Position numbers and translations under genes: made by a program. This document shows, piece by piece, positions 1-64,000 of a stretch of DNA of 64,000 bases. Each line of letters starts with the position of its first letter. Positions within the stretch are counted from its first letter, which is position 1. The DNA is from Henriciella sp. (GTDB taxonomy: Bacteria > Pseudomonadota > Alphaproteobacteria > Caulobacterales > Hyphomonadaceae). The DNA lies in assembly GCA_017642885.1 (NCBI GenBank), contig JAEPOM010000009.1, forward strand, positions 1-64,000. The letters run 5' to 3'. Below the pieces are notes generated by a model, which saw only the letters and a program-made list of their open reading frames with translations, did no database searches and was not told where the DNA came from.

Positions 1-107
1 AATCTGCTCTTTCGCATTTGGGTCTCCGTTGTCAGAGACTCTCAATTCAAATGCGGGACCAATCGGGTCTCAGGTCAGCTGGGAAATGAGAATTGAGACA
101 TAGAGAA

Positions 108-1133
108 ATGATCGCTCTATCGAACAGAGGCTCCTCCGACGACATAATGCTGTCAGTTGATGCGGGAATACGCAGAATTTGCTCCGAAGAATACGCGGCG
201 GTGGTCTCTCCGGTTTTCGCCAGCGCACCGATTTCATCGGACTGGAATTTTGACGTCAATATCGTGCAGTATTGGCAGACAGGCCTTTGCGTCGTGGCGG
301 AAGCCGTGAGCAACCCGTTCACAGGGTTTCGTGCACGTAAGGAAATACAGGAGGCGGGCCATATTATTTCCGTTTCGCGTTTCATTTCCGGAAAAGAGCA
401 AGGAGAGTTGAATGGCAAGGTGATCGACCGGTTGCCGGGCCCGATCTATGTCGCTGATCAAGCGTTGCCCGCCCGTACGGTCACCAGTCAGATGCATATT
501 CAGCAGGTATACATTCCGAAATCGATCCTGAACCTGCCAGAATCACTCCTCCAGGGTGAGGTTTGCATTCAACCCTCTTCGCCGTCCGGTTTATTGCTTC
601 ACACATGTCTCGACCAATTGTTCGAGATCCTCAAAACCAACCCTGACAAGATCGGTCAGGCGGCGATCGAACGATTTTTTGCGCTCTTGAAAACTAATGT
701 CGGCGTTCATCCGGACCGCGAAGACGTGCGGTGTCACTTTCGCCAGTCGCTGTTCGAACAAATCATCTTCGACATAGAACAGAGTTTGGGTGACCCCGGC
801 TTTTCGACCGACACAATCCTGAGCCGTTTTGGCGTATCACGTGCCTCTCTCTATAGAATGTTCGAGCCGTATGGCGGGGTCAGAACCTACATTATGCAGC
901 GTCGGGTCGTGCGCGCCGTGATGGAAATCGAAGAACGCCAAGGCGAACATGGTCGCCTGCGCCAGGCCGTCGAGCGATGGGGCTTTTCTTCCCAGCCCAA
1001 CTTCAATCGCACCATCCGCCGAGAATTTGGAACAAATCCAAGTGGTCTATTCCAGCCGCAGAATCACACCGCCGGAGTGCCTAAAAACTCGGGTCGCGTG
1101 CTCAAGGAGTTTTTGACGCGCGTCGCCGCCTAG
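108..1133 (+). CDS. AraC-family transcriptional regulator
   Basis: Probable DNA-binding regulator of 341 aa. The last ~100 residues form an AraC-type double helix-turn-helix: a first helix pair around 'ILSRFGVSRASLYRMF' and a second around 'GFSSQPNFNRTIRREFGTNP', followed by the usual 'GLF' end. The N-terminal ~220 residues have no motif I recognise, and resemble the effector or AraC-binding-like region of one-component regulators. I chose ATG at 108; a TTG at 93 and an ATG at 147 are in frame. It is convergent with hslO and the two stops share the bases CTAG. The target is unknown. Confidence 0.85.
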   Translation: MIALSNRGSSDDIMLSVDAGIRRICSEEYAAVVSPVFASAPISSDWNFDVNIVQYWQTGLCVVAEAVSNPFTGFRARKEIQEAGHIISVSRFISGKEQGELNGKVIDRLPGPIYVADQALPARTVTSQMHIQQVYIPKSILNLPESLLQGEVCIQPSSPSGLLLHTCLDQLFEILKTNPDKIGQAAIERFFALLKTNVGVHPDREDVRCHFRQSLFEQIIFDIEQSLGDPGFSTDTILSRFGVSRASLYRMFEPYGGVRTYIMQRRVVRAVMEIEERQGEHGRLRQAVERWGFSSQPNFNRTIRREFGTNPSGLFQPQNHTAGVPKNSGRVLKEFLTRVAA

Positions 1134-2053
1134 TTCGCGGCGCTGGTGACTTCATCGATCGGAATCGTGTAGGCGCGTGAGCAGAACTGACAGTCAATTT
1201 GCAAAGTTCCGTCTGGCTCGACCATTTCCCGCAGGCTTTCGTCCGCCATCCCTTGCAGGGTGCCGACCAACCGCTCGCGGCTGCAGGTGCAGACATCGTC
1301 CAGAACCTGGACATCGCTCTCCATGGCCACACCGCCCTCGTGGAACAGGCGATAGACCAGGTCCGGTGCCGGTAGCGCAGGATCGATCAGTTCCTCTTCG
1401 GTCAAGGTTGAGAACAAGGCTTCAGCCTCGCGCCAGCCTTCATTCGTATCGCCGCGGGCATCATCGCCGGCAATCTTCTGGATCATCATTCCGCCAGCGC
1501 GCCATTGGCCATGCTCGTCTTTGGCGACGGCCATGCGCAGCTGGGTTTCCACCTGTTCGGACTTTCGGAAATAGTCCTGCGCACATTGGGCAAGGGACCC
1601 CTTCATCAGCGGTACAATGCCCTGATACGGCTTCATGTCGGTGTTCGCGTAGACGATGATCAAGCCGAGACGGCCGGTCGCCCCAAACAGTTGAGGCATG
1701 TGAGGCTTGTCGCCTTTATTGACCTTGCTCAGCCAGGCCCAGCGCTCTGGCTCGTGGCGGGCATAGCCGCGAAGGCCGCCGGCTTTGGTGTACTCTCCAA
1801 CCAGCATCGAGACGGGACCATCCCCTTCGGCCTGCGCCAGGACTTTCCCATCAAACTTCATCCCTGATCCGACCAGAGCAGACAGCATGACGGCCTCGCC
1901 AAGAATTTCAGCGAGATGATCCGGGTAAGCGTGACGATTGAGGATCGGCGCAATGGTCTGCTCAGACAAGCGGATCACACGGCCACGTACGGGCAGGCCT
2001 TGCGGGCTGAAACCGGCAACGAAATCGTCCATGGGTAGATTTGTCGGCGTCAT
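1130..2053 (-). CDS. hslO: Hsp33 redox-regulated chaperone
   Basis: Cytosolic holdase chaperone (307 aa) activated by oxidative unfolding; it protects proteins against bleach and peroxide stress. The C-terminal zinc-binding redox switch is visible as CxC ('VCTCSRERL') followed about 33 residues later by CxxC ('DCQFCSRAY'). The N-terminal region has the expected Hsp33 blocks such as 'ILGEAVMLSALVGSGMKFDG'. The open frame extends upstream to 2152, but ATG at 2053 has GGAGAG placed about 6 nt before it and starts at the usual family position, so I prefer it. Length is normal for the family. Confidence 0.95.
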   Translation of the reverse strand: MTPTNLPMDDFVAGFSPQGLPVRGRVIRLSEQTIAPILNRHAYPDHLAEILGEAVMLSALVGSGMKFDGKVLAQAEGDGPVSMLVGEYTKAGGLRGYARHEPERWAWLSKVNKGDKPHMPQLFGATGRLGLIIVYANTDMKPYQGIVPLMKGSLAQCAQDYFRKSEQVETQLRMAVAKDEHGQWRAGGMMIQKIAGDDARGDTNEGWREAEALFSTLTEEELIDPALPAPDLVYRLFHEGGVAMESDVQVLDDVCTCSRERLVGTLQGMADESLREMVEPDGTLQIDCQFCSRAYTIPIDEVTSAAN

Positions 2054-2164
2054 GACGCTCTCCATAAGAAGGAAGGCGGCCATGTGGCAAGTCTCTGTTG
2101 GACTTACAAGGTTTCCGCGGCAGCAGGGCTCGCCAAGCCTCTCAACTGACACTAGCTAACCCGC

Positions 2165-3040
2165 ATGACTGCTCCAGACCGCCAAAACCGCTTCCCATCT
2201 CAACGCCTAAGTCTGGCATATGCCGAATGGGGTGATCCTGACGCTCCGCCGCTTTTGCTCGTGCATGGCGGGCGTGACCAGAAACGCAGCTGGGACCGCG
2301 TGGCGGCCCGGCTCAGCAAATCCTACCGGGTGATTGCACATGACCTGCGCGGTCATGGCGAAAGCGATTGGGTCAGTGATGGCGACTACGGCGTCATGGA
2401 TCACGTTTTCGATCTGGTGAGCCTGGTTCACCATCTGGAGTTGGATCGCTTCACGCTGATCGGGCACTCGCTCGGCGGGAACATCACTCTGCGTTATGCC
2501 GGGCTGTATCCGGATACGCTCGAGAAACTGGTGGCGCTGGAAGGGCTGGGGCCATCACCCAAAATGCTGGCGGAACGCAAAAAGATCCCGGTGACAGAGC
2601 GACTTACCAATTGGGCGGAGCAAAGGCGCCAGCTCTCTGACCGGGCGCCGAGGGTCATGGACAATCTCGAGGCTGCCAAAGCGCGCATGCAAGCCGCGTT
2701 TACACATCTGCCGGACGATCTCATTCACCACCTGACCGAAACCGGGATCAAGACCAACGCGGATGGCACCGTCAGCTGGGCCTACGACCCGGCGGGCATG
2801 GGGCGCTCTCCGTCAGACATTCCGCATGAAGACTTCGTCCATTTGTGGACCCAGATCACCTGTCCCACCTGGCTTGTATATGGCGCTGACAGTTGGGCGT
2901 CCAACCCTGCCGAAGATGGCCGCGCGGAGCCGTTCCAGAGCGCGCAAGTCAGTTTGATCGAAAAGGCTGGACACTGGTTACACCATGACCAGTTCGAGGA
3001 CTTCATGACCCAGCTGGAGGCATTTCTTGGCAGCGCTTAG
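2165..3040 (+). CDS. alpha/beta-hydrolase fold enzyme
   Basis: Alpha/beta hydrolase (291 aa) with the oxyanion-region motif 'LLLVHGGRDQKRSWD' and the nucleophile elbow 'LIGHSLGGNITLRYAG' (G-H-S-L-G) near residue 101. The catalytic His is probably in 'EKAGHWLHHDQFEDF' near the C-terminus and the acid just before it in 'VYGADSW'. No signal peptide is seen, so it is probably cytosolic. The substrate cannot be read from sequence; family members include esterases, epoxide hydrolases and dehalogenases. It is divergent from hslO across 111 bp and followed by a small kinase gene after 41 bp. Confidence 0.85.
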   Translation: MTAPDRQNRFPSQRLSLAYAEWGDPDAPPLLLVHGGRDQKRSWDRVAARLSKSYRVIAHDLRGHGESDWVSDGDYGVMDHVFDLVSLVHHLELDRFTLIGHSLGGNITLRYAGLYPDTLEKLVALEGLGPSPKMLAERKKIPVTERLTNWAEQRRQLSDRAPRVMDNLEAAKARMQAAFTHLPDDLIHHLTETGIKTNADGTVSWAYDPAGMGRSPSDIPHEDFVHLWTQITCPTWLVYGADSWASNPAEDGRAEPFQSAQVSLIEKAGHWLHHDQFEDFMTQLEAFLGSA

Positions 3041-3081
3041 CCGGTCTGCTTAGGTGAGAAAACACAATTGCGGAGCGTGAG

Positions 3082-3819
3082 TTGGACACAGCATCTTATC
3101 CGATGACCAAAGGCATAGACGCGGTCGCTAATCGCGTCCGCGAGATCAAATCAGTGCGTCCCGACATGGTGATCGCGCTGACCGGATCAGTGGCGTCGGG
3201 CAAAAGTACGCTGGCCCGGCACCTTGAAGAGACGCTTGAGCCATCGCTCGTGGTCGACACCATCTCGACGGATGGCTTCCTCTATCCGACGGATTATTTG
3301 CGTGAAGAGGGCTTGTTCCAGAAAAAGGGGTTTCCCGAAACCTATGACCGCGAAGCTATGCGCGCCGCCATCGCATCGGTACGATCACAGCCGACAGATT
3401 TTCCCGGGTATAGCCATATTACTTTCGATCCAGATCCGGCGCTGACACGGACGATCGATGATCCGGATATCTTAATCCTGGAAGGCCTGGGATTTGAACC
3501 GCGCGCCGGCGCCGAAACGATCCCTCACGAACCCGATCTATTGATCTATCTGGATGCTGAGCTCGCGCACATTGAAGCCTGGTATCTCGAGCGATTCCTG
3601 CGGTTCTGGCACGCGGCCGAACACGACCCGACCAGTTTCTATGCCCAATTCCGGCATATGACTGAGGACGAGCTAATCAGTTTCGCAAAGTCGGTTTGGG
3701 CAGCGATCAACCTGCCCAATCTGGAAAATCACATTCTACCGATGCGCGCGCACGCCGATCTCGTGGTCAAGAAAGATGCCAACCACGCCGTTTCAATCTC
3801 CGTGGATCGCTGGGGCTAA
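3082..3819 (+). CDS. P-loop kinase related to type I pantothenate kinase (CoaA-like)
   Basis: Small-molecule kinase of 245 aa. The Walker A loop is '[17 protein letters not shown]' near residue 35, followed by '[18 protein letters not shown]' and '[11 protein letters not shown]', which are characteristic of CoaA, the enzyme that phosphorylates pantothenate in the first step of CoA synthesis. It is shorter than E. coli CoaA (about 316 aa), so it may be a CoaA homologue or a related phosphoribulokinase/uridine-kinase-type enzyme. The TTG at 3082 has GGAG about 9 nt upstream; ATG at 3103 is the alternative. Its TAA stop overlaps the stop of the convergent UXS gene (CTAA, 3816-3819). Confidence 0.75.
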
Positions 3820-4775
3820 TCCGAAGCGTGTTGTTTCAAGAGGTCGTCAAAATAGGCGATCGTCTTGGTGAGACCCTCGCGCAGCGCGATCGTCGGCTCC
3901 CAATCGAGATTGGACTTGGCCCGCGTGATATCCGGCTGTCTCTGGCGCGGATCATCTTCTGGCAGCGGCTTGTTGACCATTTTTGATTTCGATCCCGTGA
4001 GTTCGATCACGTTCTCGGCGAGTTCCTTGATGGTGAACTCACCGGGGTTTCCGAGATTGATCGGACCGGTGACGCCTTCAGGACTTTCCATCAGACGGAT
4101 CAATCCCTCAACGAGATCGTCGACATAACAGAAGCTGCGTGTCTGCTGGCCGTCGCCATAAAGTGTAATGTCCTCGCCTTTTAGGGCCTGAACGATGAAA
4201 TTGGAGACCACGCGGCCATCATTCGGGTGCATGCGTGGGCCATAAGTGTTGAAAATCCGCGCCACTTTAATCTCGAGATTGTGCTGGCGATGATAGTCAA
4301 AAAACAGGGTTTCCGCGCATCGTTTGCCCTCATCATAACAGGAGCGCGGGCCGATTGGGTTGACGTTGCCCCAATAGCTTTCCTCTTGCGGGTGAACGCT
4401 TGGATCACCGTACACCTCAGAAGTAGAGGCCTGCAGGATCCGCGCTTTGGTTCGTTTGGCGAGGCCCAGCATATTGATCGCGCCGTGGACCGAGGTCTTA
4501 GTTGTTTGAACCGGGTCAAATTGGTAGTGAACGGGGCTCGCCGGGCAGGCCATATTGTAGATCTGGTCTACCTCAACGAACAAAGGAAACGTCACATCGT
4601 GGCGCATCATCTCGAATGATTTTGAGTCCAGCAGGTGCACAATGTTAGCGCGCGCGCCAGTGAAGAAATTGTCCACGCAAAGGACTTCATAGCCTTTGTC
4701 GATCAGTCGATCGCACAAGTGACTACCAATGAAACCAGCGCCGCCGCTGACGAGAACTCGGGGGGTGAGGTGCAT
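3816..4775 (-). CDS. uxs: UDP-glucuronate decarboxylase (UDP-xylose synthase)
   Basis: Extended short-chain dehydrogenase/reductase of 319 aa that converts UDP-glucuronate to UDP-xylose, a nucleotide-sugar donor for surface glycans. The NAD motif GxxGxxG is '[14 protein letters not shown]' at the N-terminus. Family-specific blocks include '[20 protein letters not shown]', '[16 protein letters not shown]', the catalytic 'SCYDEGKR' (YxxxK) and '[19 protein letters not shown]'. I chose ATG at 4775; a TTG at 4796 lies further upstream without a convincing ribosome site. It sits 27 kb from the main polysaccharide locus but could supply it. Confidence 0.93.
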
Positions 4776-4853
4776 AAGGCCTGCCGTTCCAATCAAATGT
4801 TCTGATCCCAGAAGTGCAATATCCGGACCAATAGTTTAGCCGTGTTGGCTTGG

Positions 4854-5789
4854 CTAGCGCTGATCGTATTTGTCTTCCTTGCGCTGTCCAAACAGCATCC
4901 GTTGCTCCAGATGCCGTCTGAGGCCTGCATAGAAGGCTTCCAGGAACGTGACGTCGCCCTCTCCGGCCTGTGGGGTGTAGCCGATTTTGGTCGCGATCCG
5001 ATTGGCGACGTTGCGCTTAATTTCTGGCGTAGACTGGCGCAGCACGTCCTCAAGCACATGCAGTTCATGGATACCGTAAACATCGAGCTGAGCGGGCGTG
5101 AATACGATGACGCTGGTCACCTCACTCTTCGGAGCGGCAGAGGCAATATCGTCCAGCAATTGCACTTTCGGCGCGTGAATAACCATGGTTCCGGCTACAA
5201 GGTCACCGATCCGCAGCTTTTCTTTGTTGAAAAGCGGGAACAGGACAAAAATACCGCACCAAATGAGCAGGATCCAATTGATCCAGCCCTCTACGCCGTC
5301 CGCTCCGAAACTGAACAAGACCGATAGGGGGAGAAAGAATTCCAGCTCCCGCATGAAATTCCGCGCGATGACCGCATTGGCGGTCAGCCGCCCGCCTTTT
5401 CGGTCGGCGACGCGAAGGCCGAGGGCCCGCTTCCCGGGCGTTGCAGCCTTCCGGCCGACCTCGAAGAAGATGAAATAGAAATTGCGGACGAAAAAGATCA
5501 GAACCATCGCAACGGCCCAGGCGATTTGCCATCCGTTGAAGTTCATCGCGCCAGCTACGAATGCGATCGCGAATATGATCGCGAACATGATGATAAATTG
5601 CAGAGATACGTCGAGAACGAAAGCGCCCAGCCGTTCGCCAAACGTCGATATCTTGAGATTGAGCGCGGCGCCTTCCGGCGTCACCAGCGTTCGGACGCGC
5701 TTCTGCTCAGCTTCGCGTGCGCGTATGCGAGCTCGGCGGCGTTTGCCTTCTTCAACGGCGTTGGGCGGTGGGATGGCTGTGTCAGTCAC
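4854..5789 (-). CDS. RDD-family membrane protein
   Basis: Integral membrane protein (311 aa), last gene of the MoxR operon. After a charged cytoplasmic N-terminus there is an RDD-type domain ('FGERLGAFVLDVSLQFIIMF', then 'NFYFIFFEVGRKAATPGKRALGLRVADRKGG'), with three or four hydrophobic segments around residues 40-190. The C-terminal ~100 residues are soluble. The longest frame starts at 5900 and would bury 119 nt in the upstream gene. The GTG at 5789 gives only an 8-nt overlap (GTGACTGA) with the SpoIIM-like stop, typical translational coupling, so I prefer it. The function of RDD proteins in these operons is not established. Confidence 0.85.
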   Translation of the reverse strand: MTDTAIPPPNAVEEGKRRRARIRAREAEQKRVRTLVTPEGAALNLKISTFGERLGAFVLDVSLQFIIMFAIIFAIAFVAGAMNFNGWQIAWAVAMVLIFFVRNFYFIFFEVGRKAATPGKRALGLRVADRKGGRLTANAVIARNFMRELEFFLPLSVLFSFGADGVEGWINWILLIWCGIFVLFPLFNKEKLRIGDLVAGTMVIHAPKVQLLDDIASAAPKSEVTSVIVFTPAQLDVYGIHELHVLEDVLRQSTPEIKRNVANRIATKIGYTPQAGEGDVTFLEAFYAGLRRHLEQRMLFGQRKEDKYDQR

Positions 5790-6786
5790 GTCGATCCCCG
5801 GTGCGTCTGCGCGGCAGGTAGAAATAGGAGAGCCATAGAACCAGGCTCGATCCGGCGATCGTGTAACGCACCGTGTCACTATTGATGAGTTGTCGCCCAA
5901 ACCCCTCCAGCAAGGCGGCGAGAAACAACATCACCACGGCGCCGATAATCACCATCGCAGCCTTTTCGCCCGCCTCGCGCATCGACTGCATACGCGGCTT
6001 GCGTCCGGGAAACGCGACCGCTCCGCCAATCATAAAGCCCGCAGCGCCCGCGAGGATGACGGCGAACAGTTCTGTCACGCCATGGATGAACAACCAGCCG
6101 GTCAGCTCATAAGCGAGTCCCTTTTGCCAGAACACGGCGTAGAAACTGCCAAGGTAAACCCCGTTATAGATCAGAAGAACGGCGGTTGGGATGCCAAACG
6201 CGAACCCCAGCGCAAAGGCAAAAATCGCAATGCCACTATTGTGAGAAAAGAGCTGCGCGGCGAATGCACCGAGCATATCGACAATGTTCCGGTCGGTCTC
6301 GTAAAGCGTTGCGCGCAACTCGTCGTAGGTGGCGTTGGGATTGCGAGAATCCCAACCACCATGAAACGTCCAGTACCACTCATTGTCATTCAGAGTGAGG
6401 AAGAAAGCGAGCAGCGCTCCGCCGAACAGGCACAGGAAGGCGAGTAGGGTCGGGCCTTTCGCCGCGCTGACCGCGGCGGCCCAGTCGCGCGCAAAGAATT
6501 GCGCGATCCGCTCGCTCATGCGTGAGCGGGTACCGTAGACAAAGAAATAGGCGCGCGCGCACAAGGTCTCGAGATAGGCGACGACGTTCTGATCCAATGA
6601 GATCGACCGGGCCACAGAGAGTGAGGACACCGCTTGTCGATACAGGCCCGGCAATTGCTCCATATCCTGATCAGACAGGCCCCCTACCCCACGCGATTCA
6701 GCGCGCTGGATGATTTGTTCCAACTGCTTCCAATCGGTCTCGCGCTCTTCGCGGAATCGATAGGATTTCATCACGCGATCGCTCAC
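5782..6786 (-). CDS. SpoIIM-like (stage II sporulation protein M family) membrane protein
   Basis: Membrane protein of 334 aa. A soluble N-terminal region of about 100 residues ends in 'RIAQFFARDW' and is followed by several membrane segments from about residue 105 ('LLAFLCLFGGALLAFFLTL', 'NSGIAIFAFALGFAFGIPTAVLLIYNGVYLG', 'GVTELFAVILAGAAGFMIGGAV', 'AAMVIIGAVVMLFLAALLEGF'). This is the SpoIIM/DUF95 layout. In non-sporulating bacteria this family travels with MoxR and DUF58 genes, as here; its job is unknown but not sporulation. Its ATG overlaps the DUF58 stop by 4 nt (6783-6786). Confidence 0.9.
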   Translation of the reverse strand: MSDRVMKSYRFREERETDWKQLEQIIQRAESRGVGGLSDQDMEQLPGLYRQAVSSLSVARSISLDQNVVAYLETLCARAYFFVYGTRSRMSERIAQFFARDWAAAVSAAKGPTLLAFLCLFGGALLAFFLTLNDNEWYWTFHGGWDSRNPNATYDELRATLYETDRNIVDMLGAFAAQLFSHNSGIAIFAFALGFAFGIPTAVLLIYNGVYLGSFYAVFWQKGLAYELTGWLFIHGVTELFAVILAGAAGFMIGGAVAFPGRKPRMQSMREAGEKAAMVIIGAVVMLFLAALLEGFGRQLINSDTVRYTIAGSSLVLWLSYFYLPRRRTGDRRD

Positions 6787-8096
6787 AGCATCTCCCTCCG
6801 CTTAATATCGAGATAGCGCGACACCAGATCGGCGCTGAATCGTTCAGGGCGGGTTTCCACGACCTGCACACCGAGATGTTCAAGTTTGCGCAGCACCAGC
6901 TCTCGCTCTTTCAGCAAGCCATCTGCGATCACCGCGCGCGACACGAGGTCTGCGGTCTTCGGTTCAGCCTCGATCATATCCGCCAGCTGTTCGTCTTCGA
7001 AGCAGGCGAAAATGATGAGATGGCGATCCATGAGCCGTTTCACGTTCTCCAACATCAGCTCGGCTGAAATCGTATCGACAAAGTCTGTGAACAGCACAAT
7101 TAGACTGCGACGTTCGAGCCGCGAGGCGAGCGATGTCAGCGCCAGCGTGTAATTGGCTTCCTCGACAGAGTAATCCAACTTCGCTGCGAGTTGCTGCATA
7201 TGCGGAAAGGCGCCGACACCGCTTAAGACGTTACTGGTCACGGTCGGTTTTGCGGCAAAGCCGAACAGCGCTGTCTTGTCGCCGGACCGGAGCGAGACAT
7301 AGGCTAGGAGAAGCGCGGCGTTGATGGCGCGATCGATTTTTGGGACGCCGCCAAGAGGCTCGCACATCAGTCGCCCAGTGTCGAAGGCGAAGACGATATT
7401 GTGGTTTCGCTCGGTGCGGAACTCTTTGGCGAGTAGTTGACGATGCCGCGCCGAGCTTTTCCAGTCGATTGCGCGGCGGTCCATTCCCGTTGAGAATTCA
7501 CGCAGCGCATCGAATTCCGATCCATCGCCGCGGTCGAGCTGCATCTTGATGCCAAAATCGGCGTCCCGGGTGTAGAGCCGCACCGCCTCTTCCTGGACCC
7601 AGCGTGTGTTCGGGGTGACCGGGATCTGCAGCGCCAGGTCCTCGACTCGTTTCACACGCGCGAGACCCAGCGGGCCAGTCCAGTCCAGCCATAGCCGGCG
7701 CAATTCGCCGTTCCCGCGTCGCACAGGGCGCAGCGTCCGCGTGAGCGTGTGGCTGCGATCTTTCCAGCCTTTCAGGATCGCGGCGTTCGGTGCCTCGATA
7801 TGCTCATTGGTCTCCAGCAAAGCATTTATCCGCGTGGGGAGTGGGCCATGCACGGCCGTAACGGTGATCGATACGATGTCCTCGCCATTCATGTAGAGGA
7901 CTGGCGGGGCGTCCACATCGACGACAAGTGCACCGCGGCGTGGGGCGAGGGCAATATCGACCAGCATCGCGCCAAAAATGATGGCGATCCAGCCACCTGA
8001 TATGACCCACAGGCTGGGCGCTGCCACAGCAATCAGCAACAGGACCGGGAGGCCCAGAAGCATCAACCAGATGGCACGGAGTGTGGGAGCAATCAC
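6783..8096 (-). CDS. DUF58-domain protein (vWA-like) of the MoxR operon
   Basis: Protein of 437 aa with two N-terminal membrane segments (about residues 5-50, 'IWLMLLGLPVLLLIAVAAPSLWVISGGWIAIIFG'), a beta-rich middle region, and a C-terminal DUF58 domain. The hallmark block is 'LREFSTGMDRRAIDWKSSARHRQLLAKEF', followed by a vWA-like core beginning 'NIVFAFDTGRLM'. DUF58 proteins are thought to act as the vWA-type partner of MoxR AAA+ ATPases, which assemble or activate client complexes. It begins 13 nt after moxR and overlaps the SpoIIM-like gene by 4 nt. Confidence 0.93.
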   Translation of the reverse strand: MIAPTLRAIWLMLLGLPVLLLIAVAAPSLWVISGGWIAIIFGAMLVDIALAPRRGALVVDVDAPPVLYMNGEDIVSITVTAVHGPLPTRINALLETNEHIEAPNAAILKGWKDRSHTLTRTLRPVRRGNGELRRLWLDWTGPLGLARVKRVEDLALQIPVTPNTRWVQEEAVRLYTRDADFGIKMQLDRGDGSEFDALREFSTGMDRRAIDWKSSARHRQLLAKEFRTERNHNIVFAFDTGRLMCEPLGGVPKIDRAINAALLLAYVSLRSGDKTALFGFAAKPTVTSNVLSGVGAFPHMQQLAAKLDYSVEEANYTLALTSLASRLERRSLIVLFTDFVDTISAELMLENVKRLMDRHLIIFACFEDEQLADMIEAEPKTADLVSRAVIADGLLKERELVLRKLEHLGVQVVETRPERFSADLVSRYLDIKRREML

Positions 8097-8109
8097 AGCC
8101 TCAAAACCC

Positions 8110-9066
8110 TCAGCGCGGCGCCGCGGTTTGTTCGATAATTTCGAGCAAAGTGTCGTCGGTTGTGCGGCCTTCGATTTCCGCTGCAGGCGACAGGATTACA
8201 CGGTGTCGAAGCGCTGGAAGGGATAAGAGTTTCACATCATCAGGCACCACATAATCGCGTCCATCCAGTGCGGCGCGTGCCCGGGTGGCGGCGGCAATCG
8301 CAGCCGCCGCGCGTGGGCTTGCGCCATGGGTGAGGGCAGGGGTCTCGCGCGTCGCGCGGACGATGTCGACAATGTATTCCACGACGTCCTCTTGCACGCG
8401 GACTTGCGCGACTGAGTCCACGGCTTCGGCGAGGGATTCCGGTGTGACGACGGAGGCAACTCCAAACGCACCTGCGGTCTTCATACCGGTACGATTGCCA
8501 TGTCCGGAAACGATGGCGAGTTCTTCGTCACGGCTAGGGAATGCGAGCACATGTTTGAACAGGAACCGGTCCAACTGCGCTTCGGGGAGCGGATAGGTGC
8601 CTTGTTGCTCGATCGGGTTTTGCGTCGCGATGACGGTGAACCGATCGTTGAGTGAATGAGTTTCCCCATCGATTGTGACTTTGCGTTCCTGCATGGCTTC
8701 GAGCAAAGCAGCCTGCGTTTTTGGCGGGGTTCGGTTGATCTCGTCGGCGAGCAGAATGTCTGTGAAGATCGGACCCTTTGTCAGCGTGAACGCACTGGTG
8801 GAGAAGTTAAACAGGTTGGTGCCCAGCACATCGCCAGGCATCAGGTCCGGGGTGAACTGGATGCGCCCAAAGTCCAGCTTGATGGCGGCGGCGAAGCATT
8901 GGGTCAGAAGAGTTTTCGCCGTCCCGGGCGGGCCTTCAAGCAGAATGTGCCCGCCTGAAAACAGGGCGGTCAACATAAGATCGACGGTCTCATCCTGGCC
9001 GATCACCGCTTTTCCAACTTCCCCCCTGATCTGGTCAGCGAGTTGTTTGATCGCGCTAATTTCCAT
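8110..9066 (-). CDS. MoxR-family AAA+ ATPase
   Basis: AAA+ chaperone-like ATPase (318 aa). Walker A is '[17 protein letters not shown]' near residues 38-50, Walker B is '[26 protein letters not shown]', and sensor 1 is '[26 protein letters not shown]'. This matches the MoxR subfamily, which works with vWA/DUF58 partners on metal insertion, complex maturation or envelope stress. ATG at 9066 has AGGAG 7 nt before it, so I prefer it to the GTG one codon upstream. The start overlaps the DUF4350 stop by 11 nt. Confidence 0.95.
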
Positions 9067-10273
9067 CACTCATCTCCTTGCGCCAACGCCACAGGGCGAG
9101 GGCTTTGTCTCTTAAATCATTGCGTCCGGCAGTTGGGGACGTGAGCTTTGTTTGCTGCTCGGTCCAGGTGCTGGACAGGTCTTTTTGTTCGGCAATTCGG
9201 TCAGCGGTCTGCGCGAACGCTTCCGGTGATGTGTGGGCGGGCAGGCCGAGGCGTTTCTTCAGATTGCGCTCGACCGTCTGCGCGTAGCCCGGCGCCATCT
9301 GGCTTTCCCGACGAGCCATTGAAATCAGGCCAGCTGAGCTTTCCGCCAGCGCCTTTTTCCCGAACGCGAATATGCGATCTTCGCGGGTTGGCGGTCCAAA
9401 TCGAATGAACGCCCCCCAGGTTACGAGCAGCATGGTCATCAGCGCGATCATTGTGGCCCCAAGAAAGGGCACATCGAAAATAGCGCGGAGCAGGCTTTCG
9501 GAGCGCTCAAACCCATGGATCGTCGCGTCGAACGTCACTGGCTGACCGGGATAATATTTTAGCCAATCCATTAAACCCAGCGCCATGCGCGCATTTTCAC
9601 GCCGCGCCAGTCCGAACGTGTTGACAACATCCGGGTCGCTCAGAATGTAAACGTCACGGCCTGGCACTTTGGCGAGCAGCGTCCCACCGGGAGTTTCGAT
9701 GATGGTCTCAAGGCTGTCAGATTCCAGGACCTGCATCTGATGCTCAAATTTCGGGGACTGGGATCCGAACGGCGTGCGGATGCGGCCTGGATTTCGAAGG
9801 CGCCAGACTTTGATGTCGGAGTCGAAGCCCTGCGCTATCGCCGCCACACTTCCACGGTCCATGAGATCGGAATCTTTCTGCCAGTTCGGTTTTTCGCGGT
9901 CCGCAAACCCCGACCATTTTGGCAGCACATAAAGTGCCGGTTCCGATACGCCCTCAAGATCGAAGTCCGGCGCGCGGTTCATGCCAAACCGAGGCAATGT
10001 GAGAACCAATAGACCATCGGAGTAATCAAGCGAACTGGCGAGACGTGAGACCGTCACGGTCTGACCATCGGCTTCGAGTAGTTTGATCAGACCACCATAT
10101 CCGAGTGCCGATGAAGAATACGGGTGCTGGCCCGCCCGGTTCTTGCTTGCCAGATCGGGCGACCAGGCCAGCAGCGCAAAGATCGCGATAAAGGCGAGCA
10201 GACCGACACCGATCATGATCGCCGAGACGAAGGCCGAGAACGGGTTGCTGTCCTGTGGCAGGCGTTCGCTCAT
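9056..10273 (-). CDS. DUF4350-domain membrane protein
   Basis: Protein of 405 aa with one N-terminal membrane helix (about residues 14-37) and a second near residues 270-292 ('[19 protein letters not shown]'). The segment between them faces the periplasm and has the DUF4350 pattern ('[27 protein letters not shown]', '[16 protein letters not shown]'), resembling a glutamine-amidotransferase-like Rossmann fold. The C-terminal ~110 residues are charged and cytoplasmic. It belongs to the MoxR operon and its start overlaps the DUF4129 stop by 4 nt (10270-10273). The function is unknown. Confidence 0.88.
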
Positions 10274-11055
10274 GCCCAGGCCTCCCCAAACGCGAAGGTC
10301 TCATAAGAGGCGCGCGCTTCCTGCCAGCCGTTCGCGTCGACGTCTCGTCCGCCAAAGAAGCTACGTTCAACGATACGAATGATCGGCGACAGGGCGTTGC
10401 GGATCGGATCAGGCAGGATCCCGAGCGCCCCGATTTCGCGCGCAGTAAGAGAGCGCGCAATGATGCCGGAGTGCTTCTCCTGAATGTCATTAATGGACCG
10501 GAACAGGAGAAGATGGACGGCTTCTGCAAACTTGCCTTCCGCAGCGAGGCGATCGGCATCGTCCAGCAAGGCATGGGCACGGGCTTCCTCTGGGCGGAGG
10601 TCTGGAATGATCGAAATGTCGGCTTCCGCTTTCTTCTCTTTTTGCCGCCCGCGCAGCGAGATGGATTCGCCGAACACCATGTACAATCCAGCCAGAATGG
10701 CGAGCACGATTACGATGAATAGAATGTAGCCCAGCACGGATCCTATCGCGTTGAAGAATGCCGCAATCGCCCGCGCAATGGGATTGGGACCGGAGCGGTT
10801 GTTTCGGGGTTCGAGGGCTTGCACCTCGGGCTCCCATTCCGGGCGCTCGAGTTGCAGCGTCTCGTCCGCCGTGTAGGCGTCCATCGCGCGCTGAAGGCGC
10901 GCCTCATCGACACGAATGATGTCGGGATCGAAGTCTTCGAGATCGAGAGTAGGCGCGGCTTCTGAATGGGATTGTTGTGCGCCGGCACCCGAGACCAAAA
11001 GCACAGAGGCCAGCAACAGTATGGCTATGCTTTTGAGCACTGTACTGCGGATCAC
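10270..11055 (-). CDS. DUF4129-domain protein, first gene of the MoxR operon
   Basis: Protein of 261 aa with an N-terminal signal peptide ('SIAILLLASVLLVSGAGAQQ', cleavage likely near residue 27), a periplasmic segment, one membrane helix near residues 100-128 and a C-terminal cytoplasmic DUF4129 domain. That domain includes 'ARAHALLDDADRLAAEGKFAEAVHLLLFRSINDIQ' and 'RSLTAREI'. In several phyla DUF4129 sits next to DUF4350, MoxR and DUF58 genes. As the first gene, its upstream region (11056-11173) should carry the operon promoter, shared divergently with the msrC-like gene; I saw no clear promoter motif there. Confidence 0.88.
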   Translation of the reverse strand: MIRSTVLKSIAILLLASVLLVSGAGAQQSHSEAAPTLDLEDFDPDIIRVDEARLQRAMDAYTADETLQLERPEWEPEVQALEPRNNRSGPNPIARAIAAFFNAIGSVLGYILFIVIVLAILAGLYMVFGESISLRGRQKEKKAEADISIIPDLRPEEARAHALLDDADRLAAEGKFAEAVHLLLFRSINDIQEKHSGIIARSLTAREIGALGILPDPIRNALSPIIRIVERSFFGGRDVDANGWQEARASYETFAFGEAWA

Positions 11056-11173
11056 GCAAATCCCTCCGTTCCCATCAAGACTATTTCAGAGCGTTTGACT
11101 CTCGTCCATTCCTATCTTGTGCATTCGGCATTCGTATCCGATATGCAGCGCTTGTCGAAAGAAAGGCACCGGC

Positions 11174-11641
11174 ATGGACCGAGCGGGGCAATATCGCGAT
11201 CTCAAAGTAGAAATTGATGCCGTTGTGGCGGGCGAGACTTATGTTCCGGCCCGGTATGCGAGCGCCGCGTGTTTGCTGTCTCAGGCGTTTTCACCGCGGT
11301 TCTTCTGGACGGGGTTCTACATCGTGGACCCGTTAAAGCCGAACGAGCTCGTTGTCGGTCCCTATCAAGGAACGCTGGGATGCTTGCGGATCCCGATTGG
11401 CAAAGGCGTGTGCGGCGCGTGTGCGGAGCAGAAATCGAGTATTATCGTGCCGGATGTCCACGCCTTTCCGGGCCACATCGCGTGCGACAGCCGCACCAAT
11501 TCGGAGATTGTCGTCCCTGTCTTTGACGTCAGCGGCGCGCTCGCTGCCATTCTCGATGTCGATAGCGAGCAGCCCGACGCGTTCGATGAAGTCGACCGCT
11601 TAGGGCTCGAGGCTATCTGCAGCACTCTCCTGACCGCCTGA
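11174..11641 (+). CDS. msrC: free methionine-(R)-sulfoxide reductase (GAF-domain fRMsr)
   Basis: Small cytosolic GAF-domain enzyme (155 aa) that reduces free methionine-R-sulfoxide. The three redox cysteines are at residues 70 ('GTLGC'), 80 ('KGVC') and 104 ('HIACDSRTNSEIVVPV'). Their spacing of 10 and 24 residues is the same as C84, C94 and C118 of the E. coli enzyme. I chose ATG at 11174, preceded by a purine-rich AGAAAGG; a longer frame begins at GTG 11117. The last 42 nt overlap the 3' end of the convergent carboxylesterase gene. Confidence 0.93.
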   Translation: MDRAGQYRDLKVEIDAVVAGETYVPARYASAACLLSQAFSPRFFWTGFYIVDPLKPNELVVGPYQGTLGCLRIPIGKGVCGACAEQKSSIIVPDVHAFPGHIACDSRTNSEIVVPVFDVSGALAAILDVDSEQPDAFDEVDRLGLEAICSTLLTA

Positions 11642-13396
11642 CGCGGCCAGTACCTCTTCGGCGGGCGGCGTAATCTGCGGGACCGCTTCTGCCACGCGTC
11701 GCACCAGGGCACGCTCCATGATGTCGAGTTTTTCAGAGCGAATGTTCGGCTTGGCCTCGATCGACGGATTGAATGTCATCCAGAGATCGGTTGCTGCATT
11801 ATATGTCGGCCACGCCTGTAGACCCACATCGTTCGGATTCCCGGTCTTGGCAAAGTTTGTCCAGTACAATCCCATCGCTTCGGTGAGGGCTTCATCCTCT
11901 TTCGAGAGACCAGAAAGTGGGCTGTGTGAGTCGAAGACGAAGAAAATTTCGGCGGCGTGAAACGCGCCAATCGTTTGCGATTTTGACGGCGGAACGCGTG
12001 TGAAGTGATAAAGGTAGGAGGGTTCGCCTTGCGCCGTGTTGTTCGCTGCAAGGTGGCGCATATGAACGCCAAACAGATCGTCACCGAGCATGTCGGTTTC
12101 TGCCATCTGATACGTTTCCAGATCATCGAGCCCGTAGAGTGAGACAAGCGCGGCGGCGTCAGCTTCGCCGTAGATATCGTTCAAGAATGTAAGCCGATCT
12201 TCCAGCGCGTCAGGAAACTCGGGCACTAGGACAGTGGGCTTTTGGATGCTGGGATAGAACAGCGTGGCCTCGTCGGCATTATAGCCAGCAAGGATCGGCA
12301 CGTTGTGGATGCTGCCATCGCCAATCGCCTGACCGATCAATTTCGGGATCACGACGCCGTCGACAGTCGGCAGAGCGTAGCCGCCCAGGTGCGTCTTGTT
12401 GGGAATGTGTGCGATGATGTCCGTCGCCGGTACGGCCCGCAACTCAGCGGCAGACGCGTTTGCATCGACGAGGCCATCAAAGAAGTCGAGGCCGGCCTCA
12501 TGCATGGTCAGGCGGCCGTCGATGGCCGTCTCCAGTCCGTTAGCATTATAGGTCGAGGCCCCACTTTGCAGGATGGCCTTGTGGAACAGGCCTTCACTCA
12601 GTGGTGTCGCCATGACTTCGGTGACGGATTGCGCGCCCGCGCTTTCTCCGAAAATCGTGACATTGCTGGGATCACCGCCGAAGGCCTCGATATTATCTCG
12701 GATCCAGGCCAGCGCCGCGACCTGATCGAGCAATCCATAATTGCCTGAAACCCCGCGCGGATCGTCGGCGCTAAGGGCTGGGTGCGCGATATAGCCAAAC
12801 ACTCCCAGCCGGTAGTTGATCGTGACCAGGACTACGCCGTTCTCTACCAATTGATTGGCCTGATACGGATCTTGAGATCCGGCGCCGGACTGGTGGCTGC
12901 CGCCATGGATCCAGACCATGACCGGCTGTAGATCGGCGTTGCCCACATTGGCGCTGCGTACATTCAGGAACAGGCAATCCTCGCTCTCCGCGGGCGGCGC
13001 TGCGTTCTCGAGAACCACTGTGGCGAGATGGCGCTGAACTGCGTTGAGGCCGAGCCCGTTGAGCAGATCGCTGAGAAACTCGCCGCTGCCGGAGCGTAGC
13101 TGCATGCACTCTGCGCCAAACGGGGTGCCATCCCGTACACCGCCCCACGACACAGCAGGTTGCGGCGCGCGCCAGCGCAGCTCACCAACAGGTGGGGCCG
13201 CAAACGGAATGCCGTTGATTTGCAATACCTCCGAATTGTCGCGATCCAGGCCGGCCTGAATCTGGCCTTGCGACAGTTCAATCACCGGCCCGGCTTTGAG
13301 CGGTGGGGCGGGCTGGGTGATCATCCAGATCAAGCCGTAATAAACTGCGGCTGCCAGCGCAGCGAGGGCGGCGACAATAATCAAAAGGCGTTTCAT
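11600..13396 (-). CDS. type B carboxylesterase, membrane-anchored or secreted
   Basis: Carboxylesterase/lipase of about 598 aa. An N-terminal hydrophobic segment ('LLIIVAALAALAAAVYYGLIWMI') is a signal anchor or signal peptide, so the enzyme probably acts in the periplasm or outside. The family signature around the catalytic Ser is 'VTIFGESAGAQSV', preceded by 'EDCLFLNVRSANV' and 'MVWIHGGSHQSG'. The acid is in 'NADEATLF' and the His in 'FHAAEIFFVF'. GTG at 13435 is an alternative start that would overlap the upstream gene by 20 nt. The C-terminus is antisense to the 3' end of msrC. Confidence 0.9.
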   Translation of the reverse strand: MKRLLIIVAALAALAAAVYYGLIWMITQPAPPLKAGPVIELSQGQIQAGLDRDNSEVLQINGIPFAAPPVGELRWRAPQPAVSWGGVRDGTPFGAECMQLRSGSGEFLSDLLNGLGLNAVQRHLATVVLENAAPPAESEDCLFLNVRSANVGNADLQPVMVWIHGGSHQSGAGSQDPYQANQLVENGVVLVTINYRLGVFGYIAHPALSADDPRGVSGNYGLLDQVAALAWIRDNIEAFGGDPSNVTIFGESAGAQSVTEVMATPLSEGLFHKAILQSGASTYNANGLETAIDGRLTMHEAGLDFFDGLVDANASAAELRAVPATDIIAHIPNKTHLGGYALPTVDGVVIPKLIGQAIGDGSIHNVPILAGYNADEATLFYPSIQKPTVLVPEFPDALEDRLTFLNDIYGEADAAALVSLYGLDDLETYQMAETDMLGDDLFGVHMRHLAANNTAQGEPSYLYHFTRVPPSKSQTIGAFHAAEIFFVFDSHSPLSGLSKEDEALTEAMGLYWTNFAKTGNPNDVGLQAWPTYNAATDLWMTFNPSIEAKPNIRSEKLDIMERALVRRVAEAVPQITPPAEEVLAASGGQESAADSLEP

Positions 13397-13415
13397 GCGG
13401 GAGATCTTTCGGGTT

Positions 13416-13844
13416 TTAACTCTCTTGGGCTTCACCGTGTAACCACAAAGGTCGTGTGACGATCAATTCCTGACACAGGAGTCCAGCATCACGATGTCGC
13501 GACATGGACTTATAATCCGGATGGTTGAGCGTGGCGATAAAGGCCTGGCGAGATGGGAATGAATTCACTAAAACGCCGTCCCAGTTTCCGCCGCCGATGA
13601 AGTAGCGCTCTGTAATTGCCAGCAAGTTGGTCGTGCCACCAACTGCTGTCGCAGCTTTCGTGAAAGCTTCCGAATAGCGGATATAGGCAGTCTCGCCTGA
13701 GCAATCCTCGCCATATTCAGGGTCACCTTCCGCGTATTCGGCTTTGACCTTGAATTTCAGCAAATTGACCTGGCTTACAGGTCCGTCATGCGGATCATCG
13801 CGAAAGGCGCGAAACTGGTCGGCGGTCGGTTGAAAGGCGGGCAT
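13416..13844 (-). CDS. DUF1330-like small protein
   Basis: Protein of 142 aa with the ferredoxin-like fold pattern of DUF1330/EthD-type dimeric alpha-beta barrel proteins: 'DGPVSQVNLLKFKVKAEY', 'YIRYSEAFTKAATAVGGTTNLLA' and 'WDGVLVNSFPSRQAFIATLNHPDYKSMSRHRDAGL'. The ATG at 13844 has GAGGAG 6 nt upstream and matches the conserved start; the frame is open to 13898. No catalytic residues can be assigned. It lies between a NUDIX gene and a carboxylesterase gene on the same strand and may be co-transcribed with them. Confidence 0.8.
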   Translation of the reverse strand: MPAFQPTADQFRAFRDDPHDGPVSQVNLLKFKVKAEYAEGDPEYGEDCSGETAYIRYSEAFTKAATAVGGTTNLLAITERYFIGGGNWDGVLVNSFPSRQAFIATLNHPDYKSMSRHRDAGLLCQELIVTRPLWLHGEAQES

Positions 13845-13901
13845 GGTCGGCTCCTCAGCATTGTGTGCCAATAGTCCCGCGCGGCGAGGAATTTTCAAGC
13901 C

Positions 13902-14471
13902 TCACGACGCGGCAGGGCGAAGGCCCGGATGTTTTAGAAAGTAGCGTTCCAGATAGAACAGACCCGCCGCATGCAGGGCGTGCTGCACATCGAGCCGCTC
14001 ATAAGCAAGGAATTCTTCGTAGGGGACTTCGAAGACGTCAATTTCTTCATTTGGGTCCAGCGATTGTGCAGCTGTCGGCGAGCACCCAAGCGCGAGATAG
14101 TAATGAAGCTCATTATCCTGAACGGCGGGATTGGGGTAGCAGGTGCCGATGAGGCGCATCTCGCGGGCCTCATATCCAGTCTCTTCGGCGAGTTCCCGCC
14201 GGCCCACTGCTTCCCAATCGGTTTCGCCAGGATCAGACACACCGCCGGGGACCGCGGTCAGGATTTTCTGCGCAGCATGGCGATACTCGCGAATGAGAAC
14301 GATCTTGCCTTCATCCGTGAGCGGGAAAACGGTGACCCAAGGCGTCTGCTCAATCACATGATAGGTCGGAACAATATGCCCGTCCTCGCGCACACAACGA
14401 TCCGTGCGCACGCCAAGATACTGATCGCGAAAGGTCTGTTTGCTTTCAAGGATTTTCCAGGGTTTGATCAC
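13902..14471 (-). CDS. NUDIX hydrolase (ADP-sugar-pyrophosphatase-like)
   Basis: NUDIX pyrophosphohydrolase of 189 aa. The NUDIX box is visible as 'GGVSDPGE' followed by 'AVGRRELAEETGYEA' (G-x5-E-x7-R-E-x2-E-E-x-G). The N-terminal 'QYLGVRTDRCVREDGHIVPTYHVIEQ' and 'VVLIREYRHA'-like block ('IVLIREYRHAAQKI') resemble ADP-ribose or GDP-mannose pyrophosphatases; the exact nucleotide substrate is not readable. Its GTG start overlaps the TGA of the upstream S9 peptidase by 4 nt (14468-14471), so the two are translationally coupled. Confidence 0.9.
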   Translation of the reverse strand: MIKPWKILESKQTFRDQYLGVRTDRCVREDGHIVPTYHVIEQTPWVTVFPLTDEGKIVLIREYRHAAQKILTAVPGGVSDPGETDWEAVGRRELAEETGYEAREMRLIGTCYPNPAVQDNELHYYLALGCSPTAAQSLDPNEEIDVFEVPYEEFLAYERLDVQHALHAAGLFYLERYFLKHPGLRPAAS

Positions 14472-16804
14472 TCGTCGTCAGCCTTCAAATGCCGATCCAG
14501 GAAGCTTATCCGAGTCTTCATCAGATGCGTTCCCAGCGCTTCGCCGCGAATGCCGTGGCGCTGACCTGGATAGGTCATCAACTCAAACAGGATACCGCGT
14601 TCTTGTAGCTCCGCCATCAGTCGCGTGGTGTTGTCGAACGTGACATTGTCATCCGCCATACCGTGAATGAGCATCAGGTTGGGCAAGTCCGTTTCGAGCT
14701 TGTCGAGATGGTAGAAGACTGAGGATTTTTCATACCCCTCGGCATTGTCCTGCGGTGAATCCATATAGCGCTCGGTGTAGAACGTATCATAGAGTGCCCA
14801 ATCGGTGACAGGTGCGCCGGACACCGCGGCAGCGAACGTGCCTTCGGGCGCCTGAAGGATGGTCATCAGCGTCATATACCCGCCATAGGACCAGCCCTGA
14901 ATGCCGACCCGGTCGCCATCGATAAAGGGTTGAGATTTCAGCCAGTCGACCCCGACCAGGACGTCACGAACCTCCGGCATGCCCATTTGGCGGTAGATCA
15001 CGTCCTCGAATCTTTTGCCGCGATTGGCCATGCCGCGATTGTCGATGCGGAACACGACATATCCTTCTCGGGAATAGAACTGGTCTGACATCCGCTCCCA
15101 ATTGCGATTGACCGTCTGGACATGCGGACCACCATAAATCTCGACCAGCGCGGGATAGGACTGGCTAGCGTCAAAGTCAGGCGGCAGCTGGATGGAATAA
15201 TAAAGCGTCTGACCGTCTTCTGCGGTCAGAGTGCCGTATTCGGGAACCGTGTGATTTTCGAGATATGGCGAATAGGGGTGAGTGTCGTCGAGCCGGTTTG
15301 CTTCGATCCAGGTGATCAGCGAACCGTCCGAACGATAGAGGCCAGTCTGTGGCGGCTGGTCCGGGCTTGAACTGGTGCCGACGAAAGACTGCCCATCGGG
15401 CGCCATCGTAATGGCCCAGGATGTTCCGGGCTCGGTGATCCGTTCAGGCGGCGGTCCATCTATCAGGCGAAGATTGGCGCACTCGGGACAGCTATCGATC
15501 TCGGTTGGTGCGAGGACCCGCCGATAGAGGTGTCGCTCGAGGGGTGTGTCCATGTAGCCGGTGAAGAAGACCTGATTATTCGCCTGATCCACACCAACGA
15601 TCTGATCCACCGCCCAATCACCATCGGTCACCCGAAAGCCAGTTTTTCCATCCTTCGAACGGGCGGCGATATGACGGAAACCACTCTCCTCGTCCGAGGT
15701 GAGCACCATGTCCTGCGTCACGAGAAAGTCATTGGTCAGGTTGACCCAGGCGCGCTGACTTTCCGCTATATGCGGATCCAGCGTCCAGGACGGGGCTTGC
15801 CCTTTCAGATAGCGGATCAGCGTCTGCTCGCGATTGATCGCCTGGATATCGATTTGATCTCCAACCCAGTTGACTCGCGCCAGATATTGATCCGTCGCGG
15901 CCCCCCAATCGTCGCGGCGCCAGGCGATTTCGGTTACCTCTCCGGTCTCCAGATCTCGCACGAACAGATCGACAATAGCGTTGGGTCGCCCAGCGCGAGG
16001 ATAGCGCTGGTTGATGACCGTCACGTCCTCTGCGGCAATGTCGAAGCGCGGGATGATATCGACCGTGCTTTCATCGACTTTGGTGTATGCAAGGTAGTGA
16101 TCATCCGGGCTCCACCAATAACCGGTATAGCGGTCCATCTCTTCCTGCGCGACGAATTCTGCGACGCCATAGGCGATGGCCTTGTCTGGCTCAGCTTCCG
16201 GGGTCAGGCGACGCTCCTCCCCACTGGCCAAATCTATCGCGTAGACCGCGCCGTCGCGGATGAAGGTGACATAGGTGCCACTCGGAGAAACTTTCGCATC
16301 ATATTCGAAGGCGTCAGTGTCGGTGAGTTGGCTGGGCTGCACGCCCTCATCGGTGAGTTTGATCAGATGCAAATCGCCGCCGAGAGGCACCAGGATCGTA
16401 TCCGCCGTGCCCCAGTCATAGCTGACAATCCCTTTGCGCCCGGCAATGCGTTTGCGCTCGCGCAGGGCTTTTTCTTCTTCCGAGAGCTCGACCTCTTCGG
16501 GTTCCAGTAACTTCGAATCCACAAGCAGGCTTTGCTCGCCCGTGGCCACGTCAAATTGCCAGAGATCGAAGCGATCGCCTTCATCTTCTCGCGCCTTGAG
16601 GAAGCTCACACGCTTGCCATCCGGGCTATACTTCACGCCGGTGGGCGCCGGGCCGGACAGGCTCGGGCTGGCAAATAGGCGTTCAATTGTCAGGGGTTTC
16701 TGGTCGACCATCATATTCGTCTCAGTGGGCAGAGTTTGAGCCAAGGGCGCCGCGCACGCACCTGCGAGTATTGCCGCAGCAGGCAAGATTAGAGATCTCA
16801 TCAT
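14468..16804 (-). CDS. S9-family dipeptidyl peptidase (DPP IV-like), probable lipoprotein
   Basis: Serine peptidase of 778 aa with an N-terminal beta-propeller (DPPIV_N, about residues 50-500) and a C-terminal alpha/beta-hydrolase domain. The nucleophile is in 'GIQGWSYGGYMTLM', the acid in 'IHGMADDNVTF' and the His in 'PGQRHGIRG'. The Glu pair typical of DPP IV substrate binding may be in 'AEFVAQEEMDRYTGYWWSPD'. The signal sequence ends in 'ILAGACAAP', a plausible lipobox, so it is probably an envelope enzyme removing N-terminal dipeptides during peptide scavenging. The 4-nt coupling to the NUDIX gene is seen in the sequence but has no obvious metabolic reason. Confidence 0.94.
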   Translation of the reverse strand: MMRSLILPAAAILAGACAAPLAQTLPTETNMMVDQKPLTIERLFASPSLSGPAPTGVKYSPDGKRVSFLKAREDEGDRFDLWQFDVATGEQSLLVDSKLLEPEEVELSEEEKALRERKRIAGRKGIVSYDWGTADTILVPLGGDLHLIKLTDEGVQPSQLTDTDAFEYDAKVSPSGTYVTFIRDGAVYAIDLASGEERRLTPEAEPDKAIAYGVAEFVAQEEMDRYTGYWWSPDDHYLAYTKVDESTVDIIPRFDIAAEDVTVINQRYPRAGRPNAIVDLFVRDLETGEVTEIAWRRDDWGAATDQYLARVNWVGDQIDIQAINREQTLIRYLKGQAPSWTLDPHIAESQRAWVNLTNDFLVTQDMVLTSDEESGFRHIAARSKDGKTGFRVTDGDWAVDQIVGVDQANNQVFFTGYMDTPLERHLYRRVLAPTEIDSCPECANLRLIDGPPPERITEPGTSWAITMAPDGQSFVGTSSSPDQPPQTGLYRSDGSLITWIEANRLDDTHPYSPYLENHTVPEYGTLTAEDGQTLYYSIQLPPDFDASQSYPALVEIYGGPHVQTVNRNWERMSDQFYSREGYVVFRIDNRGMANRGKRFEDVIYRQMGMPEVRDVLVGVDWLKSQPFIDGDRVGIQGWSYGGYMTLMTILQAPEGTFAAAVSGAPVTDWALYDTFYTERYMDSPQDNAEGYEKSSVFYHLDKLETDLPNLMLIHGMADDNVTFDNTTRLMAELQERGILFELMTYPGQRHGIRGEALGTHLMKTRISFLDRHLKADDE

Positions 16805-16855
16805 GGCACTGGCTAGCGCGCTCTGGAGGAATTGTCAGCCCTTTGAGGCGGGCGG

Positions 16856-17464
16856 CTAGATGTCGGTCTCCGCGCCGAGCAAGCCTTCCAGCAGGTTCTG
16901 GATTTCAGCATTCGAGTCGCCGGCGCCAAAACTCAGCGCGCCGGAAGAGAATGTCGTGCCATAGGTTCGCGCCAGGGTGACGGTCTGTGCAATCGCGGAG
17001 ACGAAATCGTCCTGGCTCAGCGAGACCAGCGGATGCATGTAGGTCGACCAGACCAGTCCGCCTGCAATGGCGTAGCGCGCATCAAGCGCGGTATCGAAAT
17101 TGGCTTGCATGAGCCGCTTGAGCTGGGCACCAGAAAGGCCATCGCTGGAGGCTACGCGCGTGAACAACCGCATGCGGTCGGCATTCACATCAAAGACCAG
17201 AGTGACCGGCGTGCCATCAACTTCGAATGTGGCGCCATTGCCAGTGATGCTCGCATCCTCGTCGATCATTGTGACGACGGTGAGGAGGTCTATCGCAGCG
17301 GCGACGGTTGGCGGCGTGTCTTCCGCGTCTGGCGCAGGTCCCGGCTCAGCCTCTTCGAGCGGCATCGGCGCGGCATCCTGCGCGCTTGCGATCGTCGCGA
17401 CAGATGGGATGAACATCGACCCGGTCAGGAAAAGAGCTTGAAAGAGTGGGATGCGCCGCTGCAT
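16856..17464 (-). CDS. secreted YbjN / type III secretion chaperone-like protein
   Basis: Protein of 202 aa with an N-terminal signal peptide ('LFQALFLTGSMFIPSVATIASAQD', cleavage near residue 28), a Pro/Glu-rich linker and a YbjN-like domain: 'ASITGNGATFEVDGTPVTLVFDVNADRMRLFTRVAS', then 'LKRLMQANFDTALDARYAIAGGLVWSTYMHPL'. YbjN-like domains have a secretion-chaperone-like fold, but a signal peptide argues against a type III role here. ATG at 17464 has GGAGA 6 nt upstream; the frame opens at 17506. The function is unknown. Confidence 0.75.
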   Translation of the reverse strand: MQRRIPLFQALFLTGSMFIPSVATIASAQDAAPMPLEEAEPGPAPDAEDTPPTVAAAIDLLTVVTMIDEDASITGNGATFEVDGTPVTLVFDVNADRMRLFTRVASSDGLSGAQLKRLMQANFDTALDARYAIAGGLVWSTYMHPLVSLSQDDFVSAIAQTVTLARTYGTTFSSGALSFGAGDSNAEIQNLLEGLLGAETDI

Positions 17465-17556
17465 GATGTCTCCAGTTCGATTTGCCGCGACCCTACGCTC
17501 CCGCATTCCGCGTCAGCAATTCCTTTCCGATCAAGCGGCATCATCTCTTCGTGATA

Positions 17557-17588
17557 TTGAACAATAAATAATTTGAACATTATTCAAA
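17557..17588. promoter_or_regulatory. dyad and direct repeat upstream of the metallo-hydrolase gene
   Basis: A 6-5-6 perfect inverted repeat (TTTGAA at 17572-17577, TTCAAA at 17583-17588) overlaps a direct repeat of TTGAACA (17557-17563 and 17573-17579). It lies 31 nt before the start at 17620 in an AT-rich patch and is a plausible operator for a dimeric repressor, but no regulator is identified. Confidence 0.35.
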
Positions 17589-17619
17589 ACAGAGTAAACC
17601 CGCCGTTACGGAGGCATAC

Positions 17620-18555
17620 ATGGTAAAATGGACAGTGCGCATTGTCGGGATCTTGGTGCTCATATTCGGTGGTTTATTCTGGTGGCTGATGCTGAGCGGC
17701 TCGACCGCAACCAAATCTGCGCCCGGAGTTTTCGACCTTGCAGACTGGCAATCTAAGGCAAGCGCGCCTGCGGATCAGTTGCCAACCTCCATTCGGATCT
17801 TGGAAGTCGGCCGTGACACCGCGCCGCCCTTTGCCGCGCAAGCAGGCCGCTTCGGTGCGCCCGTGGCGATGAGTTACAATGCGGTCGCGATCAATTACCC
17901 GGATCGCCAGATCGTCATTGGCGGCGCTGTGGACCGTCCGACGGCAGAGGGCATGGCGCTCTCCAAGACGGAGTGGCGTTTCAGCGATGCGGCTTATACT
18001 GAGCTGACGACGGCGATGATTGAAGCTGAACACGTCCTGATGACGCATGAGCACCTCGATCATGTCATGGCCATCTCCCGGCATCCGGATGCAGAAGCGC
18101 TCGCGCCAAACCTGGTGCTCAACACCCCGCAAATCGAAGCGCTCCCGCTCTTTGCGGACGGTGAGCTGGCGCCAGCCCTGACCTCGCTACAATCAGGCTT
18201 GTCTGGCCGCGTTGAAACGATCGCGCCGGGGGTCGTCATTGTTCCTGCCGCAGGTCACACGCCGGGCAGCCAGATGGTGTTCATCACGCTTCAGAGCGGC
18301 GACGAGATCCTGCTCATCGGTGACATAGTCTGGAACATGGGCGCCATCGAAGCGCTGAAAACCCGCCCCGTCCTCACCCAATACATGGTGTTTCGTCCCA
18401 ACTATGAAGACCGCTCCGCGATCAAACAACAAGTCCGCGCGCTGCACGATATGATGGCTGACAATCCGGAGCTGATTGTCTTACCGGCGCACGACCGAGA
18501 GTGGTTGATGGCAGCAGCTAAAACCGACGGAATTGAGTTCCAGCCAGTCGAATGA
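17620..18555 (+). CDS. metallo-beta-lactamase-fold hydrolase, membrane-anchored
   Basis: Metallo-hydrolase of 311 aa. An N-terminal hydrophobic helix (residues 6-27, 'RIVGILVLIFGGLFWWLML') acts as a signal anchor or signal peptide. The metal-binding motif is 'LMTHEHLDHVMAI' (HxHxDH), with further ligands in 'AAGHTPGSQMVF' and 'LIGDIVWN'. Spacing is that of the MBL fold but the substrate is not evident; glyoxalase-II-like and lactonase roles are possible. The start has GGAGG 7 nt upstream. The preceding intergenic region carries a dyad at 17557-17588. Confidence 0.88.
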   Translation: MVKWTVRIVGILVLIFGGLFWWLMLSGSTATKSAPGVFDLADWQSKASAPADQLPTSIRILEVGRDTAPPFAAQAGRFGAPVAMSYNAVAINYPDRQIVIGGAVDRPTAEGMALSKTEWRFSDAAYTELTTAMIEAEHVLMTHEHLDHVMAISRHPDAEALAPNLVLNTPQIEALPLFADGELAPALTSLQSGLSGRVETIAPGVVIVPAAGHTPGSQMVFITLQSGDEILLIGDIVWNMGAIEALKTRPVLTQYMVFRPNYEDRSAIKQQVRALHDMMADNPELIVLPAHDREWLMAAAKTDGIEFQPVE

Positions 18556-18635
18556 TCGCAAGCGCTTGATTTTCCGGGCCAGCCGCGCCAGTTACCGCCA
18601 ATCATTTTGACCAGATTTGGCAAGGAGCTGACCGC

Positions 18636-20300
18636 ATGGCCGGACCGCAATATGTTTATCACATGCAGGGTGTCTCGAAAACCTACCCTGGTGGCAAGCA
18701 GGTTTTTGAGAACATCCATCTGTCCTTCCTGCCAGATGCGAAGATTGGCGTGGTCGGCGTCAATGGTGCGGGTAAATCGACGCTGCTGAAAATCATGGCC
18801 GGTATCGAGACCGAGTTTAATGGCGAAGCATGGGCTGCCGATGGCATAAAAGTCGGCTTCCTTCCTCAAGAACCGCAACTCAATCCAGATCTGACCGTGT
18901 TCGAAAACGTAGCCGCTGAATGTCCTGAAAAGCAGCTGCTCGATCAGTTCAATGCTGTCTCGATGAAGCTCGCCGAGGACTATACAGACGAGCTGATGGA
19001 AGAGATGACGGCGCTGCAAGAGCAAGTCGATGCTGCTGATGCCTGGGACATAGATTCCAAGATTGAAATGGCGATGGAAGCGCTACGCTGCCCGCCTGAT
19101 ACCGCTGATGTGAAAGCTCTGTCGGGCGGGGAGATCCGCCGCGTCGCGATTTGCCGTCTGTTGCTCTCCCGTCCGGACATGATCCTCATGGATGAGCCGA
19201 CCAACCATCTTGATGCCGAGACAGTGGCCTGGCTTCAGAACTATCTGATCAACTTCAAAGGCTGCGTGATCCTCGTCACCCACGACCGTTACTTCCTGGA
19301 CGATATTACCAGTTGGATCCTCGAACTCGATCGGGGTCGCGGTATTCCTTATGAGGGCAATTATTCGGCCTGGCTTGAGCAAAAAGCCAAGCGGATGGAG
19401 CAGGAAGCGCGCGAAGACAAAGGTCGCCAGCGTGCCCTCGCCAAGGAACTGGAATGGGTGCGCGCTAGCCCCAAGGCACGTCAGGCGAAATCGAAAGCCC
19501 GGATCCAGTCCTATGAGGAAATGGCCAGCAAGGCCGAGCGCGAAACCGTTTCGAATGCGACGATCCGCATCCCCCCTGGCCCACGTCTCGGCAACAAGGT
19601 GCTGGAGGCCGAAAAGCTGCGCAAAGGCTTCGGCAACAATCTGTTGATCGAAGACCTCGACTTCAAGCTGCCTCCGGGCGGTATTGTCGGCGTCATCGGC
19701 CCGAACGGCGCGGGTAAATCGACCCTGTTCAAAATGATCCTGGACCAGGAACAACCCGATGCCGGGACGCTGGAACTCGGCGACACGATCAAGCTCGGCT
19801 ATGTCGACCAGAGCCGCGACAAGCTCGACGACAAGAAAAATGTCTGGGAAGAAATCTCTGATGGACTTGATGTGATCAAGCTCGGCAATGTCGAGATGAA
19901 CTCGCGCGCCTATGTTAGCGCCTTCAACTTCAAGAAGACAGATCAGCAAAAGCCTGTCGGCAAACTCTCGGGCGGGGAGCGCAACCGTGTGCACTTGGCC
20001 AAGATGCTACGCGAAGGTGGCAACCTGTTGCTCCTCGACGAACCGACCAATGATCTCGACGTTGAAACGTTGCAAGCACTCGAAGAAGGTCTCGAAAGCT
20101 TCCCGGGGTGCGCCGTGGTGATCTCGCACGATCGCTGGTTCCTCGACCGGATGGCGACCCACATCCTTGCTTTTGAGGGAGATAGCCATGTCGAGTGGTT
20201 TGAAGGTGATTTCAGCTCCTATCTCGAAGACAAGAAACGCCGTCTCGGCCCCGACGCGGTGGAGCCCAAACGGGTTAAGTTCAAGAAGTTCAATCGCTAG
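18636..20300 (+). CDS. ettA: energy-dependent translational throttle protein EttA (ABC-F)
   Basis: Cytosolic ABC-F ATPase (554 aa) that binds the ribosomal E site and gates the first elongation steps according to ATP/ADP ratio. Two ABC domains are present: Walker A 'GVNGAGKSTL' (residues 41-50) and 'GPNGAGKSTL' (about 360), with signatures 'LSGGEIRRVAI' and 'LSGGERNRVHL'. The linker between them holds the arginine/lysine-rich P-site interaction motif region ('ELEWVRASPKARQAKSKARIQSY'). Length matches EttA, so this is not a resistance ABC-F. Its TAG stop shares CTAG with the convergent xylanase stop. Confidence 0.96.
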   Translation: MAGPQYVYHMQGVSKTYPGGKQVFENIHLSFLPDAKIGVVGVNGAGKSTLLKIMAGIETEFNGEAWAADGIKVGFLPQEPQLNPDLTVFENVAAECPEKQLLDQFNAVSMKLAEDYTDELMEEMTALQEQVDAADAWDIDSKIEMAMEALRCPPDTADVKALSGGEIRRVAICRLLLSRPDMILMDEPTNHLDAETVAWLQNYLINFKGCVILVTHDRYFLDDITSWILELDRGRGIPYEGNYSAWLEQKAKRMEQEAREDKGRQRALAKELEWVRASPKARQAKSKARIQSYEEMASKAERETVSNATIRIPPGPRLGNKVLEAEKLRKGFGNNLLIEDLDFKLPPGGIVGVIGPNGAGKSTLFKMILDQEQPDAGTLELGDTIKLGYVDQSRDKLDDKKNVWEEISDGLDVIKLGNVEMNSRAYVSAFNFKKTDQQKPVGKLSGGERNRVHLAKMLREGGNLLLLDEPTNDLDVETLQALEEGLESFPGCAVVISHDRWFLDRMATHILAFEGDSHVEWFEGDFSSYLEDKKRRLGPDAVEPKRVKFKKFNR

Positions 20301-21472
20301 ATGACATAATCCGGATCGGTGATCGCCAGAAAGGCTGATTTGGGATCGCCGTCTGGATCAAAAAGAAGCGGATAGTTCGACCGGCTGACCGGGAAATTGT
20401 TCAACCAGGATTGCGAATCCCGGATGCCCCAGAGGCTGACCGAGGTCACGCTATCGCGAGCTTTGAAGCCTTCAAACAGGTCGCGATAGAGCTGCGCTTG
20501 TTCCTTATATACGCGGTCCGGCACATCGCTGGACGCCGTGCCGTAGCCAGTCTGACAATTCACTCCGGATTCGAAGCACTCGGGTGGATCACTGTAGACG
20601 GAGATATCAAGCTCTGTGACGTGCTGCTCCAGCCCCGCGCCGAGGGCATCAATATCGTCGATCGCTGCAAGCACCTGATTGGGATCAATGCCGCGGCTGA
20701 GATGAAACTGGTGCCCGACCCCGTCCAGCGGAATACCGCGATCGAGTAGATCGCGTATGACTGTGATCAACCGTCCGCGTTTGCCGGCGAACTCCGTGCT
20801 GTAATCATTGATGAAAAGCTTTGCAGCCGGGTCAGCTGCGCGCGCCGCCGTGAACGCCCAGTCGATATAGTCCTTACCAACAGCCTGAAGCCAGTCATCC
20901 TGACGGTAGGTGTCGGTGCCGCTGTCAGATACGACTTCATTGACGACGTCCCAAGCATAAATGTCGCCAGCATAGCGTCCAGCGACCTCCGCGATATAAG
21001 TCTCCAGCTTGTCGCGGACATCGCTGGCTGTGCCGACAGTAAAATAGCCCGGTGTCGAGCGATACCATAGCAAAGCATGACCGCGCACCTTGGCGCCGTT
21101 CGCTCGGGCAAAGGCTAGCAAACCGTCGGCTGGATCGAAATTATAGGTCCCTTGAGCAGGCGAAATGATGTTCGCCTTCATTTCGAATTCGGAGGTGAAG
21201 GAGGAAAAATGCGTCTCGGCGAGACTCTGATCAACAGTGCCGCCCGTTACCTGCGCGGTCTGAACCGCGGCTCCAATTTCAAACTCGGTTGCGAATACTT
21301 GCTTCAAGGTGGCCGTCGAACTTGGCGGCGGGGGCGGCGGCGAGACCGGAGGCGCCGGTGGTGATGCAGGCGGCGCCGGGCTGCTGCCACCACCGCCGCC
21401 AGCACAAGCACTGAGCGGCATCGCCCCAAGCGCGGCGAGCAAGCGCAAGCGGTCTCGTGCGGTAAACTCCAT
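20297..21472 (-). CDS. GH10 endo-1,4-beta-xylanase, lipoprotein
   Basis: Glycoside hydrolase family 10 enzyme (391 aa) that cleaves beta-1,4-xylan. The signal sequence ends in a lipobox ('PLSACAGGGG', L-S-A-C) followed by a Gly linker and a long Pro/Ala/Ser-rich spacer, so the catalytic domain is probably displayed on the outer membrane by a flexible tether. GH10 landmarks: 'VRGHALLWYRSTPGYF', acid/base Glu in 'YAWDVVNEVVSD', 'LFINDYSTEF', 'GVGHQFHLSRG' and nucleophile Glu in 'HVTELDISVY'. AAGGA lies about 9 nt before the ATG. A LacI-type operator overlaps its probable promoter. Confidence 0.95.
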   Translation of the reverse strand: MEFTARDRLRLLAALGAMPLSACAGGGGGSSPAPPASPPAPPVSPPPPPPSSTATLKQVFATEFEIGAAVQTAQVTGGTVDQSLAETHFSSFTSEFEMKANIISPAQGTYNFDPADGLLAFARANGAKVRGHALLWYRSTPGYFTVGTASDVRDKLETYIAEVAGRYAGDIYAWDVVNEVVSDSGTDTYRQDDWLQAVGKDYIDWAFTAARAADPAAKLFINDYSTEFAGKRGRLITVIRDLLDRGIPLDGVGHQFHLSRGIDPNQVLAAIDDIDALGAGLEQHVTELDISVYSDPPECFESGVNCQTGYGTASSDVPDRVYKEQAQLYRDLFEGFKARDSVTSVSLWGIRDSQSWLNNFPVSRSNYPLLFDPDGDPKSAFLAITDPDYVI

Positions 21473-21503
21473 GGCTGGTGTATCCTTGAAAGCTTGGCAG
21501 AAA

Positions 21504-21517
21504 TGATAGCGCTAACA
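21504..21517. promoter_or_regulatory. LacI-family (xylose repressor-type) operator
   Basis: The 14-bp near-palindrome TGATAGCGCTAACA fits the TGnTAnCGnTAnCA-type operator known for the Caulobacter xylose repressor XylR. It sits 32 bp upstream of the xylanase start and overlaps the -10 region of the promoter predicted from the TTGACA at 21538-21543, an arrangement expected for repression lifted by xylose. No lacI-type gene is in the window. Confidence 0.6.
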
Positions 21518-21543
21518 TTTCGACTCTATTCTCGTCTTGTCAA
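21515..21543 (-). promoter_or_regulatory. predicted sigma70-type promoter of the xylanase gene
   Basis: On the minus strand a perfect -35 TTGACA (21538-21543) is followed after 17 nt by AAATGT (21515-21520), a weak -10. The -10 overlaps the operator at 21504-21517. The -10 match is poor, so this is a tentative call resting mainly on the -35 and the operator position. Confidence 0.4.
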
Positions 21544-21610
21544 CTCGTTGAGTAGCCGAGAGAGCTTAGCTGGCTTAGCAAGACGGGGTGCATTTGAATG
21601 AGGTCTCACA

Positions 21611-22213
21611 ATGCCGCGTCCTGTCACTTTCTGGTTCGAGTTCGCCTCCACCTATTCCTATCTGTCCGCCATGCGGATCGATGCGGAAGCTGAGGCGCGC
21701 GGTGTCGACGTGATTTGGAGGCCCTTTTTGCTCGGCCCGATTTTCAAGGCGCAAGGCTGGGATAGGTCGCCCTTCGCGATCTATCCGGAGAAAGGCGAGA
21801 ATATGTGGCGCGACTTAGAGCGCCGCGCGGAAAAGTACGCCATCCCATTCGATCGTTCCGCCGAGAAGCTGTTCCCGCAAAACAGTGTACTGGCTGCCCG
21901 TGCGGCCATTGCCTGTCTGCATGAGGATTGGGGGCGGGAATTCTGTCGCTATGTTTTCCGCGCCGCCTTTGTCGACGGACGCGATATCTCTGATCCTGGC
22001 ACCATCGCTGATTGTATAGAATCAGCTGGCGGATTGGCGCAGATATACATGCACATGGCCCATAGCCATACGCAAAAGAACACTCTGCGTGAGCACGTTG
22101 ACGAGGCGCAATCACGCGGAATTTACGGCGCGCCAAGTTTTATCGTGGACGGCGAATTGTTCTGGGGGGATGATCGGTTAGAAGATGCTCTGGATTGGGC
22201 AAACAGGGTCTAG
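21611..22213 (+). CDS. 2-hydroxychromene-2-carboxylate isomerase family (DsbA-like, kappa-GST)
   Basis: Thioredoxin-fold protein of 200 aa in the DsbA/kappa-glutathione-transferase group. The N-terminal 'VTFWFEFASTYSYLSAMRI' carries a Ser in place of the redox Cys, as in HCCA isomerases of naphthalene degradation, and the C-terminal 'SRGIYGAPSFIVDGELFWGDDRLEDAL' is diagnostic. The isomerase uses glutathione; in bacteria without an aromatic pathway the true substrate is unknown, and no catabolic neighbours are present. It is 11 nt upstream of the amidase gene on the same strand. Confidence 0.88.
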   Translation: MPRPVTFWFEFASTYSYLSAMRIDAEAEARGVDVIWRPFLLGPIFKAQGWDRSPFAIYPEKGENMWRDLERRAEKYAIPFDRSAEKLFPQNSVLAARAAIACLHEDWGREFCRYVFRAAFVDGRDISDPGTIADCIESAGGLAQIYMHMAHSHTQKNTLREHVDEAQSRGIYGAPSFIVDGELFWGDDRLEDALDWANRV

Positions 22214-22224
22214 GGAGATGATCG

Positions 22225-23847
22225 ATGAAACATTTACTGGCAAGCGCCGCACTTGGGGTCATCTGCATGGCCTGCAGTTCGGTGGCGGATGTGCCGGAAC
22301 CGGCAACCGAAATGACTGAAGCCGAAACCAATCTTCAGCCCGATGGCTGGATCGCGAAATCGCTACCGGAAATCGCCGATGGCTTGCAATCCGGACAGGT
22401 AAGGTCGGTGGATCTGGTCCTCGCTTACCAGACGCGGATCGAACAGATCGATCAGAATGGCCCGACTTTGCAATCGGTGCTCGCCCTCAATCCAACGGCT
22501 CTCGATGATGCCAGAGACAGCGACGAGCGCCGTATGCTCGGCAAAGGTTGGGGCCCGCTGGACGGCGTTCCAATCCTGCTCAAGGATAATATCGAGAGCC
22601 TCGATCCGGTTGCGACCACGGCTGGGGCGCTTGCCTTGAAGGACAACATTACCGGGCGCGACAGCCCGCTTGTCGCGGGCTTGCGGGCGCAAGGCGCGAT
22701 CATTCTCGGAAAAACCAATCTCAGCCAGTGGGCGAACTTCCGCTCGAACGAGTCTCTGAGTGGTTGGTCGGCGCTTGGCGGCCAAGTCAGAAATCCGCAC
22801 ATGCTCGATCGCAATCCTTGCGGGTCAAGTTCGGGATCCGGCGCCGCCGCGGCGGCCTCTCTCGCCGCGGGCGCGGTTGGCACAGAGACAAATGGTTCGA
22901 TTATCTGCCCGTCCAATGTCAACGGCGTTGTCGGCTTCAAGCCCACGGTTGGGGTGGTACCTCAGCAATATATCATTCCAATTTCGCATTCACAGGATAC
23001 GGCCGGTCCGATGACCAAGACCGTAAAAGGGGCCGCGATGATGCTCACGGCGATGGCTGGGATGGACGCCTCCATCGACTATGCCGCCGGACTAGATACG
23101 GCCAGTCTCTCGGGGAAACGTGTCGGCGTGATGCGCTTTGCTCAGGGTTCGAATGCAGACATTCATGCGCAGTTCGATGCGGCGTTGGCCGTGCTTGAAG
23201 CACAGGGCGCGGAGCTGGTCGAAATTGATACGTTTGATCCGGACGCTGAGAATTTCTGGGGCGAAGCGCTAAGCGTGCTCGAATATGAGTTCAGGCACAC
23301 GCTCAACGCCTATCTTGCGGACACACCAGACAATGTCTCAACCCGCAGCCTCGCGGAGCTGATCGCCTTCAATGAGGCCAATGCCGATATCGAATTAGCC
23401 CTGTTCGATCAGGATCTGCTTGAATCGTCGGAGGCCAAGGGTCCGCTAACCGACGAGGCCTATCTGAATGCGCTTGCTGCGATCCAGGCTGCCACACGCG
23501 AGAAAGGTATAGACAAGCTTCTGGCTGAGCATTCGGTCGATATGCTGGTCGCACCTTCCGGGCCGGTGAGCCCGCGGGTCGATCCGATCAATGGCGATAC
23601 CTGGCCGTCCTGGGCGGGTGCGGGATATCTCGCGGCGATCGCCGGCTATCCTCACATTACGGTGCCAATGGGCGACGTCCACGGCGTTCCGATCGGCTTC
23701 TCGATCATGGGCGCAAAAGACGCCGATGCGGAGATCTTATCCTGGGGTTATGCCTACGAACAGGCGAGCCAGATGCGGGTCGAACCGCAATATCTGGCAA
23801 ACGCCGAGGCGCGCCGTGAAATCGCCGCCGCTATGGAAGCAAAATAG
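22225..23847 (+). CDS. amidase (amidase-signature family), lipoprotein
   Basis: Amidase of 540 aa hydrolysing carboxamide bonds. The signal sequence ends in 'GVICMACSSV' with a lipidation Cys at residue 17, so it is likely a periplasmic or outer-membrane lipoprotein. The Ser-cisSer-Lys triad is visible: Lys120 in 'GVPILLKDNIES', cis-Ser at 201 or 202 in 'NPCGSSSGSG', and nucleophile Ser225 in 'GTETNGSIICP'. GGGAG lies 8 nt before the ATG. Secreted amidases of this type are seen with peptide scavenging genes; the substrate is unknown. Confidence 0.93.
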   Translation: MKHLLASAALGVICMACSSVADVPEPATEMTEAETNLQPDGWIAKSLPEIADGLQSGQVRSVDLVLAYQTRIEQIDQNGPTLQSVLALNPTALDDARDSDERRMLGKGWGPLDGVPILLKDNIESLDPVATTAGALALKDNITGRDSPLVAGLRAQGAIILGKTNLSQWANFRSNESLSGWSALGGQVRNPHMLDRNPCGSSSGSGAAAAASLAAGAVGTETNGSIICPSNVNGVVGFKPTVGVVPQQYIIPISHSQDTAGPMTKTVKGAAMMLTAMAGMDASIDYAAGLDTASLSGKRVGVMRFAQGSNADIHAQFDAALAVLEAQGAELVEIDTFDPDAENFWGEALSVLEYEFRHTLNAYLADTPDNVSTRSLAELIAFNEANADIELALFDQDLLESSEAKGPLTDEAYLNALAAIQAATREKGIDKLLAEHSVDMLVAPSGPVSPRVDPINGDTWPSWAGAGYLAAIAGYPHITVPMGDVHGVPIGFSIMGAKDADAEILSWGYAYEQASQMRVEPQYLANAEARREIAAAMEAK

Positions 23848-23848
23848 T

Positions 23849-24709
23849 CTACCCGACGAGCCGGAGCAGATAGTCGCCATACTCGTTGCGGTGATCGGCG
23901 GCGAGGGCGCGGACCTGCGCATCATCGATCAAACCGATATGCCAGGCGACTTCTTCCGGGCAGGCGATCTTGGTGCCGGTTCGCTTCTCTACGGCGTGGA
24001 CGTATTCCGCCGCCTGTAGCAATCCGTCAAAGGTCCCGGCATCAAGCCAGGCCGTTCCGCGCGGCAGCACTTTCAGATCCAACTGACCGCGTTGGAGATA
24101 CGCATTGTTCACAGCCGTAATCTCAATCTCACCGCGCTTCGACGGCTCGACGGATTTCGCAATCTCGACGACTTGATTGTCGTAGAAATAGAGCCCAGTC
24201 ACGGCGAGATTACTTTTCGGGTTTTTCGGCTTTTCTTCGATCGAGATGGCTTTGCCATCTGGGCCTTGCTCAACAACGCCGAAGCTCGATGGATCCGCTA
24301 CAGTGTATCCAAATATGGTCGCGCCCTGATTGCCGCGATTGATGTCCTCAAGTTGCTCGCCGAGGCCCGCGCCGTGGAAAATATTGTCGCCAAGGGCCAA
24401 CGCCACCGGGTCGCCGCCAATGAATTCCTCGCCGATTAAAAACGCGTCAGCCAGACCGCGCGGTTCGCCTTGCGCGGCATACTGAAAGGAAACACCCCAC
24501 TGTCCACCATCGCCGAGGAGCTCGCGAAATGTCGGCAGGGCCTGGGGTGTGGAGATGATCAGAAAATCCGTCACGCCCGCCAGCATTAGCGTCGTGATCG
24601 GGTGATAGATCATTGGCTTGTCATAGACCGGGAAGAGCTGTTTGGAGATGCCGCGGGTGATCGGGTAGAGCCGCGACCCTCGCCCCCCAGCGAGAATGAT
24701 CCCTTTCAT
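23849..24709 (-). CDS. rfbA: glucose-1-phosphate thymidylyltransferase
   Basis: Nucleotidyltransferase (286 aa) joining dTTP and glucose-1-phosphate to dTDP-glucose, the first step of dTDP-L-rhamnose synthesis. The dNTP-binding loop is '[33 protein letters not shown]', with later 'ALGDNIFHG', '[11 protein letters not shown]' and '[20 protein letters not shown]', all typical of RfbA/RmlA. Length is normal. It is the last gene of an rfbC-rfbD-rfbA run and its start overlaps the rfbD stop by 4 nt. Confidence 0.97.
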
Positions 24710-25614
24710 CGTGTCTCAGCCCTCTCCTGAAGCAACCGTTCGACTGTCGCTTCCAGAGAAAGCTTCCAGTCTTTCGGCACCACACCGAATGTTTCGGTGA
24801 TTTTATTTGTATTCAGCCGCGAATTCAGCGGTCGTCGTGCTGGCGTCGCATAGTCTGAAGACGGGATTCTTTTCAACTTAATCTTACAGCCATGACGTTT
24901 TTCATAGATTTCAAAAATCAATGCTGCAACATCCGCCCACGACGCCTCGCCCGAAGCGGCGTAGTGGTACGTTCCGCATTTCTCGGGCTCAGACCCCGCA
25001 TCAATCTGGCGTGCGATAAGTAGAATCGCATCAGCAATATCGAGCGCGCTGGTTGGGGCTCCGATCTGGTCATTAACCACGCTCGCGCCGCCTTGTTCTT
25101 CGGCGAGCCGCAGCATGGTTTTCACAAAATTGCGTCCAAATGGACTGTAAACCCAAGCGGTTCGGAGGATCACGTGCTGCGATAGTGCTTCGCGGACGGC
25201 CATCTCGCCAGCCAGTTTCGATGCACCGTACGCGTTGAGCGGGGCAGTCCCATCGGTTTCCACAAAGGGTTCTGCGCCGCTGCCATCAAAGACATAATCG
25301 GTCGAAAGGTGAACCAGAGGCAGGCCGCGATCGGAGCAGTGCTCAGCCAGTCTTCGAACTGCATTTGCGTTAAGGGCAAGGGCGGCCGCCTGGTCAGTCT
25401 CCGCCCCGTCGACATTGGTATAGGCAGCGGCGTTCACAACGAGCCTGGGGCGTATTCCGTCCAACGCTGCTTCGATGCTCCGAGCAGACAGGAGGTCCAA
25501 TTCCGGGCGACCTAAACAGACACAATCCACGCCCGCGAACGCAGTTCGTTCAGCGAGTGCCTGTGCAACCTGACCTGACTTGCCGATACAGAGAATCTTC
25601 ATGCGATCCGTCAT
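24706..25614 (-). CDS. rfbD: dTDP-4-dehydrorhamnose reductase
   Basis: NADPH-dependent SDR (302 aa) catalysing the last step to dTDP-L-rhamnose. The nucleotide motif is '[18 protein letters not shown]', then '[18 protein letters not shown]', '[10 protein letters not shown]', the catalytic '[11 protein letters not shown]' (YxxxK) and '[18 protein letters not shown]', all typical of RmlD. A second ATG at 25602 starts at the usual family position. rfbC ends 12 nt upstream and rfbA overlaps by 4 nt downstream. Confidence 0.96.
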
Positions 25615-25626
25615 TTCGCTCGACCG

Positions 25627-26181
25627 TTACTCGAAGGGGGAGTCAAACGAAGCGAGGCGCGGCAGCTCGGCATCTTTTGGTGAAAGCGTCGGTCGCTCAT
25701 TTTTCACTGGCCAGTCTATTCCGAGATCCGGATCGTCCCAGGCGAGTCCCCCTTCGGTCTCCGGGGCGTAATATTCGGTCATCTTGTAGACGACGACGCA
25801 GTCTGACGTCAGCGTCAGATAGCCGTGCGCAAATCCTTCCGGAACGAACAATTGCTGTCCGTTCTCGGCGCTGAGCTCAGCGCTCACATGCTGGCCAAAG
25901 GTCGGAGATGACCGGCGCAGATCGACGGCAACATCCAGGATGGCGCCGCGCGTGCAGCGTATCAGTTTGGCCTGCGCTTTGGGAGGTGCCTGAAAATGCA
26001 GCCCGCGCAGAACACCGGCGTCTGCTGACCAGGCATGATTGTCCTGCACAAAGGGTCCCGCGATACTTGCCGCTTCGTAGGTGTTCGCGCGAAACGTCTC
26101 AGAGAAGTATCCGCGGTCATCGCCATGACGATCTGGCGTCACCAGGATCACGTCCGGGAGGGCTTGGCGTTCAAACTTCAT
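25627..26181 (-). CDS. rfbC: dTDP-4-dehydrorhamnose 3,5-epimerase
   Basis: Cupin-fold epimerase (184 aa) of dTDP-L-rhamnose synthesis. Family blocks: 'VILVTPDRHGDDRGYFSETFRANTYE', 'FVQDNHAWSADAGVLRGLHFQAPPKAQAKLIRCTRGAILDVAVDLR' with the active-site His in 'RGLHFQ', and 'LFVPEGFAHGYLTLT'. The start at 26181 fits the family; the frame is open to 26235. It is the first gene of the rfbCDA run. No rfbB (dTDP-glucose 4,6-dehydratase) is found in the window. Confidence 0.96.
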   Translation of the reverse strand: MKFERQALPDVILVTPDRHGDDRGYFSETFRANTYEAASIAGPFVQDNHAWSADAGVLRGLHFQAPPKAQAKLIRCTRGAILDVAVDLRRSSPTFGQHVSAELSAENGQQLFVPEGFAHGYLTLTSDCVVVYKMTEYYAPETEGGLAWDDPDLGIDWPVKNERPTLSPKDAELPRLASFDSPFE

Positions 26182-26289
26182 CTCGTCGGTTTGCCCTGTT
26201 TCACTCCGTATCGGCCCTAGAGAAATTAATCGCAATTGTCACCCGCGAGGGTAGATGAAATTGGCCTTGGTCATCCCCATATAGTGACG

Positions 26290-26688
26290 ATGGACCCGGA
26301 CAAAGAGGCCAAAAGACGAAAATCCATCGCCTACATTTTACGCCGCCGAAAGCGCGGTCGGCGCATCGGTGCGAATTCGGGAAGAGTGGTCAAAAGCTGG
26401 GCGGAGTATAGCGCGGTCACGCTAAAACCAACCGGTAGCTACATGAGCACTTGGCAGCGGTTATTGTGGTTCCCAATAGTTCCGCTGGCGATTGCTCTCC
26501 CGTTCATAGTGATGGCAGGTGCGGGGGATGCGCAAGAATTGGTGGTTGCGGAAATTCATCCATTAGCATGGGTGTTGATCGGATTGCTCGCTCTAATTAT
26601 CCTCTGCATTTCTGTTTTGGTCGTTTCGTATACGCTGCTCTGTTTGTGGCGCGCCGTTGGACGACTAGTCGGCTACAAAAACGAGTAA
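26290..26688 (+). CDS. small two-helix membrane protein of unknown function
   Basis: Hypothetical protein of 132 aa. A very basic N-terminus ('KEAKRRKSIAYILRRRKRGRRIG') is followed by two hydrophobic segments, about residues 54-74 ('LLWFPIVPLAIALPFIVMAG') and 90-116 ('PLAWVLIGLLALIILCISVLVVSYTLL'), and a short C-terminal tail. I recognise no family. It is divergent from rfbC and its last 16 nt overlap the end of the convergent priA gene. Its reality rests on composition and membrane pattern. Confidence 0.5.
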   Translation: MDPDKEAKRRKSIAYILRRRKRGRRIGANSGRVVKSWAEYSAVTLKPTGSYMSTWQRLLWFPIVPLAIALPFIVMAGAGDAQELVVAEIHPLAWVLIGLLALIILCISVLVVSYTLLCLWRAVGRLVGYKNE

Positions 26689-28835
26689 GGGTCGATATCT
26701 ACGGCCGCGCGGGCGGCGCTGGGCAGTTTCAAGCTGCCGACCCAGGCGGCCATGTAGGCAGACAAATCCACGTCTCGCGGAGCCGTAACGAGGAAGCGCA
26801 GACGGTGCCGACCGCGCAGAATGCTGATTGGCGCAGGGGCTGGGCCATAGACCGTCACGCCTTCGCCATGTGGAGCCGCTTTGCCTGCAAGAAGACCAAT
26901 ATCCTTTGCCATCCCGGCGTCCGGCGCTGACATCACCAGGGCGGCCATGCGCCCAAACGGTGGAAGGGTCAGTTCTTCGCGCACGTCGCGCTCAATCTTC
27001 AGAAATCCGTCGCGATCGCCTGCCGCCAGCGCCTGCATCGCGGGATTGTCTGGCTGGTAGGTCTGGATCAAGGCGCGGCCGGGTCGTTCGGCGCGGCCCG
27101 CTCGCCCAGCGACCTGGCTGAGCAATTGGTAAGTTCGCTCACCCGCACGAAGGTCGCCGCCTTGCAGGCCGCTATCGGCGTCAACGACGCCGACCAGGGT
27201 CAGGTTCGGGAAATTGTGTCCTTTGGCGACGATCTGGGTCCCGACCAATACGTCTATCTCTCCGCCTGCCATGCGCTCGACAATGCCGCGCGTTGCCTCG
27301 CCGCCCATCGCTGTGTCCGAGGAAAATATTTCGACTGTGGCATCCGGCAACAGAACCCGAACTTCCTCGGCGACCCTCTCGACCCCTGGGCCAACCCCCA
27401 TGAGCGAGTCCTTGGCGCCGCAGAGCGGACACTTGTCAGGCTTCGGCATTGACCAACCCGTGAGGTGACAGACAAGGCGATTGGAATAGCGATGCTCGGT
27501 CAGCCAGCTTTCTGTACCCGGGCTTTTCAGGCGCTCGCCACAGGCTTTGCAGATGACCAGGGGGGCATATCCGCGTCGGTTCAGGAAGAGCAGGCTCTGC
27601 TCGCCAGCTGCATGTGTCGCCACCAGACCCTTGGACAGAATAGGCGAAAGCCAGTTGCCCTGCTCGGGCGTATTTGAGCGCAAATCGACCAGATGCATAT
27701 CCGGCAGCCGCGCTGCGCCAGGCCGCGCAGACAGCTTCAAGCGTTGATAGCGTCCGCTTTCGGCGTTGACGACGGTTTCCAGGGCAGGCGTGGCGGAGGC
27801 CAGTATCACCGCGGCCTCCTCCAGCTTTGCCCGCATCACGGACATGTCGCGCGCATGGTAGCGCACGCCGTCTTCCTGCTTGAAACTGCTATCATGCTCT
27901 TCGTCGACAATGATCAGTTTCAGATTGGCGAAGGGCAGGAACAGGGCCGAGCGCGCGCCGGTGACAATTCGCGCTCGCCCATTTGCAACTTCCCGCCAGG
28001 TACGCCGGCGCTGCTGGTCGCTTAGAGAAGAGTGCCACGGGGCAGGACCCGCGCCGAACCGCTCCTCAAACCGTTCAAACACCGCTTGCGTCAGCGCAAT
28101 TTCGGGCAAAAGGACCAGGACTTGCGCCGTTGGGTCATTCGCCAGGATTTCCGCGATCGCCTCGAAGTAGACTTCGGTTTTCCCTGAGCCGGTAATTCCA
28201 TCCAGCAAGAACGGCGCATAGCCGCCCTTTTTCATGGCCGCTCGCAGCGTCTCGGCGGCAGCGCCTTGTTCAGTCGTCAGGGCATGCCCGGACCGACTGG
28301 GATCGGGGGCAGGGTAGGGCAGGTCCGTCGCACGATTATCGGCGGCAAGGCTGCCGGCTTCGACCAGGCCTTTGACCACAGAGCTTGATACGCCCGCCGC
28401 GCGCGCCAGCTCTGCGGCGCTGTTCGGGCCAAGCTCAGTCGCGGCCGTGAGAACCTTCTCCCGCGCCGGCGTCATCCGATTGGTGCGATGACCGGTTACC
28501 TCGTAAATCGTCTGCGTCGGCGACGGAGATAGGCCGCCCCGCGCCCGCAACGCCATGGCCAGCACCTGGCCTGGACCTGCAACATTGTAGCGCGCGCAAA
28601 ACTCAACGAAACGGCGCATGGAGGACGTCATGGGCGGCACGTCGAAATGGTGCTCAATCGTCTTCAGCTCGCGATCTGGAACCGCCTGCTTAACTGCCCA
28701 GACCACGCCGGTTCGCTCATACTTCCCAAGTGGCGCGCGGACATACGAGCCTGGTTCCACATCCATTCCCTCGGGAATGAGATAATCGAACGGCTCCGGC
28801 AGCGGCATGGGAAAGAGAATACGGGCCACGGGCAT
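26673..28835 (-). CDS. priA: primosomal protein N' (replication restart helicase PriA)
   Basis: Superfamily 2 helicase (720 aa) that reloads the replisome at stalled forks. Layout: N-terminal 3'-end-binding domain (residues 1-100), winged helix, helicase with Walker A 'LLDGITGSGKTEVYF' (about 211-225) and 'IIVDEEHDSSFKQED' (DEEH), then the zinc-binding insert with 'VICKACGERL', 'RLVCHLTGW' and 'KCPLCGAKDS', and the second helicase lobe 'DVLVGTQIVAKGHNFPNLTLVGVVDAD'. AAGGAGG lies 5 nt before the ATG. It is divergent from xerC. Confidence 0.96.
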   Translation of the reverse strand: MPVARILFPMPLPEPFDYLIPEGMDVEPGSYVRAPLGKYERTGVVWAVKQAVPDRELKTIEHHFDVPPMTSSMRRFVEFCARYNVAGPGQVLAMALRARGGLSPSPTQTIYEVTGHRTNRMTPAREKVLTAATELGPNSAAELARAAGVSSSVVKGLVEAGSLAADNRATDLPYPAPDPSRSGHALTTEQGAAAETLRAAMKKGGYAPFLLDGITGSGKTEVYFEAIAEILANDPTAQVLVLLPEIALTQAVFERFEERFGAGPAPWHSSLSDQQRRRTWREVANGRARIVTGARSALFLPFANLKLIIVDEEHDSSFKQEDGVRYHARDMSVMRAKLEEAAVILASATPALETVVNAESGRYQRLKLSARPGAARLPDMHLVDLRSNTPEQGNWLSPILSKGLVATHAAGEQSLLFLNRRGYAPLVICKACGERLKSPGTESWLTEHRYSNRLVCHLTGWSMPKPDKCPLCGAKDSLMGVGPGVERVAEEVRVLLPDATVEIFSSDTAMGGEATRGIVERMAGGEIDVLVGTQIVAKGHNFPNLTLVGVVDADSGLQGGDLRAGERTYQLLSQVAGRAGRAERPGRALIQTYQPDNPAMQALAAGDRDGFLKIERDVREELTLPPFGRMAALVMSAPDAGMAKDIGLLAGKAAPHGEGVTVYGPAPAPISILRGRHRLRFLVTAPRDVDLSAYMAAWVGSLKLPSAARAAVDIDPYSFL

Positions 28836-28904
28836 AGGCCCTCCTTAGCAGAGGCCGCGCCCGCGGAAACCCGTCATTAAGCATGTTCGTGGAAACTCAT
28901 CGCC

Positions 28905-29801
28905 ATGGCACTATTAGACGGGTTTCTGGACTATATTCAGCGCGAGCAACGGCTCGCCGACAATACTGTTGAAGCCTATCGCAGCGATCTCGCCGAGTTT
29001 TTCGGATTTCTGCGCGGTCACTTGGAAGCTGAGCCCGGCATGCGGGCTTTTTCTGAGCTTCAAGCCCGCGATATTCGCGCCTTCCTCGCCCAGCGCCGCC
29101 GCGATGGCCTGGCCGATGCGTCGATCGCGCGGCTATTATCGTCGATCAAGAGTTTCTATCGCTGGCTCGATCGTGCGCACGGTGTGGAAAACCCGGAAAT
29201 CGCCTTTCTGACCGGCCCGAAACGCGGACAGCGTCTGCCGCGGCCGGTATCTGAGACGGCAGCCAAGGATATGCTCGATCAGGCTGAAATCATTCAGGAA
29301 GAACCCTGGATTGCGGCCCGCGACGTGGCCGCGCTCAGCCTTATGTACGGCGCTGGCCTGCGGATTTCAGAGACGCTCGATCTGGCAGGCGATATCAAAA
29401 CGGCTCCGCCGCGTCTGCGAATCAAAGGCAAGGGCGGCAAAGTTCGGATTGTGCCGATCATTCCGGCTGTGCAGCAGGCAATCAAAGAATACGCCGCGCT
29501 CTGCCCTTACGCGCTGAACCCGCGTACGCCGCTCTTTTACGGGGCTCGCGGGAAGCGTCTGCAAGCGCCCATCCTGCGCAAACAGGTGCAAATCCTGCGC
29601 GGGGCACTCGGGCTCACCGAAACCGCTACGCCGCATGCCCTGCGCCACAGTTTCGCGACCCATTTGCTCGCCCACGGGGCCGATCTGCGCGCGATCCAGA
29701 CTTTGCTCGGTCATGCCAGCCTTTCAACGACGCAGGTCTATACTGGAGTCGAGGCCGGCCACTTGCGCAAAGTACACGCCAGCGCCCATCCGCGCGGCTA
29801 G
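28905..29801 (+). CDS. xerC: tyrosine recombinase XerC
   Basis: Site-specific recombinase (298 aa) that with XerD resolves chromosome dimers at dif. The SAM-like N-terminal domain (residues 1-90) is followed by the catalytic domain with all six residues visible: Arg153 ('GAGLRISE'), Lys176 ('IKGKGGK'), His244 and Arg247 ('HALRHSFATHLL'), His270 ('LLGHASLSTTQ') and Tyr279 ('VYTGV'). Length and the position next to priA fit a housekeeping XerC rather than a mobile-element integrase. Confidence 0.93.
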   Translation: MALLDGFLDYIQREQRLADNTVEAYRSDLAEFFGFLRGHLEAEPGMRAFSELQARDIRAFLAQRRRDGLADASIARLLSSIKSFYRWLDRAHGVENPEIAFLTGPKRGQRLPRPVSETAAKDMLDQAEIIQEEPWIAARDVAALSLMYGAGLRISETLDLAGDIKTAPPRLRIKGKGGKVRIVPIIPAVQQAIKEYAALCPYALNPRTPLFYGARGKRLQAPILRKQVQILRGALGLTETATPHALRHSFATHLLAHGADLRAIQTLLGHASLSTTQVYTGVEAGHLRKVHASAHPRG

Positions 29802-29884
29802 CCCCGAACCTTTCCACTTTGAATCCGACGGGGCTGCTGCGAGTTCGATACTCTTGTTCAAACGACACGATTGGACCGGGTATC

Positions 29885-30721
29885 ATGGATTTTTCTGCCA
29901 AACTCTCTTTGCCTTATCTGCTACCCAATCAGGCGCAGAAGCATGTCACGCTGAATGAGAGCCTGCGCGCACTCGACGCGATCGTGCAGCTCAGCGTTGT
30001 CTCCACCGAACAGAGATCACCGCCAGATGCGCCGAGTGAAGGGGATCGTTACATCGTTGCGGCCCCGGGGGCGGCAGGCTGGGCCGGTGCGGACGGTCAG
30101 ATCGCGGCCTATCAGGACGGCGCCTGGGCATTCTACACGCCGCAGACAGGATGGACCGCCTGGGCGGAAGAGAGCGCTCAGTTCATGGCGTTTGATGGAC
30201 ACGATTGGATTGAATTGACCGTGGGCAGCGGCGGATCCAGCCCAGAAACGCTCGGCATCAACACTGCGGCCGATGCGGTGAACCGCCTGTCCGTTCGCAG
30301 CGAGGCGAGCCTGTTCAGCCATGAAGGCGCCGGGCATCAGATAAAGATCAATAAAGCCAGCGAAAGCGACACCGCGAGCGTGCTGTTTCAGTCCAACTGG
30401 TCCGGCCGCGCTGAAATGGGGCTCACCGGAAGCGACGATTTTCTTCTCAAGATCTCCGCTGATGGCCAATCCTTCGCCCCGACCTTTTTGGCGCAATCAA
30501 GCACCGGCAATGTCGGGATCGGCACCTGGTCCCCCACCGCCAAACTGCACGTGGACGGTGCGCTGAGGCTGGGTGTGGCGGCTGCTGGGGAGTTGCCTGA
30601 TGCGGCGGGAGTGGGAGCGGGGGGGCTGATGTTTGTGGAGCAGGCTGACGGGGCGGGTGAGTTGGCTTACTCCGATGGCGCGAGCTGGCGGTCTGTGCGG
30701 ACTGGCTCAGTCGCCAGTTAA
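29885..30721 (+). CDS. DUF2793 protein with tail-fibre-like C-terminus
   Basis: Protein of 278 aa. The N-terminal DUF2793 domain ('FSAKLSLPYLLPNQAQKHVTLNESLRALDAIVQ', 'EGDRYIVAAP', 'GWTAWAEE') is common in alphaproteobacterial phages and gene-transfer-agent-related loci. The C-terminal part contains 'GNVGIGTWSPTAKLHVDGALRLG', the repeat pattern preceding S74-type endosialidase chaperone domains in tail fibres, but no chaperone domain follows. No signal peptide and no other phage gene nearby. ATG 29885 matches the conserved family start; the frame opens at 29819. Confidence 0.82.
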   Translation: MDFSAKLSLPYLLPNQAQKHVTLNESLRALDAIVQLSVVSTEQRSPPDAPSEGDRYIVAAPGAAGWAGADGQIAAYQDGAWAFYTPQTGWTAWAEESAQFMAFDGHDWIELTVGSGGSSPETLGINTAADAVNRLSVRSEASLFSHEGAGHQIKINKASESDTASVLFQSNWSGRAEMGLTGSDDFLLKISADGQSFAPTFLAQSSTGNVGIGTWSPTAKLHVDGALRLGVAAAGELPDAAGVGAGGLMFVEQADGAGELAYSDGASWRSVRTGSVAS

Positions 30722-30725
30722 ACGA

Positions 30726-31991
30726 TCAAGCTTCCTCGGCAAGCGCAACGGGAATCTCTGACAGGCGCTCGGCCATGAGCTTGCCGACGCGCTCTGGGCT
30801 GGCCCAGACTTCGATATGCTGTTTTGCCGCCGTGCCGATTTGCTCGCGATAGGCCGGGTCTTCCGCGACCTTCTTCATTATGGCCGCGGCATCGTCCGGA
30901 TCGACCTCGGCCCAATGCGCCGATGTATCCGTATAGATGCCATAAGGATCGATACAGGGGACGAGTTTGTAATCGACGAGCGCCGCGGTTTCGGCAGAGG
31001 TGAAATCCATATTGCCGGACCAGCCGGTACAAATCACCGGCTTACCCAGTGCCATCGCTTCGGCCACCACGAGACCGAAACCTTCGGAGCGATGCAGAGA
31101 CACAAAACAATCCACGGAATTGAGCAGCGCCCAGAGGTCTTCTTCAGACAGGGAAGCGTCCATGATTTCGATGTTATTCGCGGCGCCAATCGCCTCCATA
31201 AGATCGGATTTGGCCTCGGGTTTGTGGTCTAGGTTTCGTGTCTTGATAATTAGGCGGCGGTTCGGATCATCGCCAAACGCCGCCTTGAACGCGAGGATCG
31301 CTGCAAAGGGGTTCTTGCGCGTGAGCGATGACATCCCGTCAGCCATGGTGAGGAAGACAAAAGTGTTTTCGGGCCAGCGATAAGTGTCGCGAACGTCCCG
31401 CAGGGTACGCGGGGGTGCGATAGCATGTGGAATTACGCGGACGTTTGGGGCGTTGGGGTGGGCTCGTAGCGCTTCTGCAGTGAACTCGGATATGGCCCAA
31501 ACTTCAGAGAGAAATCTGAAGGCGCGATGCCAATCCCCAGGAAATGTTGGCAATTCCCAAGCCCAATACCCGATCGTATACCAGTTTCGCCCTCGCCGCA
31601 TCCCGAGATGCTGCAAAGCCGCCATGGTTTCGGGGCCGTTCAATTGCAGGATGAGCGTACCTTGTTCGTCGGCTGGCATTGGGTGGCTGGGTATATCGGA
31701 CTCTAGGTCGACCGGCGCGAGAGGAGCGGATAGGTCAACGGCGATAGGCGAAAGCCCGGCTGAATCTAGCGCGCGATAAGTAGCTCGGGCTGCTTCGCCG
31801 ATACCGTTTGCTGTGCTGAATAGGCCTGCAATGACCAGGGGCGCATTCGCGAAGGGAGGTCGAACAGAGGCGGGTGTCGCGATTGTAAAGCGCGCATATG
31901 CGCTCTGCACGCGCGGTCCTGCGATCGTCCAGACGCGATATCGGACTGATTTCGGCAGTATCGCCCAAACCTTTTTTGCGGTTTCGAACAA
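30726..31991 (-). CDS. GT-B glycosyltransferase (GT4-like)
   Basis: Glycosyltransferase of 421 aa with a two-lobed GT-B layout. The C-terminal lobe carries the retaining-enzyme EX7E motif in 'LHRSEGFGLVVAEAMALGKPVICTGWSGNMDF', preceded by 'RLIIKTRNLDHK' and followed by 'LVDYKLVPCIDPYG'. The N-terminal lobe includes 'VIAGLFSTANGIGEAARATYRAL'. It likely adds mannose, glucose or rhamnose to the surface glycan in the cytosol; donor and acceptor are not readable. It is convergent with the DUF2793 gene (4-bp gap) and opens the minus-strand polysaccharide locus. Confidence 0.9.
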   Translation of the reverse strand: MFETAKKVWAILPKSVRYRVWTIAGPRVQSAYARFTIATPASVRPPFANAPLVIAGLFSTANGIGEAARATYRALDSAGLSPIAVDLSAPLAPVDLESDIPSHPMPADEQGTLILQLNGPETMAALQHLGMRRGRNWYTIGYWAWELPTFPGDWHRAFRFLSEVWAISEFTAEALRAHPNAPNVRVIPHAIAPPRTLRDVRDTYRWPENTFVFLTMADGMSSLTRKNPFAAILAFKAAFGDDPNRRLIIKTRNLDHKPEAKSDLMEAIGAANNIEIMDASLSEEDLWALLNSVDCFVSLHRSEGFGLVVAEAMALGKPVICTGWSGNMDFTSAETAALVDYKLVPCIDPYGIYTDTSAHWAEVDPDDAAAIMKKVAEDPAYREQIGTAAKQHIEVWASPERVGKLMAERLSEIPVALAEEA

Positions 31992-32061
31992 GTAGGAAGA
32001 GAGTTGTCTGAGAATGGGTGGGTTCGCCTTGGCCTTGAACCTGCGTCGCAGATCGATATGT

Positions 32062-32943
32062 TTAACTATCGGGTGTCGACACCGAATCGATTAAAGCTGT
32101 AGTCAGTTTTTCCAGTTGGTCATATTTCAAATACGATCGGGCAGCGTCGATAAAGGACCTGAGTTTCGTGTTGAACAGCTCGACATCGTGCCCGCTCGTG
32201 GACCGCAATTCCTCGACGTAAGTAGCAGCCCAGTGAAGTTTAGCGCCGCCGAGGTGCTCACGCCCAATGGCCAGTCCTTCCAGGGCCACCGTTTCTCGCA
32301 TGCGCTCCGTAATACAATCTTCATGCAACCTAGAGCGCGCGAGTTCAGAGTCTATAAAGCCAATGCGCTCCGGAAAAGCCTTAAACGCGCGGATCCAGTA
32401 TTCATAGTCGAACGCAGTCTTCAGATCAGTGTTCGGTGAGCCCAAAATCGATGGCAACGAGGCTTTGAAAAACACGGTTGGCTGACAAATGAAGCAACCA
32501 GAGTCAAACCCGCGTATCCCAACACTCGGGCGTTTCGTGGGATAGCGTCCCGTCGTGTGGCCAGTTGAGTTGATGTAGGAGCCGCGCCCATAGCACATGA
32601 TCCATTCAGGGTTTCGCGAAAATGCAGAGACCGCCTCTCGAAGTGCGCGCGCGGCGTATAGGTCATCGGAATTTAGCCAACCAACAATCTCCCCGCGAAC
32701 TTTTGCAAGCGACCTTGCGATCGCCTCCGCTGGACCACCGTCCGGTTGCGATTCCCAGAAGATGTTGTCGTGAATTCTAGAAAATGACTTCAAGATTTCA
32801 ATCGTCGCATCTGTTGACCCGCCATCCGAAACGATGAGCTCAATTGGAGCATGATCCTGGTTGAGAACGCTTTCAATCGCCTCTTCAATAAAGTCGGCCT
32901 GGTTCAGGCTCGGCATGACGATCGAAACCATTGGGCTATGCAT
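32062..32943 (-). CDS. family 2 glycosyltransferase
   Basis: GT-A fold transferase of 293 aa: 'MVSIVMPSLNQADFIEEAIESVLNQ' at the N-terminus, 'LIVSDGGSTDATIEIL' and the metal/donor site 'IVGWLNSDDLYAARALREAV'. After the catalytic domain come 'GCFICQPTVFFKASL' and a helical C-terminus. No membrane helix. It ends the set of genes before the sulfotransferase at 32953, with a 9-bp gap, and belongs to the same minus-strand run. Confidence 0.92.
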   Translation of the reverse strand: MHSPMVSIVMPSLNQADFIEEAIESVLNQDHAPIELIVSDGGSTDATIEILKSFSRIHDNIFWESQPDGGPAEAIARSLAKVRGEIVGWLNSDDLYAARALREAVSAFSRNPEWIMCYGRGSYINSTGHTTGRYPTKRPSVGIRGFDSGCFICQPTVFFKASLPSILGSPNTDLKTAFDYEYWIRAFKAFPERIGFIDSELARSRLHEDCITERMRETVALEGLAIGREHLGGAKLHWAATYVEELRSTSGHDVELFNTKLRSFIDAARSYLKYDQLEKLTTALIDSVSTPDS

Positions 32944-32952
32944 TATCTCGCC

Positions 32953-34089
32953 TCATGGATTTAACGAACCGCGTGAAAAAAGGAGGTTCCACCATCGGCG
33001 GAGGGGGGGAATTGCTTTCTTTCGTTTTGCCTTCCACAATTCAACCGCCACCAGAACCGCATCTCGATAGTCGGGGGAGATTTCTTCTGCCTCTTCCGGA
33101 TATTCTGAAAAATCATCAGAAAACAGCGGGGTTTGTCGGGCAGGAAATGCAGTTTCTTTCAGGCGATTGTTGGTTTCCTTAAATTGCTTGAAAAATTCCT
33201 GCGCTTGTTCTCTGGAAATGGGGTAGAAATTCCCGGGGAACAGTCTGCCAACTTCACTGACCAGAGCCGTGCGCGACGTATCTGATCGATCTCCAATGTC
33301 GTTGGGGTATACAGAGTTCAGCGCCTGAATGAAGTGAAACCCCTTGCGGTTTAGGGATCGGTTGTATCGCGTGTTTTCAACCTCCAACTTTGGCGCGCCG
33401 ATTGCGGCGCTGAAGTCGGCCATGAGATCCTGGGACGGCCACTGATGCCTATCGTATATTTTTGGTCGCATTGCTTCGATGCCAAACACGTCTGACCAGC
33501 GCTCAAATATTTCGTCATATGCATAGTATTTCGGAGTACTGTTTAGCGTGCTGATTATGTCATCAATTTCTAGTCGCGCAGAAGACTTTAGCCGAGTGGA
33601 AAGCAATGACAGGGCGAGTTGATCTTGCCTGCGAAAGTAAACGAGGATTTCAAATCGCTCCACCCAAGGTTCGAGAAAGACTTTCAGCCGTTCGATTTCC
33701 TCACGAAAATACAGCCTGCTTTGAAGGTGTTCGGAAGAGATGACCAACGTGTCTTGGTCACTATGTCGGGTGAATTCGCGATCAAGTTTTTGCTTGAGGT
33801 TGTTGGAGAATAGCTGCTGTCCTTCCGCATCCGCTACTCCAAGCTCTTTACCAATATCCTGCAACCAAGGGGCATGGTGGCACAAGGCTACAAACTCCCA
33901 TTGTGAGGTTTGGTCGGTATCTTGCGCCATTGGATAGTACACACCGGAGCGACGTAAGCGTTCGCGATTATTTTTGAGATAGTGCTGAATGGCGGTTGTG
34001 CCGGTTTTCTCGGTGCCGATATGCAAGACGCACTTTCTAAAAGGCTTGCTCGAACTTGAGGACGATCTGGCGTTTTTCATCATACTCAT
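32953..34089 (-). CDS. sulfotransferase-family protein
   Basis: Putative carbohydrate sulfotransferase of 378 aa. The PAPS 5'-phosphosulfate loop is 'VLHIGTEKTGTTAIQHYL' shortly after a Ser-rich, basic N-terminus, and the 3'-phosphate site is probably around 'YFRRQDQLALSLLSTRLKSS'. The pattern matches 'sulfotransferase' proteins found in bacterial capsule loci. The start at 34089 (or the Met codons at 34083 and 34080) leaves 53 nt after fcl; the frame is open to 34227. It would transfer sulfate to a sugar hydroxyl if active. Confidence 0.75.
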   Translation of the reverse strand: MSMMKNARSSSSSSKPFRKCVLHIGTEKTGTTAIQHYLKNNRERLRRSGVYYPMAQDTDQTSQWEFVALCHHAPWLQDIGKELGVADAEGQQLFSNNLKQKLDREFTRHSDQDTLVISSEHLQSRLYFREEIERLKVFLEPWVERFEILVYFRRQDQLALSLLSTRLKSSARLEIDDIISTLNSTPKYYAYDEIFERWSDVFGIEAMRPKIYDRHQWPSQDLMADFSAAIGAPKLEVENTRYNRSLNRKGFHFIQALNSVYPNDIGDRSDTSRTALVSEVGRLFPGNFYPISREQAQEFFKQFKETNNRLKETAFPARQTPLFSDDFSEYPEEAEEISPDYRDAVLVAVELWKAKRKKAIPPLRRWWNLLFSRGSLNP

Positions 34090-34142
34090 TTTATGGGTTT
34101 TAGTTGGAGACTCCAATCTAATTTTGGATGGCTCCACCGTTA

Positions 34143-35108
34143 TCAAACGCGAACAGAGGCCTGATTCTTTAGGTACCAGTCGTATGTATCTTTCAATCCA
34201 TCCTTCAGTCCGATTGTAGCATTCCATCCCAGCTTGTTGAGGCGTTCCACGTTCATTAGCTTACGAGGAGTACCGTCGGGTTTACTGCGGTCAAATTTGA
34301 TCCTGCCTCTATATCCGATAATTTCAGCTACTGTCTCGGCCAACTCGCGAATGCTACAATCCGTCCCTGTTCCGACATTGATGTGGGATAGCATAGGCTG
34401 GGTCGCAGCGTTATACACACTCTGGTCTAGTGCCATCACATGAGCACAGGCGTTTGCCATATCATCGACATGCAAAAACTCTCTCTTCGGGTCGCCGCTA
34501 CCCCAGACCAGAACTTCTGGGGCGTCGCATTCTTTGGCCGTGTGGAACCTCTGGACCAAAGCTGGAACAACATGACTGTTTTCCGGGTGAAAATAGTCGC
34601 CAGGACCATACAGGTTGGTTGGCATAACGCTCCGATAGTCTCGCCCATATTGGCGATTGTAGCTCTCGCACAATTTGATGCCCGCAATTTTGGCGATCGC
34701 GTAAGGTTCGTTGGTCGCCTCCAACGGTCCTGTCAGCAGCGCAGTTTCGAGCATCGGTTGCGCGGCGAGTTTGGGATAAATGCACGATGAGCCTAGAAGT
34801 AACAGCTTTTGAATGCCGTGCTCATGACATGCGTGGATCACATTCGATTCAATCATCAGGTTTTGATAAATGAATTCTGCAGGATAAGTATTATTCGCAT
34901 GAATCCCACCTACCTTCGCTGCGGCCAGGTAGACTTCATCTATGCGTGAGCTCGCAAAAAATTTATCGACCTCGCATTGCCTCGTTAAGTTGAGTTCCTG
35001 ACGAGCGCGAAGCACTAATTTTGAATCGTCACGCGCTTTCAATTGCCGAACCAGCGCAGATCCGACCATGCCATTGTGACCCGCCACGAATATCGTTTTG
35101 CGCGTCAT
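34143..35108 (-). CDS. fcl: GDP-L-fucose synthase
   Basis: Bifunctional epimerase/reductase (321 aa) converting GDP-4-keto-6-deoxymannose to GDP-L-fucose. Features: '[21 protein letters not shown]', '[41 protein letters not shown]', the catalytic '[17 protein letters not shown]' (YxxxK) and '[27 protein letters not shown]'. Length is typical. Its start overlaps the gmd stop by 4 nt, the usual gmd-fcl pair, so the polymer probably contains L-fucose or a related 6-deoxyhexose. Confidence 0.97.
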
Positions 35109-36235
35109 GCCTTATTCAGACTTTCTGAGGCCAAGGAGAGTTCGAACCCATTCTCTTTGAGGAACGCATGCCGGCGGGCTTCTTCCAAATCACGCTCGAC
35201 CATCTCCGCGCACATCTGTTCGACAGTGATTTCTGGCTCCCATCCCAGTTTTTCCTTCGCTCTGGTAGGATCACCGAGCAAAGTTTCGACTTCTGCGGGC
35301 CGAAAGTACCTCGAATCGACGGCGACGATCTTGTCCCCTACCGTGACCCCAGGTGCCTTATCTCCAATAATTGCCTCGACGATTCCATGCTCGTCAATAC
35401 CGGCGCCTTCAAAGCGAAGTTCAATCCCAAGCTCACGGGCACTCAAACGAACGAACTCCCGCACTGAAATCTGCTTCCCTGTTGCAATGACAAAGTCCTC
35501 AGCTTGTTCTTGCTGCAGCATCAGCCACTGCATCCGGACATAGTCTTTCGCATGCCCCCAATCACGCAGCGCGTCCATGTTACCCATGTACAAACACGAC
35601 TCCAATCCTTGCGCGATATTGGACAATCCCCGAGTGATCTTGCGGGTTACGAAGGTCTCTCCCCGTCGCGGAGACTCGTGATTGAAGAGGATACCGTTAC
35701 AGGCGAACATGCCATAGGCTTCGCGATAGTTTACAGTAATCCAATAGGCGTAAAGTTTCGCCACCGCGTACGGACTGCGGGGATAAAACGGCGTGGACTC
35801 TCTTTGCGGGGTTTCTTGTACGAGGCCGTATAGTTCGGATGTAGAAGCCTGATAGAACCGTGTTTTATTCTGCAGGCCCAATAAGCGAATGGATTCCAGA
35901 AGTCTGAGTGAACCAAGGGCGTCCACGTCAGCGGTATACTCAGGCGACTCAAAGCTCACCGCGACATGCGATTGCGCGCCAAGATTGTATACTTCATCGG
36001 GCTGCACATCTTGGATGATGCGGGTTAAGTTGGAGCCGTCCGTCAAATCGCCATAGTGTAGGAAGAAGGACGGATCCGCTTCATGGGGATCTTGATAAAT
36101 GTGATCGATGCGCTGGGTATTGAACGACGAAGCGCGCCGTTTGAGACCGTGAACTTCGTATCCTTTCTCTAGCAAAAATTCTGCTAGATAAGACCCGTCT
36201 TGGCCAGTCGTTCCAGTAATTAAGGCGCGTTTCAT
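35105..36235 (-). CDS. gmd: GDP-mannose 4,6-dehydratase
   Basis: SDR enzyme (376 aa) forming GDP-4-keto-6-deoxy-D-mannose. Landmarks: '[37 protein letters not shown]', '[15 protein letters not shown]', '[38 protein letters not shown]' containing YxxxK, and '[18 protein letters not shown]'. Residue order and length match the Gmd family. It precedes fcl with a 4-nt overlap. GDP-mannose could come from the guanylyltransferase fusion at 48489. Confidence 0.97.
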
Positions 36236-36302
36236 TGTAGGAGCTCACTTCAAGCTAAATGGGTGATCCGATCAGCACACGTTTGGCTTTTGATTTATTC
36301 AG

Positions 36303-37205
36303 TTACCAATAGCAACCGCCTTCTACATTCTCAGCGTAGGCGGGGACAAATTTGGTGGGAATTTCATCAACCCAAAGGTCAGGGTGTGTGGAGAAGCTGT
36401 CCAACAAGCGGTCTTTTGGGTGAAGCGCCCGGTCGTGGGGGTTGTTCCTCCAACGCCCACCCATGATTCCGAAATAGAGTTGCATAGCTCCCCCGCAATA
36501 GAACACGTGGTGCCCTCTTTTGTGGAGTTGATCAGCGATTGGCACACCCATCGAACCGCACGACAACATGATCACACTGCCGGTTGGGGCGCGTTCGTCG
36601 ATCGCTTGAACGGCCCAATCGATGGTTTCAAACGCAGATGCGTGCGGTCCACAATTATTGAAGCAATAGGGGAAGCCAAATCCACTCACCCGATCTGCAC
36701 GAAACTGCGGTCTGAGTTGCTGCAATCTTCCAGACTTAAACTGATCGACCATAATCTTCGCAAACGGCGAGACTAGAACGACCGACTGTTGTTGCGATAT
36801 GTCTTCGATCCAGGAGTAAGTGAACGTCTCAAAAACCGGCGCATCGGGGTGCCGGATCGGCCGGAAGAGAGAGTCCAAGGCCTCAAATCCGTTGCCAAAC
36901 ATTTCGTCAGCATCGACGAGTGAACGATACAAATAGACGAGCGATGTTGCGTCGGAACATGAGTCTAAATAAAGCGCCCAGTAATCTCGAACCGACTGTG
37001 TGACATGGGTTGACCACGCGATCTCGTTGAGAGGTGTGTCCTGTAGCGAAAACGCGTTGTCGTAAAAGCCGATTGTGTTCCACTGGTGACGCAGCTTGGA
37101 TCGTGCAAATTGAGAATTCTGGTCAGCAACGGACCCTCGATTGAGCAATAGCAGCATGGCGGATTCAGTAACCCCCACGCGAATACACTTCTGAACCGTC
37201 TTCAC
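36303..37205 (-). CDS. GT-D-fold-like glycosyltransferase candidate
   Basis: Protein of 300 aa. The C-terminal half has the pattern of GT-D-like transferases in polysaccharide loci: 'GSVIMLSCGSMGVPIADQLHKRGHHVFYCGGAMQLYFGIMGGRW', ending in 'VEGGCYW'. The N-terminal half contains 'TESAMLLLLNRG' and 'SWIEDISQQQSVVLVSPFAKIMVDQF'. I infer a sugar transferase of this less common fold; donor and acceptor are unknown. It is placed 67 bp upstream of gmd on the same strand. Confidence 0.65.
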   Translation of the reverse strand: MKTVQKCIRVGVTESAMLLLLNRGSVADQNSQFARSKLRHQWNTIGFYDNAFSLQDTPLNEIAWSTHVTQSVRDYWALYLDSCSDATSLVYLYRSLVDADEMFGNGFEALDSLFRPIRHPDAPVFETFTYSWIEDISQQQSVVLVSPFAKIMVDQFKSGRLQQLRPQFRADRVSGFGFPYCFNNCGPHASAFETIDWAVQAIDERAPTGSVIMLSCGSMGVPIADQLHKRGHHVFYCGGAMQLYFGIMGGRWRNNPHDRALHPKDRLLDSFSTHPDLWVDEIPTKFVPAYAENVEGGCYW

Positions 37206-37274
37206 AAAGCTCTCCCTTTTCCTCCCGACAATGTTGCCTGATTCATTTACGCTGAGAGGTTTGAGCGGTGGTGC

Positions 37275-38039
37275 TTAATCTTCGAATGGATTAACCGCCG
37301 GCTCATGTACATGCTCACCAAAGCCGTGCTGCCACTTCGGCCAAACCACTTTTCCCTCGGTGTATTGCCATGGTCGAAACTTGATCTCGCGATCTCGAAG
37401 TCGATTATTGATCATCACCAAGTCAACTAACGCTAATTGTCCAAAATAGTAAGCGTTGTCGCAGATATCGAACATCCGAAATCCGGATTTTTCCAGCAAA
37501 GCAGCCCGCGAACATAGATCCTGGCGCCCAATGGATGCTTCGATGATGACGAAAGACGCCCCAGCGATTACGTTTCGCCCGCCTTCGATGATTTGCTCTT
37601 CGACGCCGTCGACATCCAGTTTGATCAGATACGACAAATCCCCGAGTTCATTCGGTGCCATAGCGGTGTCCAATCGACGCGTTTCAATCTCTTCAATATC
37701 GATCAGAAAATCGAGCGATTCGTTTCGCTCAGGCTTGATGTGTGAATGCGTAACGCGTCCCGAGCCATCAACGCTCGTGTTATGAAGAAACAAGGTTCCG
37801 TCAACGTCGCTTAATGCTTGCTTGTGGAGCGTATACGCGATGCCCGCGTCGGAATAGTTTTTCTCCAAATCATCGTAGTAGGCGCGAACGGGCTCAAACA
37901 AATGATGGTGTTTATCTGGATAAACATCCATCAGAAAGTCTGTCCGACGCTGGACGCCAATGTCGATGACCCGCTGCACGGAAGATGGCGAAATCTCACG
38001 GACGATGCGGAGTGATTGTTGTAATGTCGGGTATCTCAT
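37275..38039 (-). CDS. FkbM-family methyltransferase
   Basis: SAM-dependent O-methyltransferase of 254 aa. The SAM-binding region is 'SVQRVIDIGVQRRTDFL', followed by 'HHLFEPVRAYYDDLEKNYSDAG', 'ALSDVDGTLFLHNTSVDGSG' and the FkbM core 'LDFLIDIEEIETRRLDTAMA', 'YLIKLDVDGVEEQIIEGG'. In glycan loci these enzymes often O-methylate a sugar. Its start overlaps the stop of the upstream P-loop gene by 4 nt, so they are co-translated. Confidence 0.88.
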   Translation of the reverse strand: MRYPTLQQSLRIVREISPSSVQRVIDIGVQRRTDFLMDVYPDKHHHLFEPVRAYYDDLEKNYSDAGIAYTLHKQALSDVDGTLFLHNTSVDGSGRVTHSHIKPERNESLDFLIDIEEIETRRLDTAMAPNELGDLSYLIKLDVDGVEEQIIEGGRNVIAGASFVIIEASIGRQDLCSRAALLEKSGFRMFDICDNAYYFGQLALVDLVMINNRLRDREIKFRPWQYTEGKVVWPKWQHGFGEHVHEPAVNPFED

Positions 38040-38728
38040 GAGCTCTCCGGAGATCTATCTTCGACGACGTAGTTTTTTTGAGCCAACGATCGTCCTAGCG
38101 CAGAATTATCGCCGATGAAGTTGGAGAATGCTGATTTCATCTCGTCTGTCACGAGGTGGTCCGCAGGTTCACCCCGATAGGAATAGTTTCCGATGATCTC
38201 ATTCGTTTTTTTAGTGCGTAGAAAGCCAATCTCATCAAGGTAATCGCTTACATTTTGTTTAGATAGATCGGGTCTGTAGCAGATCACGTCACCGCCAACG
38301 TTCGCGTACAGGTTAAGAGACCTCAAATAAGTATTGGAAAGATGATCGACGCTGTGTTCAGTGAACTTCTTGGTGGCGGACGCGACGTAGCTGCTCGGCT
38401 CGCGCAGCATGAACACGATACGATCCGGAGAACCAAACATTTCGTTCAGCCGCATAAACTCATTTAAGGAGGAATTGGCCTGTTTGAATATGAGACCGAC
38501 ACTTGTGCCGTAACCGTGATGGGCATTCGAATAGATATTCGCATACAAGTTCGAAAGAAAGGCAGATTGATTTAGCCTAGGGATCCTTTCACTCGTTGAC
38601 AACATGGGGCCTAAACCCCAATCCGAGACCAGACGTTCAGCGCTCGACGCAAAGAGGCGCGAAAAGTAACTCGTCCCGGATCTGCCGGGTCCATAGACGT
38701 ACCACCAAGATTTCTCGTTTGGTTGCAA
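38036..38728 (-). CDS. sulfotransferase-like P-loop protein
   Basis: Protein of 230 aa beginning almost at once with a phosphosulfate-binding-type loop, 'WWYVYGPGRSGTSYFSRLF', and containing 'DRIVFMLREPSSYVASATKKF', which matches the 3'-phosphate-binding segment of sulfotransferases (R-x-P...S). It is shorter than average (250-300 aa), but both PAPS-contacting blocks are present, so activity is plausible. Translationally coupled to the FkbM methyltransferase downstream, suggesting two modifications of the same sugar. Confidence 0.75.
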   Translation of the reverse strand: MQPNEKSWWYVYGPGRSGTSYFSRLFASSAERLVSDWGLGPMLSTSERIPRLNQSAFLSNLYANIYSNAHHGYGTSVGLIFKQANSSLNEFMRLNEMFGSPDRIVFMLREPSSYVASATKKFTEHSVDHLSNTYLRSLNLYANVGGDVICYRPDLSKQNVSDYLDEIGFLRTKKTNEIIGNYSYRGEPADHLVTDEMKSAFSNFIGDNSALGRSLAQKNYVVEDRSPESS

Positions 38729-38778
38729 TTCTGTTCTCCGTTCTATGAAAAATGCTCAATATGAGGTGCTGATCGTTG

Positions 38779-39585
38779 TCATTCGGGCGACGGTCGCAAC
38801 TCTTCCTCCAATCGGCGAGATGCCTCGAACCAATATTCTCGGTCGGGTTCGATTGATAGGAAAATGTGAGAAAGCACGGTGCCTTGATTCAGGAAGGACT
38901 CGACGCTTTGCTGTGAGATATGAGTTTTGGAAATCGCAGAATTATATATCTTGACTATTGCGCATGCTTTATTCTTGAGAAAATTTGTGGCGTTCGCCCC
39001 TACCTGCGTCGGCAGGTCCCAGTTTTTGGCGCTATATTCGCCGACTCCCGTTGGGTCCCAAATGCTCTGTGGTATAAAGTTTACGCGCGATTTTTGGGCT
39101 TGAATGAGTTCTTTGCAATTTCCTGGATTGCCAAACACTTGTCTATCGGATTTTAGCATGTTGGTAGCTGCTTCGGAAATAATCGGATCGTTCGGATAAC
39201 CGCCAAAAAATTGCTCGGAATGCCAAAGTGTTTTTTCGGCGCTCAACAACGCCATAATCTCCGTGAAAAAGTCCTTCAACACGATTGTATCTGCATCCAA
39301 CCAGATACCTCCATTAGTTCGAATATACTCGAATCGCAGAAAGTCCGATTTCGCGACAATACGAGAAATCTCGTTTTTTACGGGGTCTTTATGGCCCGCG
39401 AACAAAAATGGTTTCGATGAAAAATCAAAGTCGATATGCTGAGATATGTTTCGCGGCGTGAGCAACAGGAAATTGTCCCCTAGTGCTCTTTGCATGCTCA
39501 CGAGGCAACACAGAATATACGGTGGAATATGTGGTTTAAGCTTACTGGTTTCCCAATAAGAGAAGATCTTGGTTTTATCGCTCAT
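38779..39585 (-). CDS. GT32-like glycosyltransferase
   Basis: Transferase of 268 aa with the DxD-sugar-binding pattern of GT32/capsular polysaccharide synthesis enzymes: 'KIFSYWETSKLKPHIPPYI', then 'KSDFLRFEYIRTNGGIWLDADTIVLKDF' where D-A-D is the metal site, and 'CKELIQAQKSRVNFIPQSIWDP'. No membrane segment. Its start overlaps the stop of the exostosin-like gene by 11 nt, so the two are part of one transcript. Confidence 0.85.
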   Translation of the reverse strand: MSDKTKIFSYWETSKLKPHIPPYILCCLVSMQRALGDNFLLLTPRNISQHIDFDFSSKPFLFAGHKDPVKNEISRIVAKSDFLRFEYIRTNGGIWLDADTIVLKDFFTEIMALLSAEKTLWHSEQFFGGYPNDPIISEAATNMLKSDRQVFGNPGNCKELIQAQKSRVNFIPQSIWDPTGVGEYSAKNWDLPTQVGANATNFLKNKACAIVKIYNSAISKTHISQQSVESFLNQGTVLSHIFLSIEPDREYWFEASRRLEEELRPSPE

Positions 39586-40603
39586 AAAGGCTCATTTGCT
39601 CAACAATAATATTTTTGTATCCGGCAGGACCAACAACTGAATATAGGTCTTTCCCTGCTTTCAACATTGCGATTCTATCGTCGACTGTAATTTGTTTGGC
39701 GCAATCAAGCGCCTGCCGATAGCCCTGTTCTGAATCCTCTTCAATAATCGCTGCGCGTTGCCAGAGCGACTGGTCGCCGGGCAGGCGCAGGTCCTTCGTC
39801 AGGATGATTGGAATGGATCCTAAAGCGAGGCATTCAAACAATCGGATACTATTAGGTCCTGATCCGGTGGGGCAGAGCGTGAACCATGACGATCGAATAG
39901 CCTGCAAATACTCTTGTTTTTCAGTGTCTTCTTTCGAGAGTTCCGCGTGGCTTGGAGTGCGTCCCTGTACTTGCTCGTGGTAAACGGCGCGATCAAAGTG
40001 CCATTGACCGCGCTTGACTATTCTCAAATCAGGCTCGGTGCGGGCGTCTTCGAAAATTACTTTCCTCACGTTGCTCAAATAGATTTTCGGATTGTATGCC
40101 CCAACGAAGTTTGCGAGATACCGCTTTTCTGGTGCCGAGCTTCCAACGAAATCGGGTGCTTGGGCGGGAAAAAGAGGAAACGGATGCACGCGTATACCGT
40201 TCATCTCTGTGACTGAGGTTGTGGCATGAGACCAAAATAGGTCTGTCACACCCATCGTCGCGAAGATCTCGATAAACTCGTCGGCACGAATATGTTGCGC
40301 GACAGTGCACCGCTTTTTGGGCTCGCGGGTAAGATCGCGTTTCGTGTTCCCGAGCGCGCTCAATATCTCGCGAGCACTTCTAGTACGGTTCGCTACCCCA
40401 TCAATCAAAGTGGCCCAGGCAAATGCGAGATAGTCAAAACCGTGATTACTTTCAGACTTCGAGATAGCCCGGAATGCCGCTTCTTCAGTGGCTGCAGGTT
40501 TTTGCCAATAGTTGTTATAAGCGTGTATTCCGATGCCAGACTCCGCAAGTAGTTGTTTCTTGCGGTTTTTTGGCTCATCTGGCTTAGCAACAAGTTTGTT
40601 CAT
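39575..40603 (-). CDS. exostosin-like (GT47-type) glycosyltransferase
   Basis: Protein of 342 aa. The C-terminal nucleotide-sugar-binding region resembles exostosin: 'FTLCPTGSGPNSIRLFECLALGSIPIILTKDLRLPGDQSLWQRAAIIEED'. The N-terminal part contains 'RCTVAQHIRADEFIEIFATMGVTDLFWSHA'. The ATG at 40603 follows the stop of the upstream gene by 8 nt and has GGGGG 6 nt before it; the frame opens at 40645. Members of this group add hexoses or uronic acids; the specificity cannot be read. Confidence 0.82.
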   Translation of the reverse strand: MNKLVAKPDEPKNRKKQLLAESGIGIHAYNNYWQKPAATEEAAFRAISKSESNHGFDYLAFAWATLIDGVANRTRSAREILSALGNTKRDLTREPKKRCTVAQHIRADEFIEIFATMGVTDLFWSHATTSVTEMNGIRVHPFPLFPAQAPDFVGSSAPEKRYLANFVGAYNPKIYLSNVRKVIFEDARTEPDLRIVKRGQWHFDRAVYHEQVQGRTPSHAELSKEDTEKQEYLQAIRSSWFTLCPTGSGPNSIRLFECLALGSIPIILTKDLRLPGDQSLWQRAAIIEEDSEQGYRQALDCAKQITVDDRIAMLKAGKDLYSVVGPAGYKNIIVEQMSLYER

Positions 40604-40611
40604 TTTGCCCC

Positions 40612-41283
40612 CTAACCCAACACGCTCAATAACTCGGTTCGACAAGCATCGAACTCCGCTATTTGGCTTGATTTTGCTCGAGACATCGGCGGCTCATAAT
40701 CCGAACATTCGCGTATCTGTCTTACCGATTCCAGGCCCCGCTCTAGGAACGGAGTGGCAAAATGAACCGACGGCAGATAGGAGCCCATGAAGATCTTGTC
40801 TAGAGCGTGCGGAGAGGTCAGTAACGGCTCATCAAAAATGCTGCGCAAATACCACAAGTATCGCTTCGCCAGTTCGCCACTTAACTTTTTGGATCCGGAG
40901 CTTGGTACGGAAAAGGTTGGAACCAGTGAAAATTGATCCGAACAAGCGAAAGCATTAAATAGGTTCCGCGCGAGACAGTCTGCAATTGTGCGCCTATGGA
41001 GCCGCAAGAAATACAAATCAGTGTGCGATAAATAGACGGAGCTTGCAGTCTCCAAGAAAGGCAGGAGTGCCGATGCGCCCCTAGAGCGTGAGCACGCGTC
41101 GAGATCGAGCTGCGGGGCTGCGAACAACATTGTCGATTCCTCGGCGTTCGGAGCGATGCGAATAGCACACGCTTCGAAATCGATCTCAAGACCAGATTTC
41201 GATCGAATAGCTTGTGCCAATAATTGATCGAAATTAGCGCAATGCGGACCGTATTCGGTAAAGGTGGAGATCGTAAAATCCAT
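40612..41283 (-). CDS. unknown protein within the polysaccharide locus
   Basis: Protein of 223 aa that I do not recognise. It is soluble, without signal peptide or membrane helix. Features: Cys- and Ser-rich middle ('DLDACSRSRGASALLPFLETASSVYLSHTDLYFLRLHRR'), and 'LAKRYLWYLRSIFDEPLLTSPHALDKIF', a helical stretch. It lies tightly between a two-domain glycosyltransferase and an exostosin-like gene (18- and 8-nt gaps), so it is surely expressed with them. Possible roles are an accessory factor or a diverged transferase; I assign none. Confidence 0.7.
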   Translation of the reverse strand: MDFTISTFTEYGPHCANFDQLLAQAIRSKSGLEIDFEACAIRIAPNAEESTMLFAAPQLDLDACSRSRGASALLPFLETASSVYLSHTDLYFLRLHRRTIADCLARNLFNAFACSDQFSLVPTFSVPSSGSKKLSGELAKRYLWYLRSIFDEPLLTSPHALDKIFMGSYLPSVHFATPFLERGLESVRQIRECSDYEPPMSRAKSSQIAEFDACRTELLSVLG

Positions 41284-41301
41284 GGCCTAAAAAACCAACT
41301 C

Positions 41302-43131
41302 CTACTGTTCCAAACTCAACAAATCGCGCCAATCAGGGCGATGTTTCGCGAGCCAGCTCTCGCATTGACGAATTTGCATGTCGTTCAATCCTAGGTCCAC
41401 ATTCTCGGCCATAAGCGTCCCCTCCCGCATGGTGGGCGTATACCGATGGTACCAGTCTGAACCACTGCTCAGTTCAGTCGCCATGGTTGGGCGTTCTTGC
41501 AGAAGGGCATTGAACTTCAACCAAACATCATCAGCGTATGGCGCATTGCGCAGTATTGTGCGTTCGTCCCTAATACACGGGTGGTTAAAAAACCCAGGCG
41601 GATAGAGAACTCCTCCAGCACCCGTCGGCATCAAGATGTATGAGGGAGCGTTCGTTCGCGCCTCGCGTTCCCAGGTTCGATACGGCCCGATATTTTTGTC
41701 GTCGTCGACCGCTATCTTGTGACATCTGTTGCCAATGATTGCTTCAGGATGCTGCTGATGCGCCTCGAGCAGTTTTTGCATCGAATGGGGTGGATAGATT
41801 ACATCGTCGTCTACGATAATATAGCATTTTTCTCTAAGAGAAGCGGGAAGGTGCACGAATTTATCATATTGGTGGCAGGTTTTCTCCACGAAGTGAATTT
41901 GCAGGCCGTGCTGCTTCAGTTCACGGACACTGGAAGGAAGCCAGTTTTCGTTTGGAATCTCATCTCGACCGAGAAATAGATTAATTGTGTCCGCTTGTTG
42001 AGACTGCTCTTTTAGCGACCGGAGCACGAAGCCGAGCGTGGAGATTCGTTTTGGAAAAGACGTCAATCCTATTGAGTACTGAGTACCGGAGGGAGCGGAT
42101 GTCATCGGTAAAATTCGATCAAACCTACGTTGTTCTTGAGCGGCAAATTCCTTGATGTCCTGTCGCAATGCTTCTTGCGCCTGGCGAGATTTCGAAACCT
42201 CTGAGGCTCGCCTTGTCTGAGCGGATAGGAGGTTGGCGACTTCTGTCTCGGCCTTATCGCCTAGAGCCGTGATCGCCGCATCGCGCAGGTTCTGCACTAT
42301 TGCAGGACTCAGGCTCTTTGATTGTCGCTGGAACAAAGTGTCCAAGATCATGAGCGCGAGATGTTTCTGTTCTCTTCCTCGACTGTTTCTCAGCAGTTGG
42401 AGCATGTCGCTGACATGCGTGCATTTGCGCCTGAACTCGACAATCTTTTCTTCGATGTCGCCTTTGTCAAATGCGTATTCAGACTGCAGTGTGTCAACAA
42501 TCGACTTTTTGGTTCTGACAAGGTCAGCTGATATGCCAGGATCACCGGCGCGTATGGCCCACACTTCTGGGCACAATTCGATTTGTGCGTCGTTCGCAAA
42601 CAGCCGACCCAATTGCAACGTGTCACTATCGGTCTTGTGACTTCGTTCGTCGAATTTGCAATCCAATAAGAGAGAGCGCTTCACGAAAAGTGCTTGGTGG
42701 CAAAACCCGAGGCTTGAGAGCTTGAAAGCTTCCCCTGCGTGCCATGATGCCCATACATTATCATTCAAAGCGCCCCAGCCCAAGCATCCATCCTTGTCGC
42801 GGTTTTCGAGTATCTTCGCCGCCTGGTTAAGCACCAGGTCTTCTGCAAAAACGTCGCCAGCGTTGAGGAAACAAATGAATTCGCCGGTGGCTAGATCGAT
42901 ACCATTATTCATGGCTTGGTACACGCCAGAATCTGGCGCGTGAATAGATCGGTCCACTAGCTTCTGTTCTTTCCAGAACTCTGTAAGCTCTCGGGTTCCA
43001 TCATTGGAAGCCCCGTCCACTATCAGGTACTCGAAATCGGCATCTCGCTGACGAAATACGGATCGCGCGGTTTTTGTCAGCGCCCACGCGTGTTTGTACG
43101 AAACAGTGATGATCGAAAATAATGGAGCCAT
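41302..43131 (-). CDS. two-domain glycosyltransferase (GT2 plus second GT-A domain)
   Basis: Protein of 609 aa with two catalytic-looking domains. Domain 1 (about residues 1-240) is GT2: 'LFSIITVSYKHAWALTKTARSVFRQ', 'EYLIVDGASNDGTREL' and 'FICFLNAGDVFAEDL'. A helical segment (about 240-340) rich in Gln, Arg and Glu follows. Domain 2 (about 345-600) begins 'YSIGLTSFPKRISTLGFVLRSL' and has the DxD site 'CYIIVDDDVIYPPHSMQKLL' and 'GAGGVLYPPGFFNH'. Bimodular transferases of this kind often build alternating disaccharides. ATG 43152 is an alternative start overlapping the upstream gene. Confidence 0.88.
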   Translation of the reverse strand: MAPLFSIITVSYKHAWALTKTARSVFRQRDADFEYLIVDGASNDGTRELTEFWKEQKLVDRSIHAPDSGVYQAMNNGIDLATGEFICFLNAGDVFAEDLVLNQAAKILENRDKDGCLGWGALNDNVWASWHAGEAFKLSSLGFCHQALFVKRSLLLDCKFDERSHKTDSDTLQLGRLFANDAQIELCPEVWAIRAGDPGISADLVRTKKSIVDTLQSEYAFDKGDIEEKIVEFRRKCTHVSDMLQLLRNSRGREQKHLALMILDTLFQRQSKSLSPAIVQNLRDAAITALGDKAETEVANLLSAQTRRASEVSKSRQAQEALRQDIKEFAAQEQRRFDRILPMTSAPSGTQYSIGLTSFPKRISTLGFVLRSLKEQSQQADTINLFLGRDEIPNENWLPSSVRELKQHGLQIHFVEKTCHQYDKFVHLPASLREKCYIIVDDDVIYPPHSMQKLLEAHQQHPEAIIGNRCHKIAVDDDKNIGPYRTWEREARTNAPSYILMPTGAGGVLYPPGFFNHPCIRDERTILRNAPYADDVWLKFNALLQERPTMATELSSGSDWYHRYTPTMREGTLMAENVDLGLNDMQIRQCESWLAKHRPDWRDLLSLEQ

Positions 43132-43135
43132 GGAT

Positions 43136-44098
43136 CTAATGTGGTGAATCAATAACGGAATAATCGAGTCGCTGAGCCAATTCTAAGTACGATTTCGATT
43201 CCCGCACTTCCTTAACCAAATCGGTTGGCAATTCCAGAGTTGGCCGCAAAGAGATTTCACTTGATTTTCGACCACTGTCTCCCGAGAATTTAAATGAGTG
43301 GAACACATCTTGGAATTCTTTCGAGTAGGAAAGCTTCAAATGTTCGCAGATTTCCTTCATTACAATTCTGGGGCTTTTGGCAAATTCTTCGTATTTGATC
43401 AGCGGAGCATCCTGATACGCTTCCAAAAAAGTCAGGTATCGCTGGCAGTATTCCTCAAAGGAACTCGGCTGCATGTGGGTGTGCCATCCCATTCTTTGCA
43501 TTGAATGATAGCTGTGGACAGGATTTCGGACCGTTAGGAGCGTCAAGCAGTCGATGCCTGCCTCATCTAAAGCATCTCTCATCGTCCGATGGGCCCGAGG
43601 AGCGGGCCCGTACAAGAAATGGCTGTGCGCATGATCTCGAAGCACAACCGCTTGACCCTGCTTTTGATAGTGGTCCCTAATGGACATTATCGATTTCGAA
43701 AACAGCTCAAAAACAAGATCCGGGTCCGGCGTGATGCCCGACTGATACAGCAGGGAAACTAAATCGGTCGGGGTAAAGTTGTTGTTTGCGCGGGCAAACG
43801 GAATTTCGCTAAGCATATCGATCTCATTTAGCACTAGCGTGTTCGCCATCGACGCGACGCATTTTGAAATTAGCGTTCCGCCCGTGCAAGAGAGGTGGTG
43901 CAGCGTGCGCACCGGTTCGGGGTGGGGTGACTGGATTTTCGCAGCACGCCGCTGCAAATCCCTGAGAATATCGCGGGCACTTTTTGAAGTCGAAAACCTT
44001 GCGCCTGTTCCTGGCTTTGCGCCGCTCACATCGCGCGCAAGCGACCGAATGGCTCGCAATTGGCCAAAAACAGATTTTTCGGGCTTTGTCGCGGTCAT
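43136..44098 (-). CDS. sulfotransferase-family protein
   Basis: Putative sulfotransferase of 320 aa. The phosphosulfate loop is 'TLHHLSCTGGTLISKCVASMANTLVLNE' after a basic N-terminal ~70 residues, and the 3'-phosphate-binding element is 'LLTVRNPVHSYHSMQRMGW'. 'LIKYEEFAKSPRIVMKEICEHLKLSYSKEF' is the typical family C-terminal segment. It is the third sulfotransferase-like gene of the locus. The start overlaps the stop of the coiled-coil gene by 4 nt (44095-44098), so the two proteins are probably made in step. Confidence 0.82.
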   Translation of the reverse strand: MTATKPEKSVFGQLRAIRSLARDVSGAKPGTGARFSTSKSARDILRDLQRRAAKIQSPHPEPVRTLHHLSCTGGTLISKCVASMANTLVLNEIDMLSEIPFARANNNFTPTDLVSLLYQSGITPDPDLVFELFSKSIMSIRDHYQKQGQAVVLRDHAHSHFLYGPAPRAHRTMRDALDEAGIDCLTLLTVRNPVHSYHSMQRMGWHTHMQPSSFEEYCQRYLTFLEAYQDAPLIKYEEFAKSPRIVMKEICEHLKLSYSKEFQDVFHSFKFSGDSGRKSSEISLRPTLELPTDLVKEVRESKSYLELAQRLDYSVIDSPH

Positions 44099-45156
44099 TT
44101 CGACTTGGCCATGGGGGTTTCAGGACTCTCCGCTTTGCTAAAAAGAGCTTCTCCCGCGCTGGCTTCTTCAAAAACGCTTTGCGCAAACCGTTCAAGCGCC
44201 TCGTTTCTTTCGCAAAGCACACGATACTTGGTTTGCAGGTCGGCCAGATCGTTCTTAGTCAGCAGAAATTTGCTGTTCAGATCCTTTGAGCTTTCAAGAT
44301 CTCGACTGAGCTCTGCAACCCTTTCTTGTGCTTCCTGGAAACGTTTTGCTTGTTCGTCCAGCTGCTCCCGTAGCGAGTTGAGTTCGTCACTTTTTTCGAG
44401 AAACGCTACATTTAGGGTTGTGAATTCTGTTTTGCGGTCCGTTAGCTCAGTATTTGCAGCTGATAGTTCGGTTTTTAAGCCACCTGCCTCGGATTGCAGT
44501 CCCGCAATTTCAGAAGTGAGGTCAGTGATTTTTGAGCCAAGGCGAGATTTCCAATCGTTGCAGAATATCGTCGACCTCAAATTTGGATGGCGTGATTCGA
44601 GAGTTTCTGCCGCTGTGAATCCATTCGCCAGTACGGTGGGCTCAGGTGGTGCGTAATTATTCAACATCGATACTTGATCGCCAATTAGGTGCCGACAAAT
44701 GATGAGGTCGAACAATTCGAGGTGATCTGATGCTTGTTCCAGCAAAGATCCGAAATCTAAGCGCTCTGAAATGATCCAATCGAACGATTTGTCGCTATTC
44801 GAAAGGTAATCAGCGAGGCTGACGGACGGGTAATCCGCGATCTCATCAGCTTCGATATTCTTCCACAAAAAGCGAAGCTCGGCGGGGTCAATAAACCCAG
44901 ACTCTCTGAGCAGGCTCATTTTGTAGAATTTGGATTTTCCAGCCACGGAAGCAATCACCGTCGGGTCTATGGTCAAATGAGCGCTTTGGAGCCAATCTGG
45001 TTCGGCAAGCGCCGCGACTGCGGCTTCATCCGGATGAACCACCACCACATCTGCCGCACCAATTGCCATGATCTGACGAAACGTCGCAGCGGGTACCAAA
45101 CCTAAGACAAGTATTGCCTTAGGGGGATGAGTTCTTGCCCAAGTGTTTGTAATCAT
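44095..45156 (-). CDS. coiled-coil protein with a degenerate Rossmann/methyltransferase-like N-terminus
   Basis: Protein of 353 aa. The N-terminal ~200 residues have an alternating beta/alpha pattern loosely like FkbM methyltransferases ('KAILVLGLVPAATF', 'ADVVVVHPDEAAVAALA', 'SKFYKMSLLRESGFI', 'VSLADYLSNSDKSFDWIISE'), but I see no intact SAM-binding motif. Residues ~205-335 form a long heptad-repeat coiled coil rich in Glu, Leu, Lys and Ser ('SKITDLTSEIAGLQSEAGGL', 'KSDELNSLREQLDEQAKRFQ'). No membrane segment. It is divergent from another coiled-coil gene and coupled to a sulfotransferase. A scaffold or chain-length-control role is inference. Confidence 0.75.
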   Translation of the reverse strand: MITNTWARTHPPKAILVLGLVPAATFRQIMAIGAADVVVVHPDEAAVAALAEPDWLQSAHLTIDPTVIASVAGKSKFYKMSLLRESGFIDPAELRFLWKNIEADEIADYPSVSLADYLSNSDKSFDWIISERLDFGSLLEQASDHLELFDLIICRHLIGDQVSMLNNYAPPEPTVLANGFTAAETLESRHPNLRSTIFCNDWKSRLGSKITDLTSEIAGLQSEAGGLKTELSAANTELTDRKTEFTTLNVAFLEKSDELNSLREQLDEQAKRFQEAQERVAELSRDLESSKDLNSKFLLTKNDLADLQTKYRVLCERNEALERFAQSVFEEASAGEALFSKAESPETPMAKSK

Positions 45157-45386
45157 TCTTCTACCGGTCCGTATGTGCGGAGTATCGAATTTGCAGGAGA
45201 AAGATTTCCTCCATCGACATATTACGTGTGTTTTTTCAGTTGTGCTTTATCACTACGTCTGGCTCAAGTACGACAAATTCACCTTCAGCTGACAATTTTC
45301 AGCGTTTTTTGTAGCTTTCCGTTGGCTTATTTACTTCCTCGTGGCAACTGAAATCTATGGTCTTCCTACACGAAGAGGGTCCGAAT

Positions 45387-46901
45387 GTGACGATAATGAT
45401 ATCGAGCGCGGTGCATGAAGATTGGTGCGCCTTCGCGGGGTCGCGGTTGACGGCGATGGGGGTCCAAAAGCCCCTCAGCGGTGAGCGCTCAGGATTGGCA
45501 CCGACTGCGCTGGCTCAAAAGATGCACCTGGCAAGCGGTGCACCAAACGATGTATTCAACAATGTCGCTCCACAAAATCTAGGACAGACTTGGTCGATTG
45601 CTGCTGCGGAAGTCGTGCTGGCCAACGCCGAGCAGGAAGTTTGGGGTTGGGCTGATCCGCTCAATCTGCCGTTCATGGAATTCTGGAAGGAATTTGACCC
45701 AAGATGCCGTTTCGTCTTGGTGTATGGGTCCCCTGCTAAGTACATATCGAGTGAGATCACGCGTTCAGCTGATGCCATTGATCGCGTCGACCATATCCTG
45801 AAGCGCTGGACGTCTTTCCATTCCTCGATGCTTTCATTCTATCAGCAAAACCAGGATCGTTGCATTCTAACAGATATTCGCGGCTTCGACGGATCGGCGG
45901 CGCCGGTCGCTGAAACGCTAACCCAGAAGTTCGATATAAACGCGTCGGCGCTGGACCACAGCGAGTATTGTGCGGAGACTCCTACCTTGGAGATTATTTC
46001 AGAGCGGATCATGGCGCCAAGGCACGAACAGACAGAGCTGTTTTCAGAACTCCAGAACTCCGCCGACATCGCTATTGGGGCGTCTTCAAACTCGAATAGA
46101 GGCCTCTCTGAGAAAGCGATCGAGGAGCAATTGGCGATGCGCGCAGAAACAGGCGCACAAATTGCCACAATCGGTTCTCAGCATGCGAAGATCGCAGAAC
46201 TCGAGCGTCAGATTGCAGAACACGAGACACGGATTCAGCAGTTGTTGGAAAATGCGGAAACTCGAACGGACGCAAACTCTACCTTATACAAAAGACAGTT
46301 GGACCAAGTGCGAGATGAGTTGCACTATTACTATAGCAAATACAGCGAACTAAGCGCGCCTGCGGCCTCAGGCCGAGTGATGAACGAACCAGCGAGTTCG
46401 AACACTCAATCGCCTTCAGCGCACGCCAGTTCAGTTTTGATTGACCTCGGTTCATTTGTCGACGGCGCGGGTTGGCACCAACCAGAGGAACGTGGGCGTT
46501 GGGCCGGTGCTGAATCTAGAAGTACTTGCAACATTCCGGCTCTGCGCCCAGGAAAGTACAGGGTCACGGCCAGAATTCTTGATTCTATGGGTTTGGAGAT
46601 TCTGCGAAGCATGAAAATTGAACTTAACGGTGTCAATCTGAATGCTCGGCTCAAAATTCTGTGCGATATGGGGGGGCGCCTAGCTCCACTGAGGCGTGCG
46701 AAAGCGGGATTTAATAATGTCGAGAATCCTTTTCCGGCGAGCTTGGTTGCGTCGATACGGGCTCACAATCTGAGTAATTCCGGGCCGAACGAACTCGCAA
46801 TCATTAGTGAATTGGTGCGAAGCCCTAGCGCAGTTTCCGGGGATGATGATAGACTCTTGTCCTGTTTCTTCGAAAACATCGAGATTGTTCGAGTAGATTA
46901 A
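45387..46901 (+). CDS. coiled-coil protein with sulfotransferase-like head and beta-sandwich tail
   Basis: Protein of 504 aa, three parts. Residues ~1-220 resemble a degenerate sulfotransferase fold: 'WGWADPLNLPFMEFWKEFDPRCRFVLVYGSPAKYI' parallels the W-G-W-K-D-P and R-x-P elements of the family, but the usual Lys and Arg positions are A and G and no phosphosulfate loop is evident. Residues ~235-325 are a coiled coil ('GSQHAKIAELERQIAEHETR'). The tail contains 'GAGWHQPEERGRWAGAESR' and 'LRPGKYRVTARIL', a beta-sandwich pattern seen in glycan-active proteins. GTG 45387 has GAGGG upstream; ATG 45357 and 45396 are alternatives. The stop overlaps the wzm start (TAATG). Confidence 0.78.
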   Translation: MTIMISSAVHEDWCAFAGSRLTAMGVQKPLSGERSGLAPTALAQKMHLASGAPNDVFNNVAPQNLGQTWSIAAAEVVLANAEQEVWGWADPLNLPFMEFWKEFDPRCRFVLVYGSPAKYISSEITRSADAIDRVDHILKRWTSFHSSMLSFYQQNQDRCILTDIRGFDGSAAPVAETLTQKFDINASALDHSEYCAETPTLEIISERIMAPRHEQTELFSELQNSADIAIGASSNSNRGLSEKAIEEQLAMRAETGAQIATIGSQHAKIAELERQIAEHETRIQQLLENAETRTDANSTLYKRQLDQVRDELHYYYSKYSELSAPAASGRVMNEPASSNTQSPSAHASSVLIDLGSFVDGAGWHQPEERGRWAGAESRSTCNIPALRPGKYRVTARILDSMGLEILRSMKIELNGVNLNARLKILCDMGGRLAPLRRAKAGFNNVENPFPASLVASIRAHNLSNSGPNELAIISELVRSPSAVSGDDDRLLSCFFENIEIVRVD

Positions 46902-47737
46902 TGCCGGGTACACGTAGTGAACGGGTCGAACCCCTCAGAGGGTTTGCGCTGCAGCCAGGCAAGGCGTTCGAAGATATCGTGAATGGCGCGAAGCTCTGGC
47001 GCATATGGTTCGCATTGGCCTGGCAAGAGTTCGCATCGATGTATCGCCGATCTCTTTTGGGCGTCTTCTGGGTGATGTTATCATTTGCAGGCTTCGTATT
47101 CATCAAAATTTTGATTTTCTCGTCTCTGCTAGCGTCGGAGGATGCGCAGTATTACGACGCATATCTGGTGCTCGGTTTCTTCATGTGGGTCTATTCTCAG
47201 CAAGTTATCATCGCGGCACCAGATACATTCGTGAGTGCAGCGGGGTGGATTCGTAGTGAACCCCTCCCATTATCGCTATATATTTATAAGTCAGTGATGC
47301 GAGAGATTTTCAACTTGTCGTTCACGGGCGCAGTAGTTGCAATCGCTTTAGTTTATTTGAAGTTCCCAATCGGGATCGAGGCGCTTTTTGCCGTGCCCGC
47401 AATCGCCTTTTTGATTTTGAACGCCTTCGTTGTGAAATTGTTGCTCGGGATCGTCGGGGCGAAGGCTCGCGATGTGGCTCATCTGGTGCGGGCTGCGATA
47501 CTGCCGATGATGTTCTTGACGCCGATATTCTGGATGCCGTCTCAAATGTCGCGAATTTTTCATATCTTATGGTGGAATCCACTGTTTCATGTTTTGGAGA
47601 TTTTTCGAGCACCGATTCTGGACCGCACCTTTCCGGCGGAGAGCTGGATTTACATGATCTGTTTCTTTCTGATTGTATCTATTTTGGGGTTTGTCCTTTT
47701 CTCTCGCTTCAGGCAGCGAATAGTTTTTTGGTTCTGA
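46901..47737 (+). CDS. ABC-2 polysaccharide export permease (Wzm/KpsM-like)
   Basis: Inner-membrane permease (278 aa) of an ABC-type glycan exporter. Six or so hydrophobic segments follow an amphipathic N-terminus ('LAWQEFASMYRRSLLGVFWVMLSFAGFVFIKILIF', 'YLVLGFFMWVYSQQVII', 'FTGAVVAIALVYL', 'LFAVPAIAFLILNAFVVKLLLGIVGAKARDVAHLV', 'AAILPMMFLTPIFWMP', 'WIYMICFFLIVSILGFVLF'). This is the ABC2/RfbD-type pattern. TAATG overlap with the coiled-coil gene upstream and a 3-bp gap to the ATPase show a three-gene operon. Confidence 0.93.
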   Translation: MPGTRSERVEPLRGFALQPGKAFEDIVNGAKLWRIWFALAWQEFASMYRRSLLGVFWVMLSFAGFVFIKILIFSSLLASEDAQYYDAYLVLGFFMWVYSQQVIIAAPDTFVSAAGWIRSEPLPLSLYIYKSVMREIFNLSFTGAVVAIALVYLKFPIGIEALFAVPAIAFLILNAFVVKLLLGIVGAKARDVAHLVRAAILPMMFLTPIFWMPSQMSRIFHILWWNPLFHVLEIFRAPILDRTFPAESWIYMICFFLIVSILGFVLFSRFRQRIVFWF

Positions 47738-47740
47738 AGA

Positions 47741-48484
47741 ATGGCTCGCATTGAAGCAAAAAACCTGTCTCTTCATTATCCTCTGACCGGAGGAGCTGAT
47801 AAGCATATCGGCATCGATCGCGAACCGGAATCGGTTGTGAGCGTTGGGAGGAAAAAGTATATTCTCGCGCTTCGAAATGTTAGCTTCGAGATTGGCAAGG
47901 GCCAGAACGTCGGACTTATCGGACGCAATGGATCTGGAAAGTCGACTCTCCTCCGGGTTTTGGGAGGGATTTTCACTCCGACAAGTGGTCAGGTATTGAC
48001 AACCGGGAAGGTTTCATCGCTCTTCGGAATGAACCTGGGTATCCAAATTGACGCAACAGGCCGAGAGAATATCGTTTTGCGCGGAACGATCAAAGGATGG
48101 TCCCGTAGTCAACTCGAAGAGAAAATCCCTGAAATTATAGAATTCAGCGAGCTCGAGGAATTCATAGACTTGCCGCTGCGCACATATTCAGATGGAATGC
48201 GCATGCGCCTGCTTTTTGCGATTGCGACCGTCTTTTCGCCTGAAATATTGCTGCTGGATGAATGGATTGGCGCTGGCGACGCCCGATTTCAATCTAAAGC
48301 AAAAGACCGTATGAATTCACTCGTTTCGCAAGCGGGTATCACCGTGATCGCCAGCCATAATCGTGGATTGATCCAGAGTGTTTGTGATCGAGGCGTCTGG
48401 TTACACAAGGGGACAATGCGTGCGTACGGTCCCATCGATAAAGTCTATAAAGAAATGGACGCCTATTTCGCGAACAACGATTGA
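47741..48484 (+). CDS. polysaccharide export ABC ATPase (Wzt/KpsT-like)
   Basis: ATPase (247 aa) that energises glycan export with the permease before it. Walker A is 'VGLIGRNGSGKSTLLRVLGG', the signature is 'RTYSDGMRMRLLFAIATVF' (D in place of the commoner S or G), Walker B is 'EILLLDEWIGAGDARF', and the switch His is in 'IASHNRGLIQ'. It ends shortly after the ATPase core, so it has no C-terminal carbohydrate-binding domain such as that of O9a-type Wzt. This favours KpsT-like capsule export or recognition by a separate protein. Confidence 0.94.
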   Translation: MARIEAKNLSLHYPLTGGADKHIGIDREPESVVSVGRKKYILALRNVSFEIGKGQNVGLIGRNGSGKSTLLRVLGGIFTPTSGQVLTTGKVSSLFGMNLGIQIDATGRENIVLRGTIKGWSRSQLEEKIPEIIEFSELEEFIDLPLRTYSDGMRMRLLFAIATVFSPEILLLDEWIGAGDARFQSKAKDRMNSLVSQAGITVIASHNRGLIQSVCDRGVWLHKGTMRAYGPIDKVYKEMDAYFANND

Positions 48485-48488
48485 TAGC

Positions 48489-50663
48489 TCACTGCTCGAA
48501 ACTCAACTGCAATGCTGTAGTCAAATGATACAGCATGCTTGAGGGAATCGCTTCCGCGATTGTTTCGCCTGAGTGGTTATACTCGTCTGACCACGCGCCC
48601 GGAACGTCAATAACTAAATACGAAGAGTAGAGCCTGACTAGAATACCTCGAGCGACAATATTACTCTCTGGTTCCGGCAGATTAATATAGGCTCGAAATC
48701 GCTCGAGTTGATGCCACAATCGGCTACTGCTATTTACGACGGTTGTGTCGGCGCGAACCATGTTCATCGCAAAACCCGTCTCCGGATTTAGGCTGGTAGA
48801 ATCTGCGCGGCGAATGAGGCGGCGACGCCAACTGAGCGTATCATGTCCAGTTCTTCTTTCATAATCTGAAAGTAGCGTCGCCCACTCATAGTGATGTCCA
48901 GGCTCGAACACGGTTTGGTCTTCTGATGTTTCCACCCGCCAATCTTGAGTAAAGTGCTCTGCCATGACATCTGTGCCGGGATTGAAAAATCGCGTCTCGA
49001 AAAGGCGTACGCATTCGGAGGCTCGTTTGAGCGCCGCTTCGCACCTGGTTGCCGCGTGATAAGCCAGCATCGCCTCCAGCAAATGCATATGCGGGTTGGC
49101 GCGGCGGGGGAGGGTGTCCGGAATGCCTTCAAACCAACCGCCATGCTCGTGGTCTTTCAACTCTGCATCAACGAAAGCGATCGCGTCGTCGGCCATCTCC
49201 AATGCTGTGTCATTGCCTGTAATTTGATAGGCTGTCGCTCCGGCCAGAATAATGAAGGCGTGGTCGTAAAGATCGCGGCGATCATCGACGGGGGATCCAT
49301 TCCGGGCGAACGTGTGCACCCAGCCGCCGTTTGGATGGCGCAGCCTTGTATTTAGGTAGTCTACACCGAGTTCGACCAGTTCGCGGGCTTTGTCCGCGCC
49401 GGGCCAACCCATCTCAATCGCTTTGGCGAAGCTGAAAATCTGTCGTGCCTGCACGCGCACGCGGCGTGTGGCCTCTAGGTCGGGTTCCCCTTCCATGCTG
49501 AGCTGCTCGACAAATCCGCCTTGCTCCGAGTCCCAGGCTTTTTCTGACCAGACATCAAACGCCGTCCATAGCCAGTTTCGAATATCATCGACCAAAGCGG
49601 AGGGCAGACCCAGCGCATGCCGCTGGCTTTGTACGCCAGCTCCGAGCGCTTTAACGGCCTGTGCGTCCTCCATAGGGGTGATGACCACCTCATCCTTGGT
49701 CGCAACGACGACAAGATTTGAAACCCCGTTCACGGCAACGGTCGGGCCTTCTGAGCGGACATACATGCCATGCGCATTTTGCAGCAAAACCGGCCCGTGC
49801 GTGTGGTTGTCGGAGGCGGAATCCGTCAGCAGGCCATGCAGTGCCGGATAACCGCCGACATCGCTCCAAGCCATGTCGACGGGAACCGTTTGAACGTTTT
49901 CGGCTCGTTCCATAACCGCGTAATCGATGGAAATGCTCGGCGTATCCGCGAATGCTTTGGGATCGAGACATTGCACATTGTCCGCACCTGCCGGCATCGC
50001 CGCACTGGTTCCCGCCAGAACTTCAGGCGCGTGCGCCTCTAGCGCCTTCAGCATCGTGTCGGCTCGAAACAGGAATATTCCTGCGTTCCAGTAGTATCCG
50101 CCCGCGTCCAGGTAAGACTGAGCCACCGCCAGGTCTGGCTTCTCGACAAATTTCTCGACCGGGACGGGCATGTGCAGCTCATCCGCTTGCGCTGCTTTGA
50201 TGTATCCATACCCGGTTGCCGGATGCGTCGGTTCGATACCGAACGTAACGATCGCGCCGTCTTCCGCTGCTTTGGCGGCAGCGGCAATTGCGAGATGAAA
50301 CGCTGGTACATCCTGAATCGAGTGATCGGCGGGCAGAATCAGAATGAGGTCATCAGGCTCGGATGCAAGACAAGCTGCCGCGACAGCCGGGGCGGAGTTT
50401 CGTCCAAATGGCTCGAGGATTTTCCGCGCGTCCGGTAGGGTTTGTTCCAACAAATGCCGGTGCTTTACCGATCCGACGACCAGCGGTGTCGTGAATGACA
50501 GGCTGGGATCAGAACTCGTCACAAACCGGTCCGCGGTTTCCTCGATCATGCTTTTTTCAGAGGTAAGCGCTTTGAACTGTTTCGGCATTTCCGGCGTCGA
50601 AAGCGGCCAAAGCCGGGTTCCGGAGCCACCGCACAAGATAACTGGATGCACAATGTGGCTCAT
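48489..50663 (-). CDS. mannose-1-phosphate guanylyltransferase fused to AGE-type isomerase
   Basis: Bifunctional candidate of 724 aa. N-terminal domain (about 1-345): guanylyltransferase with 'VILCGGSGTRLWPLSTPEMPKQF', 'DLILILPADHSIQD', 'KFVEKPDLAVA' and 'MAWSDVGGYPALH'. C-terminal domain (about 350-720): N-acylglucosamine-2-epimerase/mannose isomerase (AGE) alpha-barrel with His-bearing blocks 'YDHAFIILAGATAY', 'NPHMHLLEAMLAY' and 'EPGHHYEWATLL'. It would make GDP-mannose from mannose-1-phosphate and probably interconvert mannose-6-phosphate and fructose-6-phosphate. The usual fusion partner (ManC/AlgA) is a cupin isomerase instead. It feeds gmd-fcl. Confidence 0.9.
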   Translation of the reverse strand: MSHIVHPVILCGGSGTRLWPLSTPEMPKQFKALTSEKSMIEETADRFVTSSDPSLSFTTPLVVGSVKHRHLLEQTLPDARKILEPFGRNSAPAVAAACLASEPDDLILILPADHSIQDVPAFHLAIAAAAKAAEDGAIVTFGIEPTHPATGYGYIKAAQADELHMPVPVEKFVEKPDLAVAQSYLDAGGYYWNAGIFLFRADTMLKALEAHAPEVLAGTSAAMPAGADNVQCLDPKAFADTPSISIDYAVMERAENVQTVPVDMAWSDVGGYPALHGLLTDSASDNHTHGPVLLQNAHGMYVRSEGPTVAVNGVSNLVVVATKDEVVITPMEDAQAVKALGAGVQSQRHALGLPSALVDDIRNWLWTAFDVWSEKAWDSEQGGFVEQLSMEGEPDLEATRRVRVQARQIFSFAKAIEMGWPGADKARELVELGVDYLNTRLRHPNGGWVHTFARNGSPVDDRRDLYDHAFIILAGATAYQITGNDTALEMADDAIAFVDAELKDHEHGGWFEGIPDTLPRRANPHMHLLEAMLAYHAATRCEAALKRASECVRLFETRFFNPGTDVMAEHFTQDWRVETSEDQTVFEPGHHYEWATLLSDYERRTGHDTLSWRRRLIRRADSTSLNPETGFAMNMVRADTTVVNSSSRLWHQLERFRAYINLPEPESNIVARGILVRLYSSYLVIDVPGAWSDEYNHSGETIAEAIPSSMLYHLTTALQLSFEQ

Positions 50664-50746
50664 ACCAAACCCTACTTCATCAAGACTGCAAACGCGCCCG
50701 TTTGATCGGAAGACCCGTCGCGATTCTCGCGTGCCGATTAACTATA

Positions 50747-51718
50747 CTAAACCACACCAATCGCAAGGCAGTCATGTACATGTAAAAGGCCGACCGGAAC
50801 TTGGTCGGCATTCACGATAAACAGCGCCGTGATCTTGTGCTCGCTGAGCATGGACAGGGCTTCGGCGGCGAGGCCGTCTTCCTGGATGGTCCGAGGGTTT
50901 TTCGTCATTAGCGTCGCGGCCGTCTCCGTCGTGGTGTCGCCAGTAAGGGCGCGGCGAATGTCACCATCCGTGATGATGCCGCTGAGGCGATCTCCCTCGA
51001 GGACGCCGCAACAGCCAAAGCCGCCATCGGTGATGATCGTGACGACTTCTGAAAAGGCGGTGTTCGGCTGACAAAGCGGCATTTTCTTGTGGTGCATCAG
51101 GTCCGTGACCCGCTTCAACGCCGCGCCGAGCTTGCCGCCTGGATGGAAGGTGTGGAAATCGCGCTGGCTAAAGCCTTTTTTGCGCAGGAGCGCGACCGAC
51201 AGCGCGTCGCCGAGGGCGAGCATCTGCGTCGTCGACGTCGTTGGCGCTTTCGTGATTCCGCAAGCTTCCGGTGACTTCGGTACGATCAGGCGAATGTTTG
51301 AGGCCTCGGCGAGGGTCGACCCGGTGCCGGACGTCATGCCGACAAGCGGAATGTCGAACCGGCCGCAATAGCCGATTATGTCGCCAAGTTCTGGTGTTTC
51401 GCCAGAATTGGAGAGTGCGATGACAACATCCCCGTCTTCGATCATACCAAGGTCGCCATGGCTGGCCTCGCCGGGGTGGACGTAGAGGGCCGCTGTTCCG
51501 GTTGAGGCGAGCGTCGCTGCGATTTTGCGAGCGACATGGCCAGACTTTCCCATTCCGGTGACGATGGTGCGGCCTTTGGCGCTGAAAATCGTGTCGACGG
51601 CGTCTTTTATGGCGCGTGCGAGGGGCATGTCGTCGCTTGAGAGCGCGTCGATCAACGCGTCTAGCCCAGCCTTTTCGGTTTCCAATACTTCGACCGAAAT
51701 CAGTCTGGCGTCGGACAT
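50747..51718 (-). CDS. kdsD: D-arabinose-5-phosphate isomerase (KdsD/KpsF)
   Basis: Isomerase (323 aa) making D-arabinose-5-phosphate from ribulose-5-phosphate, the first committed step to Kdo. N-terminal SIS domain: 'GRTIVTGMGKSGHVARKIAATLASTGTAALYVHPGEASHGDLGMI' and 'VIALSNSGETPELGDII'. Two CBS domains follow ('MPLCQPNTAFSEVVTIITDGG', 'ITDGDIRRALTG', 'MTKNPRTIQEDGLAAEALSMLSEHKITALFIV'). ATG 51718 has AGGG 8 nt upstream; ATG 51727 is the alternative. Kdo is used in lipid A core and as the capsule linker; this locus may serve either. Confidence 0.95.
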   Translation of the reverse strand: MSDARLISVEVLETEKAGLDALIDALSSDDMPLARAIKDAVDTIFSAKGRTIVTGMGKSGHVARKIAATLASTGTAALYVHPGEASHGDLGMIEDGDVVIALSNSGETPELGDIIGYCGRFDIPLVGMTSGTGSTLAEASNIRLIVPKSPEACGITKAPTTSTTQMLALGDALSVALLRKKGFSQRDFHTFHPGGKLGAALKRVTDLMHHKKMPLCQPNTAFSEVVTIITDGGFGCCGVLEGDRLSGIITDGDIRRALTGDTTTETAATLMTKNPRTIQEDGLAAEALSMLSEHKITALFIVNADQVPVGLLHVHDCLAIGVV

Positions 51719-51757
51719 GTCTTGCATCCCTGGTTTAGGTGCAGACTGCGGCCCGGC

Positions 51758-52738
51758 TCAGCAATAGTGCTTCCAACGGGGCCGGAACCAGTCCGCGAAC
51801 TGTTCAAGGCCCTCCTTTAATCCGATCTTGGGGGCAAAATCCAGCTCTGCACGTGCACGATCTATATTGGCCCAAGTTTTGGCCAGATCGCCAGGTTGCA
51901 TGGGCTTGTAGATCTTTTCGGCTTCTTGCCCGATGCCGGCTTCTGTGTAGCGGATGAGATCCATCAGCTGTTCCGGACGGTCATTGCCGAGATTGTATAT
52001 CCGGTGCGGAACATCGAGCCCGAGTCCACTCGCAGGACGGTCGAGCGCGGCAATCGTTCCAGCAACGATGTCATCAATGTAGGTGAAGTCGCGGCTCATC
52101 TTGCCATGATTGAAAACCTGAATCGGCTGACCCTTGAGGATCTTCTCGGCAAAGATCCAATAGGCCATGTCCGGGCGACCCCGGGGCCCATAGACCGTGA
52201 AGAAACGCAAACCTGTGAGCGACATTCCATGCAGACGTGCATAAGACTGCGCCATGAGTTCGTCAGACTTCTTGGTCGCGCCATAGAAGGACACGGGGTC
52301 ATCCGTCTGATCAGTTTCAGTGAACGGGATCTTGGTGTTGCCGCCATAGATGGATGAGGACGAGGCGTAGACCGTGTTTTCCACCTCGAGCGTGCGCGCG
52401 AGCTCCAGCATTGCGAAATGGCCGTGGAGGTTCGCCTGGACGTAAGCGGATGGGTTCTCCAGCGAGTAACGCACCCCAGCCTGAGCCGCGAGGTGCACGA
52501 TGCGCGTTGGACGGCGATCCCCCAGGGCGGCCTGCATATCCTCGAGCGAGGACACATCGACTTCGTGAAACTCGAAAGACTTGTGCGCACCGAGCCATTC
52601 AAGCCGGTCGCGCTTCAACTTTGGGGTGTAATAGGCGTTGAGATTGTCGAACCCGATCACCTCTTCGCCGCGCGACAGAAGGGCTTGCGCGACATGCGCG
52701 CCGATAAAGCCTGCAGCACCGGTCAATAAGACGGTCAT
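51758..52738 (-). CDS. UDP-glucuronate 4-epimerase
   Basis: SDR epimerase (326 aa) interconverting UDP-glucuronate and UDP-galacturonate (LpsL/CapI type). Features: 'LLTGAAGFIGAHVAQALLSRGEEVIGFDNLNAYYTPKLKRDRL', 'HLAAQAGVRYSLENPSAYVQANLHGHFAMLE', the catalytic 'SFYGATKKSDELMAQSY' (YxxxK) and 'FFTVYGPRGRPDMAYWIFAEKIL', which are typical for this group rather than GalE. Predicts galacturonic acid in the surface glycan or lipid A. Confidence 0.93.
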   Translation of the reverse strand: MTVLLTGAAGFIGAHVAQALLSRGEEVIGFDNLNAYYTPKLKRDRLEWLGAHKSFEFHEVDVSSLEDMQAALGDRRPTRIVHLAAQAGVRYSLENPSAYVQANLHGHFAMLELARTLEVENTVYASSSSIYGGNTKIPFTETDQTDDPVSFYGATKKSDELMAQSYARLHGMSLTGLRFFTVYGPRGRPDMAYWIFAEKILKGQPIQVFNHGKMSRDFTYIDDIVAGTIAALDRPASGLGLDVPHRIYNLGNDRPEQLMDLIRYTEAGIGQEAEKIYKPMQPGDLAKTWANIDRARAELDFAPKIGLKEGLEQFADWFRPRWKHYC

Positions 52739-52990
52739 CGGTTACCTCGAAGCGAGAAATACCAAGTCTTCCCCGCCTAAATTTGATTTGCATTGATCAT
52801 CCGGAGCGCGATGCGCCTGAAAACTGATCAACAGTTCGATCCTACTTGGTGAGAACCGGTATCGGGTCAAGCAAATTTGCGGCCAGATTCGCAGCTTAGC
52901 CCTCCGACAGTGCCGCGGCCCCTTGGAATCCGGCCCGCTTTTCACTAGGAGCTGAGACAATCGCGGCCGCGATCGTGGAGGAAACTGCCC

Positions 52991-53809
52991 TTGAAGACCC
53001 TGATCGTCATCCCGTCACGATATGCATCGACGCGCTTTCCGCAGAAGCCTCTTCACCTCCTTGCGGGGCGTTCGCTGCTCAGCCGGGTCACCGCGATTGC
53101 GCGTATCTGTTCAGAACAACATGACGACGTGTCTTATGTGATCGCCACGGATCACGAAACGATCGAGGCGCATGCCAGAGAGATCGACGCACCGGTCGTG
53201 ATGACAGATCCGGACCTCCCCTCGGGCACTGATCGCGCACTCGCGGCAGCTGATGCCGTGGCGTCGGAGGCCGAATTTATCGTCAACTTGCAGGGCGATG
53301 CGCCATTCACGCCGCCAGGCTATATTTCAGCGATCATCGAAGCTGGGGCAACGACGGCGCTCGACGCTGTGACACCGATTGTTCAGATGTCCTGGAATGA
53401 TCTCGACGAGGTCCGCGAGCGCAAGAAAGAGACGCCGTTTTCGGGCACGTCTTGCATCGTAAACGCGCAGGACGAAGCGCTTTGGTTTTCCAAGAACATC
53501 CTGCCAGCCATCCGCAAGGAAGACCGGCTTAGGGAGGCGAGCGCTTTGTCGCCTGTCTGGCGGCATATTGGTCTCTACGGATATAAGCGGGCGGCTCTGG
53601 AGCGGTTCGTGAGCCTGCCAGAGGGCCATTATGAGCAATTGGAGGGCCTCGAGCAGCTGCGCTTCCTGGAAAACGGAATGCGGATCCAGGCGGTGAAAGT
53701 CCCGGCCTCATCGAGCGCCATGTGGGGAATCGATACGCCGCAGGATGCCGCGCACGCTGAGACCCTCATCGCAGAGCATGGTGAGCTGTTGGAAGACTTT
53801 TCCAGATGA
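52991..53809 (+). CDS. kdsB: 3-deoxy-manno-octulosonate cytidylyltransferase
   Basis: Activates Kdo to CMP-Kdo (272 aa). N-terminal CTP site 'LIVIPSRYASTRFPQKPLHLLAGRSLL', then 'VMTDPDLPSGTDRALAAAD' and 'FIVNLQGDAPFTPPGYISAII', and the late 'VWRHIGLYGYKRAALERFVSLP', all characteristic of KdsB/KpsU. TTG start at 52991 preceded by GGAGG; no upstream ATG is in frame nearby. The stop overlaps the phosphatase start (ATGA). The 252-bp gap before it (52739-52990), divergent from the epimerase, shows no feature I can name. Confidence 0.95.
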   Translation: MKTLIVIPSRYASTRFPQKPLHLLAGRSLLSRVTAIARICSEQHDDVSYVIATDHETIEAHAREIDAPVVMTDPDLPSGTDRALAAADAVASEAEFIVNLQGDAPFTPPGYISAIIEAGATTALDAVTPIVQMSWNDLDEVRERKKETPFSGTSCIVNAQDEALWFSKNILPAIRKEDRLREASALSPVWRHIGLYGYKRAALERFVSLPEGHYEQLEGLEQLRFLENGMRIQAVKVPASSSAMWGIDTPQDAAHAETLIAEHGELLEDFSR

Positions 53810-54420
53810 CCGACATTTACATCGTCCGTCATGGCAACACGTTTGACAAAGGCGACGTGGTCACCCGCGTCGGCGCGCGGACGGATTTGCCGCTTTCAGC
53901 GTCTGGCGAGGTCCAGGCGGAGGGGCTTGCGGCCCACTTTCTGGACCGCGTACCGCACGGGTTTAGCGCGGCGTATTGCAGTGCTCTGCTGCGAACGCGG
54001 CAGACAGCCGAGACCATACTGAGCGCTCACGCTGAAGCGCCGGAGCTTCGTGTGCTCGATTTCCTCCGCGAGGTCGATTACGGCCCAGATGAAAATCAGC
54101 CGGAAGATACAGTGATTGCCCGTATCGGCGAAGCGGCGCTGGAAGCGTGGGATCGGGATGCAGTGCCGCCACCAGGTTGGGACATCTCGCCCGAAGACAT
54201 CATAGCAGACTGGGCGAACCTGTTGGACGCGCTGTCCGGGCTGCAGCAATCACCCCCCGTCCTGATCGTGACGTCCAATGGCATCGCCCGATTTGTACTA
54301 GATGCGGTGACAAAAGTTCTGTGCGAGCTGAACTCGATCAAACTAAAAACCGGCGCGTACGGATTAATCCGCACCGACAAGGATGGAGCAGCGCTCCTCA
54401 ACTGGAACGTCCGTCCCTAA
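53806..54420 (+). CDS. histidine phosphatase family protein
   Basis: Phosphatase (204 aa) of the phosphoglycerate-mutase/RHG superfamily. The phospho-accepting His is in 'IYIVRHGNTFDKGD', with 'YCSALLRTRQTAETIL' and a C-terminal 'LIVTSNGIARFVLDAV' in place of the commoner V-S-H-G, so the second His is replaced by Asn here. It could dephosphorylate Kdo-8-phosphate in lieu of KdsC, suggested only by its coupling to kdsB (4-nt ATGA overlap) and kdsA next door; no HAD-type KdsC is present. Its TAA stop overlaps the convergent kdsA stop. Confidence 0.85.
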   Translation: MTDIYIVRHGNTFDKGDVVTRVGARTDLPLSASGEVQAEGLAAHFLDRVPHGFSAAYCSALLRTRQTAETILSAHAEAPELRVLDFLREVDYGPDENQPEDTVIARIGEAALEAWDRDAVPPPGWDISPEDIIADWANLLDALSGLQQSPPVLIVTSNGIARFVLDAVTKVLCELNSIKLKTGAYGLIRTDKDGAALLNWNVRP

Positions 54421-55265
54421 TTCACGATTTCGTGGATAGCTTTGAGCTGGGTCAGCATGGGTCGTGCTGCGTCCAAAGGCAGGCAGCTTGGGCCATCGCA
54501 CAAGGCTTTGTCGGGATCGGTGTGAAACTCCAGGAAGACGCCATCCGCGCCCGCCGCGATTGCGGATTTGGCGATCGTGCTTACGCCCTCGCGACGTCCA
54601 CCGGTTGAGGCGCCAGCGGTGCGCGGGTCGGCCCCAGGCAACTGAACCGCATGGGTGGCGTCAATCGTTACAGGGCATCCCAGCGCTTGCATCTGCTGAA
54701 TACCGAGCATGTCGACGACGAGATTATTGTACCCGAAACTGCTTCCGCGCTCACACAGGATGACGCGGTCTCCGGAGAGTACTTCACCGATCTTCGAGAC
54801 AATGTTCTTGGTGTCCCATGGGGCTAGGAATTGGGCCTTTTTGACCTGGATTGCGCTGCCTGTTTCGGCTGCGGCTTTTGCCGTTGCGACCACGAGGTCC
54901 GTCTGGCGACAGAGGAAAGCCGGGATCTGAACAATGTCAGCGACTTTAGCGACGGAGTCGGCTTGATACGGCTCGTGCAGGTCGGTGCAGATGCCGACGC
55001 CAAGCTCCTGTTTGATCTCGGCCAGCATGGGCAAGCCCTGTTCGAAGCCTGGCCCGCGATAAGATGTGATCGAAGACCGGTTCGCCTTGTCGAAGCTGGC
55101 TTTGAAAATGTAAGGTAAGCCAAGGTCTTCGCAGATCGCTTTCAGCTCTTTGCCAACCGTGACCGCGAGCTCGATATCTTCCAACACATTGAGCCCGGCG
55201 ATCACGCAGAGCGGTTGACCTGTTCCGATTTTCCAGTCCAGGGAGTCGATCGCAACAACACTCAT
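54417..55265 (-). CDS. kdsA: 3-deoxy-8-phosphooctulonate synthase
   Basis: Condenses arabinose-5-phosphate and phosphoenolpyruvate to Kdo-8-phosphate (282 aa). Blocks: 'PLCVIAGLNVLEDIELAVTVGKELK', 'FKASFDKANRSSITSYRGPGFEQGLPMLAEIK', 'TDLHEPYQADSVAKVADIVQIPAFLCRQTDLVVA', 'VKKAQFLAPWDTKNIV' and 'LCERGSSFGYNNLVVDML'. Motif positions match KdsA; the N (in 'AGLNVLED') in place of a metal-binding Cys suggests the metal-independent class. ATG 55265 has an AGAGGT site; the frame runs to 55388. Confidence 0.95.
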   Translation of the reverse strand: MSVVAIDSLDWKIGTGQPLCVIAGLNVLEDIELAVTVGKELKAICEDLGLPYIFKASFDKANRSSITSYRGPGFEQGLPMLAEIKQELGVGICTDLHEPYQADSVAKVADIVQIPAFLCRQTDLVVATAKAAAETGSAIQVKKAQFLAPWDTKNIVSKIGEVLSGDRVILCERGSSFGYNNLVVDMLGIQQMQALGCPVTIDATHAVQLPGADPRTAGASTGGRREGVSTIAKSAIAAGADGVFLEFHTDPDKALCDGPSCLPLDAARPMLTQLKAIHEIVN

Positions 55266-55438
55266 ATCTGACCTCTGATCGCTGTTAAGTTGCGCAGCTC
55301 TTAGTCGCTCCGTGCCGCTTTGGCCAGTGAGCGCCGACACGTTCGGCATGAAGATTGAAAGAGCGAATTGCAAATGCTGACTGTACAAAACCGAGCTGCG
55401 TGTTATAGGCCGGGGAAATCATATAAAGGATCGTTGAT

Positions 55439-56833
55439 ATGTCTCAGGACTTCGCTGTCGCTGACATCAGCCAGGCCGAGTTTGGCCGAATGGAAATCGA
55501 GATTGCCGAAACTGAAATGCCAGGCCTGATGGCTGCGCGTGAGGAATTCGGCGCCAGCCAGCCTCTCAAAGGCGCGCTCATTGCCGGATCGCTCCACATG
55601 ACGATCCAGACGGCCGTCTTGATCCAGACCCTAGAAGCGCTTGGCGCAGAAGTGCGCTGGGCGAGCTGCAACATCTATTCAACGCAGGATCACGCTGCCG
55701 CTGCGATTGCAGATGCAGGCACGCCGGTCTTCGCCCACAAGGGTGAAACACTCGACGAGTACTGGCAGTTTGCTGACCGCATCTTTGAGTGGCCAGATGG
55801 CAAGACCGTCAACCTGATCCTCGATGATGGCGGCGACGCGACCATGTATCTGATCATCGGCGAAAAGGCCGAAGCGGATCCGTCAATTCTCGACAATCCA
55901 GGGTCCGAAGAAGAAGAGGCTCTGTTCCGCCAGATCCGCAAGCGCATGACGGAAACTCCCGGTTGGTTCTCACGCATCAAGGCGAACATTCGCGGCGTTT
56001 CGGAAGAAACCACAACCGGCGTGAACCGCCTTTACCAGCTCGCCACCAAGAATGAGCTGCCCTTCCCCGCGATCAACGTGAACGACTCCGTCACGAAATC
56101 GAAGTTCGACAACAAGTATGGCTGTAAGGAATCGCTCGTGGATGCGATCCGCCGCGGTACCGATGTAATGATGGCCGGAAAGACGGCTTTTGTTGCCGGT
56201 TATGGCGATGTCGGTAAAGGCTCCGCAGCGTCTCTGTCCGGCTCTGGCGCCCGCGTCACGGTCTCTGAAGTTGACCCGATCTGCGCGCTTCAGGCAGCGA
56301 TGGACGGCTATGACGTTCAAACCATCGACACGATGGCGCCGAAAGCGGACATCTTTGTCACCGCGACCGGTAACAAGGACATCCTCACCGTCGATCACAT
56401 GCGCGCCATGAAAGACATGGCGATCGTTTGTAATATCGGTCACTTCGACAATGAAATTCAGGTCGAAGGCCTGCGCAATTTCAAGTGGACCAACATCAAG
56501 CCGCAAGTCGACATGATCACCTTCCCGGATGGCAAGCGGATCATCCTCTTGTCAGAAGGTCGCCTGGTGAACCTCGGCAATGCAACGGGGCATCCAAGCT
56601 TCGTTATGTCGGCCTCTTTCACCAACCAGACGCTGGCGCAAATCGCTCTCCACGAGAACAAAGGCGAGTATGGCAACGAAGTTTATACGCTGCCGAAGCA
56701 CCTCGATGAGAAGGTCGCGCGCCTGCACCTCGACAAGCTCGGTGTTGAGCTGACCAACCTTTCGAACGAGCAGGCCGATTATATCGGTGTGACGACCGAA
56801 GGTCCTTTCAAGCCAGAGCATTATCGCTACTAA
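55439..56833 (+). CDS. ahcY: adenosylhomocysteinase
   Basis: NAD-dependent hydrolase (464 aa) splitting S-adenosylhomocysteine to adenosine and homocysteine, relieving product inhibition of methyltransferases. Landmarks: '[21 protein letters not shown]', '[13 protein letters not shown]', '[27 protein letters not shown]', NAD motif '[16 protein letters not shown]' and the C-terminal 'PFKPEHYRY'. AAAGGA is 9 nt before the ATG. It is 23 bp upstream of metK, a SAM-recycling pair. I looked for a SAM- or SAH-type riboswitch in 55266-55438 and recognised none. Confidence 0.97.
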
Positions 56834-56856
56834 CCCCCTGCTTCAGGAGACTGACC

Positions 56857-58038
56857 ATGCCGCTACAGCATCACGAATTTACCTCCGAGAGCGTTTCTGA
56901 GGGACACCCGGACAAGGTTTCAGACCAGATTTCCGACGCTATTGTCGATCTGTTTCTGAGCAAGGACCCGACCGCGAAAGTCGCGGTGGAAACGCTGACC
57001 ACGACCAATCGCGTGGTGCTGGCGGGTGAAGTTCGCACCAATAATGGTGCGGTCATCACCAAGGACGAGATGAACCAAGCGGCGCGTGATGTGGTCAAAG
57101 CCATCGGCTATGAGCAGGACGGCTTCCATTGGGAAAAGATGACGGTCGAGAACCATGTTCACGGTCAATCGGCAGAAATCGCGCAAGGAGTCGAAGCCGG
57201 GCAGGGCCTGCACCAGGAAGAAGGCGCCGGCGACCAGGGCATCATGTTTGGCTATGCCACGGATGAAACTCCTGAACTGATGCCAGCCACTCTGGTCTAC
57301 TCGCATCAGATCCTGCGCAAGCTAGCCGAGCTTCGTCATAATGGCACACACCCTGAACTTGAGCCGGACGCAAAAAGCCAGGTGACGCTGCAATATGACG
57401 GCTCACGCCCGGTCGGTGTGAACGCGGTCGTGGTCTCGCACCAACACACAGAAGCGGCCACTTTGGAGCAGTTGCGAGAAATTATTCGCCCGGTATTGCA
57501 CGATGTGCTGCCAAAGGGCTGGTTCCCAGACGAAGACAAATTCTACGTCAACCCAACCGGTCGTTTCGTGATTGGTGGACCTGACGGAGATGCTGGCCTG
57601 ACAGGCCGCAAGATTATTGTCGACACTTATGGCGGTGCTGCGCCCCATGGTGGCGGCGCATTTTCCGGCAAGGATCCTTCCAAAGTTGACCGCTCCGCAG
57701 CTTACGCGACCCGCTATCTTGCAAAGAACGTTGTCGCTGCTGGACTGGCGAAACGCTGCAACATTCAGGTCAGCTACGCGATTGGCGTCGCACAGCCTCT
57801 GTCGCTTTATGTCGATACTTTCGGGACAGGCGCCGTCGGCGAAGACACAATCGCCAAGAAATTGCGCGAGCTCGTCGATCTGTCACCTCGCGGCATCCGC
57901 AATCACCTCAAGCTTGAGGCGCCAATCTACTCTCCATCAGCGGCCTATGGCCATTTTGGCCGGACCCCAAGTGAAGATGGCGGCTTCAGCTGGGAGCGCA
58001 CTGATTTGGTAAGTGAACTCTCCGCACTCCTGCAGTAA
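56857..58038 (+). CDS. metK: S-adenosylmethionine synthase
   Basis: Makes SAM from methionine and ATP (393 aa). Signature hexapeptide '[15 protein letters not shown]' and P-loop-like '[16 protein letters not shown]' are present, with the N-terminal '[24 protein letters not shown]'. Length is typical for the family. AGGAGA precedes the ATG by 6 nt. A hairpin lies 38-76 nt after the stop. Confidence 0.98.
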
Positions 58039-58075
58039 ATATTTCAATCTGCCCATTATTGCGGCAACTATGCTT

Positions 58076-58114
58076 GATTTTCTTCAGTTCGTCTTTCGGC
58101 GGATGAGGAAAATC
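58076..58114 (+). other. inverted repeat downstream of metK
   Basis: An 11-bp stem (58076-58086 with 58104-58114, one U-G pair) closes a 17-nt loop. The stem is A/T-rich and no T-run follows, so it is not a standard rho-independent terminator; it may stabilise the metK message 3' end or be an accidental palindrome. Confidence 0.3.
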
Positions 58115-58201
58115 CAAAATTACTGTTGTCGCCCGCGCAGCGATGTGCATACCTCGGCAGTTGAATGATTGGAGAGCGATCTTCACCAGAGGGAGTCATT
58201 C

Positions 58202-59200
58202 GTGCGTAAAGTAGAACCGTTTTTTTCCGTGTTGATCGTCAATTTCAATGCTGGCGATTTATTGCAGGCGGCAATAAATTCCCTTAAAATTCAAACATTT
58301 AGAGATTTCGAAGTCGTCATCGTGGATAATGATAGCGAGGACCAGTCGGCGGAAAATCTGGATGTTGAAGGCTTGCCAGCGATTCGCGTTTTACGCGAAA
58401 ATCAGAATCATGGCTTTGCACGCGGCAACAATCTGGCGGCGGAAACAGCAAATGGACAATGGCTGGCGCTGTTAAACCCGGATGCGGTCGCGGATGAGAA
58501 CTGGCTGACCGAAATTCATGCAGCCACTGCGCGCCACGATTCCTGCCGCGTATTTGCCTGCAGCCAGATCAATATGGACGCGCCTGAGCTCCTGGATGGT
58601 GCCGGAGACGCCTATTTCGCGTTCGGCATTCCGTGGCGCGGAGGATTTGAGCATCCGATCTCGGAGCTCCCCAGCAAGGACAGTCACTGCTTCAGCCCGT
58701 GTGGCGCAAGTGCTGTCTACGAGCGGTCTTTGTTCCTCGAGATGGGCGGCTTTGACGAGCGGTTCTTCTGCTATTGCGAAGATGTCGATCTGGGGATTCG
58801 CTTGCAGTTGAGCGGCGAAAAATGCGTGTTCTTGCCGGACGCAGTTATTCATCACAAAGGTAGCGCCACCAGCGGGCGCTATTCCTATTTCACGATGTAT
58901 CACGGTTTCCGCAATCGCACCTGGGCTTACATCAAGAATATGCCACTCGCCTTCTTGTTGCTGACCTTGCCAGGGCACTTGGCCTTGATGGGCTATAACT
59001 ATTTCAACAATCTCGGAAATGCCGATGTCAAAGGCATGCGAGAAGGCATGTGGGACGGCTTAAAAAAAGGGTGGGCGCTGCGGCGCAATGGTCAATACCG
59101 CGTGCGACCGACCCACCAGTCGATCTGGCACTTGATGCAGTCCATGTCCTGGAACCCCGTGCGCTTGTCTTCGCGCAGCGTGCATGTCTGGGCCGTTTAG
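58202..59200 (+). CDS. family 2 glycosyltransferase (rhamnosyltransferase-like)
   Basis: GT-A glycosyltransferase of 332 aa. 'FSVLIVNFNAGDLLQAAINSLKIQ', 'VVIVDNDSEDQSAENL', 'ENQNHGFARGNNLAAETANGQWLALLNPDAVAD' and 'MGGFDERFFCYCEDVDLGIRLQLSG' match the WbbL/RfbF-like GT2 group, whose members often transfer rhamnose. A hydrophobic stretch near residue 260 ('LAFLLLTLPGHLALMGY') may associate with the membrane. GTG 58202 has GGGAG 6 nt upstream; TTG 58169 is a longer option. It is convergent with galE. Confidence 0.88.
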   Translation: MRKVEPFFSVLIVNFNAGDLLQAAINSLKIQTFRDFEVVIVDNDSEDQSAENLDVEGLPAIRVLRENQNHGFARGNNLAAETANGQWLALLNPDAVADENWLTEIHAATARHDSCRVFACSQINMDAPELLDGAGDAYFAFGIPWRGGFEHPISELPSKDSHCFSPCGASAVYERSLFLEMGGFDERFFCYCEDVDLGIRLQLSGEKCVFLPDAVIHHKGSATSGRYSYFTMYHGFRNRTWAYIKNMPLAFLLLTLPGHLALMGYNYFNNLGNADVKGMREGMWDGLKKGWALRRNGQYRVRPTHQSIWHLMQSMSWNPVRLSSRSVHVWAV

Positions 59201-59204
59201 GCGC

Positions 59205-60191
59205 TCAGTTCAGATCCCAGACTGTCTTGTGAAAATTCCAGGCGGACGAGACAATCGTGTCCATGTCTGAATGTTCCGGCTCCCAACCAAGGATGGCCTT
59301 GGATTTAGATGTGTCAGCATAAAGCGCAATCGCGTCGCCGGGGCGACGGGGGCTGATCTCGACTGGAACCGGTTTGCCAACCGCGCGTTCGACCGCATTC
59401 AGAACCTGCTTAACCGTGAAGCCATTTCCAGTCCCGAGATTAAGCTGTAGGCTCTCGCCGGTTTGGTCGATATGTTCCGCGGCCATGATGTGTGCCGCAA
59501 CCAGGTCCGCGATGTGGATATAGTCGCGAATGCAGGTGCCATCCGGGGTCGGATAATCGTCGCCAAAGAGTTTCATGCCCTGGCCAATCCCCGCCGCTGC
59601 CTTCAGGGCATTCGGAATGAGATGCGTTTCAGGATCGTGCTCTTCCCCAACTTCGCCATCAAGGTCTGCGCCCGCGGCGTTGAAGTAGCGAAGCGCCGCG
59701 TAGCGGAGGCCTTCTGCCCGTGAGAGGTCTTCCAGGATCGTCTCGACCATCAGTTTCGAGCGGCCGTAAACGCTGACCGGTCGTTTCGGCATGTCCTCGA
59801 CCAGAGGCAACTTTTCCGGATCCCCATATATGGCGCAGGTCGATGAGAAGATGAAATTTTGCAGGCCAAGATCGATCATGGCGCGCAGCACATTTAAGGT
59901 TCCGGCGACATTGTTTTCGTAGAATAGACCGGGTTCTTTCTCCCCTTGGCCAACTTCAATATTTGCCGCGAAGTGCATCACCGCATCTGGGCGCACTTTT
60001 TCCAGTGCCGCCCGAATTTTGGGCTCATTGCGAATGTCGCCTTCAATCAGGTCGCCCCACTTTACGGCGTGGCGATGCCCGCTTGAGAAATTGTCGAACA
60101 CGACTGGTTCACGGCCGCTCATCTTGATGGCTTTGCAGGCATTGGAACCGATATAGCCGGCGCCGCCGATAACCAGAATCTTCTTGATCAC
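59205..60191 (-). CDS. galE: UDP-glucose 4-epimerase
   Basis: SDR enzyme (328 aa) interconverting UDP-glucose and UDP-galactose. 'ILVIGGAGYIGSNACKAIKMSG', 'PVVFDNFSSGHRHAVKWG', 'VMHFAANIEVGQGEKEPGLFYENNVAGTLNVL', 'FSSTCAIYG', the catalytic 'SVYGRSKLMVETIL' (YxxxK) and 'PDGTCIRDYIHIADL' are typical of GalE. I chose GTG 60191, preceded by AAGGGG; the frame runs to 60257. It could provide galactose for the surface glycan. Confidence 0.95.
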   Translation of the reverse strand: MIKKILVIGGAGYIGSNACKAIKMSGREPVVFDNFSSGHRHAVKWGDLIEGDIRNEPKIRAALEKVRPDAVMHFAANIEVGQGEKEPGLFYENNVAGTLNVLRAMIDLGLQNFIFSSTCAIYGDPEKLPLVEDMPKRPVSVYGRSKLMVETILEDLSRAEGLRYAALRYFNAAGADLDGEVGEEHDPETHLIPNALKAAAGIGQGMKLFGDDYPTPDGTCIRDYIHIADLVAAHIMAAEHIDQTGESLQLNLGTGNGFTVKQVLNAVERAVGKPVPVEISPRRPGDAIALYADTSKSKAILGWEPEHSDMDTIVSSAWNFHKTVWDLN

Positions 60192-60280
60192 GCTCAAGAC
60201 CCCTTTCTTGAAACTGTGCCAGAACAGCGCTGGGCCGATCTCACAAGTGTTCTGCAATCAAGAGCCGGGCCAAACAAGAC

Positions 60281-60457
60281 CTAGACGTCACGCTCGGATT
60301 GATCGAGATGGCGTTTGTCGCGATCGAGCTGTAGCTTGTCGCGCGCTTTCTCGGCTTTCGTGCGCCCAAATTTCACACGGTTCTCCTCGGCGCGCTGCGC
60401 TTTCTCTGCGCGCGTCTTGGCTTTGCGAAACTTGTTGAGATTTATCGGTTCCGCCAA
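60281..60457 (-). CDS. DUF4169-family small basic protein
   Basis: Small highly charged protein of 58 aa: 'AEPINLNKFRKAKTRAEKAQRAEENRVKFGRTKAEKARDKL'. This Lys/Arg/Glu-rich helix is the DUF4169 pattern of alphaproteobacteria. The longer frame from 60487 adds a non-conserved N-terminus; the conserved N-L-N-K-F block begins just after a TTG at 60457, two bases after the stop of the upstream gene, so a TTG start is likely. The function is unknown; it commonly lies near fumC, as here. Confidence 0.8.
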   Translation of the reverse strand: MAEPINLNKFRKAKTRAEKAQRAEENRVKFGRTKAEKARDKLQLDRDKRHLDQSERDV

Positions 60458-60459
60458 CC

Positions 60460-60759
60460 CTAGTCCCCGCGATGGGCGTTGCGCCATTGCTCCATAGCCA
60501 GAGAGATGGCGAAGGTTTCGCGATATTTCGGGCTGGAGGCCGGGCGCGGTGCTTTCGCTGAGGTGAGCGCCATGATCTCGGCCAGCATATTGTGCGCGGC
60601 CCCGGCTTGGCCAGCGCCAATGTAGGCGTGCAGCTCGACCAGTGCGCTGGATAGCGGATCATTGGCGCGGATGACGAAATACGGCTCGTCATCAGCGAGA
60701 CGCGGCATGACATCAAATTCGGATGGATTGGCTTTCGAGCCGACGGGCGCTGTGGTCAT
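60460..60759 (-). CDS. small hypothetical protein between fumC and DUF4169
   Basis: Protein of 99 aa, soluble: 'DVMPRLADDEPYFVIRANDPLSSALVELHAYIGAGQAGAAHNMLAEIMALTSA' then 'SPKYRETFAISLAMEQWRNAHRGD'. I do not recognise a family. The compact predicted helix content and its tight spacing to both neighbours (60 bp after fumC, 2 bp before the DUF4169 start) support a real, co-transcribed gene. Confidence 0.75.
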   Translation of the reverse strand: MTTAPVGSKANPSEFDVMPRLADDEPYFVIRANDPLSSALVELHAYIGAGQAGAAHNMLAEIMALTSAKAPRPASSPKYRETFAISLAMEQWRNAHRGD

Positions 60760-60819
60760 AGCGTAGGCACTCTCTTGTTGATTCTTGTGAGACTCTACAG
60801 GGATTTCTTCGATTCGAAA

Positions 60820-62229
60820 CTAGCTAGGCCCGATCATCTTCTCTGGTCGCACAATCGCGTCGAAATCTTCTGCTGGGATACCGTCTGCGATGGCCTCTTC
60901 GCGCAAGGTCGTGCCGTTCTTATGGGCCGTCTTGGCGATCTTGGCGGCGCGGTCATAGCCGTATTTCTCCTTCAGCGGCGTCACCAGCATGAGGGAGTTT
61001 TGCAGGCCCTTCTCGATATTTTCCAGGCGCGGCTCGATGCCGACGACGCAATTCTCCGTAAATGACACCGCTGCGTCTGCCAGCAAGCGAATCGACTGTA
61101 GCAAATTGTAGCTCATCATCGGATTGAAGACGTTGAGCTCGAAATGTCCCTGGCTGCCGGCAAAGCCAATCGCGGCATTGTTACCGTGAATATGCGCGCA
61201 GACCTGGGTCATCGCTTCGCACTGGGTTGGGTTCACTTTGCCCGGCATGATCGATGAGCCAGGCTCATTCTCTGGCAAGGCGAGTTCGCCAAGGCCGGAG
61301 CGCGGGCCGGATCCCAGGAAACGGATATCATTGGCGATCTTGAAGCAGGACATCGCCGCCGTCGTGATTGCGCCATGCGAAAACACCATGGCGTCATGCG
61401 CAGACAGGGCTTCGAACTTGTTTGGTGCAGTGACGAAGTTGAGACCCGTGATCTGAGCAATCTTCTCTGCGACGCCTTCGGCAAACCCAATCGGCGTTGA
61501 GAGGCCGGTGCCGACCGCTGTGCCGCCCTGGGCGAGCTCAAGCAGGCCGGGCAGGCTTTGTTCGATCCGCTGAATGCCCATCTCGATCATCTTGGTGTAG
61601 CCGGAAAATTCCTGGCCAAGCGTGACAGGCGTGGCGTCCTGGGTGTGGGTGCGGCCGATCTTGATGATGTCGGTCCAGGCTTGCGCCTTATCGTTCAGCG
61701 CATTGTGCAGCTGCTGCAAAGCCGGAAGCAGGCGATGCGTGATCTCTTCTGCGCAGGCAATGTGCATCGCCGTCGGAAAAGTATCGTTCGAGCTTTGGCT
61801 CATATTGCAATGATCGTTTGGGTGCACCGGGCTCTTGGAGCCGACCTCGCCGCCCAGTATTTCGATCGCGCGATTGGAGATCACTTCGTTGGCATTCATG
61901 TTTGACTGCGTGCCTGAGCCGGTTTGCCAGACGACCAGTGGGAAGTGATCGTTCAGCTTACCCTCGATGACTTCATTGGCGGCCGAAACAATTGCGCCGC
62001 CGAGTTTCGGGTCAAGCTTGCCAAGCGCCATATTGGTCTCGGCTGCGGCCCGTTTGACGACGCCAAGGGCCCGCACGATCGGGACTGGCTGCTTTTCCCA
62101 GCCAATCTTGAAATTTCCGAGGGATCGCTGCGCCTGAGCGCCCCAGTATTTGTCTCCTGGAACCTCTACCGGGCCCATTGTGTCGGATTCGATCCTTGGC
62201 GTTGCGCCCTTACCTTCAATCGTGCTCAT
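60820..62229 (-). CDS. fumC: class II fumarate hydratase
   Basis: Iron-independent fumarase (469 aa) of the TCA cycle, interconverting fumarate and malate. The superfamily signature is '[17 protein letters not shown]', with '[25 protein letters not shown]', '[22 protein letters not shown]' and '[20 protein letters not shown]'. Full length. First of a short minus-strand run with the 99-aa and DUF4169 genes. Confidence 0.97.
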
Positions 62230-62326
62230 GCCGCAGTCTCCATGCAGGCCAAAATTCGTGCCTGCGAGGTAGCACGCTCTTACGAATGCGCAAGCGGGTG
62301 GGCTTGGTTCATACAGTCACAGGAGA

Positions 62327-62779
62327 TTAGTTGGCGGCGCTTCCTGATGCCTGAAGAGCGACGGGCGCTTCTTCCCAAATCTGCGTCTGGCAGATCGGCC
62401 CAATACAGCCTTTGACTTGCAAGCGACCGTCGCCGAGGCGCTTCAGGCGCGACGCATAGGTTTTATCATTCTCGGGATCATAGATCGTGCCGCCGCGCCA
62501 ATCTTTCTTCTTCTTGTCGAAGCCCTGCAGCATCAAAAGACCCAGCACCGGGTCGCCGGCTTTGGTCAGGGCCGTTTCCGGAGTATCGCCCGGCTCCATG
62601 GCGTTTGGATCGATCCAGGAGACGCGTCCACAGGGGCTGTCATCGCCGCAATCTTCGATGGTTACCGTGGAGGTCTTGGCCTGTGTCAGGAACGTCCCGT
62701 ACACATTATGCCCATCCTCCGCGTGTGCGGTTGCCCCCAACAAAACAACGCCTAGCGCCAATCCAGCCGTTCTGATCAT
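62327..62779 (-). CDS. DUF2147-domain secreted protein
   Basis: Protein of 150 aa with a signal peptide ('AGLALGVVLLGATAHAED', cleavage after A-H-A near residue 20) and a DUF2147 domain: 'YGTFLTQAKTSTVTIEDCGDDSPCGRVSWIDPNAM', 'GLLMLQGFDKKKKDWRGGTIYDPENDKTYASRLKRLGDGRLQVKGCIGPICQTQIWEEA'. Four Cys suggest disulfides in the periplasm. ATG 62779 has GGGAGAGG 5 nt upstream; the frame opens at 62980. The biological role of DUF2147 is unknown. Confidence 0.9.
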   Translation of the reverse strand: MIRTAGLALGVVLLGATAHAEDGHNVYGTFLTQAKTSTVTIEDCGDDSPCGRVSWIDPNAMEPGDTPETALTKAGDPVLGLLMLQGFDKKKKDWRGGTIYDPENDKTYASRLKRLGDGRLQVKGCIGPICQTQIWEEAPVALQASGSAAN

Positions 62780-62853
62780 CAGCCTCTCCCTTTGTACTCG
62801 TCTCCAATCACCGACTATGGCTGTATGTGGACAAATTTCCACCTTCACAGACA

Positions 62854-62868
62854 TTAAACCTCGTTTAC
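62854..62868. promoter_or_regulatory. possible CtrA box
   Basis: TTAA (62854-62857), seven bases, then TTAC (62865-62868) matches the CtrA consensus TTAA-N7-TTAA at 7 of 8 positions. It lies 11 nt before the DUF1489 start and 75 nt before the divergent DUF2147 start. A near match of this length occurs by chance, so this is tentative. Confidence 0.25.
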
Positions 62869-62878
62869 CTTCTCTGAC

Positions 62879-63292
62879 ATGATTCACATGGTGAAACTTT
62901 GCGTCGGGGCGGATGATGCTAGCGACATTGAGCGTTGGCAGCAGCGGGTGATGCAATCTTCGCCTTTGCCTTTCCATCATACGCGAATGGTTCCGAAACG
63001 TGCCGGAGAATTAAGCGATGGCGGATCGATGTTCTGGGTGACCAAAGGCATCATCCTGGTGCGTCAGCGCATTCTTGATGTGAAAGAGATAACCGATCGC
63101 GGCGGACGTAAAGCCTGTGAACTCGTCTTTGATCCGGAACTGATCGCCGTGGAGCCAACGCCGAAGCGCGCTTTCCAGGGCTGGCGTTATCTCAAACCCG
63201 ACGATGCACCCGCCGATCTCAAGCAAGGATCCGGCACGATTGAAATGCCCGCCAAGCTGCGCGCAAAACTGAGAGACGCGATGGTCTGGTAG
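62879..63292 (+). CDS. DUF1489-family protein
   Basis: Protein of 137 aa: 'MVKLCVGADDASDIERWQQRV' at the start, 'HHTRMVPKRAGELSDGGSMFWVTKGIILVRQRILDVKEI' and 'ELVFDPELIAVEPTPKRAFQGWRYLKPDDAPADL'. This is the DUF1489 pattern, a conserved alphaproteobacterial family of unknown function. No signal peptide. It is divergent from the DUF2147 gene and convergent with the next gene after 5 bp. Confidence 0.92.
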   Translation: MIHMVKLCVGADDASDIERWQQRVMQSSPLPFHHTRMVPKRAGELSDGGSMFWVTKGIILVRQRILDVKEITDRGGRKACELVFDPELIAVEPTPKRAFQGWRYLKPDDAPADLKQGSGTIEMPAKLRAKLRDAMVW

Positions 63293-63297
63293 CCCTC

Positions 63298-63789
63298 TTA
63301 GTTCAGGGCGTCAGATTGTGAGCCATATTGTTCGGTGCATGCGCTTGAAGGTTTTGCCGTTTGCACGCGGATACTCGAAACCGGTCGCTGCGCGGCGACC
63401 GCGACGCGCTCTGCATCAGAAAACATGCTCGCGAGGCGGCTGAGGCTTTCGCGTTGCTCTTTGGCGCCATTTGGCAATTCCAGAACCAGCAATTGGTCCT
63501 CTGATTCTGCGGCCATGCCGCGGAAGATGCAGCTCATTGTTCGTGACCGTTCCGCCGTATCGACCCAGCGCGCCAATTCGACGGAGGTCCGGGCAAACCG
63601 ATAGACATCCAGCGCATAGGTGCCGGAGATTTCCAGTGATTGTCCCTGGTCGACGGTCAAGATCATCTCGGTCGTCTGAGCCGACAAACGGCTTGCCTCG
63701 AGGCCCCATTGTCGGGCGAGATCTGTGCTGGCCTGGGCGCTAAATGGCAGCGTTGCGATGGCGGCGCAGGCAAAGAGAGGTTTCAACAC
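63298..63789 (-). CDS. secreted protein of unknown function
   Basis: Protein of 163 aa with a signal peptide ('LFACAAIATLPFSAQAST', cleavage after A-Q-A). The mature part is mixed: 'QTTEMILTVDQGQSLEISGTYALDVYRFARTSVELARWVDTAERSRTMSCIFRGM', and 'AAESEDQLLVLELPNGAKEQRESLSRLASMF'. Two Cys remain after cleavage. GTG 63789 has AGGAG 7 nt upstream, which I prefer to the TTG at 63813. No family recognised. Confidence 0.7.
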   Translation of the reverse strand: MLKPLFACAAIATLPFSAQASTDLARQWGLEASRLSAQTTEMILTVDQGQSLEISGTYALDVYRFARTSVELARWVDTAERSRTMSCIFRGMAAESEDQLLVLELPNGAKEQRESLSRLASMFSDAERVAVAAQRPVSSIRVQTAKPSSACTEQYGSQSDALN

Positions 63790-63844
63790 GGGACGGCTCC
63801 TAATCGTTTCCAATCGGAAACGAGCAAACCGCGTGCCATGCGCG

Positions 63845-64000
63845 CTATTTTTTCATAAAGGCGTTGATCCGATCGTGCATGTCCGGCCCGACCCCTTCAT
63901 TCTCCATGACTTCCCATTGCAGTCCGGAATCCAGCGGATCGGCGTCGGTTGCTTCGAGTAAGCGCTTATTGGCGGCGTGAGAAAAGGCAGAGTTTGCAAG
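63845..64000 (-). CDS. C-terminal fragment, probable enoyl-CoA hydratase/crotonase
   Basis: The frame runs off the right edge; the last 51 residues are visible: 'AANKRLLEATDADPLDSGLQ', then 'EVMENEGVGPDMHDRINAFM' and two Lys before a TAG stop. The pattern, with helices ending in an 'I-x-A-F-x-x-K' tail, resembles the C-terminal trimerisation helices of crotonase-family enzymes. Too little is present to be certain. Confidence 0.4.
   Translation of the reverse strand, partial: LANSAFSHAANKRLLEATDADPLDSGLQWEVMENEGVGPDMHDRINAFMKK

Follow-up and report, generated by a model that had tools for sequence, protein, structure and literature searches.

A candidate two-protein coiled-coil scaffold with degenerate enzyme-like heads in bacterial surface-glycan loci

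Introduction

In glycan systems with ABC exporters, coiled-coil proteins are described as marking chain-length control: such rulers carry the terminating enzyme and work with the CBM of the exporter, which the terminated systems described carry on Wzt (PMC11231755). WbdD of Escherichia coli O9a and O8 combines an N-terminal methyltransferase-fold head and a long C-terminal coil with a Wzm/Wzt partner, and the O8 protein is described as a simple methyltransferase (PMC3482155 and PMC11231755). In Klebsiella pneumoniae O7, a single assembly protein, ORF6, unites a methyltransferase-type head, a coil and a CBM; it is a methyltransferase-kinase terminator with GT modules (PMC11231755).

Here we describe a pair of proteins, P1 and P2, encoded next to an exporter in a 64,000-nucleotide stretch of Henriciella sp. 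DNA (contig JAEPOM010000009.1; hereafter, the window). Literature searches found no paper on DUF8374, the RefSeq name of a P2 relative, on pseudoenzyme sulfotransferases in capsular polysaccharide, on the combination of sulfotransferase, FkbM and coiled coil with a capsule ABC transporter, or on the P2 coil motif string.

Results

Organization of the locus

The features of the locus are collected in Table 1. The mechanical open reading frame of P2 spans 45357-46901 (+; 514 aa), and its start is probably the GTG at 45387, as alignment with relatives indicates. The ATGA at 44098-44095 contains both the P1 stop and the start of a sulfotransferase-like gene (ST), and the TAATG at 46899-46903 contains the P2 stop, TAA, and the wzm ATG. 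Both couplings, as well as the adjoining glycan exporter, had been noted in the original prediction and are present. Chance or artefact is ruled out as an explanation of the pair by its conservation elsewhere.

Table 1. Coordinates of the pair and its neighbours, as positions in the window.
Feature	Position	Strand	Description	Basis
ST, sulfotransferase-like	43136-44098	-	shares ATGA with P1	Pfam score under cut-off
P1	44095-45156	-	353 aa; degenerate methyltransferase-fold (FkbM-like) head and long coiled coil	AF2 model, fold comparison, motif alignment
P1 helix	44140-44553	-	residues 202-339; single, continuous	AF2 model; heptad shuffles
P1 head	44557-45156	-	residues 1-200	AF2 model; Z 11.3; motif loss
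P2	45387-46901	+	degenerate sulfotransferase-fold head, two helices, CBM-like C-terminal domain	AF2 model, fold comparison
P2 head	45387-46076	+	residues 1-230; sulfotransferase fold without PAPS motifs; no Pfam match	
P2 helices	46095-46367	+	residues 237-292 and 297-327	AF2 model, heptad test
P2 coil motif	46272-46364	+	window form, diverged, around QLDQVRDEL; family form QENELLLLQLHQVQEELEHYFL	
P2 putative CBM35-like beta-sandwich	46431-46895	+	residues 349-503	AF2 model, Foldseek
wzm-like ABC-2 permease	46901-47737	+	TAATG shared with P2 stop	
wzt-like ATPase	47741-48484	+	247 aa; too short for a C-terminal CBM	

Predicted structures of P1 and P2

The AF2 model of P1 (mean pLDDT 88.4; below 50 in the tail, 335-353) consists of a head with the SAM methyltransferase fold (best match 5pa7_B, Z 11.3, rmsd 3.3, 151 residues aligned) and one continuous helix of 138 residues. 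The rise of an alpha-helix is 0.15 nm per residue, which gives a length of ∼21 nm. An enzyme-like head of ∼200 residues followed by a coiled coil of ∼130 residues (∼19 nm) had been expected from the sequence, in good agreement with this model. The helix has 0.72 hydrophobic residues at the best a/d positions, a value equalled by none of 5,000 shuffles; the counts for sub-windows were 0 (202-250), 1 (237-285) and 502 (272-320) of 5,000 shuffles, making the pattern significant in the first two thirds but not in the last. A search of the PDB with the P1 profile gave 30 matches, of which most are coils and one (7d8u_A, E 0.0039) falls in the head.

The P2 head (model mean pLDDT 87.5) has a sulfotransferase fold, with 5wri_A as best match (Z 15.5, rmsd 4.0, 211 residues aligned), and the C-terminal domain, taken from the whole-P2 model, is putatively CBM35-like by its match to 2w1w_B (Foldseek E 1.1e-3, TMt 0.50). 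The decayed sulfotransferase proposed for P2 is thus recognizable, and the sugar-binding beta-sandwich is, as proposed, a possible one. Its proposed coil of ∼90 residues is upheld in extent (56 plus 31 residues, ∼13 nm as estimated before) but not as a single coil: there are two helices, of which 297-327 has a heptad pattern whose score 46 of 5,000 shuffles reach, while 237-292 has no significant one (1,890 of 5,000), making the P2 coil weaker than claimed. The P2 sequence profile matched three PDB entries, all coil.

Cofactor sites of the two heads

Loss of cofactor motifs was judged from alignments. SAM-site residues and DVEG are marks of FkbM methyltransferases. In the window P1, the motif I acid is replaced by V, the second and third glycines by V and A, respectively, and the ribose acid by H; the first glycine alone is kept of the SAM-site marks checked. 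Together with the fold, these losses bear out the earlier description of a decayed methyltransferase-like head. No FkbM model is found among the best 25 Pfam/NCBIfam matches listed for this protein, nor at E 0.01, and neither window head is named by either database. In the family, PF05050 is matched by 1 of 35 P1 members, and P1 of locus L044 matches TIGR01444 under its cut-off. The E of DVEG is missing from all 39 aligned P1 rows. Beyond the Henriciella clade, most P1 proteins retain the glycines (second in 35/39 rows, third in 28/39) and the ribose acid (36/39), and many may therefore bind SAM.

PAPS-dependent sulfotransferases are marked by the 5'-PSB and 3'-PB motifs. The P2 head alignment has 56 rows, two of them gapped at the scored columns. 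Among the 54 rows with a letter, K or R stands at the 5'-PAPS loop in two (L022 and L063, the latter read across an N run and looking like a genuine sulfotransferase), no row has R at the 3'-PAPS column, and the S and G of the loop SG pair are kept in 26 and 20, respectively. None of 47 P2 members matches a Pfam sulfotransferase model. The missing basic residue in the 5' loop is by itself no proof of inactivity, because the neighbouring ST (read by eye) shares this feature. On this evidence, catalytic or cofactor motifs seem to be gone from both window heads, and neither looks able to cap a glycan chain.

Distribution and linkage of P1 and P2

A profile scan with two seeds, one within the coil motif, yielded 53 loci in alpha-, beta- and gammaproteobacteria, Deltaproteobacteria/Desulfobulbus bins and Chlorobiaceae. 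Fifty-two were counted (L066, without P2, was dropped), with contexts of up to 10 kb on each side, less on short contigs; L055 and L056 contain the same proteins, and four loci bear two names (L020, L021, L022 and L036 are G026, G001, G013 and G071, in the order given). A P1 gene was found no more than two genes away from P2 in 42 of the 52 P2 loci, or 42 of the 47 with a gene available after P2, with at most one P1 match per locus; the small profile A2 found 38 of these neighbours and a profile from the P1 set the other four. Five P2 loci (L028, L032, L042, L057 and L067) gave no P1 match even though DNA following P2 is available. The pair is far wider than the window locus, its linkage holds over large distances, and many other bacteria have related pairs in their gene clusters for sugar coats. 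An even draw of the class, window genome included, had P2 in 2/385 and P1 in 1/385, so either the family is sparse or this first look misses remote members; scanning genome contigs with P2 as a single protein gave 49 stretches, none confirmed.

One scan seed lies inside the coil motif, so the search itself favours the core positions of the motif, and conservation was taken from the flanks. Mean pairwise identity at 13 unseeded flank positions is 72% (51 proteins), compared with a mean of 27% and a best of 52% for windows of 13 in the P2 head. Of 29 genomes searched (those of 27 of the 53 loci, plus G000 and G258), 27 contain the motif, each in a single open frame, which for these 29 rejects a general docking tag on many proteins. 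The window form is divergent and shares 35% identity with the first row of alignment A5.

A further pair is encoded by adjacent genes of E. coli plasmid pAL.H8: the DUF8374 protein WP_223042424.1, related to P2 (tblastn), and the O-methyltransferase WP_223042425.1, related to P1 (sequence read by eye; phmmer tag on the L026 neighbour). They stand after kpsD/kpsM/kpsT/kpsE-like genes (in RefSeq: export protein, ABC permease, ATPase and 'sugar transporter'). Unlike in the window, the C-terminal module of this P2 shows a weak match to the CJJ1420 O-methyl phosphoramidate transferase model, in the model's N-terminal part, and this P1 has a second, weak methyltransferase-like region after the coil (E 0.0024). 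A search with it at E 1e-3 returned itself and three plasmids, which match the C-terminal part only, not the head. In many E. coli group 3 clusters, putative methyltransferases vary in coil length (PMC13171606), and in plasmid-borne clusters a SAM-dependent methyltransferase gene directly follows region 1 (PMC10433991); these may or may not be P1 relatives.

P2 end modules and export

The C-terminal module of P2 is exchangeable among loci, and 12 of the 52 P2 proteins have no type assigned by the patterns used. A CBM-like module is present in 10/12 loci with an ABC-2 permease match versus 10/40 without (Fisher p 0.0005, uncorrected for kinship). Moving L022, whose permease was missed by the ORF caller, to the first group gives 11/13 versus 9/39 (p 0.0001, likewise uncorrected). 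Exporter ATPases in the 12 permease loci have 214-248 aa, too short for a CBM of their own; Pfam assigns the window Wzt ABC_tran and a weak AAA_21 only, without a CBM. As 40 of the 52 P2 loci have no ABC-2 permease match within flanks of up to 10 kb, the export step proposed below cannot be general. Type I secretion ABC and HlyD-like matches occur in 6/52.

The best NCBIfam matches of the window exporter, under the curated cut-off, are NF050109 and NF050108, of galactan type, and it resembles the K. pneumoniae galactan-type Wzm/Wzt also in its short ATPase. We know of no coiled-coil pair in the galactan locus of K. pneumoniae. A KpsC/KpsS-dependent capsule was rejected for the window genome, where PF05159 has no match; this model matched in 2/14 controls.

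Discussion

We read P1 and P2 as a paired pseudo-enzyme coiled-coil scaffold for glycan assembly, with a probability of roughly one half, and such pairs probably serve many bacteria as a common, so far unstudied scaffold in the making and export of surface sugars. The two proteins would be non-catalytic partner subunits of a complex that assembles glycans on the cytoplasmic side of the inner membrane, where the dead sulfotransferase and methyltransferase heads may bind glycan or partner enzymes without doing chemistry, and the conserved P2 coil motif may be where P2 docks, either to P1 or to a partner that both share. Where an exporter is linked, the CBM-like domain of P2 would stand in for the CBM missing from Wzt and present the finished sulfated chain to Wzm/Wzt. 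The scaffold might also affect chain length or export. If this is true, the pair would be a general non-catalytic part of glycan machines: it keeps enzyme folds without their active-site motifs, shares a conserved coil motif across distant bacteria and has end modules that differ according to the route of export.

A more specific form of the scaffold seems improbable to us: a two-protein, non-catalytic ruler or gate in which the paired dead heads on coils hold the chain, a separate sulfotransferase caps it and the P2 sandwich acts as export checkpoint in place of the Wzt CBM, the same core with other P2 end modules serving glycans that leave otherwise.

The extended coil after the P1 head is a WbdD-type trait, and the cap-recognising CBM on the Wzt C terminus is one that the window lacks. 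WbdD-type proteins also have an amphipathic membrane helix and a site for recruiting the polymerase at the C terminus; in P1 the tail (335-353) is modelled with low confidence. In contrast to WbdD, P1 and P2 are two proteins rather than one, their window heads are degenerate and without a kinase, the CBM-like domain sits on a coiled-coil protein, and P2 has a conserved coil motif. P2 also differs from ORF6 in its sulfotransferase fold without PAPS motifs and in having no other catalytic domain.

A WbdD-type ruler, whose coil would keep the terminating activity at a constant distance from the polymerase and so set glycan length, is unlikely here. It would fit the methyltransferase-fold head and coil of P1, the SAM-site residues retained outside the window clade and the role of coiled coils in ABC-exporter systems. 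P1 post-head length also varies about twofold among sister species (152, 69, 76 and 123 residues) across which the P2 head-to-motif distance is steady at 65-72, and over the family it correlates with the P2 head-to-last-motif length (rho 0.48, n=32, p 0.005; rho 0.45 with all 39 rows), uncorrected for kinship; this correlation also speaks for the scaffold. However, the window P1 is unlikely to cap a chain because its SAM-site residues are lost, the window Wzt lacks the CBM of terminated systems, and type I secretion ABC and HlyD-like matches accompany six P2 loci. WbdD entries appear at Foldseek ranks 16 and 19 for P1, a rank that reflects a common fold.

Still less probable are active or cofactor-binding heads with unusual motifs, P1 as methyltransferase and P2 as sulfotransferase. 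The glycines and beta-2 acid of the wider P1 family, the partly kept SG pair of P2 and the RefSeq name 'O-methyltransferase' for the pAL.H8 P1 are consistent with activity; the absence of the 3'-PAPS R and the DVEG E from every row, and a window P1 with just the first glycine left of the SAM-site marks checked, argue against it.

Least likely is a split ruler, in which chain measurement falls to the scaffold and the separate ST adds a sulfate as the cap: the ATGA coupling, the ST genes adjoining P1 in L020, L021, L022, L036 and others (11 of 52 P2 loci have an ST match), and an ST-methyltransferase fusion after P1 in L023 speak for it, but 41 of the 52 P2 loci are without such a match in the flanks examined, and the window ST scores under the Pfam cut-off (20.4 bits against 22).

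An ST relative adjoins P1 in three Henriciella relatives and in L016 and L036, and the one in L036 passes its Pfam cut-off (30.5 against 27). PAPS can be made in the window genome, as an APS kinase is encoded there. In RefSeq, one protein of the E. coli pair at present bears the name of a domain of unknown function and the other that of a generic methyltransferase.

The P1-P2 pair and its predicted folds

Two divergent genes, lying as the original prediction had them between a sulfotransferase-like gene (ST) and an ABC exporter, proved to be real and encode a pair of proteins, P1 and P2, that we regard, with a probability of about 0.5, as a non-catalytic scaffold. P1 is joined to ST by an ATGA overlap and P2 to the exporter permease gene wzm by a TAATG overlap.

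Positions of the genes (nucleotides of the window) and of the predicted segments (residues)
Feature	Position	Strand	Basis
P1	44095-45156	-	ORF in window
P2	45387 (GTG start) to 46901	+	alignment with relatives
ST, sulfotransferase-like gene	43136-44098		
P2 head	1-230		AlphaFold2
P2 helices	237-292 and 297-327		AlphaFold2
P2 linker, low confidence	327-346		AlphaFold2
P2 beta-sandwich	349-503		AlphaFold2
P1 head	1-200		AlphaFold2
P1 single helix	202-339		AlphaFold2

AlphaFold2 models built from alignments of 47 P2 and 35 P1 proteins reached mean pLDDT values of 87.5 and 88.4, respectively. Comparison with the PDB bore out the enzyme-like character proposed for both heads, that of P2 having a sulfotransferase fold (Foldseek; 5wri_A, Z 15.5, rmsd 4.0, 211 aligned) and that of P1 a SAM-methyltransferase fold (best Z 11.3, rmsd 3.3, 151 aligned). 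As for the sandwich, suspected of binding sugar, what stood is a resemblance of the predicted domain to family 35 CBMs (2w1w_B, Foldseek E 1.1e-3). Neither window head was named by Pfam or NCBIfam; sulfotransferase models matched 0 of 47 P2 members and the FkbM model 1 of 35 P1 members.

Catalytic residues of the heads

Alignments of 56 P2 rows (counts per 54, with two gaps) and 39 P1 rows were checked at what we take to be the PAPS- and SAM-site motifs. Two of 54 P2 rows have the basic residue of the 5'-PAPS loop, and none has the 3'-PAPS arginine. All 39 P1 rows retain the first glycine; 35 also have the second and 28 the third. The ribose acid occurs in 36 P1 rows and is replaced by H in the other three, the window row included; the E of DVEG is found in 0 of 39. 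Judged by these counts, P2 heads look non-catalytic across the whole family, while P1 heads appear decayed in the window clade and may bind SAM outside it. One P2 row (L063), read across an N run, has RSG and RNP close by and seems to be a genuine sulfotransferase.

Coils and the ruler alternative

P2 coils carry QENELLLLQLHQVQEELEHYFL-like copies (1-3 per genome at E 0.001), which occur in 27 of 29 whole genomes, in each confined to one open frame; the window copy has diverged to QLDQVRDEL. Because part of the motif served as a scan seed, identity was computed on the 13 unseeded flank positions only, where it averages 72% pairwise over 51 proteins; head windows average 27% and reach 52% at best. 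The P1 consensus contains no block like this motif. In four Henriciella pairs the residues following the P1 head number 152, 69, 76 and 123, and the P2 head-to-motif distance is 65-72 residues. These two lengths are correlated over 32 pairs (rho 0.48, p 0.005, kinship uncorrected). A divergent spacer in P1 with a conserved site in P2 is the pattern expected of a docking scaffold, although a ruler could give the same.

Such a ruler would be of the type of WbdD, the E. coli O9a/O8 terminator, whose kind of coiled coil is treated as a marker of the ruler strategy in PMC11231755 and PMC3482155. The architecture of the pair fits; however, two of the features that define the WbdD type are missing in the window, where the terminator head looks inactive and Wzt, the exporter ATPase, carries no CBM. 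We regard a WbdD-type ruler as unlikely, although the pair may still act in the manner of a ruler without belonging to that type. WbdD ranks 16 and 19 among the Foldseek matches of P1, a sign of a shared common fold and of nothing beyond it.

Distribution and neighbourhoods

P1 lies within one or two genes of P2 in 42 of 52 P2 loci, or 42 of 47 when five of the remaining ten, whose sequence stops at P2, are excluded. Among 101 genomes (own included), P1 occurs in five and P2 in six, but one of these six (G003) has only the P2 C-terminal domain, on another N-terminal part and again immediately ahead of wzm. An even sample of the class (385 genomes with own) gave P2 in two and P1 in one. Profile scanning with two seeds across 84,980 species genomes brought up 53 loci, which belong to alpha-, beta- and gammaproteobacteria, to Chlorobiaceae and to bins of Desulfobulbus/Deltaproteobacteria. 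A tblastn search of 72,556 records led to one E. coli plasmid, pAL.H8, where the P2-P1 pair (L074, 14953-18558) sits inside a kps-type cluster; the C-terminal module of this P2 gives a weak match to the N-terminal portion of the model for the CJJ1420 O-methyl phosphoramidate transferase.

An ABC-2 permease match was found in 12 of 52 P2 loci, and the CBM-like P2 module in 10 of these 12 versus 10 of the other 40 (Fisher p 0.0005, kinship uncorrected); the 12 ATPases, at 214-248 residues, leave no space for a Wzt-type CBM. Type I secretion ABC and HlyD-like matches occur together in six of 52 (Pfam check on the L064 proteins). At four loci (L064, L065, L067, L069), in betaproteobacterial genomes, e.g. 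Limnohabitans, P2 lies close to genes of these two kinds, perhaps for glycosylated secreted proteins. The remaining P2 loci have glycosyltransferases, or none of the gene types searched for in the flanking DNA. By pattern, P2 C-terminal modules fall into at least four types, with 12 of 52 fitting none; at L057 the CBM-like module is a separate protein beside P2. ST relatives are present in 11 of 52 loci. At L023 (13173-15050, +) a single protein immediately after P1 combines a sulfotransferase-type domain (just under the Pfam cut-off) with Methyltransf_24, and in a Robiginitomaculum bin (L036, 5917-9339, -) a 1140-residue protein with Cas9-type RuvC_III, HNH and alpha-lobe matches adjoins P2.

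The glycan locus of the window

The gene content of the window locus, namely a GDP-mannose dehydratase, an epimerase presumably of GDP-fucose-synthase type, exostosin-type and Caps_synth glycosyltransferases, an FkbM methyltransferase, as well as two weak matches to sulfotransferases that fall under cut-off, suggests a sulfated heteropolysaccharide. An APS kinase is encoded in the same genome, and KpsC and KpsS were not found there; a Kdo-linked group 2/3 capsule is therefore unlikely, despite nearby genes that we take, from their domain matches, to be of Kdo type. Two ORFs of the locus, 36303-37205 and 40612-41283 (-), have no Pfam match up to E 1. The glycan region may have been horizontally acquired, since G+C falls to 47-51% over 32001-48000 versus 54-61% in the surroundings. 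A nucleotidyl transferase fused to a GlcNAc 2-epimerase-type domain is encoded at 48489-50663 (-), and four relatives (L013, L014, L015 and L017) carry the same fusion beside the exporter.
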